From Lunularia cruciata (lineage: Eukaryota > Streptophyta > Marchantiopsida > Lunulariales > Lunulariaceae): 64,000 nucleotides of DNA. The notes below the pieces were generated by a model. It searched no databases and had not been told where the DNA came from. It saw only the letters and a program-made list of their open reading frames with translations. The stretch lies in assembly GCA_948567375.1 (NCBI GenBank), contig OX419761.1, positions 21,118,243 to 21,182,242 of the forward strand. The letters are read 5' to 3'. Below, piece by piece: positions 1-64,000 of the stretch. Made by a program: the position numbers and the translations under genes. The stretch's first letter is position 1. Every line of letters begins with the position of its first letter.

Positions 1-168
1 AGAAAGCGGCTCAAGGAAACTTCTTGAGAAGCTTCTCAAGAGCCTTGTATGATCCTTATAAATACAAGAACCAAAGCTCATGCTAGGCATTTGGAGTTTT
101 CCCTCATTAAAGTGTCCCAATGTGAGCTTCCATTCTCCTATTTATCTCCTCGGTCACAATTTTTTACA
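1..168 (+). repeat. Gyp1 LTR, 3' part (cut by window edge)
   Basis: The sequence resembles the last part of the two LTRs of element A (7032-7434 and 21135-21512): the same 'ataaata' box, 'tgctaggcatttgga' and 'gtgtcccaatgtga' stretches in the same order, ending in a 'ttttaca' terminus. No clear initiator-Met primer site follows it, so this may be a 3' or solo LTR. The start lies outside the window. Confidence 0.7.
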
Positions 169-2073
169 ATTTGGCTCCCATCCCACCTTCTTCATCCAAG
201 GATAATTCAATTCTAGAGAAGAATGGCAATTTTTGTGGTGGTCATCACATATGATCTAGCACCCTCCTACCATCTTCTTCTTCCATGGGAACTATACCCT
301 TCTCTTGGTCTCCATCATCGTACTTCTCTACTCTTCTTTTTCCTCCTTATTTGAGTCATTGTCCTCAAACTAATCTTCTACCACCTATGGGTTGAGTTTG
401 TGCTCCATAGCTCTTTCATGCCCATTGGCATTGCTAATGTCTTTGGTTTCCTCCTACAAGCATTTGGGTTAGTGGTGTTTGAAATCTTTACTCACTTATT
501 TAGCTATCTTTACTTATTTCTTTGAACCTCAATATGGCATCCTTGCATCTCTTTATCTCCTTTGTACATTCAATCTTGATTGATGATAACACATTAGAAA
601 ATGGTGAATCAAGAATATCTTCTTCCTTGCCTTCTCAATAGCTTCATAAAAATGTTGAAAGGAATCACAAAAGGAGAGAGGAAGGTAGTATCCATGTTCA
701 TCTAGAAGGTCTCAATTAGCTCCTCAATTTATTAGTAGAACATCCTAGCTCAATCCATAGGTATTGATCATAAGATATCCTTTGTGTAACACCTAGAAGA
801 AAATGCCTTGTATATTGTTGGTATACATTATGCATGTTGATTGAATTAGCTTCATTATTGATGTTTCACAATGCGCCTTTATGGATTTTTATAGCCCTTC
901 ACCTTCTAGCCATTGTTAGTCTCTTGTTCTTGAATGAGACTAAGAAATGTTTTTGTCAACTGCTTTCTTGGTTTGGGCCAATCTTGGTCCATGTACATGG
1001 CTCTTAAGGTGGAAATTGCATTTCTAAGGACCCTCTACCAATGTGTCACTATCTAGGCAAACAAATTGCCTCTCAGGTTGGAGTAGTTTGGATTCTTCTT
1101 GTCCCAAATTTCCTTAATCATTGGGACATTTGTGAGCTCTCAATTCCACATCATGAACTACAACTCTTGAGTAATAACATGCTCTATGTTGTAGTAAAAT
1201 ATCCCTTACTCTACTTTTTGTGGCCTCAAGGTCACCTTGGGCATAGCCTTACCCTTTTGGAGCAATATTTTGTTCCCATTTACTCCCAATGTGCTCAAAT
1301 TTCTTTTTCTCTACTACTCTTCACAATCAAATCCCAATCATCCACTCACTCAATTCCTCATTACACTTGTTCAAATTGTAAATAAATTGTGATAAATTGT
1401 GGTCTACTAGAATTTGGTGTGATTTATACTTGTATAATAGCAAGTAGTTGCAAGCATCATGATGAATGAAGCACACTCCTTTGCAAATTCTTGGATTTAT
1501 TTCTTGGTTTTGGATGACTAGAAAATTTGGCAGGCAATTGTAGTGTCCCATTGTTGTTCCTACATGTAAGAACTGCCATGAAGAAAAACTATTACCAAAA
1601 TAAGTTATTTGGTATAAGTGGCATTACTCTACATGTGTATATGTTGATGTGGATAACTATTCTTTTCTTGTCTAATGTTGAACAAACCCAATGGTTAGAC
1701 AAAACCAAAGGCATCAAAATTGAAGGTGTCATGACTATGGGCATTGTGGCCAAAGGTGTACCAAACCAAAGGTATTGGGAAGATTTGCTTAGCAAAGGAT
1801 GTTCTATCCCAATGGTCTTCTTTATACAAAATGCTTGGCCATGATTGTGATGGTGATATAAACCTTCATCCAACTACAATTTTGGGCAAACCATGATCAG
1901 CTCAATGTCCTTAGACTCATTCTTCCTTCATTTCTCTTGGCTTTCCTCCTTGAAAAGCATAAAACCTTTGGATCTTATTTCCTAGTGCTAATCTTCACTA
2001 AATATGATCACACGGCAAAGAAAAATTACATCAAAAAGAAGTTGAGTGGGTTGCTACACTTACCTTTGGATTT
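169..2073. other. Unassigned repeat-like DNA
   Basis: No convincing gene. Short open frames here have no recognisable motifs. Around 600-720 the minus strand vaguely resembles the Gyp1 gag seen at 29985-30417, sharing the 15-mer 'gttcatctagaaggt', but the match is too weak to call. This is the left flank into which element E was inserted. Confidence 0.4.
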
Positions 2074-2431
2074 TGTTTATAAAAGACAAAGAAGAGAAAT
2101 TGGAGAGTAGAAGATTGTATTGGAAACTATTTCTTGAAGGGAACTCCAAAAGCCTAGCTTGGGCTTGGCTTTGATATTCATAGGCAACCTAGTTACAAGG
2201 TACCCAAAAAGCTTCCAAAGAAGATTCCTTTTAGAAGCAACCTTACTTAGAGTGCAAGCTAAACTAGTTACTTATTTGGCATACAAGTTACTCACCTCAT
2301 AGAAAGTTCCTAAAATATTCTCAATGAGAAGCTTCTTGGATGCTTAAAAAGATTATTAATTTTTTCTAAATACATGCTAATTATACCTCTTGTTTGCTAT
2401 ATTTAGCTTTCTCTAACTCTATATTATTATA
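2074..2431 (-). repeat. Element E 3' LTR
   Basis: On the minus strand it matches the LTR at 35341-35760: shared 'cctagctt..gcttggctttgatatt.ataggcaac' order and a shared tail near 'tttctcta..ctct'. It is more distantly related to the LTRs of element A. It lies directly beyond the chromodomain, where a 3' LTR should be. Confidence 0.65.
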
Positions 2432-2444
2432 TATTCACTTACTG

Positions 2445-2694
2445 CTAGTTAGAATTATCTTTGTTGCCATGGAATCTTTGAACTCTTGTATAGTCACTGT
2501 GCATTTTGGAGACAAGGAAGAGGTTCCCATGTGGCATCATCAAGAAGATACCCGTTCCAAAGGATCTAATATTCAATGTGTAGTTGGCAGCCATATTGGA
2601 TGTCATGACATGCATGTATATTGTCAAATTTGTACTGTTCAAGATTAATAAGGACTAGAAGAGTAGGATGTTGGAGACATGTAGGAAAGGAAGG
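2445..2694 (-). pseudogene. Element E integrase tail and chromodomain (broken)
   Basis: The minus-strand translation gives a chromodomain-like pattern: an 'EQYKFDNIHA' start, then an 'IEY.ILWNGYLLDDATWEPLP' core and an 'I.EFKDSM' helix. This resembles the 'Y.V.WKGY....TWEP..NL' consensus of chromoviruses, whose chromodomains guide integration to marked chromatin. The same region of element A (20918-21060) is a clear relative. In-frame stops and a shift are present. It ends at 2694, where the GL-a target duplication begins. Confidence 0.65.
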
Positions 2695-3091
2695 TGTATT
2701 GTGGTGCCCACATTTTTTGTTTTTTTTTTTTTTAGAATAAAGGAGAAGAAGTGTATAGAGAAGTCGGATTGTGCCTGTATGGCCGAAGAAGGCAAAGAAA
2801 AGAGTCTTCGGGTTGAAACCCGAAGTAAAGTGACTTCGGGTCATAAGGCAAAGTACTCAGAAATGCCATGTCAACATACAATGCAAAGTAAATTGTCTTT
2901 GGATCGGGGGGAGCTCAACCCGAGGTGAAGACAGTCTAACAACCTTTCATTGGGGCAAGAAATTCAAGAAGGGGCTGTTTCAAAACTGGTGGCTCATACG
3001 CGCGAAGGTTGATTGACAATGACAGGTGCATGCCAGAGGTGTGATTTCTTGGTGGAAACTTGAAGTGACGGAAGACAAAGAAGCACAACTC

Positions 3092-3098
3092 TATAAAA
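3092..3098 (+). promoter_or_regulatory. TATA box upstream of the GL-a ORF
   Basis: TATAAAA in the context 'ctctataaaa'. It is conserved at the same place in GL-b (minus strand, about 26062-26068) and GL-c (55398-55404). It lies only 20 bases before the first ATG at 3118. Transcription would then begin at or after that ATG, which favours a later start such as the Met codon at 3256. Confidence 0.5.
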
Positions 3099-3117
3099 TC
3101 AAAACTGCAACGACGAA

Positions 3118-5691
3118 ATGTTGAGCAATTTTCCTTTGCCGTTGAGGAGTCGTCTTGCAGGTGATCGGGGAAAGGGAAATAGAGTTGGGCTCGTGTTAGT
3201 GCGTAAGGAAGAAGTCGCGAGAGTGAAATTGAGAGAAAGTGAGAAAACAAAAGAGATGGGAGGAGGGAAGAAGAACTCCAAATTTGTAGTGAGAAATCAT
3301 GCGATTTGGAGATTAGATGTAGTAGCAAGGATTGAAGTCTTGAGCCAACTTTGGATCACCTTTCTGGCATGGAACTGGAACGTAAGTTTTCCAAGATTCA
3401 TGACAGAGATCATTGAGAGTAAGTGTCTTGATGGACCTAAGGAGGAAGGGAAGAGAGGAAATCCGGCTTGCTGGACAGAGTTGGATTGGAGACTTGTACT
3501 TGGGAAGGAGGCGGGCTTGGAGCAAGGAGCCACGTTCTTTGGAAAAGGAGAGATAGCCCAAGAAACTCAAGAGGTGAGAGATGCCTTCTTGTCGAAGAGA
3601 ACAAAGAATGGGTACAAGGTAGAAAGTTACAAAGACCATGCCAAGAGAGGAATTGTGAGTGCTTTGATGGAAATCCTGAAGCCGGAGAGAACAACATATG
3701 TGATGAAACACCAAGCGGTGTTCTTTCACAAATTGTTTGCAGAAGAACCAGTTAATTGGGCGAGGTGTTTTCATGGGAGAACAAGGCAGATGGTGTGGAA
3801 TCTACGGGAGAAGTTGCCTCCACATTACATTGTACCATTTGCAGCGCACTTCTACCTCGGGCATAATTTGCTGAACTTGGCAGAGCGGAATCGGATAGTG
3901 TCGCACTTCCATCCTGATGTGCAAAAGGAGGTCGATGTCGAGGAGTAGCAATACATTCTCCAAATCCGGAGCACGGACGACTACTATGCAAAAACAGGGA
4001 AAAATGTGGAGGTCGTAGTGAGTAGCCCGACGAAGAAGAGGACTCGGCAAGCAGAAGCCAAAGAAAACAAGAAACATCGGAAGATGCAAAGAAGTAACCC
4101 AAGGCGAGGAATTGTGGTAATTGAGTCAGAAGATGAAGACTCAGAAGGCGAGGCCAAGCTCAAGATGGAGGACTCAGAACATGAGGAAGAACTTGAGTTG
4201 ACACTGTAGAGCGGAGATACAAGCAGTGATAGTGAGGACGGTGGAGAGATGACCTTGGCGCCAGTGGCTGAAGAATACAAAGAAGAAGTGCAAGCCGAGG
4301 TAGAAGCCAAAGACAATACATCATTGGAAGACAAAGTACCGGTGCTAGAGGAGAAGAAGATTGCAGTGCAGCGAGGAGTTTGCTTCTTATGTAAGGCAAA
4401 GTGTGAGGCAGGACCGAGTCGAGTGAAGGCAGAGGTAGAAGAGAGCTCGGGCAGTGAAGCATCAATCCCGATATGAAGACTCCAGAGAAGAAGGCGAGTA
4501 TCAGGAGAACACAAGGAGAAAAGAGAGACCACTCCACGGGAGGAAGAAGTTGCTAGTGATGGAGTGGAGTACCTAGGAGAAGTAGTGTGCCCGCTGTTGG
4601 TGAAGTTGGAGCAGAAGAAGAAGGAGATGCAGTCAACTTGTCCCGAGGTAAAGACGGTATTGCAGGTGGTAGCAAGATTAGAAGAAGAGAACTCGGAGTT
4701 GAAGAGGAGTGTAACCCGAGGTAAGGAGGAGAGAGAAGTACTGCGAGCGGAGGTAGTAGAGAGAAGTCAGGTAATTGAAGACCTGAAGAGGGAAGTGAGC
4801 TATTGAGAGGATCTTGCAAGGAAGAGTGATATCGCAAGAGAGAGACAGGTAGCCGAATACGAAATCTTGAAGCAACAGTTTGCTGATTCAAGGGTAGAGC
4901 TTATTCATGCTATGGCGAGGGTAGCAGCAAAGGATCAAGAGCTCGATAGAGTGATGGAGAGTATGGAGGAGAAGAAGCAACTCTGGCAATGAGAGTTGGC
5001 TGCAAGATATAGAGAAGAAGAAAGATTACGAGAGTTACTTCGTAATCATGAAGAGAAGGTTGTCCAAAAAGAGAAGGAGAAGGAGTCGGTGAAAGCCAAA
5101 TTCAAGGAAAAATTGGCGATGTACAGAGAGGAATGGCTTGTAGATTGGGAATGAGAAAGGAAGACAAGATTGGAGCCATTGCAAGAGATAGTCCTCAGAG
5201 TAAACGCAATGTTAAGTACAGAGGCCAGCGTTCAAATTGAAGAAGCGCGACTACACAAATTGAAGTTGTTGGTGCAGGAGACAAGGCGAAGACAAGCGAA
5301 GGACACTGAGATGAACGCCTTGTTAATAAAATTAAGAGCTTGTGTAGATAGAAAGGTTTTGGAGGTAGAGGATAACATTTCCATTAGATTAGACTTAGTG
5401 AAAGTAGAGCTAGAAAAACTTTGGAGGGATATTAAAGCAAAACCCAAAGTAGATAACATAGGAGTGCAAATGTCTTTGGAGTTGCCATCAGAGACATTAA
5501 AGAAGAGTGGGTCAAGAGATAAGGAGTTAGAAAGATTACCCACTAGTGGAATTTCAGATCAAGAAAGAGAATTGCTTGATCTGGTAGAAGAAGTAGAAGA
5601 TCTAAAACCCGAGGACAGAGTAGTAGGAAGTAAGATTACTTTGGGTTTGGGTTTGAAAGCCGAAGAAGAAGTAGACATCGGATCAGAGTAG
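3118..5691 (+). pseudogene. GL-a ORF: unknown N-terminal domain plus long coiled coil
   Basis: A single frame of 858 codons with no frameshift but six in-frame stops (TAG at 3946 and 4207; TGA at 4474, 4804, 4990 and 5152). At least four are C-to-T changes judged from GL-b or GL-c, which have CAG, CAA or CGA there. Part 1 (about codons 1-280) is a globular domain with motifs 'DWRLVLGKEAG', 'ERTTYVMKHQAVFFHKLF', 'RQMVWNLR' and 'HFHPDVQKE'. Part 2 (codons 290-470) is basic and then acidic, with Ser/Glu-rich stretches. Part 3 (codons 480-858) is a Lys/Glu/Leu-rich coiled coil ending in an acidic tail. I do not recognise the family. Part 1 may be a distant relative of the putative plant transposon domain of some retroelement ORFs, but this is a guess. 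Start codon uncertain. Confidence 0.75.
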
Positions 5692-5808
5692 TGACCGATT
5701 TGAGATTTGAAGGGGCAGATATGAAGAGGTGCATTGTCATTTTGGATTTGCAAGTTAGAACAATTGTTGTAGAAACGGTATAGTTGTTAGAACTGTCAAT
5801 TGCTTCAC

Positions 5809-5873
5809 TATTTAAGAGTGGCATTCACAGGAAATTGTTGTTTAGTGCTCATTATTTCTGAGAATAGATAAAG
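5809..5873 (+). promoter_or_regulatory. TATA-like and poly(A)-like signals near the GL-a 3' end
   Basis: TATTTAA at 5809-5815 is followed by AGATAAAG at 5866-5873, downstream of the ORF stop and about 0.65 kb before the end of the unit. The same TATTTAAG context recurs in GL-b. GL-d and GL-e have true TATAAAA followed by AATAAA in the corresponding place. This spacing is what a U3/R boundary of an LTR looks like. Confidence 0.4.
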
Positions 5874-6491
5874 CAAAGTGCTGTGAAGCAGTGCTTGTCG
5901 CTTGAGCTTGATTCCGAGTATCAGCTTTGCAATTGTGTTTGTGAGTGTTTGGAGAAATTTGAAGTGCAAGTCAGAGTGTTTGTTGGGTGTCGGATTCCAC
6001 AGCCTTGATCTTCATTCTGTGTGTTTGATCCTGAGTGAAGTGCCATCAAAGCAATGCCTTGATAGATGTGAGAAGAATTGTAGTGTTGGTAGTATTTTTC
6101 ATTTGTGATTGCAATGCAAAGTTGATGTGAAGCAATTTTGATCAAGGAATTTGTGCCTTCAGTGGAGGGGTAGAACACAATTCTGAGGCAAAGTCGTTTT
6201 GCAGTGAAGTGCCATTTTTGGGAGAGCCTGAATCATCACAATCAAGATTGTTTCGAAAGAATTGAAGGATTTGTGATTAAGGAGTGTGAATTCATGACAA
6301 GGTTGCGAGTCAGTGCTTCTTACTCTCTTCTGGGTGTGGTTTCTACCTGAGAGATTAAAGAAGAACTCAAGAAGAACTACATGTTACTATTTGACTTTGT
6401 ATTTGGACATTTCTGATTTGTATCTCTGCGGGGACAAACTTTACTTACCCGATTACCGCAAAAGTGATATTTTCCGGGTTGTCACATGTAT

Positions 6492-7026
6492 AAGAAATGA
6501 AAGGTTTTAACTTGGAAACCTAGAAGATAAAATAGATTTTCATGTGATTGGGAGGTTTGTTGGCAATAGATGAAATAATTTGAATTTTATCAAAGAAGCC
6601 TATCAAACTTACAAACTTGATTGTCAACATGGAGAGCAATGTTACTAGAAGAAAGAATAACCTTATTACCAATTTGAATCATCATGATCATAATGATGGC
6701 TATCAACATAGTACTTTTGCCAATTTGAACAAAAATAAGATGAGACTTTGCTTGGTGTTAGGACATAAGTAGCATAAACAAGAAGGTAGAAGTATGAGGG
6801 ATATGAGATGTTGCTGAAGCAAGAAGAGAATTTGGAACAAGTGGATATTGCCCATAGTTAAGGAAGAAGAGAGAATATGCTATATTAGCTTGCTTGGAAA
6901 TGTTGTAGGCAAACTTGATAATCACAAGATAAGTATCCCAACCAATGTGGTGAACATTGACAAAGGCACATAATAGATCTTCCAAAGTGTTATTTCCTCA
7001 CTTTGTTTACCCAACAATTTGAGAAT
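6492..7026 (-). pseudogene. Element E integrase, C-terminal half
   Basis: The minus-strand frame at 6758-6985 reads 'VNVHHIGWDTYLVIIKFAYN', then 'FFLNYGQYPLVPNSLL', typical of the end of a gypsy integrase core and very close to element A at 20380-20540. Further left the translation has a 'QAKSHLILVQ' stretch and a region matching the GKVML..N-type tail of element A. The reading continues at 21518-21890 on the other side of element A, which shows that A was inserted inside this gene. Stops are present throughout. Confidence 0.75.
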
Positions 7027-7031
7027 GATAG

Positions 7032-7434
7032 TGCAACAATATGTAGTTTAGTGATGAAGTTAGTCAAGTCTAGTAAAGTAGTAGAATAGGCCAACGTAGC
7101 CTAGAATATTCTAGAAGCATCTAGGAAGCTAGCTTAGATTGCAAGTAAATAGCTTCTAGAAGGAAGTTTCTAGAAGCTTCCAACTAGCTTAACTTGCACG
7201 CCAAGCAGGAAGCTTCTAGAAGGAAGCTCCTTAAGAAGCTTCTTGAGAAGCTTCTCGGTTAACTTGGCTTGCACTCTAAGAAAGTGGATCAAGGAAGCCT
7301 CTCAAGAACCTTGTATGTTCTTTATAAATACCAAAACCAAAACTCATACTAGGCATTTGGACTTTTTGACACTCAAGTGTCCCAATGTGATCTTCTATTT
7401 GAACTTCCAATCTCCTCGGTCTTGGTCTTTTACA
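7032..7434 (+). repeat. Element A 5' LTR
   Basis: 403 bp, TGCAAC...TTTACA, about the same length and order of sequence as 21135-21512. It contains several 'gaagcttct' repeats and a 'tataaata' box at about 7323. The 5' boundary is fixed by the GATAG duplication and the 3' boundary by the primer site. Confidence 0.8.
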
Positions 7435-7435
7435 T

Positions 7436-7447
7436 TGGTATCAAAGC
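7436..7447 (+). promoter_or_regulatory. Element A primer binding site (tRNA-iMet type)
   Basis: TGGTATCAAAGC, one mismatch from the plant initiator-Met site TGGTATCAGAGC, starting one base after the LTR. Confidence 0.8.
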
Positions 7448-7704
7448 AAGAATAGGATGGATGGAATTTATAGACCACCAAATCTATTTCCACCAAACCA
7501 TTAGGAATTTTGTGTTTGGGTACTACCCAAGCATCATTTCACAAAGTTCATTACCTCACGCTTTAAGTAATATTTTTGAATATAATCACCTTGTTTGAGG
7601 AACTCTTGGTACTTCCAATTGTAACTTATGGAGAAAAATGGAAGTGTTATATCTATGTGTTAATAAATTAGATAGGTTGGGGATGGTGTGATATAGTAGT
7701 TACC

Positions 7705-8254
7705 ATGGCAGCAATGCCCAAGGTTATCATTGCTATGCAACAACAAATTGAGCACCTTACTTGATTATTAGATGAAAGAGTTCGTCAATGACAAGAGCAC
7801 ATAGAGAGAGTAGTAGTTCAAGAACAAGAAGACCAAATCCAATTCCCAAAACCAAGGTTTTTGAAGGCAAGAATCTCCCAAGTGCAGTGGAGAATTTTAT
7901 GTTTGACTATGAACATTATTTTGAACCTACCAATCTTAAAGATGAACAAAAACAAATCTCTTGGCTTCCAATCAATTGGATGTAATAAAAAAGTTATGGT
8001 GTCAATTTTGAGTGGAGCAAGCTAAACATCAAATTTTTGCACCAATCTTGACATGGGTAAAATTCAAGAGTGCAATAATTGGTCAATTCTATGCTATAAA
8101 TACCACACAAGCTGCACAAGATAGGTTGGCAGAGTTGAAGCAGATTGGCTTTGTAAGAAGTTATATCATGTGATTTTAGAACACCATCATGCAAATTCTA
8201 CATACCGGAAGGTGAAGTTATATATCAATTTATGAGAGGCTTGAATTCACAAAC
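7705..8254 (+). pseudogene. Element A gag (truncated, broken)
   Basis: Starts at ATG 7705 ('MAAMPKVIIAMQQQIEHL'). A frameshift moves the reading to a second frame with 'KTKVFEGKNLPSAVENF', 'DYEHYFEPTNLKDEQK' and later a 'QFMRGLN' stretch, the usual course of a gypsy gag capsid region. Element E gag (29985-30417) has the same order. The gene is cut at 8254 by the 5' LTR of element B1. No zinc knuckle remains. Confidence 0.65.
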
Positions 8255-8823
8255 TATAATACAAGTAGCTAGACATGTTATCTAAAGGTGAAAATTGGCT
8301 TGGTAACATCTAGAAGGATGTTGTGTACAATGAGCTAGGCAGATTAGATAGAGGTATCACCAAAAGAGTACTTCTACTAATAGGGCAAAAGTCCAAAATA
8401 GCTCACAAACTTTAAAGATATTTTTGGAGGCCTAAATGGATGAATTAGGACTCAAAAGGTTCCCCCCTCAAGAGAAAAAGGCTTGCCTTTTGCCTCCCAT
8501 GATTTGTCTCATGAAGAGCTTTCCAATGGTACCTTACCCATGTGATTTTGAGCTTCCTATAAGAAGATTCTCTAAATATTCCCTTTGGTCTAGACCAACT
8601 AGATAGGACAAGGATTGACATGTCACCCATCCAAACAAATAATCCAAGGATGATCTTGCTGAAAAGTCACCAATCCATGTATATGATCCAAGGGTGGAGC
8701 TTCCTTTGAGGGGATCCTCTTTCCTATAATACAAAGAAGGTGCTCCTTTGGGGTATTTGAGGATTGAGTGTTTAATGTGTTTTTTCTCTCTTGAAGATTT
8801 CTCTTGTCTTTGGAGTATTACAA
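8255..8823 (+). repeat. Element B1 5' LTR (Gyp3, short form)
   Basis: 569 bp, starting TATAATAC (family consensus TGTAATACC) and ending in 'tattaca'. Unlike the 762-bp LTR of element D it has only one copy of the 'tggtaacatct' block in U3. A 'ctataata' TATA-like box at about 8734 corresponds to 'tatataataaaga' of the other copies. Confidence 0.8.
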
Positions 8824-8824
8824 T

Positions 8825-8836
8825 GGTATTAGAACG
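8825..8836 (+). promoter_or_regulatory. Element B1 primer binding site
   Basis: TGGTATTAGAAC, two mismatches (both G/A or C/T type) from the initiator-Met site, one base after the LTR. Element D has the perfect form at 53878-53889. Confidence 0.75.
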
Positions 8837-9182
8837 GGTGTCTTAAGTAATCTGAGGTGGAGAACATAGTGCAATTGCTAGACTTGGGAAGTGCTTTAGA
8901 GAGCGGATGGGATAGATGCACTAGGAGGAAAATTTCTTGCACCTAGCTTCCCATTCTTGAATCCATTCCACATCAAGATTATGTACATCCAGCATGAGAA
9001 AATGAGAGTATCATTAGTTTATCACTTTGGAGCATAATTCATGGACATAGTGATGGATTCACCAAATCCAATGATTCTACCTGTAGTGGTATACAACAGA
9101 GAGTAAGATTTGACAATCTGCATTCTATTATGATTTTATGGATCTAAAATATACCAAATCCTCAACATGCAAGTAGAAATCC

Positions 9183-9362
9183 ATGCAAGTAGAAATCCAT
9201 TATGTAGTTAGACCAAAAGTGATGTTTAGGGATTTTTTAGTCCGCAATTTTGGTGAGGAATATTATCAACAAGTGATAGCCTTTGAGGTCCCAATGGTTG
9301 TCCCCATAGTTTGTGCACACTCTCAAGTGATCATTCTAACTCTCTATTCAATCAAGAAGTAG
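9183..9362 (+). CDS. Leader ORF upstream of gag, 59 aa
   Basis: An intact frame ATG to TAG in the leader between primer site and gag. Its core (starting 'VEIHYVVRPKV', ending 'FEVPMVVPIV', 41 residues) differs from the ORF at 54223-54405 in element D at only five positions, nearly all conservative (Met/Ile, Leu/Val, Arg/Lys, Val/Ile). The motif 'NFGEEYYQQVIAF' is identical. The gag gene 30 bases downstream is full of stops, so the survival of this frame in both copies stands out. Just upstream is an 18-bp tandem duplication ('catgcaagtagaaatc'). Function unknown; it could be a coding relic fused to an older gag N-terminus or a true short peptide. No signal peptide or membrane segment is evident. 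Confidence 0.5.
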   Translation: MQVEIHYVVRPKVMFRDFLVRNFGEEYYQQVIAFEVPMVVPIVCAHSQVIILTLYSIKK

Positions 9363-9391
9363 CAAGTGAACACAGGTCATGTGTAGGAATC

Positions 9392-10415
9392 ATGGATCCG
9401 TAGTTACAAGAGTTGATGCAAGGAATGCAAGAGATGTTGAATGAGTTTTGAGAAATCAAGATGGCCATGGAGGAATTGCAAAATCAAGTATGTGGTGTCA
9501 AGAAGGATCAAGTAATGCAAGAAGGAGAGCCGTCTCAACAACTAGCACTAGCAATCAAAGCACCTGGAGAGTGATGCATGCCAATGACACCGACTCCAAT
9601 CAACAACCAAGCCACATTGTTACTACAAATGAAAAAGACATGCAACACAAGCCTTACAAGGGACGGTGTTCTATGGGAGTAGTGGAAAATTAGATTTCAA
9701 GAATGAATGGATACCTTCAATTGTTCACAATGGAGATCAGTGATCATTCTATAGGTGTATTTGCATGTAGGTACTTGATCAATAAGGCACTCACATGGTA
9801 TGATACTTGGAACCAATCATTTTTGATAGAAGGAAGAGAGGTCACTTGGATAGCTATGCAAGAAGGGCTGCTCAAGAATTTCCAATCTATGGATTCCATA
9901 CAAATGGCCCAAACTCGACTATTGGGGTTGAAGCAAAAGAATAGCATACAAGAATATGTGGAGGCATTTTTGGATCTACAGGTTGCGATAACCAATATGA
10001 GTCGAGTTGAAGCTCTTCATAATTTCAAGAGAGGATTAGAAGAGAGGATTTGCTAATTAATGGTGCAAAATCCTCATATTGTTTTTGAAGCCATTGCTTA
10101 CGCCCAAAGAATAGCAGGTGCACTTGGAGGAGGTGAAGCAATAAAATTGATGAAAAACTATTGGGCCAAGACATACCATTTTGGTGGACCATCACCTATG
10201 GAATTTGGCAACATTTGGTTTTGAGATAGAGGAGCAAGACCTCTCCAAGGAGAATAGGGATGGGTTGAAGAAAGGAGAGAAGGAACAAGGAGAAGGGGCT
10301 CAAACAAAACAACAATGATGTTACAATTGTGGTTGAATTGTGCACATAGCCATCAATTGTCATCTTAGAGGCCCTTGGCCTCCATAAAAGCAATCTTTGA
10401 ACCACATGGAGAGAT
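9392..10415 (+). pseudogene. Element B1 gag with zinc knuckle (broken)
   Basis: Starts at ATG 9392 in the same context as ATG 54453 of element D. TAG is already the fourth codon. The capsid part is open at 9703-10056 ('NKALTWYDTW', 'EYVEAFLDLQVAITNM', 'HNFKRGLEERIC'). A CCHC zinc knuckle, Cys-x2-Cys-x4-His-x4-Cys, lies at 10319-10360 with one stop in it (CGA or similar to TGA after 'CYNCG'). Gag packages the element's RNA into particles. Confidence 0.75.
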
Positions 10416-10439
10416 GAATTGAAGAGGAAGATATGAAAA

Positions 10440-10910
10440 TTGCATCAAAAACAAAGATTGCTAGTAAATGTACCTTGTGGCTTTACTTGCTTGGTGAAGA
10501 AGAGTGAAAGCAGGGGGAGGAAGAGGACGAGTGTGCAAAGAAGGAAGAAGATAAACACACAATTAATTGTTGTAAATGGAATGCTAGAAGGCAATCTGGT
10601 GAGAATGTTGATAGACCATGGGGCAACAAAGAATTTATTTTCTTGCTCTATTGCAATAAGTTTGGGGATGGAACTAGAGAAGGATGAGAAGAATAAAGTA
10701 GAGTTACCCAATGGTCAGACAAAGAGGATTGAGTCATTACCTAGAAAGGTTATACTCTCTATAAGAGGGTAACAAGAAGCAATCCAATTGCAAGTGATAC
10801 AACTAGATCATTATCATGCAATCTTAGGTATGCCATGGATGGAGCATTACAACCCCATGGTGGATTAGAGAAAGAAAGTAGTGAAAACTAGCAAATAGAA
10901 GATCTTTAGA
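10440..10910 (+). pseudogene. Element B1 protease
   Basis: The frame at 10440-10772 contains 'VVNGMLEGNLVRMLIDHGATKNLF', a retropepsin active-site loop in which the family D-S/T-G-A becomes D-H-G-A. The second conserved part is in another frame: 'YHAILGMPWMEHYNPMV' near 10810-10865, the usual 'D.ILGMPWL..HNP' block of gypsy proteases. It cleaves the Gag-Pol polyprotein in intact elements. A TAA and a frameshift separate the parts. Confidence 0.7.
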
Positions 10911-10990
10911 ATAAAAGGAAGATCAAAAGGCAAGAGTTACCTCTGTATATCATAAAGACCACATTTATTGGTAAAACATAAAGATGTTTC

Positions 10991-12232
10991 ATGGGTTTAA
11001 TAAGAGAAGTCCAGAGTGACCAAAAAAATGGACAAATTCTTATGAAATTGGAAGATGTGGTCAATGAGTTCCAAGATGTCTATCCAGATGAATTACTTGG
11101 AGGTTTACCACCAAAAAAGAAAGTAGATCTTAAAATTGAGATACATGTTTGGAAGACACCTCCTTGTAAGGCCCCATATCAACTATCACCTCATGAGTTG
11201 GAGGAGTGTAGGCTCAAATCAAAGAGATGTTTTAGAAATGGTTTATCCAACCCAACGTATCACCATATGGAGCTCTTGTATTGTTTATGAAGAAGAAGGA
11301 CAAAACAATATGCATGTGCATTGACTAGCAAGGACTTAATCAACAAACGGTGAAGAACAAATATCCATTACCTTGCATGGATGACTTGTTTGATTAACTC
11401 AATAGGGCAAGGCACTTCACCAAATTTCATTTGTGGAGTGACTACAACCAAATCAAGATTGCGGAAGAAGACATACACAAAACAGCCTTTCAAATGAGGT
11501 ATGGTCACTTTGAGTACTTGGTGATGCCATTTGGCTTCACCAATGCTCTAGCCACTTTCATGAGTTTGATTAATGCTATATTTTATCCATATTTGGATAA
11601 ATTTATTATCATTATCTTGATGACATCTTAGTCTATAGTAGGACGCTGACAGAGCACAAGCAACATCTATGAGAAGTCCTCCAGATTCTATGACAGAAGC
11701 AATTGTATGCCAAAATCTCAAAGTGAAAGTTTGGCAAATCTGAAGTAGACTACTTAGGGTATAGAGTAAGCGCAAAGGGTATCCAAGTGTTAAAAAATAG
11801 AATAAAGGTCATTCAAAAATAGAGTGCTCTAGAAGATCAGACTCAACTCAAGAGTTTCTTAGGATTGATGGGGTTTTATCATTGATTTGTCAAGAACTTT
11901 TCCAAGATTGCACAACCTCTAACAACACTATTAGGCAAAGGAGAGAGGTGGATATGGGGAACTGCACAAGAGTTTGCCTTTCAAGAGTTGAAAGATGCAT
12001 TACTACATGCACCAATCTTGAAATGGTATGACCTAAAATGTCCAATCAAGATGGCCATAAATGCATTAGGTGTAGCAATAGGAGAAGTCCTACAACAAGA
12101 ATGGCAGGATGGATGACACCCAATTGTGTATTTCTGTTGTAAGTTGCTACCTACAAACAAGAAGAGCTGGCCATCGTCCTTACTACCAAGCATTGGAAGC
12201 ATTATCTGGGTGAGGAGGCATTTGTGGTAGGG
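10991..12232 (+). pseudogene. Element B1 reverse transcriptase and RNase H (truncated)
   Basis: Starts as 'MGLIREVQS', 'DVVNEFQDV', '[11 protein letters not shown]', matching element D. After a frameshift come '[35 protein letters not shown]' and the catalytic YLDD (11613-11624), one frame away. The RNase H part has 'LTTKHWKHYLGEEAF' spread over two frames before being cut at 12232. The '[13 protein letters not shown]' signature places it with chromoviruses (Tekay/Del-like side). Confidence 0.75.
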
Positions 12233-12461
12233 TGAAATTCTCTAAGGATAGGAGACCTAAAGAGAAACACACCATAAGAAACACACAATTTCACACTCAA
12301 ACCTTAGGTGCCCCAAAGGAGCACCTTCTCTTTATTATATAGACAAAGAGGATCTCCTCCAACAAAGCCCCACCATAGGATTAGGCATATAGGTAGGTGA
12401 CATGTCAGCAAGCTCTACCCTTGGATTACTTCCTTGGATGGATGACATGTTGGTCCTGGTA

Positions 12462-12980
12462 TGTAACAACCATTTGTGCATGTGTGTGGTATTGTGATAT
12501 TAAGCTTGGTATTACAAGTACTTGAGATATTAATTATATTAGAGATAAAAGATGGTTCTACATTAGTCATGATTAGCAAATTTAGTCATAGCTAAGATAG
12601 AGAGGACTTACTTTAGAGGAAGTGAAAAAGATGAGCACCAATATTTTGGATTCTAGTGTGTTGACTTGGTATTATTCCTAGGTGTTTGGCTTTGAGGAAA
12701 GAGTTGAGAACTCTTGTGCTTGCAAGCCTTATTTGTTTTGGATTCTTCTATAGTCCAAGGATAGCCCATGTGAAAGAATCCTTGACTTAGTGGTTGGGTC
12801 AAGATAAGATCACATGCTTAGTGGAATATGCCCATGTGGATGGATATTCCTTTATAATTTTTGACTTGACTTGACTTTTAGCCTAGTAACTTGAGTTACT
12901 CCATTAATTAATAACTTTGGTGCGTAAATATTTTACAAGTATATAAACAAGGGGTGAGGAAGTACTTAGCATCCTTTCAT
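12462..12980 (+). repeat. Element C 5' LTR (3' end deleted)
   Basis: Starts TGTAACAACC and matches the other Gyp2 LTRs up to 'catcctttcat'. It then jumps directly into protease coding sequence, so the junction at 12980/12981 is a deletion point. Confidence 0.85.
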
Positions 12981-13547
12981 GCTTGTAAATATGCCTCCAA
13001 AATTGATGTGATAATGAATGGTCATAACATCAAGGATGCATTGGTTGATGGAGGATCAGCAGTGAATGCCATGTCAAAAAGATTGACAAAGAAGTTGGGT
13101 ACGATACCCTCTAGACCTTCAACATTTGTAGTGAGCATGGCAAACAAAAAACAAGTTCAACCAATAGGGGTGATGGATAAGGTGGTAGTTTCAGGTATAG
13201 GAGTTCAAAATCTCATGACTTTCCAAGTCTTGAAGGATTCAAGCTATGAGTTACTTCTTGGGAGGCCATGGTTGAGAGCAGCACGCACAACTGATTGATG
13301 GCACAAAGAGTACTTGAGGATTGGGCCATCAAACCATAGAGTCAAAATCATTGTGACTAACACCACCAACCGTTCAAATTCAGATACACCATCTTCTGAT
13401 TATTGGGACACAGATTCTGAAGAAAGAGCTTCAGGTGTGGACACAAGCATTGAAGAGGAGACTTTCATGGAGGACTATGAATCTGAATTGGATTTAGATG
13501 TGTATCCTTTGTGTGCGATGGATTTTTCACCTAAGCTAGAGGTTTGA
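12981..13547 (+). pseudogene. Element C protease region
   Basis: The frame at 12954-13298 contains 'IKDALVDGGSAVNAMS' (the active-site loop of retropepsins, with D-G-G-S in place of D-T/S-G-A) and ends in 'LKDSSYELLLGRPWLRAA', the second conserved protease block. Its first ten codons are LTR-derived, so its ATG is not a real start. After one stop an acidic linker follows (13314-13547) that joins protease to RT in Tat/Athila-like elements. Cuts the polyprotein in intact copies. Confidence 0.75.
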
Positions 13548-13639
13548 AGGACCCAGATAAATCACCATTGACACTTGAGGAGGTAGAGAGAAGGTAAGCT
13601 ACCCTCAAGTATGGGCCAAATGTTACCAATGAAGAGAAG

Positions 13640-15248
13640 GTGAGATTTTAGGAGATTTTCCGCTTGTTCATCCATGTGTTTACTTTCAATTACAAGGATT
13701 TGAAGGAAGTCACCTTGGAGGAGCACAAGATAGAGGTGGAGTCACATGCAAGACCAATCTGCCAAAAGCAACGTCGCATTAACCCACCAATATCTTTGGT
13801 TGTAAAGGAGGAGATTGATAAGTCAAGGAGGCTGGATTTATCTTTGAGGTGGAGAATTCAGAATGGGTGTCTCTAATTGTGATTAAGAAGAAAATGAATG
13901 GCAAGCTTTGAGTATGTGTGGATTACAAGAAGCTCAATGCTATTACCAAGAAGGAATACTACCCATTACCATTCATTGATGAGATCTTGGAGGAGGTTGT
14001 AGGTCATGAGAGGTATAGTTTTGGAGATGGTTATAGTGGACATAACCAAATCAAGATTGCACCAAAGCATCAACAACTCACCACATTCACCACACCTTGG
14101 TGAACTTATGCTTTCAAGGTCATGCCTTTTAGGCTTTGCTATGCTCTAGCCACATTCCAATGGTTCATGAACAATGTATTTGAACCTTTCATTGGGAAAT
14201 TTGTGAGAGACTTCACTGAAGACTTTTGTGTCTATGGGAGCAAGGAGGAGCACTTTGAGCACCTACTCAGCATCTTGCAAGGCTTAGATAAGGCAAATGC
14301 ATCACTCAACCCAAAGAAATGAATTTTTTGGATGTGAAGAAGGTCTACTTTTGGGGCACATCATCTCCAAGGATGGAATAAAAGTTGATCCTGAGAAGGT
14401 GAGGAAAATCTCAGACTTTCTATTCCCTTCAAGCTTGAAAAATTTATGCCAATTCTTGGGGATGGTTGGGTACTATAGGAGGTTCATCTTCTCATTTTCC
14501 AACAAGGCTTATGCATTGACCATCTGCATGATAAGAGTGTAGATTACATGGTGATTTTAGAAGACAAGGAGCTTCTCAAAGCTTTTAAAGAGCTCAAGCA
14601 ATCCCTTGTTGTAACTCTTAATCTTGCTAAACCTGATTTGAGTAAGCCTTTATCCTCTACATTGATGGTTCTAATGTAGCTATAGGATGCACTCTTAGTC
14701 AATTAGACCAAGATGGACATGATCATCCAATAGCTTATGCTAGTAGGCAGATGGTTTCAACGGAGAAGAACTACTCTATCATGGAGAGAGAAGGGTTGGC
14801 AATGATCTTTGGTCTCAAGAATTATAGACACTACTTGATTGGAGGGAAATTCACCATTGTCACGGAACACAAGGCTTTGAAGTACATCTTTAACAAGCCT
14901 AATGTGGAAGGAAGACTAGCAAGGTGGATGATAATCTTGTTTGAGTATGACTACACCATTGAGGATTGGCCAAGAAAGAAACATGCAAATGCTTATTTGT
15001 TATCTAGAGCCTATGATCATGATAGAGATGAGCCAGTGGATGATTCCTTCCCGGATGAGGAGCTCATCACAATCTCAATCACTCAAGAGGTTCCCATGGA
15101 GTACAAGGAGATTGTAGATTTTGTGACAAGAGGTAACTATCCAGAAGGGATACATGCTAGGGAGAGGAAGGCCCTTGCAACAAGATCTAGACCTTACACA
15201 ATGGTGGAAGATATTATTTTTCACCAAGGAGCAGATGGTCTACTTTGA
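13640..15248 (+). pseudogene. Element C reverse transcriptase and RNase H
   Basis: RT blocks in order: 'VDYKKLNAITKKEYYPLPFID' (13918), 'DGYSGHNQIKIAP' (14026), 'KVMPFRLCYALATFQ' (14120), then the catalytic box as 'DFTEDFCVYG', in which YLDD has become FTED. RNase H follows as 'ASRQMVSTEKNYSIMEREGLAMIFGLKNYRHYL', with 'TEHKAL' instead of the catalytic 'TDHKAL' and 'RLARWMIILFEYDYTI'. Several single-base shifts and stops break it. Copies RNA into DNA in intact elements. Confidence 0.8.
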
Positions 15249-15255
15249 AGAGCAG

Positions 15256-16393
15256 TGGGTAAGGAAGAGTCTATCCTACTCATAAAGGAGTTTCATGAAG
15301 GTTTAGTATGTGGATGAAACTTTGCAGGAAAGGTGACTACTTTCAAGATTCTAGATGCAAGTTACCATTGGAGAGGGATTTTCAAGGATTGTCTTGATTA
15401 TTGCAAAACTTGTCATGTTTGTGAAGCTTTTGCTAGAAAGTCTACATCCACTCCACCACTTAGATCAATTCCATTGCTAGGACCTTTTGAGAAGTGGGGA
15501 ATTGATTTTGTAGGTCTTCTCAATAGACAAGGAACAATTTGTACATTGTGGTAGTTATTGATTACCTTACCAAGTGGGTTGAGGCTAGACCATTGAGGGA
15601 CAAGAATGAAGATGAAGTTGGTAGATTTCTTTATGAACGCATTATCAATAGATTTGGATGCCCTTTGGAGTTGGTTTTTGATAAAGGAGAAGAGTTTACA
15701 AGAAGCATCACTACAGCCATGCTACAACATTTCTCTATCATACATAGAGTAACTACATCCTATAAGCCAAATTCCAAGGGATTGGCAAAGAGAACCAATC
15801 AGACCTTGTGCATGATGTTGGCCAAAGGTGCAGAAATGGAGGGGGCTAAACATCATTGGGACAAGAGGATTCATGCGGTTTTGTGGGAGTACAAGACAAC
15901 CATGAAGACTTCCATTGGATATTCTCCATTTCAATTGGTATATGGTATTGAGTCTACCTTACCAATTCACTTTGATCTTCCTACCTTCCAAAGCATTCAT
16001 AAGAGATTGAAGAAAGCACAAGGAGGTGATGTAGAGAAGTCAAGGAAGGAACAACTCATGGAGTTGGAAGAAGCAAGAGCAGTTGCTATAGTTTGAGTGG
16101 AGCAAGCCCAAAGGAAACAAAAGGAGAACTATGACAAGTGGCAAGGCAAGAAGAACATGGAGCCTTTCATAGAAGGTGATTGGGTAATGTTGTTTGATTC
16201 TATTCGATTCAAGAGAGTGCAAAAGAAGTTTTTACCTAAGTCCTTTGGACCTTTCATAGTAGAGAAGGTATGGAGCAATTAACCTATGATATCAAGGAGT
16301 TGGGAGGAAGACACTTTGATAAAATTAACCATGATAAGTTGAAGATGTATCATAGAGGGTAGAGAGATCTTCACTTTGAGGACAAAGTGAAAA
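15256..16393 (+). pseudogene. Element C integrase
   Basis: Zinc-binding part ends in 'CKTCHVCEAFARKST' (15400-15450). The core has 'GIDFVGLL' (first Asp), 'LVFDKGEEF' (second Asp) and 'NSKGLAKRTNQTL', where the catalytic Glu of the family 'GLAE' has become Lys, a G-to-A change. The long frame at 15539-16096 stays open for 185 codons. The C-terminal part (16097-16393) shows the basic tail and an 'LTYDIKELGGR' stretch across a frameshift. No chromodomain or PHD finger is visible. Confidence 0.8.
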
Positions 16394-16410
16394 CTTAGTC
16401 CGGGGGTAAA
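16394..16410 (+). promoter_or_regulatory. Element C polypurine tract region
   Basis: 'agtccgggggtaaa' immediately before the 3' LTR. A short G run rather than the A/G-rich tract of Gyp3. Confidence 0.5.
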
Positions 16411-16969
16411 TGTAACACCCATTTGTGCATGTGTGTGGTATTGTGGTATTAAGCTTTGTATTACAAGTACTTGAGAGATATTATTTATATTAGAGATAAA
16501 AGATGGTTCTACATTAGTCATGATTAGCAAATTTAGTCATAGCTAAGATAGAGAGGACCTTAATTTAGAGGAAGTGGAAAAGATGAGCACCACTATTTTG
16601 GATTCTAGTGTGCTGACTTGGTATTATTCCTAGGTGTTTGGCTTTGAGGAAAGAGTTGAGAACTCTTGTGCTTGCAAGCCTTATACTTTTTGACTTGACT
16701 TGACTTTAAGCCTAGTAACTTGAGTTACTCCAGTAATTAGTAATTTTGGTACGTAAATATTTTACAAGTATATAAACAAGGGGTGAGGAAGTACTGAGCA
16801 TCCTTTCATTTGCACCTATCTCTCTCTCATTGAGTTCTCAAATGAGCAATGTCTTGAGGCTTTGGAGTGTTAGCCTTTGAGGAATATGATGGAGTTGGAC
16901 TTCTTTGCCTTCTTAGTCCATGGTGCGCTACCATAATAGCCATCAGAGTAAGAGATAGGGCAGCTCATA
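16411..16969 (+). repeat. Element C 3' LTR (internally deleted)
   Basis: 559 bp starting TGTAACACCC and ending 'cagctcata'. It lacks an internal block of roughly 120 bp, present at 12726-12850, and has a scrambled last 20 bases. Otherwise it follows the 692-bp Gyp2 LTR. Confidence 0.85.
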
Positions 16970-17568
16970 GGTCCTATCTGGTTGGTCAAACAAGCTTTGA
17001 CCAGAGGGAATCTTTTATGGAATCTTCTTATAAGAATCTCAAAATCACATGGTTGAGGTATAGTTGGAAATCTCTTGATGAGACAAACCAAGGGGAGGGA
17101 AAACCAACCTTTCTTCCATTGCAAAGTGGAAAATTTGCACATTTTTGAGGCCTAATTCATTTTTTAAAGCCTCCAAAATTGCCTTCAAAAATTTCAAGCC
17201 TAATTCTTTTTTTTAGGCCTAATTCAATTTTTTAAGCCTCCAAAATTGCCTTCAAAAATTTCAAGCATATTTTGGTTCCTTCTTTATTAGTAGAAGTCCA
17301 CTCTTGGTGATACTTCTTTCTGATCTATTTAGTCCATTTTATGTAACATCCTTTCAGATGCTACCAAACCAATTCTCATCTTTAAATCATGTGTCTAGTT
17401 GGTGGTTCTAAGGTTTTCAAGTCTATTTTGATTTCTACCCTATTTTTAGAAGTACTATTTTGGTGATACTTCTATTTGATCTATTCTTTCCATCATGTAT
17501 GACATCATTCCAGATGTTACCAAACCAAATTTCACATCTAGATTATATGGCTAGCTCTTGGTATTACA

Positions 17569-17692
17569 CAACTCCTTCCTTTTAAAATCCTATGTCTTCA
17601 TTGTGCAACTATTGCTCAAACACTTGCACCATTGGTGAAATAAGCAACGTGCTCCTACGTTGCTTTGTAGAGGGGGTAACCTTTCTATTGTA
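17569..17692 (-). pseudogene. Tail of a minus-strand Gyp3 internal region
   Basis: The minus strand matches the last 125 bases before the 3' LTR of element D: 'gtacaat.gaaaggttaccccctct', 'ggtgcaag.gtttgagcaa.agttgcacaa' and the polypurine tract 'ttttaaaaggaaggag'. It encodes the end of the chromodomain and the stop. It is cut at 17692 by a Gyp2 LTR. Confidence 0.75.
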
Positions 17693-18934
17693 CAATGAGC
17701 CGGCCTGTCTCTCACTCAAGATGAACCTCTGATGGCTATTATGGTAGCGGACCATGGACAAAGAAGGCAAGGAACCCCAACTCCATCATACTCCTCCAAG
17801 GCTAACACTCCAAGACTCAAGACATTGCTCACTAGAGAACTCAATGAGAAAGATAATTGCAAATGAAAGGAAAATGAGTACTATAACACCCATTTGTGCA
17901 TGTGTGTGGTATTGTGAAATTTAGCTTGGTATTACAAGTATTTAAGAGATATTATTTATATAGAGATAAAGGATGGTGCTATATTAGTCATGGTTAGCTA
18001 AATTTAGTCATAGCTAAGATAGAGAGGACCTTACTTTAGAGGAAGTAGAAAAGATGAGCACCACTATTTTGGATTTTAGTGTGTTGACTTGGTATTTTTC
18101 CTAGGTGTTTTGCTTTGAGGAAAGAGTTGAGAACTCTTGGGCCTGCAAGCCTTTTTGTTTTGGATTCTTCTTTAGTCCAAGGATAGACCATGTGAAGGAA
18201 TCCTTGACTTAGTGGTTTGGTCAAGATAAGACCACATGCTTAGGGGAATATGCCCATGTGAATGGATATTCCTTTCTACTTTTTGACTTTACTTGACTTT
18301 TAGTCTAATAACTTGAGTTACTACGGTAATTAGTAACTTTGGTGCGTAACTATTTCACAAGTATATAAACAAGGGGTGAGGAGGTACTCATCATCCTTTC
18401 ATTTGCAACTATCTCTCTCTCATTGAGTTCTCTAGTGAGCAATTTCTTGAGCCTTGGAGTGTTAGCCTTGGAGGAGTATGATGGAGTTTGGGTTCCTTGC
18501 CTTCTTAGTCCATGGTGCGCTACCATAATAGCCATTAGAGGTTCATCTTGAGTGAGAGACAGGCCGGCTCACAATACTTCCTCACCCCTTGTTTATATAC
18601 TTGTGAAATAGTTACACACCAAAGTTACTAATTATTGGAGTAACTCAAGTTACTAGGCTACAAGTCAAGTCAAGTCAAAAAGTATAAAGGAATATCCATC
18701 CACATGGGTATACCACTAAGCATGTGATCATATCTTGACCTAACCACTAATTCAAGGATTACTTCACATAGGCTATCCTTGGAATATAGAAGAATCCAAA
18801 ACAAATAAGGCTTGCGGGCCCAAGAGTTCTCAACTCTTTCCTCAAAACCAAACACCTAGGAATAATACCAAGTCAACACACTAGAATCCGAAATAGTGGT
18901 GCTCATCTTTTCCACTTCCTCTAAAGTAAGGTCC
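17693..18934 (-). repeat. Gyp2 LTR, minus strand, split by a second Gyp2 LTR
   Basis: 17693-17881 is the reverse complement of the last part of the Gyp2 LTR, and 18574-18934 continues it with no loss. The U3 start (about 140 bp) is missing at 18934, where element A's RT resumes. The insertion point is inside 'gagtact'. Confidence 0.8.
17882..18573 (+). repeat. Gyp2 solo LTR, full length, inserted in a Gyp2 LTR
   Basis: Exactly 692 bp, the same length as the copies at 36926-37617 and 48134-48825. The first dinucleotide is TA instead of TG (G-to-A), and it ends CTCACA. Flanks are AGTAC (17877-17881) and ATAC (18574-18577), a decayed duplication. It lies opposite in direction to its host LTR, which makes long inverted repeats. 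Confidence 0.85.
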
Positions 18935-19810
18935 TTACTTATGCTCCAATAGTCTTCACAAACAAGATGCATCATGTGTTGGATGGACGATTTGACTGGT
19001 ATGTGGTGGGGTTCTTGGATGACATTTTAATCTATAGCAAGATAGAGGTAGAACATGAAAATCATGTACAAGAAGTTCTAAGATGACTAAGATAATGAAA
19101 GTTTTATTGCAAGAAGTCAAAGTTTACCTTTTGGCAAAAGGAAGTTACCTTCTTGGGGCACAAAATCTCATTGAAGAAGATCAAGATGGAAGAGGAGAAA
19201 ATCAAGGTCATCTTGATTGGCATACTCCAAAGGATGTTGTAGATTATGGACATTTAATGGATTGGCCAATTTTTACCAATGGTTCATGCACTATTATGCT
19301 CATGTGGCCACACCATTGACCAATCTCTTGGGGAAGAACTCAAGCTTTGAGTGGACCAACAAGCATAAAGAAGCATTCTAGAAGTTGAAACATATAGTGT
19401 CTTCAAGACCCATTCTTCAACCATATGATCCTCAACTACCTTGTGCAATTGATTTTGATGCTTCTAATTTTGCAATTGGAGCCGTGTTGCAACAAGAATT
19501 CCCAAATGGGTTGCATCCCATTGCCTTACATCCCTCTTGCTAACTAAATATAGTAGAAAGGAATTACTTTGCTTGAGATTGGGAACAACTAGCAATGGTA
19601 TGTGCGACTAAAGTATAAAGGCATTATCTCTTAGGGAAACAAGTAATCATACGAACTGATCACAAAATTTTGTTGTAGACATTACACTTGGAACTTATGA
19701 AGAGTCAACATCTACAATGAGAGGAACAACTACAATTGTTTGACATTAAACTTGAGTACAAACCTGGTCGGTTCCATATCATCCTTGATGTCCTCGCATG
19801 ACCGATGTGA
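18935..19810 (+). pseudogene. Element A reverse transcriptase (end) and RNase H
   Basis: The first readable part is 'VVGFLDDILIYSKIEVEHENHV', with the catalytic FLDD intact (19008-19019). It is followed by the connection domain 'YAHVATPLTNLLGK' and RNase H 'CAIDFDASNFAIGAVLQQEF', 'TDHKILL' and 'FDIKLEYKPGRFH'. Earlier RT blocks are missing. Stops such as 'AF*KL' (CAG/CAA to TAG) interrupt it. Element E carries the same segment on the other strand at 21900-22671. Confidence 0.75.
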
Positions 19811-20900
19811 TTTGAAGTCTCTTCCTCTCATCATGACGGCAATTATGACAGTATGAATTGACTCCAAAGTCCAAATCAAGTTTAAGATTACTTTACAATA
19901 AGATCCTTTCTTAAAGATAGTACAAGGTCATCTTGCAGCATGCAACAAGGCTACAACAGCTTCTCCATCAAGGAAGGCCTTCTATTCTATGAGAAACGGA
20001 TTTATGTCTCAACCAAGGGTGATCTCCAACTTGTGTGCCTCCAAGAAGCCCATGACTTACCAATTGTTGGTCACATATGTGTAGAAAAGACCTTGTGTAC
20101 TCTCCAATGCCAATGTTGGTGGTCCAATATAACACAAGATGTGGTATTTGTGGATAAGTTTAGTAAGAAAATCCATTTGGCACTTATCTTTAATACCATG
20201 GATGCTACAACATTGGTGTACATCTACTTTGACACTATCTTCAAGCATCATGGAATGCCTTGTGTACTCATATCCAACTGTGATCCTCGCTTCACTGGAA
20301 AGATTTTGGCAAGCACTCTTAAGATACTTGGCACCAAGCTTGTTGCACCTTGGAGGATATGCACCCTTCATACCTTTGTCAACATTCACCATACCAATTG
20401 GGATGAATGTCTTGTAGATAGAGAGTTTGCATATAATAATTCCAAACACGCAAGCACCAAATTCTCTCCTTTCTTCCTCAATTTTGGCCAAGATCCACTT
20501 GTTCCAAAATCCCTTCTTTCTTCTCTTCCATCTCATGTCCCTCATACTTCCGCCTTCTTGACCACCATATCCTAATCTCTCCAACAAGCCAAATCTCATC
20601 TCCTTGTTGCTCAAAATCATCAAAAATAATATACAAACCATCATCATTGTGATCTCACTTTTCAAGTTGGTGATAAGGTCATGCTCTTGTCCAATAGCCT
20701 ACCCTTCACACTTGATACCCAAGTCCATAAACTTCCTCCTAATTGGATAGGACCTTTTGATGTCACCAAAATAATTTCTCTTGTTGCTTATTGACTTGCA
20801 TTGCCTTGTCATATGTGCATCCACCTTATCTTTCAAATTTCCAGTTTGAAACCCTTTGTTCCTAACCCATCTTCTTTTCCATCTCATGTCCAATTGCCTC
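19811..20900 (+). pseudogene. Element A integrase
   Basis: The zinc-binding region is reduced to 'HDLPIVGHICVEKTL..LQ.QCWW' without an obvious second Cys pair. The core follows: 'VFVDKFSKKIHLALI', then 'CVLISNCDPRFTG', where the catalytic Asp of S-D-R-D is now Asn. A deletion removes the segment with the catalytic Glu, and 'VNIHHTNWDECLVDREFAYNNSKHA' and 'FFLNFGQDPLVPKSLL' close the core. The 211-codon frame 19940-20575 holds most of it. The C-terminal GKVML-like part is 'VGDKVMLLSNSL'. Confidence 0.8.
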
Positions 20901-20917
20901 CTCCCGTCCCTATCAAT

Positions 20918-21060
20918 AACCATGAAGTGTATAAAGTTGATCGGATCCTTGCATGTTGCCACATTCAACAAAGCCATTGACAACATATAGAGTATAAAGT
21001 CCTCTAGAAAGGGTATCTTGTGCATGATGCCATTTGGGGAGCCTCTTTCTTATTTGCAAA
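20918..21060 (+). pseudogene. Element A chromodomain
   Basis: 'EVYKVDRILACCHIQQS', then 'IEYKVL*KGYLVHDAIW', matches the chromodomain pattern 'EVE.IL..R......YLVKWKGY....TWEP'. The central Trp codon is a stop (TGG to TAG) and the Glu-Pro of 'TWEP' is changed. Chromodomains of such elements recognise methylated histone tails. Confidence 0.7.
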
Positions 21061-21134
21061 ATGAAAAAACAACCATCTAGGAGTTTGAAGCTTCAATGGT
21101 GATGAGGATATCATCAACTAGCGGTGGGTGAATA

Positions 21135-21512
21135 TGCAATAATATGGAGTTTAGAGATGAAGTTGGTCAAGGCTAATAGAGTAGCAAATAGGCCAAAGTA
21201 GCCTAGAATATTCTAGAAGCTTCTTAGGAAGCTTCTCGGCTAGCTTAGCTTGCACCTCAATTAGGTAGCTTCTAGAAAGAAGCTTCCACATAGCTTAGCT
21301 TGCCAGCCAAGTAGGTAACTTCTAGAAGGAAGCTTCTTGAGAAGCTTCCTGTTTAACTTGGCTTGCACTCCAAGAAAGCAACTCAAGAATAAATGCTCTC
21401 TATAAATACCAAAGCTGAAGCTCATGCTAGGCATTTGGAGTTTCCCGCACTCAAGTGTCCCAATGTGATCTTCCTTTGGAACTTCCAATCTCCTTGGTGT
21501 TGGTCTTTTATA
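21135..21512 (+). repeat. Element A 3' LTR
   Basis: 378 bp, TGCAAT...TTTATA, preceded by the short purine tract 'agcggtggg'. It corresponds block by block to 7032-7434. The end is fixed by the GATAG duplication at 21513-21517. Confidence 0.8.
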
Positions 21513-21517
21513 GATAG

Positions 21518-21890
21518 GTTGTAGGTAAGACAAGCTTGGTGCCTTGAAGTTTTAAAAATTTCTTGCAAGAGCTTAGTAGTGAATCAAGGATCAGGATTAA
21601 AGAGAACCCTTGGCATCTTATGCTATTCCAAGACCATATTGACATAGATCTAGGTTGACATTAAAGCATCCAAAATATCTGTAGTGGATACCAAGTGAAT
21701 TTGCTTGCTAAGGTTTTCAACAAACACCATATTTCTATATGATCATGATCTATGTTTGGTATGGATGTGATGAGGTCTATAAAGTGCATTAAAAATGACA
21801 TGGAAATGTTTGATTTTTTACTCAAGCTTGATATTAAAAGAATCATATTTGTTCTTCCTACTAGTGATGCTTACTCTTTATATGCTCTAA
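21518..21890 (-). pseudogene. Element E integrase, N-terminal half
   Basis: The minus-strand translation passes through a 'HFIDLITSIPN' stretch, typical of the start of a gypsy integrase core ('DFI..LP'). It then shows fragments resembling the segment after the second catalytic Asp ('GTKL' region), with several stops. It runs straight into the GATAG site of element A and continues at 7026 on its far side. I infer the assignment mainly from position and from the neighbouring clear halves. Confidence 0.55.
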
Positions 21891-21899
21891 ATGTTAGTT

Positions 21900-22671
21900 C
21901 AACAATAAAGGTTTGAAAGCTATTTGCATTATCACTTGTTTCCTTGAGAAGTAATATCTCCACATCTTTGTTTCATATATTATTGCAATTTATTCTTGAT
22001 CTTGAGTAGAATAAATCTTTCTTGTTGCATTTAATTGTTAAGAAACAAAGGAAATAAGATAAAATCCATTAGAAACTCCAATATAACTCTAAATACAAAG
22101 TTAAAAGCATCAAAATCAACCAGACAATGTAGTTGAGAATCACACGGTTGGAAGATGGGTAGTGAAGACACTATATTCTTAAGTTTTTAAAGCCATTTTT
22201 TGTGCTTGGCGGTCCATTTAAAGCTTGTTGTCTTCCCCAAGAGATTAGCTAATGGTGTAGCTACATGAGCATAGTAGTGGAGGAACCATTGGTAAAAAAT
22301 TGAAAATCCATTAAATTTGAATGGCATCCTTAGGAGTAAGCCAATTGGTAATAGGCTTGATTTTATCTTCTATCTTGATCTCCTTTGTTGAAACCTTATG
22401 GCCAAAAAGGTAACTTCCTTTGATCAAAAGGCACACTTTGACTTCTTGTATATGGTTCTTGTATTCTACCTCCATCTTACTATAAATTTAAATGTCATCC
22501 AAAAACATTATCATGAATGGATCCAATAATTTGTCTAACACCCAATGCATTTGATCCATGAATGTTGCTAGAGCATTAGCAAGCCCAAAATAGAAAACTC
22601 TTTATTCCAAAAGTTTATGCCTTGTAGAAAAGTTAATCTTCTCACAACTTCTCCATCAATTGATATCTACC
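21900..22671 (-). pseudogene. Element E RT (C-terminal half) and RNase H
   Basis: The minus strand carries 'QWFLHYYAHVATPLANLLGKTTSFKWTAKH' broken by stops, nearly the same as element A near 19280-19370. It also carries the region around the catalytic box ('FLDDI', changed here) at about 22470-22520. GL-b is inserted at 22671 within the block that would read 'LRSGYHQI', and the RT continues at 26462. The RNase H part at 21900-22190 is very decayed. Confidence 0.65.
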
Positions 22672-25600
22672 TGTGACAACCCGGCAAATATCACTTTTGC
22701 GGTAATCGGGTGAGTAAAGTTTGTTCTTGCAGAGATACGAGTCAGAATTGGTCAAATACAAAGCAAAGTAACAATTGTAGTTCTTCTTGGTTGCATCTTT
22801 AATCTCTCAGGTAGAAACCACACCCAGAAGAGAGTAACAAGCACTGATTCGTAGTCTTGTCACGAATTCACACTCCTTTATCACAACTCCATCAAATCTT
22901 TCCAAACAATTTTGATTGTGATGATTCAGGCTCTCCCAAAAAATGGCACTTCACTGCAAAACGACTTTGCCTCAGAATTGTGTTCCACTTCTCCACTGAA
23001 AGCACAACTTCCTCAATCAAAATTGCTTCACATCAACCTCGCACTACACTCACAAATGCAGAATAGTACCAACACTACAATTCCTCTCAGATTTGTCAAG
23101 GCATTGCTTTGATTGCACTTCACTCAGGATCAAACAGACAAAATGAAGATCAAGGCTGTGGAATCCAACATCCAACAAGCACACTGACTTGCACTTTGAA
23201 TTTCTCTACACACTCACAAACATAGACACAAAGTTGATACTCGGAATCAAGCTCAAGCGACGAGCATTGCTTCTGAACACTTTGCTTTATCTATTCTCAG
23301 AAATTATGAGCACTGAACAACAATTCTCTGCAAATGCCACTCTTAAATAGTGAACAAATCGACAGTTCTAACAACTATACTATTCTACAACAACTTTTCT
23401 AACCTGCAAATCCAAAATAACAATGCACCTCTTCATATCTGCCTCTTCAAATCTCAAATTTGTTACTACTCTGATCCGATGTCTACTTCGTCATCAATGT
23501 TCAAACCCAAACCTGAAGTAATTTTACTTCCTACTACTCTATCCTTGGGTTTTGTATTTTCTACTTCTTCTACCAGATCCAACAATTCTCTTTCTTGATC
23601 TGAAATTGCACTAGTGGGTAATCTATCTAACTCCTTATCTCCCGACCCACTCTTCTCTAATGTCTCCACTAGTAACTTTGAAGACATTTGTACTCCTATG
23701 TTATCTACTTTGGGTTTTGCTCTAACATCCTTTCAAAGCTTTTCTATCTCTATTTTCACTAAGTCTAATCTAATTGAAATGTTATCCTCTACCTCTAAAA
23801 TCTTTCTATCTACACAAGTTCTGAGACTAATTAAAAAGGCATTCAAATCAGTATCTTTTGCCTGTCTTTGCCTCATCTCCTGCACCAACAATTTCAACTT
23901 GTGCAATCTTGTTTCTTCAATCCAAACGCTGGCCTCTGTACTCAACATTGCGTTCATCTTGAGGACTATCTCCTTCAATAGCTCCAATCTCATCTTTCTC
24001 TCTTGCTCTTGATCTGCAAGCCAGTCCTCCCTGTACATAGCCAACTCCTCTTCAAACTTGGCTTTCACCGTCTCCTTCTCCTTCTCCTTCTGTACAACCT
24101 TCTCTTCTTGATTACGAAGTAACTCTCATAATAGATCTTCTTCTTGGTATCATGCCGCCACCTCTCTTTGCCAGAGTTGCTTCTTCTCCTTGACACTCTC
24201 CATCACCCTATTGAGCTCTTGATCCTTCGTTGCTACTCTCGCCATAGCATGGATTACTTCTACTCTTGAATCAGCAAACTGTTGCTTCAAGATTTCATAC
24301 TCCGCTACTTGTCTCTTCCTTGCTATGTCACTCTTCTTCACAAGATCCTCTTGATAACTTACTTCTCTCTTTAGGTCTTTGATTACCTGACTTCTCACCA
24401 CTGCCTCCGCTCGTAGCACTTCCCTTTCCTCCTCACCTCGGGTTATACTCTTCTTCAACTTCGAGTTTTCTTCTTCTAATCTCACCAACACCTGCAATAT
24501 AGTTTTTAACTCCGGACATGTCAAGTGCATTTCCTTCTTCTTGTACTCCAACTTCACCAACAATGGGCACACCACCTCTCGCAGGTACTCCACTCCATTG
24601 CTCAGGATTACTTCTTCTGGTGTGGCCACTTCTCTTCACACTTCCTGTTCATCCGATACTTGCCTTCTCCTCTGCAGTCTCCGTATCGGAATTGAAGCCT
24701 CACTTCCTGAGCTTTCACTTACCTCTTCCTTTGCCTTACTCGGCCCCGATTCACACTTCTCCTTACGTCTAGAGCAAACTCCTTGCTGCACTACGATCTT
24801 CTTCTCTTTGGGCACAGTTACTTTGTCTTCCAGTTGTGTGTTGTCTTCGGCTTCCATCTCTGCTTGAACTTCTTCTTCGTATTTTTCAGCTGCTGGTGTT
24901 GATGTCATGTCTCCCCCTTCATCACTATTGCTACTTGTTTCTCCACTCTGCAGCATTAGCTCAAGCTCCTCCTTGTGTTCCGAGTCTTCAGTTTTTAGCT
25001 CGGCATCTCCTTCTAAGTTTTCGTCCTCCAACTTGATTACTACCATACCTCACCTTGGGTTGACTCTCTGCATCTTGCAAGGTTTCTTTGTGTCTTTGGC
25101 GTCATCTTGCCGACCCCTCTTCTTCGTAGTCGGGGTACTCACTGTGACCTCTATGTTCTTCCCCGTCTTCCCGTAGTAGTCATCAGTGCTCCAGATTTGC
25201 AAGATGTATTGCTGCTCCTTGACGTCGACCTCCTTTTGCACATCAGGATGGAAGTGCGACACCATCCGAGTCCGCTCTGCCAAGTTCAGCAAGTTAAGCC
25301 CAAGGTAGAAGTGTGCTGCAAACGGCACGATATAGTGTGGAGGCGACTTATCCCACAAATTCCACACCATTTGCCTCGTTCTCTTGTGAAAACACCTCGC
25401 CCAATTGATTGGTTCTCCTGCAAAAAGCTTGTGAAAGAACACCGCTTGGTGTTTCATCACATATGTGGTTTGCTCCGGCTTCAGGATAGCCATTATTGCA
25501 CTCACGATCCCTCTCTTCACAGGGTCTTTGTAACTCTCAACCTTATACCCGTTCTTCGTCCTCTTTGATAAGAAGGCATCCCTCACCTCCTGGGTCTCTT

Positions 25601-26456
25601 GAGCTATCTCTCCTTTTGCCAAGAACGTAGCTCCCTACTCCGAGCCTGCTTCCTTCTCGAGTACGAGTCTCCAATCTGACTTTGTCTAGCGAGTTGGATT
25701 TCCTCTCTTCCCTTCTTCCTTTGGTCCATCAAGACACTTGCTCTCGATGATTTTTGTCATGAATCCTGGAAAGCTTACATTCCAGTTCCATGCCAGAAAT
25801 GTGATCCAAAGTCGGCTCAAGACTTCAATCCTTGTATTACATCTAACCTCCGAATTGCATGATTTCTCATTGCAAATTTGGAGTTCTTCTTTCCTCCTCC
25901 CATCTCTTCTACCTTCTCACTCTCTCTCGATTTCACTCTCGCAACTTCTCCCTTGCGCACTAACACAATTCCAACTCTACTTCCCTTCCCACGATCACCT
26001 GCAAGATGACTTCTCAACGGCAAAGGAAAATTACTCAACATTTCATCGTTGCAAGTTCAATTTTTATAGAGTTGCGTTTCTTTGTCTTCCATCACTTCAA
26101 GTTTCTAGCAAGAAATCACACCTCCGGCATGCACCTATCACTATCAATCAACCTTTGCACGTATGGGCCGCCGGTTTTTGAATGGCCCCTTCTTGAATTT
26201 CTTGCCGTGATGAAAGGTGGTTAGACTATCTTCGCCTTGGGTTGAGCTCTCCCCGATACAAAGACAATTTACTTTGGGTTGTGTGCTGACAAGGCATTTT
26301 TGAGTACTTTGCCTTATGCCCCAAAGTCACTTTACTTTGGGTTTCATCCCGAAGACTCTTTTCTTCACCTTCTTTGGCCATACAGGCGTAATACGACTTC
26401 TCTATATACTTCTTTTTCCTTTATTTTGAAAAAAAACAAAAAATGTGGGCACCACA
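22672..26456 (-). mobile_element. GL-b: giant LTR-like unit with an internal ORF
   Basis: 3785 bp. On the minus strand it starts TGTGGTGCCC and ends GGTTGTCACA. It is flanked by an exact duplication, CTACC at 22667-22671 and 26457-26461. It is a full-length relative of GL-a (two bases shorter), in the opposite orientation, with the same poly-T tract near the start, TATA box, ORF and 3' non-coding tail. It is inserted in the RT gene of element E. Confidence 0.85.
23466..26041 (-). pseudogene. GL-b ORF: unknown domain plus coiled coil
   Basis: Same protein as GL-a. The first frame starts at 26041 ('MLSNFPLPLRSHLAGDRGKG') and loses its phase by a one-base deletion near 25830. The domain with 'TTYVMKHQAVFFHKLFAGEP' is open at 25050-25622, and the acidic linker is open at 24636-25046. 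The two are in one frame, separated by a single TGA where GL-a has CGA (at about 25050). The coiled coil is at 23733-24629 and the acidic tail at 23466-23687. Residue differences from GL-a are often conservative. Family not recognised. Confidence 0.75.
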
Positions 26457-26461
26457 CTACC

Positions 26462-27180
26462 ATTAGCTACTTTGAAGATCCAATAGTAAGAAATATCATG
26501 TGCCACTTTTGATCCAACAAGTAATAAATTCAAGGCAAAAGATACGTATTCTTCATAGTTTTTTTTATAAAGATCACATAGTCAATATGAAATCAAAGAA
26601 CTCCCTCCTTCTTTGATATAAAAAAACCGGTGCTCACTTAAGAGGTGTCTTATATCTTTTGAAATTATTCAATATCGCTCAAAGTGTTGCTAATTCCTTT
26701 GGTGAGAGTATATTTATTGGTCTACTTCATGGCATGTTATAAAGCAATATCTCAATCTTGAAGTGCATAATTCAATCAAAAGATAACCTCTTCAAAAAAT
26801 TATCTAGAAATATAATTGCAAACTCTTGAAGTATTTGATCAACCACTACTTTTTAAGGCTTTAGCAACTATATTGAAAAATTTCTTATGTTAAGATTGAA
26901 TACTCTTAGAAGTCTTCTTCAAAGGTGCCAAATAACCTAATCAATAGTCCTTACTTTGGTGTTGTGCTCAAATTTGTAGTCAAGACCAATCAAACTAATA
27001 AGGTTCAATTATTATTCCTTATGACATTCAAGCCAAGAAAGATCTAGGATGATATTGGACTGTCTCAAAGCTAGTTTTATATATTCTTAATCCTCCTTCC
27101 CAATTTTGAATATAACAAGATGTGAGGTACAAAGTGCAAAACCTTTTCTCAATCCACTATCATCAATATGCTACCTAATA
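26462..27180 (-). pseudogene. Element E protease end and RT (N-terminal half)
   Basis: At about 27180-26990 the minus strand shows the end of a retropepsin: a 'LRFV'-type stretch and 'IFLGLNVIRNNN', similar to the 'ILGLNWL' block. At 26740-26462 it shows RT blocks 'STGFF', 'KKEG', 'FHIDY', 'TMKNTYLLP', 'IYYLLDQ', corresponding to '[32 protein letters not shown]'. Stops are frequent. It is cut at 26461 by GL-b. Confidence 0.65.
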
Positions 27181-28930
27181 GTATTTCAGTTTTAATATAT
27201 AATTCTGTTGCTAATATTATGTATATACAATTCTCAAAACCCACACAATCAACCAAAATCTTACAATTGGATATCATATCTTGCAAGTAAATCAAACTTG
27301 CAAATTTCAAGTCTTCAATCTCATTTGAACAAATCAGATTCTCAATAAGTGGTATATATCTCATACTTTGTTTCTTTGATCCTCACATTGTTGTTTTATG
27401 CTTTTCTCTCCTTGGGAAGACATTGGGTTCCTAGTTGTATAGTTTACAAACAAGAGATCATATGTAGATTTGTCATTAATAATTTGGGCCCACTTGTCTT
27501 CCCAACTACCAGACGTTCTGCTCTTATTTCCAATGTTCCTTCTATTGAATGGGAGTGGAAGTGTGCAACCCAACCTATCATCACAATATGCAGTCTTAAT
27601 TTTCTAATCATCACTTCTAGCATTACAAAAGAGAAATACATAGCACATTTAAAAGAAAATGAACCTTACTGCAACACCTGCACACTAATCCAAACCAATT
27701 GTAGGTACAATCACGGATGCAATCATAAAGGATCCAAACAAAAGCAACCTTGCAAAGCTTTTCTATTAAATTTGGCAAAAGTGTGCTTTAGAACCTTCTT
27801 TCTCTATCCAAGAGCTATTATCAATCTATATTTCAATTTTGCATCCAACTTGTACTCCTTATAGGGAAATTTTATGCCTTTTGATAAAGAATATCCACAA
27901 GACTTAGATTGAGATAAATTTTGTTGCATAAATTTGATCTAATTTTCTTGAACACAATGGAAAGCTATTTAGATAAGTTTCCCAATGATATAAAATGAAC
28001 CATATTATGATTATTAGAGTTTCTTTGACAATATCACAAACTTTGCATTATTTTGTAGTTCAACTTCTAATTTTAAAACCTTAAGAAAAGCTCAATTCTG
28101 AATCTTGCACAATTTTAGCTATAGTTTTGGCTTAGATATTCATGTAAAAATAGTAAGAAATATTATAGCAAGCTACAATTATTTCACTCATAATTTTGAT
28201 AATATCCAAACCCAATCCATAGATATATATTGGTTCTCAAGGTGAGCTATTTTTTGAGCTATATATACCCAAGTATATTTGATTTAAGACCTTGAATTCT
28301 TTATGTGAGTAATCCTTATGAATTTTTGTGCACAAAAGCATAAACCTTACCATCAAAATTAATAGAAATATTCATAGGCTAACATGTTGATTTCAAGCAC
28401 TCTAGTTTCATTTGATCATATTAGATTTTAGATAAACTCAAAAATGGTATTTCTTTAGCTTAGCATTCTCAAAATCTTATCTTCTCTTTAACAACACTAA
28501 TAAATCATGAAATTCTATCATAAAACTCTAAGAATTTTCCAATGTATGTACCTAAGTATGAATTTGACCTCTTTGCTTCAATCAATCACATTTGGCTCAT
28601 AAGTTGCTCAGAGATTGTGGTTTTGGTTTTGAGCCTATACCATGTCTATCTCTTGTCCCTCCAACCATGTATTCAATACCCAAGTAAAATTCATAAATGC
28701 CCCAAATTGTCAAAAACTCTAGACTCAACATGTTGGGTCCTAAATTTGTAAACCTTTATCACTTAGCATTTTCTTCTTTTGACACATGGATCCCAAAAAC
28801 TCCACTATTGAGACATTGAGTAAAATTTTACTTTCCTTCTACAAAAAAGTTTAGATGTTTTATTTTTAAACTTGACCATAAGTAAGCACAAGGAGGACAA
28901 TAAAATCTGGGTTTTCTATCATTGATACCA
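27181..28930 (-). other. Leader of a minus-strand Fam5 element and unassigned DNA
   Basis: From 28930 down to about 28200 the minus strand resembles the leader that follows the Fam5 LTR at 63117-64000, for example 'gaattcaaggtcttaaatcaaatata' against 'tttagggtcttggatcaagtatat'. Below about 28000 I cannot assign the sequence. A 171-codon plus-strand frame at 27349-27864 has no recognisable domain and odd composition, and I do not call it a gene. Confidence 0.45.
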
Positions 28931-29343
28931 TGAACATAAGCCCAAAATGAGCTACCACCCAAAACCAAAGTGATCATGGATCATGATATAAATACTAGTG
29001 AAAAAAGGATTCAAAAGTATCATATTAAGATTATGGACCATCTCTTTATCAAACTCACACTTCAGCACTCCAATTGCAACACTCTACTTTTACTCACAAC
29101 TTGCAAACTAAAAATCCACTTTGCTCCATCAAATCTCCACCACCTCTATACACCAAAGCCTTAGAAGAGGAGAATGTTATAATCTACATGGGTAATCACT
29201 TGAATATACATAGATACCTCTAAGCACCAAAGCCATAGAAGAGGAGAATGTTATAATCTACATGGGTAATCACTTGAATGTACATAGATGGCTCATATGG
29301 CAATCTTTTAATCATGGGATCCATCACGCATTTTACTCCAACA
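28931..29343 (-). repeat. Fam5 LTR, minus strand
   Basis: On the minus strand it begins TGTTGGAGTAAAATGCGTG (29343) and ends 'gggcttatgttca' (28931). The primer-site-like TGGTATCAATGATAG follows at 28930-28916. The same LTR is present on the plus strand as 53038-53114 plus 62829-63116. It contains a tandem duplication of 74 bp (29151-29224 and 29225-29292, 'caccaaagcc.tagaagaggag') absent from the other copy. Confidence 0.7.
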
Positions 29344-29984
29344 TTATGGAGATAAATAAAATTAATTATTATTAATTAATGTTATTTAAATTAATCAAAT
29401 TAACTAAATTACCTTCTCATTTACTAAGCAAACCACAACGTGACAATGTTCTAAGAACTCCATTTGAAAAGTGGATCAAGGTTTTATATTTCTTGTTGGA
29501 CATTCAACAAGGCAATGTCTTATTTGGTGACAATACAAGCAACCACCATTTTGTCATAATCATTTTATGTGTATAATGCCTAAAGGCCATTAATGTTTAA
29601 TGACATTAATCTCCATGAATGTTAGTCCTTCTATCCATGTGTGGTGTGTATGTGAGTTCTATGGAGATTTAGGTCAAGACCAAGCTGTGATAACCAAGGA
29701 ATCAAAGTACCGAGTAAAGATAGTGTAAAGAGGAAGAATTTTGGGAATAAGCACTTTTCACTTAGATAGAGCTTAATGAATAAGGCTCACCAATTACATG
29801 GTTTCTTCTAAGTGTTTGGGCTTGTGAATTTTAACTTCTAATTTGGTTTATGATTTCAATCCACTCCCAACCCAATCTAGATTTTTGCCTTTGTGGATCT
29901 CTTCATTGATGTGTTTTATAATTGAGTGATGTAACTCCTTGCATAACAATGTTGCCTTAATTTTGCCAACCTATTGCATATGGT
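29344..29984. other. Unassigned A+T-rich DNA
   Basis: Very A+T-rich at 29350-29410 (TTAATTA-type repeats). No gene or element end recognised. Confidence 0.4.
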
Positions 29985-30417
29985 TCATGTAATATTTATT
30001 GTTTTGAATCTCTCAACTGATTTTAAAAATTTATTGTTTTGGCTTCTTCTTGTGTCAAGATTGGAGCAACAAATTGCCATTGAGCATGGTCTATCTAAAA
30101 TTGTTACCATATTTTTTCCACTCCATCTAATTGGTTCAAAGCCAAGGGGATCCATCTCTGTTCATCTAGAAGGTTTATAGTTTCAAAGTACTACTTGCAA
30201 TCAAATACAAAGTTATCTATTACCCGTTATAAATCATTACCTTCAAATGGCTTAGGATTTGGAAATTTCACTTGATATTCTTCTTCTAATAATATTATTT
30301 CCTCCATTTTTTGTTGTTGTTTACCCTCATAATTTCACAATCTCTCTCTTCTAATAATCAAGTAAGATGTTCTACTTGTTGGTGCATAACAATGATAATT
30401 TTGAACATCACCACCAT
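29985..30417 (-). pseudogene. Element E gag (broken)
   Basis: On the minus strand an ATG at 30417 opens 'MVVMFKIII', parallel to 'MAAMPKVII' of element A. It is followed by 'FPNPKPFEGND', then 'FETINLLDEQRWIPLALNQL', and a basic capsid stretch. The order matches element A gag (7705-8254). Stops are common (for example 'FDCK*YFE'). No zinc knuckle is seen. This gives the strand and family of E. Confidence 0.65.
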
Positions 30418-31259
30418 TGCTACTACTACTTTGTCAAAATACTTACTTACAAATATATAGGTAAACATATAAATGAAATGTATTTGCTCTTTGTAAGTTA
30501 TAGTCTAAAAGATCAATAGTTCATTGGACAAAGTGATTGTATTGAAAATAATTTGACCAAAGTATGAAATAATGCTTTTGTAGTACATAGAAAATCCCAA
30601 TGGTTTGGGTGAAATGGATTTTGTGGTTTGTGGAGACCCATCTTTGCATTATTCGTACATTTTCTTTTAATTATGGACGGTTAACAAGTGGTTAAGACTT
30701 GGACATAAGATTGCACTACTTAGAAGGTTATCATGAGAAGGACAAGAAGATGATGTACAATAAAAACCATGATTCATCCACATTCAAGGATCACAGGGAC
30801 AAAGATTCTTGTTATTATGTATGTAATGGTTATGATTATGCTCATCATCTTTATAGTCTTTGTGGTCACAATATTGGTGAACTTAAGCATCATGATCATG
30901 ATCCTTACATTGGGGATTAGAGTTTTTAGTATGATGACTCTTAGGATGAGGTTTGTGAATGATTTATGCCTTATCAAACAATGTTGCCATGAGATATCAT
31001 TGGCTGATTCATTCAATCTTGGAGATTTTAAATGGCTTCAATGCACCACAACCTTAACAAGGAACAAAAATGATGAACATTTGCATCTGCCAAGATGCTT
31101 GCATGCATGAACAACAATGCTTCACCAAAGGTGTATACACTAAATTCCAAAATGGTTGGATCTAAGCTACAAATTCATGGTCTTGGTTTGTGCAACAACT
31201 TGATTTTGACTTGACAACTCTACAAAATCATGCACATAGTCTTTGGCAAATTTTTTGAC

Positions 31260-33910
31260 AAACATCAAGAGCTAAGAGAAAAATTGAGAGATTTGATGGG
31301 TGGGTTTAGGGTAGCTCATAATTTTTCTAAGAGGGATTGTGAAAAAATACAACAGTGCTTTAGCCAAGAAGACATATAGTTCCACCAAAAGTGATTCTAA
31401 AATCACATGGAGTGAATAAGTGGCAACTCCACTACAAGGATAAGTATATCTATGGTAAGAGACTAGAATTCTTGCTATAGAATTGGAGATTTAGTTATGT
31501 AGATATGCTATTAGAAATCAAAGATAACAAAGATCCAATTGTAGAATTGATATGGGATAATGTCTTTGCTTGGACAAAAGCTCATTGGAGGAAAGTGCTT
31601 AAGCAAGCAATAGGATCTCCTCCTAATGCAATGACAATAGAGACCACATGGGCTTGTCCTAAGAGAAAAATAAACAAATAAATTGAGGCAATTTTTGCCA
31701 AGAAGAAGTCAAGCAATGGATGATGAATTGGGTGTATAAAAGAGCTATTGCAAAGAGCTATTGTGGAGGCAGTCATGAAGCTTTCCAACTCCAAGAAAAC
31801 AACCTATGCCAACATGAGCCATGTATTTTTCATCCATTATCTTCAGAAAGGATGACTTGGTAATTGGTCATAATGTTCTATCTATGAGTTTGTGAGATGT
31901 GTGCAAACATGAACAAGGAAAGTGGCTTCACATTTATGTCACTTTTTGTGATACTCTTTTAATAAGCAATGAAATAACTCAAGAAGGAGGATCAGAAGAA
32001 GTTCCTCATGAAGTTTTATCATAAGGATTACTTTCATATCCATCCAAAAGTGTGCAACAAATATGAGAAGTTGAGGATGGCCAACAAAAAGTATGCAAAG
32101 TCAAATAACAAGTATGTGCATGTGAAAGATGAGTACAACATCCTAAGATACTTGTTAAAGAGGAAGGAGTTTGCATCATGACCAAAGGTGCAAGCAAAAA
32201 GGGAAAAAAGGCATGGGTAATCAATAACTCCTTTAAAGAAGACAAGATGAAGATAATCATGATGTAGTAGAAGAAGATATCATGATGGAAGAAAACATTA
32301 TTGTGGTAGAAGAAAATGTTGTGATGGAAAGAAATCACAAAGACAAAAAGGAGGAAGAAGGTGTTATCAAGACACAAAAATATCATTGAAAAGAAGAAGT
32401 AATGATGTAGTATGAAGTGGAAAGGTGAGCCCAAGAGAAGCAAGTGAGGAATCCTTCACTCAGATTTAGCTTTCTTTTGACTCAAAAGTTATGGCAATTA
32501 CCCAAAAAGATAAGGTGCAATCAACACTACCATAAGACTAGTAGATCAATTGCCAAGGAAGAAGAAGTATATCCTTCACAAGCAAAGCAAAGTCTCCATG
32601 ATGAACCAACCTCCTATGGTGGTGATACCTCCCCAAACAAACAAAGAAGTATCTTCTCCAACCGACCTACAAGTAGAATGCAACAATTAGGCTAGACCAT
32701 CAATAACAAAGACAAGTAATGATGTCCAAACCAAGGAAGTAGAGAACATAAAAGAAGACCAAAGACCAAAGGTAGGAGAAGAACTCAAGTTCAATGATAT
32801 TGTGAGAGATATTGTCAAAGGCAAGGAGAAAGGACCCAAAAGGAAAAGGAAAGAGAAGCAAGATATCAAAGGCTAAAGAGGAAGAATCTACCCAAGTGCA
32901 TATACAAGAGAGAGTAGGAGATCTGAAAGTAGCCAAAGATGCAGCCATCAGTCATGAGGAAGGAGAAGAAGAGGTACACATCTTAGTCTTCATGGTATGT
33001 TATAGAGAGAAGGGACAATCACAAGAAGGAGAACCGGCCCAATCAATACCAATTTTGTGAGAAGTGATCCACACAATAAGACCAACACTTCACAACTTCA
33101 AAAAATTATTTCTATACTATTGATAACTAGATAAGAATATCACAAATCACATGAATTTGGTTGCCCGTCTACATTGGATTGCTTAATTGGCCACCATAAA
33201 GAAGGCAAGAGCTTGTGAGGAGCTCAAAAGAGAAAGGAGCAACTCCAATTAAAAGAAGAAACTTGTCTTGAATTCAAGTAAACAATGGAGAAGTGGAAGA
33301 AGTTAGTGCAAGAAAGTTGGGAGAAGTACAATGGAGATCTAAGGAGAGTTCATGCCCAAGTGAAAGTCATAAATCAATATCAAGAACAAGCAACAAAGAT
33401 TCAAACATAATTAACACAAAGTCATAATTAATGGCCTTGTGCTTGAGGTGAAGAAGTGGTTGTGCTGCACATAGGGGTGGAGCAAGCCATATCAAGATTT
33501 TTGCTAATGCAATTACCCATGACAACTACAAGGATTTTGCAAAAAAATTTGTGGAGGAGCTCACAAAGTAGGTAGATCAGCAAGAGTAGAAAGAAGAACT
33601 CATATGTGTCTAAGATAGACAAGAGTTGCAAGAGGAGATACAAGCCATACATTTGAACTTGGAAGAGAGCAGCCCAAGTGCTAATGATGATGGAATCTAT
33701 AGCAATAGAAATGATCAAGCATGAAAAGAGGCTTAACATGACCCTACCACTCCAAGTCATGTAACAAGACCTAAAGATGCAAGTTCACATGTTAGAGGCA
33801 AAGTTGTACAACAATGAACAACTTGAGTACCTATTCATGCATCTCAAAGGTCACACAAACCAAAACTTTGAGGATATATTAAATAGAATATTGGTCAATT
33901 TGTGGATTAC
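31260..33910 (+). pseudogene. GL-d ORF: relative of the GL-a protein
   Basis: Broken, but collinear with the GL-a protein. 'AHWRKVLKQAIG' corresponds to 'LDWRLVLGKEAG'. 'AIVEAVMKLSNSKKTTYANMSHVFF' corresponds to 'GIVSALMEILKPERTTYVMKHQAVFF' at almost the same spacing. 'DYFHIHPKVCNKYEK' corresponds to 'SHFHPDVQKEVD'. Next comes a Lys/Glu-rich part (32160-33060), a coiled coil ('EKWKKLVQESWEKYNGDLRR', 33280 on) and a C-terminal block 'LEYLFMHLKGHTNQNFEDIL' (33820-33880), which GL-e also has. Many stops and shifts. Function unknown. The shared spacing over the whole length is what convinces me, not any single motif. Confidence 0.6.
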
Positions 33911-34214
33911 AAGATGAATGTTGAGTTTCTCCTATGGATGGTGAAATGTGAAGGAAATTCTGCACAATAGTTCTTCAAGATAGTATATAGATTTGTGAAA
34001 TCAAAAATTGTAAAGTAGTCTAAGTATTAATGATCATTTGCCTAGTAGGATGAAGATGAAAAATTTTCCAAAGATCTTTGTGACACATTTTTTTGGGTGG
34101 TCAATTTGTAGTGAAGACCATCATAGTCAATTGCCAAAGAAATAGTTAGCAGAAAGACCAAATTTAGAAGTTGATTTAGCATTGCAATTTAGGCAATCTT
34201 TAATTGAGTTAGCT

Positions 34215-34322
34215 TATAAAATGGTAAGGATCCTAATCATGTAATTGAGATAGGATAAGGATCTTAAGCAAAGGATGGTAGGTTAGCTAAGAGGTTATGG
34301 AGAAACCTACTAAACCAATAAA
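34215..34322 (+). promoter_or_regulatory. TATA box and poly(A) signal near the GL-d 3' end
   Basis: TATAAAA at 34215-34221 and AATAAA at 34317-34322, after the ORF and about 0.5 kb before the unit's end. The same order and similar spacing are seen in GL-e (50715-50775). This is LTR-like U3/R organisation. Confidence 0.45.
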
Positions 34323-34474
34323 GCTCTATGGGGACGAGTAAGAATTGCATAAAGAGCTTCAACCCAATGTAAAATATATTCATTTGTTCATTTATACAAT
34401 GAGTCAATTGTTGGCTCAGTAAGCATTATATGCACAAGATCTCTAAAATTTAATGTGTATGAGTTTGCATTTTG

Positions 34475-34594
34475 TGTGATTGGTTATGTACTTTGATGAG
34501 TAATGGTGAAGAATTTTGCAGTAGGATCAATCTATGTGATTGGTTTATGTACTTGGATGAGTAGTGGTGAGAAATATTGTAGTAGGATCATAAG
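34475..34594 (+). repeat. 60-bp tandem duplication in the GL-d tail
   Basis: Two 60-bp units beginning 'tgtgattggtt.atgtactt.gatgagta.tggtga' at 34475 and 34535, with several mismatches. GL-e has only one such unit. Confidence 0.7.
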
Positions 34595-34803
34595 TGCTTG
34601 AGTACCATGAGGTGTATTTGCACTTGATTAGAAAGTAGGATTTCAAAGAGATTTGAAGAGGTTGTCTAATGCATGGAGCATGCATGCATAATGCAACCTT
34701 TATTTGGAGCACTAAAAGTACCATGCTAACAAAAAAATCAAGCATCACAATTGATCCATGACAGTTGCATGTCTACATCTTCTAAGAAAGGGTGTGCATA
34801 GTT

Positions 34804-35325
34804 ACTATGGTTGTAATCACTAGAGCAATATGACCCTTATGGTGAAATCTACCTAAGAAGTAGAAATAAACATCGGTGGAGGCTTGATGCTCATGACTCT
34901 AGCAACCTTTGGTGTTCATGATAAATCATGATATTCACAAAGTTTAAATCATTAACAAAGAGCAAGTTTTAAAAACCATTGGCCAAGTTATGCCTTCATT
35001 GCAAAGTGATTACAAAGCAAAGTGACCTTTGTGATGGATGAACCATCACCCTCATGAATAATTTGGATCAGATCCTTAGTGAATATGATTTCAGTTTTCC
35101 CTTTTCCATAATGTGCTAAAGTATTGACACTACCTTGTTTTGGGAATGATTTAGCTCCGAGGTTAAATACTAAGCAATAGAAAATGAACCATTATGACAT
35201 ATTTTCTTCATCTTCTAGTCATTTCCAACTTGTATCTCCATAGGAATTATACATTTTTATTATTTTACTGTATTTTGGTTGACATTGAGTCGCTATATGG
35301 TCCTTTGATTCCATCCATCCCATTT
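34804..35325 (-). other. Element E leader
   Basis: Non-coding on both strands as far as I can see. By position it is the leader between E's primer site and gag. The stretch next to the primer site (35300-35325, minus strand 'atgggatggatggaat') matches element A just after its own primer site ('aggatggatggaat', 7453-7466). Confidence 0.55.
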
Positions 35326-35327
35326 CT

Positions 35328-35339
35328 ACTCTAATACCA
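35328..35339 (-). promoter_or_regulatory. Element E primer binding site
   Basis: On the minus strand TGGTATTAGAGT, two mismatches from the initiator-Met site TGGTATCAGAGC, one base after the LTR end. Confidence 0.75.
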
Positions 35340-35340
35340 A

Positions 35341-35760
35341 TATTAAAGACCAAGGAGAGAAATAAGAGAATGGAGATCACAATGGAAACTCTTGCTTGAG
35401 GAGAACTCTAAATACCTAGCTTGAGCTTGGCTTTGATATTTATAGGCAACTTGGGTACAAGGCTACCAAGGAAAGTTCCCTCTAAAAGTAACATTACTTG
35501 GAGTGAGCTAAGCTAGCCATGTACTTTCCATGTAAACTAAGCTAGCCATTTACTTGGCATACAAGCTAGGCTAGCCATCAACTTAGCATACAAGTTACTC
35601 AATCCTTGGAAAGTTCATAAAAGCTTCTTGCCAATAAGCTTCTTGGATGCTTCTAGAATTTTATTAGAGTTTCAATATCTATTTGAATCTATCTACTACT
35701 TGTTAGCTAGATTTAGCTATATTTGCTAGCTATATTTTCTCTAGCTCTTCCTCTTCTTCA
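35341..35760 (-). repeat. Element E 5' LTR
   Basis: 420 bp on the minus strand, ending 'gtctttaata' next to the primer site, with a 'ataaatatc' box. It is the closest relative of 2074-2431. Confidence 0.7.
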
Positions 35761-36925
35761 CCTTCCTCATCCATTACCATAACAACTTCCACAAGCTCAC
35801 CTACCATTTTCCTCCTCTTGTTATCTTGAGCTTATGGCCTCCAAGGCAAAGGCTCTATAATTTACTTCCTTTTCATCTCCTTCTTCATTAGTGATACAAA
35901 TTCCATTTTGTGCTTAGACTTTGCATCTATTGCTTGCATTTTCTTCATCTAGTATACTCCGATGGGATCAACCATGGATTTGGAACTCAAAATAAACTCA
36001 CCAAGAAATTCTCTCTTTTCTATATCAGTTAGCAATTCCATTTCAAATTGGTAATCAATGGCAAAATTAATGTGTGGTAGGTAATATGGTCCAATTACTT
36101 CAAAATTTCTTACTCTATTCTAAGCATACCTTGCAAAGATTCAAGCCCAAATGATCTTTGAGCTCTAGAACATGTACTTGAAGAAAGTTTTTTGTCCATT
36201 TGACAAGCATGTGGTCCTTCAAGGCCAAAACAACTTCATCAATGTTATGGAGCAAGGTTCTTGTAGTGCACTATTGCCCATCTATTTGATAGATACTTCA
36301 TCCTTGAGAGAAGGAATTGACCAACCTCTTTTGTATGGTTATAATCAAGGTAATGACGTGTGTCTCAAATGTAATCTCCTTTATTTACCATGTGTCTTCT
36401 CCTATCATTTGTCTCCAATGTGTCTCCAACCAAGAATGTAAGTTGGCTTAAAGTTGTTGTGCCACAAGATACTTCATACTATAGATTTCTAGTGCTAGTG
36501 GTGTTGACACATACTCCTAATTTCATAGTTAAAAATTTAAGTGCAAATTTTGCAAGATCTATCTCCTTGCCTCCATCTCCAATGGATTAATATATAAGTT
36601 CTTTAGATTGAAGGAATTTCAATTCTTCTTCTTCGCTACCACTCCAACCATTATGCTATTCTTTGATTATCACTCAAAAGGATTTCACACTTAAAATATA
36701 TACTTTTTCCTTGATAATCCATGCTCAATTAACCCAGATTCAACAATTGATTATGAATCTAAAAATATCAATTAACATTTCTTCTACTTTAGAAATTTAG
36801 TCCTCTACCTCATGGTATTCAGTCAATTCTTGATTGTTATCCTTATGTGAGAATGTTGAATCAAGATCTAACTACCTTTGGTAGTAGTTCTTGACATGGC
36901 TAATGGTCATATTTAAAAGAAGTAT
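35761..36925. other. Unassigned repeat-like DNA
   Basis: No recognisable domain on either strand. An 89-codon plus-strand frame (36172-36441) has no features I can interpret. This is the right flank of element E. Confidence 0.35.
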
Positions 36926-37617
36926 TGTGATTCGGCCAGTCTCTCACTCAGGATAAATCTCTGATGGTTATTATGGTAGCGCACCATGGACTAAGAAGGC
37001 AAGGAACCCCAACTACATCATACTCCTCCAAGGTTAACACTCCAAGACTCAAGACATTGCTCACTAGAGAACTTAATGAGAGAAAGATAGTTGCAAATGA
37101 AAGGATACTAAGTACTTCCTCACCCCTTGTTTATATACTTGTGAAATATTTATGCACCAAAGTTACTAATTACCGTAGTAACTCAAGTTACTAGGCTAAA
37201 TGTCAAGTAAAGTCAAAAAGTATAAAGGAATATCCATCCATATGGGCATATTCTACTAAGCATATGATCTTATCTTGACCCAACCATTAAGTCAAGGATT
37301 TCTTCATATGGGCTATCTTTGGACTATAGAAGAATCCAAAACAAAAGGGCTTACGGGCCAAAGAGTTCTCAACTCTTTCCTTAAAGCCAAACACCTAGGA
37401 ATAATACGAAGTCAACACACTAGAATCCAAAGTAGTGGTGCTCATCTTTTCCACTTCCTCTAAAGAAAGGTCCCTTCTATCTTAGCTATGACTAACTTTA
37501 GCTAATCATGACTAATGTAGAACCATCTTTTATCTCTATATAAATAATATCTCTCAAGTACTTATAATACAAAGCTAAATATCACAATACCACACACATG
37601 CACAAATGGGTGTTATA
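36926..37617 (-). repeat. Gyp2 solo LTR, full length
   Basis: Exactly 692 bp, reverse complement of the Gyp2 LTR, from TGTGATTCGGCC (host GCC changed to ATT) to GGGTGTTATA. No internal element sequence adjoins it. Flanks AGTAT and ATACA do not form a clear duplication. Confidence 0.85.
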
Positions 37618-38911
37618 ATACAAACTTTAGTAGACACATGGGCAAAAGAACCTCCATCCTCATCTTCAATGAAAATATATAAAACTTGAACATTAACTAT
37701 AAAAATATTGAAAATAAAGAAAATTTTATTAATAAAAAATACCTTATATCACATATTAAGCATAAGACTACCAAGAACAAAGGATGGATGAACCAATGTT
37801 CAATTCCACACTAAAACAAGAAAAAGCTTTGGTATGACAAGGAAGCATAGTCAAAGAAGTATCATCACAAGGTGGCTACTATTGAGCAAATACCTTTGCA
37901 AAGGAGATTCTTGCCCTATCCAATATATTCACTTATACCTTTGAGATGGCTTTAGAGTAAGATGAGACCCATTTTAGAGAGCAATGTTATTTTCATCACA
38001 AAGATTATCACAATATACCATAACATAGATGTGAAAAACATTCATGATGCATTTATACACCACGTAGTTGAATTGCATAGGAAGGCCATTTCCTACAAGC
38101 ATATAAAGAAAACTACTCCTTTTGTATGATTTGGAAGGTACCAAATTGTATTGAATACCCTCCAAATCCAAGTTATCAAGGAAGAATAATCAGTTGTTCT
38201 AATCTACTACAACAAAGCCTTTATAGCCTTATAAGACTTAAATGGAACACTATACATGTCGAGCAAACAATAGAAGGAGAATTAAAAACTTTAGATAGAG
38301 TTGGAGCCAAGTAGATATTTAGTATAGAACTTTGAGGCTTCAATAGTAGTAAACTTAGAGATCTTAATGCAATCATCAAGTAACTATACTAGCCAAGTAG
38401 GCTAGACATGAACTTTGGGAATTTATATGGATTTATGGCTCAACTTTCTAGAGCACCAAAATGACCTTGAGTGGAGAAGATGGTCCAAAAGAGGTTACTT
38501 TGGAGGAATTGAAATAATAATATACTTTTTAAGGGACATGAATTGAACTTTGAGAAAAGAGAGTTGTGAATTGGAAGGATCAACTACTTTAATTTGGAAG
38601 ACCTTTGCTAGCTAAATTTGAGAGTTAAGAGTTTGGTTGGCACAAAAGAGATTTGATGAGATGCCACCACCCAATTGATGAAGGAGGTGTTTAAGAATTT
38701 CATACCTTCCTTGGTGGACTTAAAAGATTATAGGTGAGACTTTAGTGAATGGTAGGTCAATTGTAACTACCACAAAGGTAGGATTTTATTAATTTTTGAT
38801 AAAGTTTTCAAATCAAGTGCTACTACCAAGCATATATTCAAAGCTCAATATCTAAATATCATGCAAGGAATTCTAAATTAGTAAGTTGATAAACAAGTTG
38901 TTATAGGAGGT
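37618..38911. other. Unassigned DNA
   Basis: I see no gene, terminal repeat or domain in this stretch. Confidence 0.35.
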
Positions 38912-39524
38912 TGTTAAATATGGAGTCTAATTTATTACAAGAATGCTCTATAGGATAAATATCCACAAGAAATTTGAAGAGTCAATATGGGATAGATCTT
39001 CTACAAGAGTGTGGAAGTGTATGTATGGGACTAATCTTCAAATTATGGGATTCCATTTACAAGAATGCACAAAAAGGTAATTCATGTTGGGACTAGTTTC
39101 TTTGTAAATCTACATGCAGTAAAGCATGCCTTATTGTATTGGAATCTTCTTCTCAAAGGCTTTCCATAAACAATAAGATCATGGAAAACAAACATCTAGA
39201 AAATAAGTAACATCCATATGAAGTTTAGGACAAACATGTCTTTCAAGACCTACAAGAATGCTTGCAAGAATGACTCTTGCAGGATTGTACTAAGTAATCT
39301 ACAAGGATAGCAATATGAATGGCTCCTATAATATTCCACTCCTTGATTCCACTATAGGATGACCCCTATGGGAATCTATGGGAATGGATCCCACTTGCAA
39401 ATGCTTCATGAAGTGGCATGTGTCAATTGGCACAGACAAATCTAAGGATAGATATGGGATCAATTTGCAAGTCAAATTCTAGGACTATATAAGGGATGGC
39501 AAGTGCAATTGTAAATATGTTACA
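38912..39524 (+). repeat. Cop1 5' LTR
   Basis: Starts TGTTAAATATGG, typical of copia LTRs, and ends 'tgttaca'. 'actatataagg' at 39483-39493 is a good TATA box. The stretch after the LTR ('tggtggtcaactatgactttg') is conserved in the minus-strand copy as 'tggtatcaattatgactttg', so a degenerate initiator-Met primer site begins at 39529. Confidence 0.6.
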
Positions 39525-39751
39525 ATGTTGGTGGTCAACTATGACTTTGACAATTCTTGAGTGAATGAATTTTGTGGATGTAGGCAAAACATTGGCTAAA
39601 CCACATGAAATTTATATAATTTCTATGGGTACAATTCCTTACCAGATCAATGAATAAATTTTGCTCTATAGAATAGCCAAATTCTTATCCCTAATTTTCT
39701 CTCAATCTAGTTCAATTTCTCCCAAAAAGTGATGTTAGAGTAATTGTTTTG

Positions 39752-39772
39752 GAGAGAGAGAGAGAGAGAGAG
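39752..39772 (+). repeat. (GA)n microsatellite
   Basis: Ten uninterrupted GA units immediately before the Cop1 gag start. Confidence 0.9.
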
Positions 39773-39776
39773 CAAA

Positions 39777-41208
39777 ATGATGACAAAAGAAGAAAAAGTC
39801 AAAAATTGTAAGTTCAATGGCACGGATTCTGGATTTTGGAAGATTTAAATTGAGGATTGTCTATATCAAAAGAAACTACACCTACTTCTTTAGGCAGAAA
39901 AACTAGAAAAGATGGAAGAAGCTCATTGGTATTGTTTATATCAACAAGATTTGGGTGTGGTTAGATTGGCATTGGCAAAAAATACTAAATTCAACATTGT
40001 CCACAAGAAGAACACCCTTTGTAATATTCCAGGGACAAGAGAACTCCCAAGAGAAACACAGGAGGAGAAACACAAAGCTTCACACTCAATACTTTGATGC
40101 TCCAAAGGAGCACCTTGTCTTTATTATATAGCAAAGTGGATCCACTCAAAGGAAGCTCCACCCTTGGATCAGATACATGGATTGGTGATATTTTAGTGAG
40201 ATTTGCTTTTAGATTAGTTGCATAGATGGGATACATGTTGGTCCTTGTCTTATCTGGTTGGTCAAACAAGTTTGACCAAAGGGAACATTTGGAGAATATT
40301 TTTGTAGGAAGCTCAAAATCGTATGGGTGAGGAACCATTAGAAAGCTCTCAATGAGACAAAAAATAGGGGAAGAAAAGCTTGTCATTACAACCATGGATT
40401 AAATGTGGTCATTTTCAAGGCCTAATTCATCCATTTAGGCCTCCAAAATTGGCTCTAAAGTTTTCAAGGTGTTTTTGGATCCTACCTTATTAGTGGAAGT
40501 ACTCTTTTGGTGACACTTCTATCTGATCTACTTATTCCATCATATATAACATCCTTTTAGATATAAACAAGCCAATTTTTACCTCTAAATAATATGTCTA
40601 GTTACTAGTATTACACTCATGGATGATTAAGGCATTGTCAAATATGTATGAGAAACCTTCAGCCTCAAATAATGTATACTTGATTTGCTAGTTAGTCAAC
40701 ACAAGAATGAAAGAAAGTACATCAATTCAAGATAAATGAATGATTTCATTGGATTGGAATCTATAAAGATCTATTTTGATGATAAAATTCAAGTATTGTT
40801 CTTATTATCATCATAAATTTATAGTTGGGGAGCAATAGTCACAACTATGAGTAGTTTATCAAGATCAATTTATTTCAAGTTTGAGAGTACACAGAACTTG
40901 ATTCTCAATGAAGATATCCATAAATGTAACTCATCAAAATTGTCAAGTACGATGTTATTTGTTGAAGAGAAGGTAGAAAGCCTCCAAAAGGTCAAAGTTT
41001 GAGAAATGGTAGATCAAAGTCAACAAAGAGAAGTGAGTCAATAGACCGCTAGGAAGTACATAAAGAAATTGTGTGCCAGATTTGCAATAAGCCTGGTTAC
41101 TTCAAGACTTTGTGTAGAAGTCCAAAGAAGGAATAAAATTCAATGAACCTAGCAACAAAAAAGATGCTCTTGTTTGTTATGAAGAGTGTCCCTTAAAATA
41201 TTGATTAT
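39777..41208 (+). pseudogene. Cop1 gag, split by a solo LTR
   Basis: ATG at 39777 opens 'MMTKEEKVKNCKFNGTDSGFWKI', the usual start of a copia gag ('KF.G.NF..WK'), with one stop after it, then 'EDCLYQKKL', 'EEAHWYCLYQQDLGVVRLAL'. The Gyp3 LTR occupies 40020-40615. Gag resumes as 'ALSNMYEKPSASN' and 'LLVNTRMKE'. It ends with a zinc knuckle at about 41080-41120, 'CQICNKPGYFKTLC', in which the His of Cys-x2-Cys-x4-His-x4-Cys is Tyr, a C-to-T change. Forms the capsid in intact copies. Confidence 0.8.
40020..40615 (-). repeat. Gyp3 solo LTR in Cop1 gag
   Basis: 596 bp on the minus strand, TGTAATACTAGT-side at 40615 to the ATATTACA end at 40020. Short form with a single U3 block, as in element B1. 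The gag reading continues on both sides. No clear duplication at the flanks. Confidence 0.8.
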
Positions 41209-41211
41209 AGA

Positions 41212-41688
41212 TGTTGGTATACCATTTGTCACACCATTTGTAGCATTGCTCCTAGATTTCTTGGATGTTGGAGTAGTAGTGTTGGTAGTCAAAGGTATTT
41301 TGGCAATTACTCAGACTATTTGATGATGGTCAAATTTCATATTCAAAGTATTGACTACATAGTGGAGCCCATTTTCACTTGCACCATTTGCACTGTCAGT
41401 TATATGATCAATGGGATCGTTAGGGTTGGAGATCTAGGTCAAAATTAGAGGTATACCCTAGAAGTGCAGTCTTAGAGAGCTCATTTCTTTGATGTTGAGC
41501 CTTTGAGTTCTTGGCTATAGTGGACAATAAGCCAATGAGTGTCACATGGATGTGGCTTGATTGTAGTCAATGCCTAGTTGTTTGCAAATCAAGTATTGAT
41601 CTGATTTGAGTTGATTCAAGTTGATGAAGAATTGATTACATCAAAGAATTGAGAGTGAGGGGAAATCGAGTGTAAGAATTAAGGATGT
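41212..41688 (+). repeat. G4a 5' LTR
   Basis: Starts TGTTGGTATACC. It aligns with the minus-strand LTR of G4b through blocks such as 'ccatttgtag', 'gggatcgttagggtt', 'gagctca.ttctttgatgttgagcctt' and 'atcaagta.tgatctga'. It lacks the extra terminal block of the G4b LTR. The 3' end is approximate. Confidence 0.65.
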
Positions 41689-41691
41689 TGG

Positions 41692-41705
41692 TGGTATCTC
41701 CGAGC
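41692..41705 (+). promoter_or_regulatory. G4a primer binding site (degenerate)
   Basis: TGGTATCTCCGAGC resembles TGGTATCAGAGC with two extra bases, at the right distance from the LTR. Confidence 0.45.
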
Positions 41706-42099
41706 TTGTTCAATCTTTGGTACTTAGATCATGATTTGGATTTCACTTAGAGTGATTGTGTGAAGAAGCGTTGGCCAAATTTCCTTAAGAATAGAGTCAA
41801 TTTCAAGTAACAGTGTTTGTTTTGAGCTCAAGAGGTGAAAGCAAGACCAATTTGGTGCAAATTGAGCTCAAAGTGCAAAACCGAAGGTGGAGTTGGGAAC
41901 CTCATTCCCACAAATTAGAGGTTCAAAGATTCTTATCCTTTCAATTTGGCTTGAGTGGAGATTTAGTGGAGGATTTGGTGTTCAACCAACTCGATAGATT
42001 ACCTCATATTTTATGTCAAATTTTGTGAAAGATTTACGTTAGATTTTGGCAAGAGGAAGTTTGATCTCATTCTCAATGATCCCCGCAGCTTAAGAAGTA

Positions 42100-42930
42100 G
42101 ATAAATACTTTCATTATGTCAAATGTCAAATGGTGGCAAAGTCAGTTCAATGTTGATTTATTAGATGGAGGGTTTTTGTTTAACCTTCTTGTGACTGGAC
42201 TCCTTCCATTCTATGCTTCTAGTTTATGCACCATGTTTGTATGAGATGCCATGACCTAGAGTGCCGCTCAATATCAGCCTGTATCTTAGGTCCCAATGAG
42301 AGAGTAGATTGACTTTGAGTTGGAGTTTGACACAAGAGTTGATTTATTTGAGAGTGCACTTGGTGTGTACGCACTATTATTGTGGGATATGAACAAGATT
42401 TATATGGTCTCCAAAGGCACCAAGCATTACTATAGTATGGTGGGTACCATTAAGTTGGATGATTTAATCTAGGAGTTTGATAGTTGGTGTGATCTATAGC
42501 AGATGTGAAACTTAACTTTGTTCACACCCTTCATGGCATAGAAGTGGTTGTTTCAGCACTTGGAGGGATTGCTAATGGATGACTATCATGAATTCATGAG
42601 AGATCACTTGGGAGAGATCAAACTATGGAAACAATATTGGTCTTTGAACTATGTCTCTATCACTTCAAGGTTGGTTGCTAGGGCTAGATCAGTAGTACCC
42701 ACAAGTTTTAGGTCTAAAAGCGTTGGTAGAGTTAGTAGAGGTGCACTAGTTGGAGATAATAATACTACAAATGGAGGTACTACTACAAGAGGTGGTGTAG
42801 TATTGGGGTTGTTTCTAGTGTTTGAGGCAAAGCTACCAAGGAGTGTAGATTGACAAGTTGAAGAGCTTGCAAGAGTTTTAGTGGAAGGTTGGAGAGAGCC
42901 TATATAAGGCATACCTATGCATGAGACGAT
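42100..42930 (+). pseudogene. G4a gag-like region
   Basis: Only the 101-codon frame 42548-42853 is open: 'MFQHLEGLLMDDYHEFMRDH', 'LWKQYWSL' and then a Ser/Arg/Gly-rich basic part. Position after leader and primer site suggests gag. I see no zinc knuckle and no firm motif, so the call rests mainly on location. Confidence 0.4.
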
Positions 42931-43399
42931 TGATCAATTTTACTTAGGGAGCAAGTGATTTTGCATGGGTATTATTGTTGTTGTTGCAATATTAAAGGCA
43001 TCCACACATCAGGTGTTAAGTCAAGCTTTGGACCCAAATTGTTTGACCTGGATTGTGAGCCTTGGCTTGGCAGAGTAGCATAGGATGCACTCAATAGGCA
43101 TCACCACTTAGACACTTGTGAGCTTTGTGCCTATCAAGACGCGTCAGGCACATGCTTGGAGCAATGGACTGAGTAGGCAGGGTATTCTTGGGACATACCT
43201 AATGGCTACTAGTGAGAGTCATCTACTCAAGATCCATCCATGTACGCATGGTCTACTTGGGTCACACTCTTGGTCTACTTGGGATGAAACTAGAGGATGT
43301 ATGGAGCTTGCAAGTAGATTAGAGGGAGTTTTCCATATTAAGGTTGGGACATTTAGTAGTTGGGAGCATGACACTATTACTCCAAAGGGCCGGATGTAG

Positions 43400-44485
43400 C
43401 AGCCATTTTCATCACTAATCATTGATCACTAACCATTGAAGTGGTTGATAGAGTATGACAAGTTTTCAAGGAAGCTTGCACAATGGGCTTTGATTTACAA
43501 GAATATGATTTCACGGTTATTCATAGACCTAAAGTGGTGACTCATGATGTAGATGGGTTGAGTAGAAACCCATGTCCCAACAAGCGGGATCAGATTGGAG
43601 CATGTTGGCATGGTGAGATAGATGAGGAGATGGTGCTAGGTTGGCATGCATCTACCCTTTGTTGTATATTTTTTGAGACTTGTGGTATCTCTCTCAATGC
43701 ATACAAGAGGAGCTATTGAGGTCAAAGATCTAGAGGGTGGAGATAGTGGTACAATTCAGCAAGACATTCATGATAATGTCTTAGTGATGGACTATCTTTG
43801 CATTGGTGTTGTGGGTAGCACAATTGGGGCCAAAGAGAGAGACCATGGTCTTCAGCAAGCCAGATAGTTCAGATTAGAAAGCAAACATCTTCTTTGTGCA
43901 TGGGAGGATTATATAGTGCAAGTAGTTTCACTTCTATCCTAGAGACCACAATTGGTCCGTCATGCTCATGAGGAGCTAGGACATTTTGGAGTAAATCATA
44001 CATATAAATTAGTCTAGAGTCATTATTGGTGGCAGGTATGCAAACCAATGTATATTAGTTTGTTGCTAGATGTGTGGTTTGTGACCAAGTTAGAGCATCA
44101 TTCAATGTTCCTAGACCACAATTACACCCATTACCTACCATGGGGTTGGATTGCCATTGGAGTTGAGACTTTGTTGGACCTTTACCATTGATTGTGAGAC
44201 ATCATTTGTACATTTTTTGTTATGGTGGAGCAGTTCTCCAAGTAGATTGATTTGGTGACACTTCTTCATAGGTTCAAATGAAGGGACGGCTTACTTGTTC
44301 CTAGATCAAGTTCTTCGTCATTTTGGTACACCAATTGAGGTTTTGACTGATCAAGGTACAAAGTTCTTGGGAGAGTTTTAGATCTTATGTGACAAGGCAT
44401 TGATTGATCATTGTACTATACCCCAAGATCACCCTAAGGTAGATGGCTTAGCAGAGAGAGTGGTTCAGACGATGAAGAGAGAAGA
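43400..44485 (+). pseudogene. G4a RNase H end and integrase start
   Basis: 'PLKWLIEYDKFSRKLAQWAL' crosses a stop and leads into 'LQEYDFTVIHRPKVVTHDVDGLSRNPCPN' (43480-43575), the classic end of a gypsy RNase H. From 43950 integrase follows: 'HAHEELGHFGVNHTYK' (zinc-binding His pair), then the core with 'VEQFSK', 'IEVLTDQGTKFLGEF' and 'IDHCTIPQDHPKVDGLAERVVQTMKR', containing the second Asp and the catalytic Glu. Frames shift several times. It is broken exactly after 'MKRE' by the G4b LTR. Confidence 0.75.
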
Positions 44486-45147
44486 TGTTGTGAGTATATA
44501 CATTGCTACACAACATACATCGCTGTCAACATCATACACTATAGAAGCACAACTCACACATAAGTCATACGTAGACTCTAAAGTGCCACAATAATCAGAT
44601 TGCTTACCACTCTCAACTCAACTGAACTCAGATCAGTACTTGATCTGTCACTCTATAAACTACCAACAATTGGGCACTGATCATAGTCAAGCCACACCCA
44701 CTCAAGCATAGAGAATCCAGGTGACGCTTGCCGGCCTCTGTCCACCATAGCCAGGAACTCGAAGGCTCAACATCAAAGAAGTGAGCTCTCTGGAGCTCAC
44801 TTTGAAACTATACCCCCTGGACTTGAGCTAGCTCTGAAACCCTAACGGTCCCGCTGACGGCACACTCAACGGTGAAAATGGTGCAAAGTGACGGTGGGCC
44901 CCACCGTGAAGTCAATACCCTGAACACAAAATCTAACCATCGGAAAGTAGTCTCTAAGAAACGGTTGAAATAACTCTAACTACTATCACTGGAGCTCTAG
45001 TGTCCGAGCATCTAGATGCGGAACTACAAATGGCATGACAACTGTCGTGGGTATATACATCGCTACACAACATACATCACTGTCAACATCATACACTATA
45101 GAAGCACAACTCACACATAAGTCATACATAGACTCTAAAGTGCCACA
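44486..45147 (-). repeat. G4b 3' LTR with 105-bp repeats at both ends
   Basis: 662 bp, TGTGGCAC...CTCACAACA on the minus strand. Positions 44486-44590 and 45043-45147 are near-identical direct repeats. I count five differences, all C/T or G/A and at least three at CpG sites. The LTR of G4a lacks the outer copy. The central part (44640-45040) keeps many CpGs. Confidence 0.75.
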
Positions 45148-45149
45148 AT

Positions 45150-45166
45150 CGCCCCCCTAGCTAGCG
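45150..45166 (-). promoter_or_regulatory. G4b polypurine tract region
   Basis: On the minus strand 'gctagctaggggggcg' directly before the LTR; a six-G run. Confidence 0.5.
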
Positions 45167-45316
45167 GTTAGGTCCCTCTAACTCCAGATAGCCATCTACT
45201 CTAAGTATATGGTATACCCTCTAATGGGCAAAGATCAGGAGGCCGGGTGCTATGGAGCCCCATCGTTAGTCTCCTATCTGCAATCTATACCATATAAAGA
45301 ATGAACTAGCTATAGG

Positions 45317-46355
45317 TCAAGTACATCTAGGACATAACCACTGTCCTTGAGGAACCACCATGAGGGGAGGAGTCATACATGCCATATGCCATCCTCTCAA
45401 ACAACTATCACACACTAACATAGTAGCAGCTCCACCAGAAGAGCCACATAACATACACCTCAAGCCTACAGGTACAAGTGCCAAGCTTGGGTCCATAGTA
45501 CCATCAATGTTTGGGAGGTGGCATGGCGCACAATTGCGCACATGATCCTTCCAAACAACACCATCACGTCCTTCTAACATAAGGACTCTAGATGGCAAAA
45601 CCTCACGCACTCTCAAGATAGTGCGGCCTGTAGAAACATCAAGTGTTGTCGGTGCTATCTACTGTAGATATACATAGTCGCCTAGATGAAATCAACAGAT
45701 CGAGGGTCTATAACCTCCTCCTTGAATGGTAGCATAGCGTAAAGTATCTCTATGCTGAGCAATTGCCAAGTTCTCAAAGGCCATCGGCATCACTCTCCGA
45801 AAGATCTTTGCCCGTTGAGAACATGCACTCATCCATACATCGAGGTCATCCAAGTCCAAAGCTATAGTAGCATCTTGACAAATGGCTGCAGGTAAATCTG
45901 GATCTTGTCCATAGAGTAGAAAGTATGGAGAGAAGGATGCTAAGGAGGCTTGCCAACTGAACCGATAGCCCATGGCCAACCAAGGTAATTGGAGATCCCA
46001 ATCTCCCAAGTGGCCTCTCTGCAAACCATACTTTTGCAATCCTCTCTTCACCATCTGAACCACTCTCTCTACTAAGTCATCTGCCTCAGGGTGATCTCGA
46101 GATGTAGTACAATGATCAATAAAAGCCTTGTCACACAAGACCTGAAACTCCCCCAAGAACTCGGTACCTTGATCAGTCAAAACCTCAGCTGGTGCACCAA
46201 AATGACTAAGAACTCGATCCAGGAACGAGTAAGCTATCTCTTCACTAGACTTCTCAAGAAATGCCACCAACTCAATCCACTTGGAGAAGTGCTCCACCAT
46301 CACCAAAACATACAGATGATGTCTCATAGTCAGTGGTAAAGGTCCAGCAAAGTCC
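45317..46355 (-). pseudogene. G4b integrase fused in frame to a PHD finger
   Basis: One reading frame with two stops (TGA 45692-45694, probably from CGA; TAG 45659-45661, probably from CAG). The integrase core has all three catalytic residues: Asp in 'DFAGPLPLT', Asp in 'VLTDQGTEFLGEF', Glu in 'DHPEADDLVERVV'. Then come 'LPWLAMGYRFSWQASLASFSPYFLLYGQDP' and a C-terminal barrel-like segment, 'GDYVYLQ', 'ILRVREVLPSRVLMLEGRDG', leading to 'NCAPCHLPNIDGTMDPSLA'. The PHD finger follows. Its first codons at 46355 are truncated by the Gyp2 LTR. Integrase inserts the DNA copy; the PHD finger may help choose chromatin. Confidence 0.85.
45323..45457 (-). other. PHD finger (C4HC3) at the end of Gyp4 pol
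   Basis: Zinc ligands fit exactly: Cys-x2-Cys-x11-Cys-x2-Cys-x4-His-x2-Cys-x14-Cys-x2-Cys, within 'CMLCGSS', 'MLVCDSC', 'GWHMAC' and 'GQWLCPRC'. The conserved Trp two residues before the seventh ligand is present, as is the 'CDSC..GWH' motif. PHD fingers read histone H3 tails, mostly at Lys4. I see no aromatic residue between the second and third ligands, where Lys4me3 readers often have one, so an unmethylated-tail reader is at least as likely. All eight ligands survive. Confidence 0.9.
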
Positions 46356-46902
46356 TGTAACACCCATTTGTGCATGTGTGTGGTATTGTGATATTTAGCT
46401 TGATATTACAAGTACTTAAGAGATATTATTTATAGAGATAAAGGATGGTTCTATATTAGTCATGGTTAGCTAAAGTTAGTCATAGCTAAGATAGAGTGGA
46501 CCTTACTTTAGAGGAAGTAGAAAAGATGAGCACCACTATTTTGGATTTTAGTGTGTTGACTTGGCATTATTCCTAGGTGTTTGGCTTTGAGGAAAGAGTT
46601 GAGAACTCTTGGGCCCGCAAACCTTTTTCTTTTGGATTCTTCTTTGGTCCAAGGATAGCCCATGTGAAGGAATCCTTGACTTAGTGGTTGGGTCAAGATA
46701 AGACCACATGCTTAGGGGAATATGCCCATGTGAATGGATATTCCTTTCTACTTTTTGACTTGGCTTGACTTTTAGTCTAGTAACTTGAGTTACTACGGTA
46801 ATTAGTAACTTTGGTACGTAACTATTTCACAAGTATATAAACAAGAGGTGAGGAGGTACTCATCATCCTTTCATTTGCAACTATCTCTCTCTCATTGAGT
46901 TC
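46356..46902 (+). repeat. Gyp2 LTR, 3' end truncated, in G4b integrase
   Basis: 547 bp matching the 692-bp Gyp2 LTR from TGTAACACCC to 'cattgagttc', then unrelated DNA. It interrupts the G4b integrase just before its first catalytic Asp. Confidence 0.85.
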
Positions 46903-47911
46903 AAATGCATCAAGTAAAGGAAATCATTTTTTTGAGTAGGAACAAAATATCAAGCAGCTGATTTAATTGAATCAAATGCTGTAAAAGCTATATGCCCAAA
47001 GAAAACGAACACCTTTCCTCTCTTGAGCTCCTCTTTATATACTCACCAAAGTTACCACCATAAATACCTTGATAATTTGGTAGAATCAATACTTTATCTA
47101 AATTATCCTAAATAAATAATCATGGGTCAAATACTTTAGATGGCTTTTGGTCTCATATGCCTCTCTTTGGAAATTTCCAAGCACATTCATTTGGAATCTG
47201 GTATCTCTTCCTTGTTAAGAATTACAATGTATTATAAGGTGAGTCAAATCAGCTTAAGTACGTTTACCTCCATTGCCAAAGGCCACTTAGCTTAGTCAAA
47301 GCAAGGATTTTTACATCTCATATGTACCAAGAATTTTGGCCATACAAAGTCCAAGATTGAAATCACTCTCTAGTCAAATTATTGCTACAAGATCTCACTC
47401 TTAAATGAAATTATCTAAAGAGTTTCCACTCTAATGTATAATGATTAAAATGTCACTAGTGTATCTCATTTAGTATCCAAAATTAAATATTTGATCTTTC
47501 CTCTTATTAAGTTATACTTACTTAATTAGAGATACCTTTAACTTGGTTGATACTAAAAAATGTAATTATAACTAACTAATTATTGCTATTGCAGTTACAG
47601 ATATTAATATGTACCTTATGGTATCATAGCACATCTAATCAAGCACAAGTTCTTTGAGTGCTATTTTTACAAGAACTTGTAGGAGATTAATCCTTAATAC
47701 CAATTTCAATACTTTCTAATATGACTTATTTATCTCACTTTCCTTGCAAAATTTCCTAAATTTAATTTATTTTTTCTCAAAAAATCCAAAATTTTCACCA
47801 ATTGTACAAAAAATGGAAGATGTCTTCTCAATTGTTGGTCTTAAATTGATTCATATGCCAAAACCCTCTTTAGGACTTACAACTTCTCCAAATTTCTTTT
47901 GAAAGCCATGT
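46903..47911. other. Unassigned A+T-rich DNA
   Basis: No gene, terminal repeat or domain seen. The G4b element does not obviously resume here, so the junction at 46902 is a rearrangement. Confidence 0.35.
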
Positions 47912-49252
47912 TGTAATACTCTGAGGATAGGAGACCCGAAGAGAAGCACACCATGAGAAACACACACTTTCACACTCAAACTCCGATGCCCCAAAGGAGC
48001 ACCTTCTCTTTATTATATAGGGAAAGCGGATCTCCTCCAATGAAGCTACACCATAGGATTAGGTACATAGATAGGTGACATGTTAGCAAGCTCCACCCTT
48101 GGATTACTTACTTGGATGGGTGACATGTTGGTCTGTAACACCCATTTGTGCATGTGTGTGGTATTGTGATATTTAGCTTGGTATTACAAGTACTTAAGAG
48201 ATATTATTTATATAGAGATAAAGGATGGTTCTATATTAGTCATGGTTAGCTAAAGTTAGTCATAGCTAAGATAGAGGGGACTTTACTTTAGAGGAAGTAG
48301 AAAAGATGAGCACCACTATTTTGGATTTTAGTGTGTTGACTTGGTATTATTCCTAGGTGTTTGGCTTTGGGGAAAGAGTTGAGAACTCTTGGGCCCGCAA
48401 GCCTTTTTGTTTTGGATTCTTCTTTAGTCCAAGGATAGCCCATGTGAAGGAATCCTTGACTTAGTGGTTGGGTCAAGATAAGACCACATGCTTAGGGGAA
48501 TATGCCCATGTGAATGGATATTCCTTTCTACTTTTTGACTTTACTTGACTTTTAGTCTAGTAACTTGAGTTACTACGGTAATTAGTAACTTTGGTACGTA
48601 ACTATTTCACAAGTATATAAACAAGGGGTGAGGAGGTACTCATCATCCTTTCATTTGCAACTATCTCTCTCTCATTGAGTTCTCTAGTGAGCAATGTCTT
48701 GAGTCTTGGAGTGTTAGCCTTGGAGGAGTATGATGGAGTTGGGGTTCTTTGCCTTCTTAGTCCATGGTGCGCTACCATAATAGCCATCAGAGGTTCATCC
48801 TGAGTGAGAGACAGGCCGGCTCACAGGTCTTGGTCCTATCTGGTTGGTCAAACAAGCTTTGACCAAAGGGAATCTTTTAGGGAATCTTCCTGTAGGAATC
48901 TCAGAATCACGTGGGTGAGGTACCATTGGAAAGCTCTCAACAAGACAAAGCAGGGGGAGGGAAGGCTGGCCTTTCCTTAGTTGGGGAGCAGGGCATCTGA
49001 ACATTTTTGAGGCCTAATTCATCCGTTTAGGCCTCCAAAATTGCCTTCAAAGATTTCAGGCATATTTTGGTTCCAACTCTATTAGTAGAAGTCCCCTTTT
49101 GGTGATACCTCTTTTTGATCTATTCAGTCCATCCTATGTAACATCCTTCCAGATGTTACCAACCCAATTCTCACCTTCAAATCATATGTCTAGCTATTGG
49201 TTTTAAGGTTTTCAAATCTATTTCGGTTTTCTACCCTATTACTAGAAGTACC
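47912..49252 (-). repeat. Gyp3 LTR, minus strand, split by a Gyp2 LTR
   Basis: 47912-48133 and 48826-49252 form one reverse-complemented Gyp3 LTR, cut short at 49252 inside the outer U3 block, where GL-e begins. Confidence 0.8.
48134..48825 (+). repeat. Gyp2 solo LTR, full length, with duplication GGTC
   Basis: 692 bp, TGTAACACCC...GGCTCACA, flanked by GGTC at 48130-48133 and 48826-48829. A cleaner solo LTR than the other copies. It is inserted in a Gyp3 LTR at nearly the same site as element C. Confidence 0.9.
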
Positions 49253-49259
49253 CACAATG

Positions 49260-50330
49260 GTATGCTGAATAGACAGTAGAAGAGGATGATGATAGAGCAC
49301 TAGCTAATAAAGGAAGAAAAAGGACAATAAAGAATAACCTATCAGGGCTTGATCAAACAATGGAGAATTATTGACAAATAAGAGTGCAATTGAGGCCTTC
49401 CTAAGTTGAATGAAATGTGAAAACAACTTGCTATCATGGTTGATGGTGGTCTATAATATAAAGATCACTACACTCATGATGGAGGCCTTAGAAGAGTTCT
49501 TACCATTCTACAAGGAACTTGACCAAATGATGAAAAAACCAACAACATGAGTACAACATATGCATAAGTTGGCATATACAACAACCAAGGAGAGCGCCCT
49601 TTTGTGTAAAAAGTTGATTGAGGCCAAGGAGTGGATTAAGGAAAAGGACACAAGTCCTAAGACCTTCCAAAAGGATGGGCTCTTGCAACAAAAGCAATAC
49701 AATGTGCTCATTCTATAGCTTCAAGTAGAAGTTTATGACTATTATAACAAATGCTTCCACCCACAAGAGCAACACAAAGATGAACTACAGACTCAAAAAA
49801 AATATTGAGGAAATTATGAGCTGAGCTAGAGGAGGCATGTACCAAGACAAAAATGGCATAAATGTGAGAGAATAAATTAGAAAAGATGACAAAATTTTCT
49901 ATCTTGGACCTCAATATGAGTCTCAAATTCCATCAAGAGAAGGAGGATGAGCAACAAAACCAAAAAAACAAGATAAGATATTGAATAAACTCTAAGGTGA
50001 AAGAAGAAATTTAGAGAATGAATGCATTAAGCTCATTGCAATGAGTGGGGATAGGGCCACTCAACTTTTGAACTAGTTGGAATGCATTACCAATGAGAAC
50101 CCTCAGTGTACAAAGTTGAAGGATGTAAAGACCATAGATTGATGCACTAGCAAGGCCTATGCAAACAAAAAACTCAATGCATTGTTTGTCAAACTACAAG
50201 GCCATACTATCTTCAAGTTTAAGAAGACATAGACTAGCTTTATACAAAGAGTTAACAATTACATGAAGGAGCTTGAAGAACTTATTGCCATATGTAAAGG
50301 AGTGAGTAGTTTGTCACACGTGCTGCCAAG
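49260..50330 (+). pseudogene. GL-e ORF, coiled-coil part
   Basis: Broken reading with 'MMEALEEFLPFYKELDQMMKK', 'LIEAKEWIKEKDTSPKTFQK', 'LQVEVYDYYNKCFHPQEQHKDELQ' and, near the end, 'KKLNALFVKLQGHTIFKFKK' and 'RVNNYMKELEELIAICK'. The last blocks line up with 'MNALLIKLRACVDRKVLEVE' and 'LVKVELEKLWRDIK' of GL-a and with 'YLFMHLKGHTNQNFEDIL' of GL-d. It is rich in Lys, Glu and Leu, as a coiled coil should be. No enzyme motif. The family is not recognised. Confidence 0.5.
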
Positions 50331-50714
50331 TTGTATTGTAGACAAGTAATGATCATGATTACTTCATACAAAATGAGCAGCAAATAATCTCATCAAGAAT
50401 GACCAAGAGTCATCTCATAGATAGGGTAGTTTTTGTAGTTATAGTACAAAACATTCTGTATATGTATACACTTTGTACATAGTTAGTTAGGTTATGGTAC
50501 AAAGATCTTATGTCCTACCTGACACCTTACGTACTAGTTGAAGATGACAGGTTAAGAGACTAGGATGGCCATACCATGTAGCCCACACCTACTTAAGATT
50601 GGTTTAGTACACAATAAGTAAACAAAATGTGATTAACAGTGAGTGCCTTCAATGTAATTAGGAGATTTCTAGCATATTGTAGGTGTTGGATTCTCTTTGG
50701 CTAAGTAGGAAACA

Positions 50715-50775
50715 TATAAAAGGCTTATGCCTAATATTCATTGTGTCTATTTGTTCCATCCTTCTTTGCAATAAA
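50715..50775 (+). promoter_or_regulatory. TATA box and poly(A) signal near the GL-e 3' end
   Basis: TATAAAAG at 50715-50722 and AATAAA at 50770-50775, 160 to 220 bases before the GGGTGTGCA end. Confidence 0.5.
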
Positions 50776-50935
50776 ATTAATTTTATACCATCAAGAGTCT
50801 TAAATTTGTGTATGTGGATTAGTTTGTGCTTTGTATGAGTGATTACATGTTTAATCAAGTGCAAGCAAGGTATTTTGATGTATGAGCATAAGCACTTGAG
50901 TAAGGGAAATCATTCATGTAGAAATAGGGTGTGCA

Positions 50936-52619
50936 CCTCTAAGGGCTCTACAAAAGTGAGGAATAATATAAAGATTGGCTACTAACATTTGGAGTATCAT
51001 AAAGTAACAATACCTTGTAAGTTTCAACAACAAAGCCATTCAAGACTCTTGTTATGTCATGCCTTTTGGGAAGGTGTGGAAGGCATGTCATAATCATAGC
51101 CATTATACTGATTGGACCCTTGGAAGATCTCACTTCTTCTTAGTTTGCATGTCTAGGACACTTTTTGTAAGATATCTTAATATTACAAATGTTACATGAT
51201 GTAAAATTTATGAGGTAATTGTGATTGTGATACTTATGAATGTTTTGAGGCTAATAGTTAGGAATTTGGTTGGACAATGAGGGAGGTAAGGAAATTTAGA
51301 GGCAAAGTGAGCTTCATTACAAATGAACTACCAACTTCAAGAATCATTCGGATAAAATCTATAATGAATGCAAGTTTTCTTTATTTATCTTTTTGTGGTG
51401 TGTGAAGAATGGTGGCATTACCTTCTTATGGGATGACTTTGCCCATGAGATTAAATATAGAAAAATAGATTGTCATCATAGTGATATTTTTATCTCATTT
51501 GTAGTCACGTCCAACTTGTATCCTTGTAGGATAGGCCAATCTTATCAAAACATTAAAAATTTGGACCACACCATATTGCTACAAGCTCCTACCTTGAATT
51601 ACTCAAGCTCTACTTTTACAGATTTAGTGAATCTCACTTTGTACCTTAGCTAAATCAAGAACTATTCATGATTCTTAATATTATATTGCCCATAAACAAG
51701 AATATTATATCCATAGTAAAAAAGTGAGAAATTACTCATGTTGAGACAAGGAGAATTGCTTAGTCTCCAATTTCAATTCCCATAATAAAAATTTAAGGAG
51801 TAAATCCAACTTAAATAAGTATAATTGCTTGGTCTCCACTTTCAAAACTCAAATACATGTTGCTTGGACATCACCAAAGTCATGGTCTTCTGATCCAGAG
51901 CTCCAAAATTTGAACCTAAAAAGTCATCCTACTTCAAATTTAAATCAACTTTAGACCACAAAATTTTGAATCTATATGAGCTTTGACTCATTTTCCATCA
52001 AGAACCCTTAAGTGTTATAACATCAAAATATTTGAGGTACTTAGAACCTCCAAAGATTGATGTATAAGTTTCTTATACCTTAATTAAGAAAAATAATATT
52101 TTGTAGCTATCTAGTTTGACCTTATCCTACACAATTGAGTTCTCATCTTAAAACTTTGAAAGGAATCTAACTCATCTACCTAATCCAAGGGAAAATTTAT
52201 GCATGACTACCAATAATGTTTTGCCCACAAATTTGAAGGTTATTCCTACGGTAATTTAGTAAATAGAAACTCATGTCCAACACAAATAGAGTGTCTTAAT
52301 CTTCACTTTATAAATTTTAATCTAGGTTGTTTGGGTATACCAAATTCACCTCCTTTAAACCTCCTTCATCACTTTTTGACAAATTTTCTTCATCTAAACA
52401 ACTTTGCATTCATAATTTACTCATAGAGCTCTTGGAGATTTCAAATTTAAATGTGTATCTAACATGAAAGAATGAGTAAAACAAGAAAGGTTCATGCTCT
52501 ATATAATGTGCATACCAGTAAGATCATCTCCAATTTTTCTTAAAACCTATAGAATAATTGATATATACTTTGAATAATTGTATATCCTACTTAAAGAACC
52601 AAGGACAAAAATTGTCTTA
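50936..52619. other. Unassigned A+T-rich DNA
   Basis: No gene or element end recognised. An 86-codon frame at 51393-51653 has no identifiable domain. Confidence 0.35.
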
Positions 52620-53037
52620 ACTCCTTAACATTGACTTAATTAACCAAGCCTAGAGAAGGTTCATGAGCAATTCTTTAATTTTACTCAACTACCAAAACAA
52701 GCTTTTTAGGGAGAAATTGAACTAGATTGCAAGAATGACAAAAAGGAGCAAAATCTTATGGAGCAAAATCACTTCATCAATCTAGTAAGGAAATGCATGT
52801 ATAGAAATAAAATAATTATGGGGTTTGGCCAACATTTGCCTATGTTGACAAATGCATAAGATTTCATTCACTCAAGAACTATCAAAGTCATAATTGATAC
52901 CAATAATACAAAATATATACACTTACACTTGTCGTCCCTTATTTAGTTCAGGGATGTGTGATGAAAATTGATACCAATGCCATGTTATGGTTTTCATAGC
53001 TAATGAAAGAGTTGTTTAGTGTAGTTTATTTCATTAC
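52620..53037 (-). repeat. Cop1 fragment, minus strand (leader and LTR end)
   Basis: On the minus strand it matches 39500-39745: 'atgactttga.a.ttcttgagtgaatga', 'ggc.aaa..ttggc.aaacc' and 'caatctagttcaatttctccc'. The primer site reads TGGTATCAATTATG (about 52905-52892). No gag follows. It is cut by the Fam5 LTR at 53038. Confidence 0.65.
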
Positions 53038-53109
53038 TATTGCAATAGATTGCATGATAGATCCCACGGTTGAGCTATTCCCATGTGAGCAATTTGTGTG
53101 CATTCAAGT

Positions 53110-53114
53110 GATTG
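53110..53114 (+). repeat. Element D target duplication, left
   Basis: GATTG, repeated exactly at 62824-62828. Confidence 0.85.
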
Positions 53115-53876
53115 TGTAATACCAAGAGCTAGCCATATGATCTAGATGTGAAATTTGGTTTGGTAACATCTGGAATGATGTTATACATGATGGTTAAAAT
53201 AGATCAGATAGAAGTATTGTCAAAAGATTACTTCTACTAATAGTGCAAAAACCAAAATAGACTTGAAAATCTTAGAACCAATAGCTAAATATATGATTTA
53301 AAGATGAGAATTGGTTTGGTAACATCTGGAATGATGTTTCACATGATGGACTAAACAAATCAGAAAGAGGTATCACCAAAAGGGGACTTCTACTAATAGA
53401 GTAGGAACCAAAATATGCCTTAAATCTTTGAAGGCAATTTAGGAGGCCTAAACGGATGAATTAGGCCTTGAAAATGTGAAAATTCCCCCCAAAGAAGGAA
53501 AGGCTAGCCTCTACTCCCCCTTGCTTTTTCTCATTGAGAGCTTTCCAACGGTACCTCACCCACGTGATTTTTAGATTCCTATAGGAAGATTCTCTAAAAG
53601 ATTCCCTTGAGTCAAAGCTTGTTTGACCAATAGATAGGACCAGGACCAACATGTCACACATCCAAGTAAGTAATCCAAGGGTGGAGCTTGCTGATATGTC
53701 ACCTATTTGTGTGCTTGCTGATATGTCACCTATTTGTGCTCCACCTATTATGGTGGAGCTTCCTTGGAGGAGATCCTCTTTGTCTATATAATAAAGAGAG
53801 GGTGCTCCTTTGGAACATTGGATGATTGAGTGTGAAATCTGTGTTTTCTCTCTTCTCTTGTCCTCAAAGTATTACA
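53115..53876 (+). repeat. Element D 5' LTR
   Basis: 762 bp, TGTAATACC...ATTACA. U3 carries two tandem units of about 156 bp ('tggtaacatctgg' at 53161 and 53317). A further 27-bp duplication, 'ttgctgatatgtcacctatttg', lies at about 53690-53744. TATA-like 'tatataataaa' lies at about 53784. The 3' LTR lacks the 27-bp duplication. Confidence 0.9.
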
Positions 53877-53877
53877 A

Positions 53878-53889
53878 TGGTATCAGAGC
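53878..53889 (+). promoter_or_regulatory. Element D primer binding site
   Basis: TGGTATCAGAGC, a perfect initiator-Met tRNA site, one base after the LTR. Confidence 0.9.
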
Positions 53890-54222
53890 GAGTGTTTTAG
53901 TCCAAGTGAGTAAATCACCTCTCTTGGAAGAATATGAACTATTGAAACTGAGTAATTTGAGGTGGAGAACATAGAGTAATTGCTAGACTTAGGAAGGACT
54001 TTAGAGAGCGGATGGGATGGATGCATTGGGAGGAAAATTTCCCGCACCTAGCTTTCCATTCTTGAATCCATTCCACATCAAGGTTATGTGCATCTAGCAT
54101 GAGCAAATGAAAGTATCGCTAGTTTATCACTCTGGAGCAGAATTCACCAAACCTGGTGATTCTACCTGTGGTGGTATAGGACAAAGAGTAGGATTTGACA
54201 ATCTACATTCTATTATGATGTT

Positions 54223-54405
54223 ATGGATGTGAATGTCCCAAATTTTCTCCCTTTCAACACTCAAGTAGAAATTTGTTATGTAGTGAGACCAAAAGTGATT
54301 TTTAGAGATTTTGTGGTCAAGAATTTTGGTGAGGAGTATTATCAACAAGTGATAGCTTTTGAGGTCCCAATGATAGTTCCGATAGTTTTGTGCATTCTAG
54401 AGTGA
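54223..54405 (+). CDS. Leader ORF upstream of gag, 60 aa
   Basis: Intact ATG-to-TGA frame ending 45 bases before the gag ATG (54453). The motif 'NFGEEYYQQVIAFEVPM' is identical to element B1 (9183-9362), and the surrounding changes are conservative. The N-terminal 15 residues are not shared with B1. No known domain. It may be a real short protein of Gyp3 or the remains of a gag extension. It is among the few intact frames shared between two decayed copies in this window. Confidence 0.5.
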   Translation: MDVNVPNFLPFNTQVEICYVVRPKVIFRDFVVKNFGEEYYQQVIAFEVPMIVPIVLCILE

Positions 54406-55397
54406 TCATATTGACTCTATAATTGAAGTAGATATTGAGTGTTGTAAGAACCATGGATATGCAATTACAAGAGTTGGTGCAAGGAATGCAAGAGATGTTG
54501 AATGAATTTTGAGAGATTAAGATGACCATGGAGACATTACAAAGTCAAGTGTAGATCCTCAAGAATGATCAAGCAATGCAAGAAGAGTCGTCTCAAAACC
54601 CAATACCTACAATTGAAGTACTTGGAGAAGCACCCGTGCCTACAAACCCTATCAACAATGAAGCCACATTGCTACTCCGGATGAAGAAAACATGCAACAT
54701 CAAGCCTTACAAGGGGCAGCGTACGATAGGAGTAGTGGAAAATTGGATCTTGAGAATGAATTGATATTTTGAATGTTCTCATCAGAGGTCACGGAGCATG
54801 CTGCAAGCATGTTTGCATATGGGTACTTGACTGATAAAGCCCTCATATGGTACAATGCTTTTGTAATAATCCATGTTGGCAGAGAGAAGGAAGGTCACGT
54901 GGACAACAATGCAAGAAGGATTGCTAAAGAATTTCCAATCGGTGGATTTGTGCAGATGGCCCAAATCCGACTATAGGGATTGAGAAAAAAGAACAACGTA
55001 CAAGAGTATTGTGGTACCCACATTTTTTGTTTTTTTTTCCAAAATGGAGAAGAAGAAGTGTATAGAGAAGTCGGATTGCACCTGTATGGCCAAAGAAGGC
55101 AAAGAAAAGCATCTTTGGGATGAAACCCGAGGTAACGTGGCTTCGGGTCATAAGGTGAAGTACTAGAACTTGCCCTATCAGCAAACAACCCAAAGTAAGA
55201 AGTCTTCATATCGGAGGGAGCTCAACCCGAGGTGAAGATAGTGTAACAACCTTTCTTTGGAGCGAGAAATTCAAGAAAGGACCGTTCAAAACTGGCAGTC
55301 ATACGCGTGAAGTACAATTAACAATGATAGGCGCATGCAAGAGGTGTGATTTCTTGGTAGAAACTCGAATTGAAGAGAGACGAAGAAGGCACGACTC

Positions 55398-55404
55398 TAT
55401 AAAA
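55398..55404 (+). promoter_or_regulatory. TATA box upstream of the GL-c ORF
   Basis: TATAAAA, same context and position as 3092-3098. Confidence 0.5.
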
Positions 55405-55424
55405 ATTGGGCTAACAACAAAGCA

Positions 55425-57468
55425 ATGTCGAGCAATTTTCCTTCGCTGTTGAGAAGTCATCTTGCAGGAGATCGTGGGAAGGGAAGTAGAGTTGAAGACG
55501 CGCTAGTGTGTAGAGGAGAATTCGAGAGAGTTAAACCGAGAGACAGTGAGGAAGCAGGAAAGATAGGAGGTGGAAAGAAGAACTCTGAATTCATAGTGAG
55601 AAATCATGCAATTTAAAGGTTAGATGTGATCATGCTAATTGAAGTCTTGAGCCGACTTTGGATCACCTTCTTGGCGTGGAACTAGAACGTAAGTTTTCCA
55701 AGTAGCAACAATACATTCTTCAAATCTGAAGCATTGATGATTACTACACGCAAACAGGCAAGAGTGCGGAGGTAGAAGTGAGTACTCCAAAGTCAAAGAA
55801 GCGGAGTCGACAAGGAGAAGGCAAAGACATAGAGAAGACAAGACCTCGGAAGACCAAGAGAGGAAACCCAAGGAAAGGCATTGTGGTGATTGTGTCATCA
55901 AAGGAAGACTCGGAAGGCAAAGCCGAGTGCAAGTCCGAAGACTCAAAACACGAGGAGGAACCGGAGCTCACGCTACAAAGTGGGGATACGAGTAGCAATA
56001 ATGATGAAGGTGGGGAGATGACGTCAGTACCTACTGCAAAAGAAGAAGAAGTTTGGGTGGAGCTCAAGGAAGAAAATAACATGAAGTTGGAGGACAAGGT
56101 ACCCAAGCCAAAGGAGAAGAAGATTACAATTTAGAGGGGAGTTTGGTCGAGACACAAGGCAAAGTGTGAAGCGGGTCCAAGCAAGGCAAGGGAAGAGGAG
56201 AATGCTAGCTCGAGGAGTTAAGCATCTATTCCGATACGACGACAGAGAAGATACGACTACAAAGAAGAAGGTGAGTATCGAGAGAAGAAGAGGTAAAGAA
56301 GGAGATCACTCCGTAGGTGGAAGTACGTGCAAGTGATGGAGTGGAGTACCTGAGAGAAATTGTGTGCCCATTGTCATTGAAATTAGAGCACAAGAAGAAA
56401 GAGATGCAGTCGACATGTCCGGAGGTGAAGACTGTGTTGCAGGTTTTGGCAAGACTGGAAGAAGAGAACTTGGAGTTGAAGAAGAGTATAATCTGAGGCA
56501 AGAAGGAAAGAGAAGTATTGCGAGGGGATGCAGTAGTGCAGTGTCAAGTTATTGAGGACTTGAAGAGAGAAGCGAGGTATCGAGAGGAACTTGTGAAGAA
56601 GAGTGGCATAGCAAGGGAGAGACAAGTAGCAGAGTACAAACTCTTGAAGCAACAATTTGCTGATTCAAGATTGGAAGTTATCTATGCTATGGCGAGGGTA
56701 GCAGAGAAGGAACAAGAACTCAATAGAGTGATGGAGAGTGTAGAAGAGAAGAAGCAACTGTGGCAACAGGAGTTGACAGTGAGATATAGGGAGGAAGAGC
56801 GATTACAAGAGTTACTTCGTAATCAGGAGGAGAAGATTGTGCAAAAGGAGAAGGAGAAGGAAGCTGTGAAAGTCAAGTTCAAGGTGGAATTGGCAATGTA
56901 CCAAGAAGATTGGCTTGCAGATCGGGAGAGTGAAAGGAAGATGAAATTAGAGCCATTGAAGGAGATTGTAATCAGGATGAATGCAATGCTAAGTATAGAG
57001 GCCAATGTTCATATTGAAAAGACGAGGCTGCACAAGTTGACGTTGTTGGTGCAGGAGACGAGGAGGAGACATGCAAAGGATACAGACTTGAATGCTCTAT
57101 TAATTAGTCTCAGAACTTGGGTGGATAGGAAGATATTGGAAGTCGAAGACAATATCATGATTAGATTAGATCTAGTGAAGTTAGAGATAGATAAACTTTG
57201 GAAAGATGTTAGAGCAAAACCCGAAGTAGATGAAGTAGGAGTGCAAATGTCTTTGGAGTTACCATTGGAGACATTAGAGAAGAGTGGGTCAGTAGATAAA
57301 GAGTTAGATAGATTACCCACTAATGAAATGTCAGATCAAGAAAGAGAATTGTTAGATCTGGTCGAAGATGTTGGAGTTGTGAAACCCAAGGATAGAGTAG
57401 TAGGAAGTAAAGTTACTTCGGGTTTGGGTTTGAAAGCCGAAGAAGAAGTAGACATTGGATTGGATTAG
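55425..57468 (+). pseudogene. GL-c ORF, N-terminal domain deleted, coiled coil open
   Basis: 'MSSNFPSLLRSHLAGDRGKG' starts at 55425 and stops after 63 codons. At about 55705 the sequence jumps from 'gtaagttttccaag' to 'tagcaacaatac', removing the block with the TTY and VFF motifs. The basic and acidic linker is open at 55778-56134. The coiled coil and acidic tail are fully open for 316 codons at 56518-57468, ending 'AEEEVDIGLD' against 'AEEEVDIGSE' in GL-a. This long open coil, in a copy that lost its N-terminal domain, deserves a selection test. Confidence 0.75.
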
Positions 57469-58739
57469 TAACCAATTGGAGATTTGAATAGGCAGATATG
57501 AAGAGGTGCATTGTCATTTCAGATCTGCAGGTTTGTAGAGTCATAAGGAAGAGGTACATTAGGAAGATAATTGTCGATTGCTTCACTACTTAAGAGTGGC
57601 ATTTGCAGCTTTATGTTGTTTAGTGCTCACTATTTCTGAGAATAGATAAAGCAAAGTGCTGTGAAGTAGTGCTTGTCGTTTAAGCTTGATTCCGAGTATC
57701 AACTTTGTGCTTGTGTTTGTGAGTGTTGGGAGAATTTTGAAGTGCAAGTCAGTGTGTGTTGGATGTTGGATTCCGTAGCCTTGATCTTCATTCTGTGTGT
57801 TTGATCTTGAGTGAAATGCAATCAAAGCAATGCCTTGACAGATCTGAGAGGAATTGTAGTGTTGGTAGTATTTTGCATTTGTGAGTGCAGTGCGAGGTTG
57901 ATGTGAAGCAATTTTGATCGAGGAAGTTGTGCATTCAGTGGAGGGGTGGAACACAATTCTGAGGCAAAGTCGTTTTGCAGTGAAGTGCCGTTTTTGGGAG
58001 AGCTTGAATCATCACAATCCAGATTTTTTGGAAAGATTTGATGGAGTTGTGATTAGGGTGTGTTAATTCGTGACAAGACTGCGAGTCAGTGCTTGTTACT
58101 CTCTTCTGGGTGTGGTTTCTACTTGAGAGATTAAAGACACAATCAAGAAGAACTACATTGTTATTGTTTGACTTTGTATTTGACCAATTCTGAATCGTAT
58201 CTCTACGGGAACAAACTTTACTTACCTGATTACCACAAAAGTGACATTTGCTGGGTTGTCACAAGTATGTAGAGGCATTTTTGGATTACAAGTTGCAATA
58301 ACCAACATGAGTCCAATAGAGGCTCTCAACAATTTCAAATGAGGTTTGAAGGAGCGGATTTGCCAAGAAGTCATGGTGCAAAATCCTTTGATGGTCTTTT
58401 GAGATCGAGGAGCACGACCGCTTCAAGGAGAGCATGGACGGGTACAAGAACAAAGAGATGGAGTCCCACAAGGAGAAGGAACTCAAGGAGAACAACATCG
58501 TTGTTATAATTGTGGCTGTATTGGGCACATATCTACCAACTATCATGATTGTTACCCTAGAGGCCCTTGGTCTTCATACAAGTGATCTTTGAACAACATG
58601 GAGGGGCAAATTGAAGAGAAGGAGGTGGAAATCACTTCGGAAAATGAAGATTGCCAATAAATGTACCTTGTGGCCTTACTGGCTCAATAAGGAAGTAGAG
58701 AAGCAAGGGAAGGAAGAAGACAAATGTGCAAAGGTCTTA

Positions 58740-59010
58740 AAAGGCAACCTCATAATTGATTGTTGTGAATGGAGTCCTAGAAGGCAATCAAGTGAGAGTA
58801 TTAATACATCTTGGAGCAATAGAGAATTTTTTGTCTCACTTTGTTGCAATAAAATTAGGAATGGATCTAGAGAGAGATGAGAGTGAAGAAGTAGAGTTAC
58901 CTAACAAGCAAACAGAGAGGATTGAATCATTACATAAACGGGTAACACTCTTGGTAGGAGAATATCAGGAAGCAATTGAGTGGCGAGTGATATAATTAGC
59001 TTGTTATGAT
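58740..59010 (+). pseudogene. Element D protease
   Basis: 'VVNGVLEGNQVRVLIHLGAIENF' is the active-site loop; the catalytic Asp is His (GAT to CAT) and the Thr is Ile. The family form is 'LIDSGAT.NF'. The frame stays open to 58995 ('RIESLHKRVTLLVGEYQ'). 'DAILGMP*MEHYNPMLDW' follows, with the Trp as a stop, near 59010-59060. Inactive as it stands. Confidence 0.75.
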
Positions 59011-59182
59011 GCAATCTTGGGCATGCCATGAATGGAACATTACAACCCTATGTTAGATTGGAGGAAGAAAGTAGTGAGAACCCACCAATGGTCAATCATT
59101 GGGGTTAAAGAAAAATCACACAGGCAAGAACTGCCTCTATATGTCATAGGGACAACAACTATTTGTAAGACCAACAGATGTT

Positions 59183-60630
59183 TCATGGGTCTAATAAGAG
59201 AAGTCCAGAGTGCACAACTTGATGGAAAAATTCATGAGGAATTGAAAGATGTGGTGGATGAGTTTCAAGATGTATTTCCCGATTATCTACCTTTAGGATT
59301 ACCACCAAAGAGGTGAGTAGATCATAAAATTGAGACACTCCCAAAGAAGACACCTCCTTGTAAGGCCCCATATCACCTATCACCTCATGAGTTGGAGGAA
59401 TGTAAGACTCAAATTGGGGAGATGTTGCAGAAAAGGTTCATCCAACCTAGCATATCACCATATGGGGCTCTTGTCTTGTTTGTGAAGAAAAAGGACGGTA
59501 CAATGCGCATTTGCATTGACTATCGGGGTCTCAATCAACAAACAATGAAGAAAAAATACCCCTTACCTTGCATGGATGGCCTATTTGATCAACTCCATGG
59601 AACAAGATACTTCACCAAATTGGACTTGCAAAGTGGTTACAATCAAATCCAAATTGCTAAAGAGGATGTGTGCAAAACTACCTTTCAAACCAGGTATGGT
59701 CATTTTGAGTATCTTGTGATGCCTTTTGGCCTCACCAATGCACCTTCCACTTTCATGAGTCTAATGAATGACATATTTTTTCCATAATTGGATAAGTCTG
59801 TTATTGTCTTCTTGGACAACATCTTAGTATACAATAGCACGATGATAGAACACAAACAACATCTATGAGAAGTCCTCCAGATTCTAAGACAAAATCAATT
59901 GTATGCCAAAATCTCAAATTGCAAGTTTGGCAAGTTTGAAGTAGACTACTTGGGGCATAGAGTAAGTGCATAGGGTATTCAAGTATTGACAGATAAAATT
60001 GAGGTCATTCAAAAATGGAGTGCCCCAAAAGATCAGACTCAACTCAATAGCTTCTTGGGGTTGACGAGATTCTATTGTAGATTTTTCAAGGACTTCTCCA
60101 AGGTTGCACAACCTTTAATGACACTACTTGGCAAGGGGAAGAAGTGGACATGGGGAACTGCACAAGAGTTAGCCTTTCAAGAATTGAAAGCCGCCTTGCT
60201 ACATGCACCAATAATGAAGTGGTATGAACCAAAATGTCCAATCAAGTTGGCTACAGATGCATCAGGCATAGCAATAAGAGCAGTCCCACAACAAGAGTGG
60301 CATGACGGATGGCATCTAATTGCATATTTATCTTGTAAGTTGTTACCGGTAGAGTGCAACTACCACACCACAAAACAAGAAGAGTTGGCCATTGTTCTTG
60401 CAACCAAGCATTGGAAGCATTATTTGGGCAAGAAGGCATTTGTAGTAGAGATAGACCATAAACCTCTAGTCTACCTCAAGACGCAAAAGGATCTATCTTG
60501 TCACCAGATTCGGTGGGCAGAGTGGCTACAACGCTTCAACATGACAATCACCTACGTGGAAGGTAAGAAGCAACTTGTAGATGCATTCACTTGCATGCCA
60601 ATGGTAAACAACTTGGTGGTTGAGGCTTAG
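59183..60630 (+). pseudogene. Element D reverse transcriptase and RNase H
   Basis: All in one frame with few stops. It opens with 'DVVDEFQDVFPDYLP' and '[20 protein letters not shown]'. RT blocks: '[21 protein letters not shown]', '[13 protein letters not shown]', '[19 protein letters not shown]', '[22 protein letters not shown]'. The catalytic box is 'VFLDNIL', so the second Asp of FLDD is Asn (G-to-A). RNase H: 'LATDASGIAI', 'QEELAIVLATKHWKHYL', 'EIDHKPLVYL', 'RWAEWLQRFNMTITYVEGK', with its acidic residues present. The signatures are those of chromoviruses. Confidence 0.9.
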
Positions 60631-60639
60631 ATTAACTCT

Positions 60640-61800
60640 AAATTCTGGCTAGAGATTCTGATTGCTACAAAAACTGATCTATAAATTGTAGAAGCGCAAT
60701 CATCCAAAGGCATCACCAACACCCAAGGACTCACCTTTCATGATGGCAAATTATGGATCCAAATGTCCCAGAATTATGCACCACCATTCTAGCGGAATGT
60801 CATGATTTAGCCATTGTAGGTCATGTCGGAGTGGACAAGACCTTGATGCGGTCCAACCCCATTACTATTGGCCCAAGATGATCAACGACATGATGGACTA
60901 GGTGCACAACTGCCTACTTTGTCAATAGAACAAAGCTTCTAATCAAGCTCCTACAGGGCTCCTTCAACCTCTCCCCACTCCTACTTAACATTGGGAACAA
61001 GTGAGTATGGATCATGTTTGTGAATTACCCAAGACCACCTCAAGGTTTGATTCCATTGTGGTCTTTGTGGACCGGCTCAGCAAAATGATCATGTATGCCC
61101 TACCACCAAGGATGTGACTGCTCCACAACTAGCTCAATTATACTTAGATGCAATCTTCTCTCACCATGGCTTGTCTCGAGTACTCATCACCTATAGAGGC
61201 ACTCAATTCCCTAGTTTGTTTTGGCAAACACTCTTTGGTTTCTTCAAAACCAAGTTGGTCATGTCTATAGCTTACTAGCCACAAATAGATAGACAAACAT
61301 AACGGGATAATTGCACTATTAAAGACATGTTACGCGCCTTCACCTTAGAAGAGCAAGAGAGGTAGGATACACTACTCATGTTGGTGGAATTTGCTTACAA
61401 CAATTCAGTGAATGCATCCACCCAAGTCACTCCATTCTTCCTCATCTATGGTGAGCATCCCTTCACACCTTCTAGCTTGATGAAGGTCCATTTGGTGCTA
61501 CCAAGGTTAATGCGATCAACACATTTGTTTCTAGAATCCAACAAGGTGTGGAGAGCGCCAAGCATACATTACAAATTGCACAAAATCAACAAAAACAATA
61601 TGCCGATGCACACCATAGGCACATGGAGTTCAATGTTGGGGATCAGGTGTGGCTATTGACAACCAACCTCACATTAGTTGGACCTCATAAGCTTAGACCT
61701 CGTTTTATTGGGCTTTTCTTGATTCTTTGTTGAGTTGGCGCTATGGCATATCATCTCAAGCTACCACCACACATGAAGATCCATCAAGTTTTCCATGTTT
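60640..61800 (+). pseudogene. Element D integrase
   Basis: The zinc-binding domain is hard to follow. The core shows 'TAPQLAQLYLDAIFSHHGLSRVLITYRGTQFPSLFWQTLFGFFKTKLVMSIAY'. The catalytic Asp of 'SDRGTQF' is Tyr and the residue around 'QTER' is a stop. It closes with 'LVEFAYNNSVNASTQVTPFFLIYGEHPF' (61378-61460) and 'FNVGDQVWLLTTNL' in another frame, then the GPY-like 'KLRPRFIGLF'. Confidence 0.8.
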
Positions 61801-61879
61801 CCCTACTACGTAGATATGCTCCTAGATCAGGCTAGTGTTATTCCACACAAGACATTCTACCTTGTCCGACACTCATTGA

Positions 61880-62078
61880 TGGACAGAGGAATATAAAGTA
61901 GAGGATATTCTCCAAAAATGCATTTGTGGTACTTGCCATCTGTAGGTGGACTATCTAGTACAATGGAAAGGTTACCCCCTCTATGAAGCAACCTGGGAGC
62001 CTATTGCCAATTTGAAATATGCACTGATGTTGGTGCAAGCGTTTGAGCAACAGTTGCACAACGAGGACGTTGCGTCTT
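61880..62078 (+). pseudogene. Element D chromodomain
   Basis: 'EEYKVEDIL' at about 61890, then 'VDYLVQWKGYPLYEATWEPIANL' (61945-62015) and a final helix 'ALMLVQAFEQQL'. The aromatic residues Tyr, Trp and Trp of the chromodomain core are kept. A TAG precedes the core. It ends in a natural TAA just before the polypurine tract. Confidence 0.85.
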
Positions 62079-62090
62079 AAAAGGAGGGAG
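62079..62090 (+). promoter_or_regulatory. Element D polypurine tract
   Basis: AAAAGGAGGGAG directly before the 3' LTR. Confidence 0.85.
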
Positions 62091-62823
62091 TGATACCAAG
62101 AGCTAGCCATATGATCTAGATGTGAAATTTGGTTTGGTAACATCTAGAATGATGTTATACATGATGGTCAAAATATATCAGATAGAAGTATCACCAAAAG
62201 AGTACTTCTACTAATAGGGCAAAAACCAAAATAGACTTGAAAACCTTAGAACCAATAGCTAAAGATGATTTAAAGATGAGAATTGGTTTGGTAACATCTA
62301 GAAGGATGTTACACATGATGGACTAAACAGATCAGAAAGAGATATCACCAAAAGGGGACTTCTACCAATAGAGTAGGAATAGAAATATGCTTGAAATCTT
62401 TGAAGGCAATTTAGGAGGCCTAAATGGATGAATTAGGCCTTAAAAATGTATAGATTCCTCCCCCAATAGAGGAAAGGTTGGCCTTTTCTCCCCCCGGTTT
62501 GTCTTGTTGAGAGGTTTCCAATGATACCTCACCCATGTGATTTTGAGATTCCTATAGGAAGATTCCCTAAAAGATTCCTTCCAATTAAAGCTTGTTTGAC
62601 CAACCAGATAGGATCAAGACCAACATGTCACCCATCCAAGTAAGTAATCCAAGAGTGGAGCTTGCTAACATGTCACCTATCTGTGTGCCTAATCATATGG
62701 TGGAGCTTCCTTTGAGGAGATCCTCTTTGTCTATATAATAAAGAGAAGGTGCTCCTTTGGGGCATTGGATGATTGAGTGTGAAATCTGTGTTTTCTCTCT
62801 TCTCTTGTCCTTGGAGTATTGCA
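62091..62823 (+). repeat. Element D 3' LTR
   Basis: 733 bp, TGATACC...ATTGCA; the first bases are shortened against TGTAATACC of the 5' LTR. Two tandem U3 units as in the 5' LTR. Differences from the 5' LTR are mostly C/T and G/A. Confidence 0.9.
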
Positions 62824-63116
62824 GATTGGCCATGTGGATTATGATTGTGTTCTCATTGAGGGCTTTGATGTATATAGGTGGTGGAGATTTGGTAGATAGG
62901 GTGTTTTAGTTTTAGGAGTCTCGAATAAGAGAAGGAAGTTGAGAGTGAGAGTTGTAGCAAGGTGTGAGAGCTAGAGAATTAGAGCAAGACTTAAAACAAG
63001 AAATCTTGCATGCTCTTGATATAAAATATTCTCAAATCCTTTTCTCATCAAGCTTCACATCTCACATTATGATCACCTTTGAGCTTGGATGGTAGCAGAT
63101 TATGGGTTTGTGTATA

Positions 63117-64000
63117 TGGTATTGATGATAGAAGCGTCAAATCCTATTATACTTCATGTGCTTACTTTAAGATAGATCTAGGACTTGAAATTTTATGTGC
63201 TATTGTAAAAGGCAAAGTACTTAATTTTCTTCAAGGGCCTCAAGGTGGAGTTTGGAGGTCCATTTGTCAAAAAGAAAAAAAAGTGTGATAAAATTGCAAG
63301 TGATTGGATCCCAACAATGAAAGTCTAAAGTTTTCAAGGATAGAGAGAGTTTGGATGAGTTTTTGGGTAGGAAAAACAAAAATTAGAGGGAAAAGCTAAC
63401 AAGCTATGGTTTGGAGACAAAAACCAAGGAATTTGAGCAATTTTTAAGTGGGTTAGGATAAGTTGAAGTAAGGGGGGTCAAATTCATACCTAGATGAAAA
63501 AATTGGAGGATTCTAAGAGTTTTCTCATATTTTTATGATTTTTTAAAATAGTATTAGAAAGAAGACAAAATGATTATTGTGTTGAGCTTGAGAAATTCTA
63601 TGTTTCAGTTAATATTGAACCTGATCTGATCAATTGAAGTTGGAGCACTAGAAATCAAATTATCAAGGAGAAGATTTTGATAAAGTTAAGGGTTTTGGTT
63701 TCTTCTCAAGCTCTGGTTTAAATCAAGCCATGAAAATTTCTAGTATTGTTGGTGGTTAGGTCTTGCACCTGTATGCAAAAGTTTCATGTGAATTTCTCAA
63801 ATATAAAATTTAGGGTCTTGGATCAAGTATATTGGAGTTTAGTTCACATTTTAAATTTCATTTAAGTTTAGATTGAGATACAACAAACTATTGTGTAAAA
63901 TTTGGTTAGCTCAAGGTTTATTGAACGTGAGAACCAATAAAACAAATCCTACTAAAATAATTATCAAAATCTCAATGGAGAAGTTTTCCATTCGTGACCA
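63117..64000 (+). other. Fam5 leader, running out of the window
   Basis: Begins with a primer-site-like TGGTATTGATGATAG and resembles the minus-strand DNA left of 28930 for several hundred bases. No gag is reached before the window ends. A 69-codon frame at 63079-63288 starts inside the LTR and is not a gene. Confidence 0.55.

What the first reader, a model, noticed from the sequence alone, without database searches (positions are those of the whole stretch)
2700..6486. ORF-carrying unit with retroviral-type ends but no terminal repeats, in three full copies
GL-a (2700-6486), GL-b (22672-26456) and GL-c (55010-58263) each begin TGTGG and end TCACA. They are flanked by three different exact 5-bp duplications: TGTAT, CTACC and AGTAT. 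GL-a and GL-b are 3787 and 3785 bp. The ends of each unit are unrelated to each other, so they are not ordinary LTR elements, and they lack terminal inverted repeats beyond a few bases. Each contains an ORF of about 858 codons (shortened in GL-c) behind a TATA box. The best reading is a solo giant LTR whose U3 encodes a protein, in the manner of the LTR-encoded gene of mouse mammary tumour virus. The alternative is a passenger mobilised by a gypsy integrase.
Basis: partly seen in the sequence, partly recalled or inferred. Interest (0 to 1): 0.88.

Follow-up and report, generated by a model that had tools for sequence, protein, structure and literature searches.

The report
Giant retrotransposon LTRs carrying a gene
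In a liverwort-like plant genome, a jumping gene of the Ty3/gypsy kind has very long end repeats (about 3.8 kb), and the repeats examined hold what was once a protein gene with its own likely start signal, so a single leftover repeat can be a gene-sized unit rather than an inert scar.

Summary
GL-a, -b and -c are solo LTRs, about 3.78 kb (3.25 kb in c, after a deletion), with exact 5-bp duplications. In the same genome the unit occurs as direct pairs. Two pairs were read: each has a duplication, primer site, gag-pol, polypurine tract and second copy, so this is a Ty3/gypsy element. The pol stop codon lies in the polypurine tract, so a third gene can only lie inside the LTR. The LTR frame is broken in all 19 copies aligned, but dN/dS is 0.16-0.18 across three subfamily pairs, and transversions alone show the codon bias. 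The gene most likely starts at ATG 3256 (811 codons, not 858), about 165 nt after a TATA box; a second TATA-like site follows its stop. Window 30629-35297 is probably a solo LTR of an older sister family with a 27%-identical homologue. Pattern counts: 11,285 LTR ends, 1,663 LTR-primer junctions. No protein relative was found outside this genome. Best reading: a sense accessory gene enclosed in U3, like the LTR gene of mouse mammary tumour virus by position only. Promoter use, U3/R borders and function are inferred.

The parts
2700..6486 (+). GL-a: solo LTR, 3787 bp, TGTGG...TCACA
   Evidence: same unit occurs as LTR pairs around gag-pol
2695..2699 (.). target duplication TGTAT, 5' copy (3' copy 6487-6491)
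3092..3099 (+). TATA box 1 (TATAAAAT in GL-a), proposed promoter of the LTR gene; TATAAA in 16 of 19 aligned copies
   Evidence: use as promoter is inferred
3256..5691 (+). likely LTR gene (811 codons plus stop) in GL-a, broken by six internal stops; C-terminal part a long coiled coil
   Evidence: dN/dS 0.165 a-b, counted over frame 3118-5691; start; heptad signal in a 250-aa piece of L031
5809..5816 (+). TATA-like box 2 (TATTTAAG in 11 of 19 copies, TACTTAAG in 7, TGTTTAAG in 1), proposed promoter of the genomic RNA
   Evidence: inferred
5840..5899 (+). putative R with AATAGATAAA polyadenylation-like motif (16 of 19 copies)
   Evidence: inferred
5900..6486 (+). putative U5; non-coding but 88-91% identical among a, b and c
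6487..6491 (.). target duplication TGTAT, 3' copy
22672..26456 (-). GL-b: solo LTR, 3785 bp, reverse orientation; duplications CTACC at 22667-22671 and 26457-26461
23466..25903 (-). LTR gene in GL-b, frameshifted and with stops
55010..58263 (+). GL-c: solo LTR, 3254 bp, nested in another repeat; duplications AGTAT at 55005-55009 and 58264-58268
   Evidence: empty site in L060
55563..57468 (+). LTR gene in GL-c, with a 547-bp deletion and stops
30629..35297 (+). probable decayed solo LTR of an older sister family (TGTGGAGACC...GCTATA), flanks TGGTT/TGGTC
   Evidence: a second copy (L058/L059) has GTGAT on both sides
31463..31876 (+). homologue of the N-terminal part of the LTR protein inside the older LTR (27% identity, E 2e-8)
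   Evidence: old copies L058 and L060 also match

Best explanation
GL units are solo LTRs of a high-copy Ty3/gypsy retrotransposon whose 3.8-kb LTR encloses a complete sense gene of about 811 codons. Order in a full element: LTR[TATA1, accessory gene, TATA2, R, U5]-PBS-gag-PR-RT-RH-INT-PPT-LTR[same]. SHOWN: the LTR pairs, primer site, PPT, pol domains, duplications, absence of room for a third gene between pol and the PPT, past purifying selection on the LTR frame. LIKELY: an old homologue inside a second, decayed LTR family. INFERRED: TATA1 drives a roughly 2.8-kb monocistronic mRNA ending at a poly(A) site in R, and TATA2 drives the genomic RNA. The gene therefore sits in U3, past the PPT, is copied into both LTRs at each reverse transcription, and is kept whole when recombination between LTRs deletes gag-pol. 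MOST LIKELY ROLE (weak): an oligomerising coiled-coil accessory protein that acts in the element's own cycle, in the way proposed for internal plant aORF proteins such as Grande GENE23. Selection on it implies that it mattered to copies that transposed.
For: LTR pairs at 94.8% identity (94.9 and 95.2% in the global alignments) flanking an interior of about 6.16 kb, duplications ATATG and ATCCT, PBS and PPT at the proper places. Domains above cut-off: zinc knuckle, RVT_1, two RNase H families, Integrase_H2C2; rve below its cut-off, Gag and protease only weak. Pol stop TGA lies inside the PPT. dN/dS 0.165, 0.182, 0.161; transversions by codon position 26/22/68 (a-b, p=2e-8), 39/31/82 (a-c, p=1e-7), 39/26/72 (b-c, p=2e-6), over frame 3118-5691. 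The 3' non-coding part shows no comparable rhythm. The gene region is near full length (2425-2459 bp, 2436 in GL-a) in 18 of 19 aligned copies; the exception is GL-c. Whole-genome counts: 11,285 LTR ends and 1,663 LTR-PBS junctions, reversed-pattern controls 0. In 40-bp bins, identity of a and b to c is 0.56-0.80 in the 120 bp before about 5859 and 0.82-0.97 after it. Older LTR family carrying a homologue.
Against: No RNA data: both promoters and the R border are read from sequence only. The conservation step is absent in a-b, and the 40 bp just after the stop codon are also conserved (0.93). TATA2 reads TACTTAAG in 7 and TGTTTAAG in 1 of 19 copies. No intact LTR gene in 19 aligned copies; longest open stretch 596 codons. 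The start is uncertain: both ATGs are kept in 17 of 19 copies, and a-b shows third-position excess before 3256 too. No homologue, fold or domain: protein searches with the 596-codon natural segment gave none, Pfam/NCBIfam/PDB nothing above cut-off, structure model pLDDT 36.9. No full-length element was read for the older family. Its ends were set by eye at edges of homology with the flanks in view, its last bases read TA rather than CA, its start reads TACAG in the second copy, and the window copy's flanks agree in only 4 of 5 bases.
Confidence: 0.82

Rival explanations
1. The gene lies in R-U5, not U3: TATA1 is the promoter of the genomic RNA, so the LTR gene is the first cistron of that RNA (an ORF0-like gene upstream of gag), and gag-pol is reached by splicing or re-initiation.
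For: TATA1 is the cleaner TATA box: TATAAA in 16 of 19 copies, TATTTAAG for TATA2 in 11 of 19. Rice Retrosat2 has an ORF0 upstream of gag-pol (PMC3485330, passages).
Against: A second TATA-like site, an AATAGATAAA motif and a conserved leader-like block follow the ORF. R would have to be very long or the 5' poly(A) site ignored.
Confidence: 0.2
2. A passenger or non-autonomous cargo unit mobilised by a gypsy integrase, not an LTR.
For: Single units with 5-bp duplications are common.
Against: Direct pairs flank PBS, gag-pol and PPT; the unit adjoins PBS or PPT in 7 of 17 delimited copies and the PBS at 1,663 junctions genome-wide.
Confidence: 0.02
3. The LTR frame is not a gene: a purine-rich sequence gives long open frames by chance.
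For: No intact copy seen among 19; composition is biased. Private frameshifts occur in b, L061, L062 and (14 bp) c.
Against: Third-position excess also in transversions; dN/dS 0.16-0.18; the one indel shared by several copies within the frame is 6 bases; no comparable rhythm in the 3' non-coding part; a protein-level homologue in another LTR family.
Confidence: 0.03
4. A non-autonomous LARD-like element with long LTRs and a non-coding interior.
For: Long LTRs, many solo copies.
Against: The interior carries RT, RNase H, integrase zinc-binding and zinc-knuckle domains.
Confidence: 0.02

Closest known systems
Ty3/gypsy LTR retrotransposons using a tRNA-Asp primer (Athila/Calypso/Diaspora)
   Same: TG...CA LTRs, PBS a few bases past the LTR (7 here, 5 in Diaspora) with a tRNA-Asp-like match (match recalled), gag-pol interior, long LTRs (PMC1142308, passages)
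   Different: The Diaspora passages describe no gene in the LTR, and an env-like gene, where present in that lineage, is placed in the interior. Here the interior ends at pol and the third gene is in the LTR. Lineage not settled by a tree.
Plant LTR-retrotransposon additional ORFs (aORFs: Grande GENE23, RIRE2, Retand, PvRetro13, Athila env-like)
   Same: Extra ORF in most copies, often between pol and the 3' LTR, no known homologue; Grande GENE23 has its own promoter; PvRetro13's has an SMC-type domain (PMC7264820, parts 1-2 of 3)
   Different: Those the review describes are in the internal region; Grande-type ones are antisense. Here the ORF is sense and wholly inside the LTR.
Rice Retrosat2/RIRE3/RIRE8/FRetro3
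   Same: LTRs of about 3 kb or more plus an extra fast-evolving ORF of unknown function (PMC3485330, passages)
   Different: [quoted passage not shown] no passage I saw puts it inside the LTR.
Mouse mammary tumour virus LTR gene (recalled; paper titles seen)
   Same: A sense gene enclosed in the LTR, downstream of the PPT
   Different: A vertebrate betaretrovirus with a shorter LTR and gene; no sequence relation was tested or claimed.

Membership tests
LTR retrotransposon, Ty3/gypsy | Two direct LTRs flanking the interior | tested here: met
   C11 and C6 pairs, 94.8% identity
LTR retrotransposon, Ty3/gypsy | TG...CA ends and 5-bp target duplications | tested here: met
   3 of 3 window copies; 2 of 2 full elements read; of 10 solo copies, 5 exact, 4 with 4 of 5 bases, 1 none
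LTR retrotransposon, Ty3/gypsy | PBS after 5' LTR and PPT before 3' LTR | tested here: met
LTR retrotransposon, Ty3/gypsy | Pol order RT-RH-INT | tested here: met
   L033:4653-6503: RVT_1, RNase H, Integrase_H2C2 above cut-off in that order; rve below its cut-off
Athila/Tat or chromovirus lineage | Place in RT tree; chromodomain after integrase | tested here: inconclusive
   No tree built. Integrase C-terminal piece L033:3961-4347 has no Pfam match at E 0.01, so no chromodomain seen; PBS points to the Athila side (recalled match)
Plant aORF | Extra ORF present in most copies and under constraint | tested here: met
   Gene region near full length in 18 of 19 aligned copies, constraint. These 19 are not a random sample of the genome
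Plant aORF | Lies in the internal region | tested here: not met
   Gene is at LTR positions 557-2992; no room between pol and PPT
U3-encoded gene (position as in MMTV) | Coding frame between PPT and R | tested here: inconclusive
   Between PPT and putative R by sequence; R not mapped by RNA
U3-encoded gene (position as in MMTV) | Made as a protein from its own mRNA | not testable with these tools
   No RNA or proteome data held

The most novel reading that the evidence does not exclude
Solo LTRs of this lineage act as stand-alone genes. The accessory protein can be supplied in trans by any of thousands of solo LTRs that keep promoter, frame and poly(A) site after gag-pol is deleted, and this LTR-borne gene has been kept through at least two divergent LTR families: a retrotransposon that moved its accessory gene past the polypurine tract so that recombination cannot remove it.
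Probability: 0.3. Interest if true: 0.85.

Novelty: new variant of a known kind. Interest (0 to 1): 0.68.

Why it matters
LTRs are usually treated as regulatory sequence and solo LTRs as scars. Here the LTR holds a once-selected gene, larger than any LTR-borne retroviral gene I can recall, in a plant Ty3/gypsy element with thousands of LTR ends in one genome. If expressed, it means that element dosage, silencing escape and gene birth can run through solo LTRs, and that annotation which takes LTRs as non-coding misses a class of element gene. It also offers a clean test of why accessory genes move to the far side of the polypurine tract.

Tried and rejected
Passenger unit, LARD and chance ORF were tested and rejected (see rivals). 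Reading the ORF from ATG 3118 was set aside: in the two pairs with c, positions 3118-3256 show no codon rhythm (9/13/8 and 7/10/9), though a-b does (3/5/10). I suspected from 11,285 LTR ends against 3,118 matches of an ORF segment that many LTRs lack the gene. Three places from the list were then fetched, the first two of the list and one close pair. The first two carry the gene, diverged (75% and 67% protein identity). The third stretch did not reach the gene region; it shows a second LTR end about 1.5 kb on, with another repeat between. The gap is probably third-position divergence, but two copies cannot settle it. Homologue searches, PDB, Pfam/NCBIfam and a structure model (86) gave nothing usable. 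The homologue search needs shared exact words; one search shows that the same database holds Riccia sorocarpa proteins, so the miss is informative but not proof of absence. Raw third-position excess could reflect deamination: 21 of the 22 codon columns with stops in three or more of up to 32 copies have CAG, CAA, CGA or TGG as majority codon. I therefore repeated the test with transversions only. Within the close subfamily the codon signal is weak (0.0625/0.0569/0.081, flanks 0.075 and 0.082), as expected if most of those changes came after insertion. Species: nearest named pol proteins are Riccia sorocarpa, 68-71% in the top four hits. Lunularia cruciata fits by size and gypsy bursts (PMC9985172, abstract and two sections) but is a guess. 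Phrase hits for 'LTR ORF', 'LTR-encoded protein' and 'within the LTRs' in four papers were opened at the passage and are about other things (PMC4016481, PMC12037069, PMC8278194, PMC13195028).
Full report
WHAT IS THERE. The three units are real and end as described: GL-a 2700-6486 (+), GL-b 22672-26456 (-), GL-c 55010-58263 (+), with exact 5-bp duplications TGTAT, CTACC and AGTAT. Pairwise identity is 84.3, 80.5 and 80.1%. GL-c lies inside another repeat. A copy of that repeat elsewhere (L060) carries the undisturbed site with a single AGTAT.

IT IS AN LTR. The window lies in a 565.8-Mb assembly of 74 contigs. The first kilobase of GL-a gave 7,576 candidates, of which 40 were scored and matched at 91-100%. 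Two same-strand pairs 9.93 and 9.95 kb apart were read in adjacent pieces. Each is a 3.77-3.78-kb LTR, an interior of about 6.16 kb and a second LTR, with 94.8% identity between the LTRs (94.9 and 95.2%). Both have 5-bp duplications (ATATG, ATCCT), a primer site 7 nt past the 5' LTR (TGGCGCCGCTTCCGGGGA in one, TGGTGCCGCTGCCAGGGA in the other; tRNA-Asp-like, recalled) and a polypurine tract against the 3' LTR. A third same-strand pair on C2, 16 kb apart, has two further LTR copies between and was not resolved. Interior frames match zinc knuckle, RVT_1, two RNase H families and Integrase_H2C2 above cut-off; rve, Gag and protease are below theirs. The four nearest named relatives of the pol are Riccia sorocarpa proteins, 68-71% identical: the host is liverwort-like.

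SOLO AGAINST FULL. Of 20 copies fetched, 3 could not be delimited. Of the other 17, 4 are followed by the primer site, 3 are preceded by the polypurine tract (two of these seven are LTRs of the pairs above) and 10 are solo: 5 with an exact duplication, 4 with 4 of 5 bases, 1 with none. Whole-genome pattern counts at up to 3 mismatches: 11,285 LTR ends and 1,663 LTR-primer junctions, reversed-pattern controls 0. Since a full element has two ends, this suggests about five solo LTRs per full element. That is a rough figure, because the two patterns differ in length and stringency and truncated copies count as ends.

THE GENE IN THE LTR. No copy has it intact: GL-a has six in-frame stops, and the longest open stretch in 19 aligned copies (3 of the window, 16 of the genome) is 596 codons. 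The gene region is 2425-2459 bp in 18 of the 19; GL-c has the deletion. Across subfamilies the frame evolved as a protein. dN/dS is 0.165 (a-b), 0.182 (a-c) and 0.161 (b-c); transversions at positions 1/2/3 are 26/22/68, 39/31/82 and 39/26/72, p=2e-8 to 2e-6 (counted over the frame 3118-5691). Transversions matter because decay here is dominated by deamination-type changes. With two further copies (L061, L062), third-position transversions in the 3' part of the frame clearly exceed first-position ones in 7 of 10 pairs; in the three pairs among c, L061 and L062 they do not or barely do (8/4/6, 18/12/20, 10/10/14). The non-coding 3' part shows no comparable rhythm in the ten pairs. The one indel shared by several copies within the frame is 6 bases; the frameshifts seen are private (1 bp in b, L061, L062; 14 bp in c). 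In the pairs with c the rhythm is absent in 3118-3256 (9/13/8, 7/10/9) and present after it (6/5/14, 6/5/13); the a-b pair is not clear (3/5/10, 5/2/6). Both ATGs are kept in 17 of 19 copies. I therefore take the gene as 811 codons from 3256, with TATA1 (3092; TATAAA in 16 of 19) leaving room for a leader of about 130 nt; a start at 3118 is not excluded.

ANATOMY. Pol's stop codon is the TGA within TTTGAGGGAAGGGGTA, the polypurine tract itself, in the C6 element; the C11 element has the same tail in another frame of its broken copy. There is no room for a third gene in the interior. After the LTR gene comes TATTTAAG (11 of 19; TACTTAAG in 7, TGTTTAAG in 1), then AATAGATAAA in 16 of 19. In 40-bp bins, identity of a and b to c is 0.56-0.80 in the 120 bp up to about 5859 and 0.82-0.97 after that, but 0.93 right after the stop codon; a-b shows no step. 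I read this as TATA2, a short R and a U5 of about 590 nt. That is inference; no RNA was available.

AN OLDER FAMILY WITH THE SAME ARRANGEMENT. The N-terminal part of the LTR protein matches window 31463-31876 at 27% identity, E 2e-8. The surrounding block aligns with L058/L059 and partly with L060, with edges at 30629 and 35297 in the window. It starts TGTGGAGACC (TACAGAGACC in L058) and ends GCTATA; the window copy has flanks TGGTT/TGGTC and the L058/L059 copy has GTGAT on both sides. I set these ends by eye with the flanks in view. Two other old copies also match the protein (E 9e-8 in L058; 7e-4 in L060). A DNA search with part of the block gave 149 candidates, 40 of them scored, at 67-77% apart from itself. 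I take it as a decayed solo LTR of a sister family, so the gene has probably been LTR-borne for a long time. No full-length member of that family was read.

WHAT THE PROTEIN MIGHT DO. No homologue outside this genome, domain (11, 71, 72), PDB relative (70) or usable fold (86; pLDDT 36.9) was found. A 250-residue piece of the C-terminal half is Glu/Lys/Arg-rich with a 3.5-residue hydrophobic period, that is, coiled coil. Basic runs such as PTKKRTRQ and RLQRRRR could be nuclear signals (by eye). Internal accessory proteins of plant LTR elements have similar traits: nuclear GENE23 with its own promoter in Grande, SMC-like in PvRetro13 (PMC7264820, parts 1 and 2 of 3). An accessory role in the element's own cycle is the best guess.

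NOVELTY. The review of plant additional ORFs describes them in the internal region, and a 2025 paper on Retand says the same in the passage seen (PMC11963269). Seven searches on the point (listings seen, 20 of 358 and 40 of 46) did not bring up an LTR-enclosed gene in a plant element; two more were on liverworts (54, 77). Passages of four papers with suggestive phrases were about other things. The library is open-licence PMC only, and phrase searches miss much. LTR-enclosed genes are known in retroviruses such as MMTV (recalled). So: a known kind of element, in what looks like a new anatomical variant.

Noticed in passing
window 51302-51522: Fragment about 69% identical to the 3' end of the older LTR family; probably the end of another decayed copy.
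   Followed up: partly
window 12915-16093: A different decayed Ty3/gypsy pol (protease, RNase H and integrase domains; RT about 47% identical to the GL pol).
   Followed up: partly
window 8251-12230 and 53115-60448: Two copies of another repeat with RT/RNase H homology; GL-c is inserted in the second.
   Followed up: partly
window 12461-12992, 16411-18935, 36919-37621, 46351-46907, 48133-48825: A 0.5-0.7-kb repeat family, mostly about 90-98% identical, in both orientations, with a close inverted pair at 18025-18386 and 18575-18935.
   Followed up: no
window 53116-53432, 62090-62404, 17209-17566, 8257-8401, 49046-49205: Sub-repeats of about 157 bp, some in tandem, inside a longer repeat family.
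   Followed up: no
G000:C2:53599500-53620000 (L035-L037): Three long LTR copies, one inverted, plus a 1.1-kb LTR part within 20 kb; a nested or rearranged GL locus.
   Followed up: no
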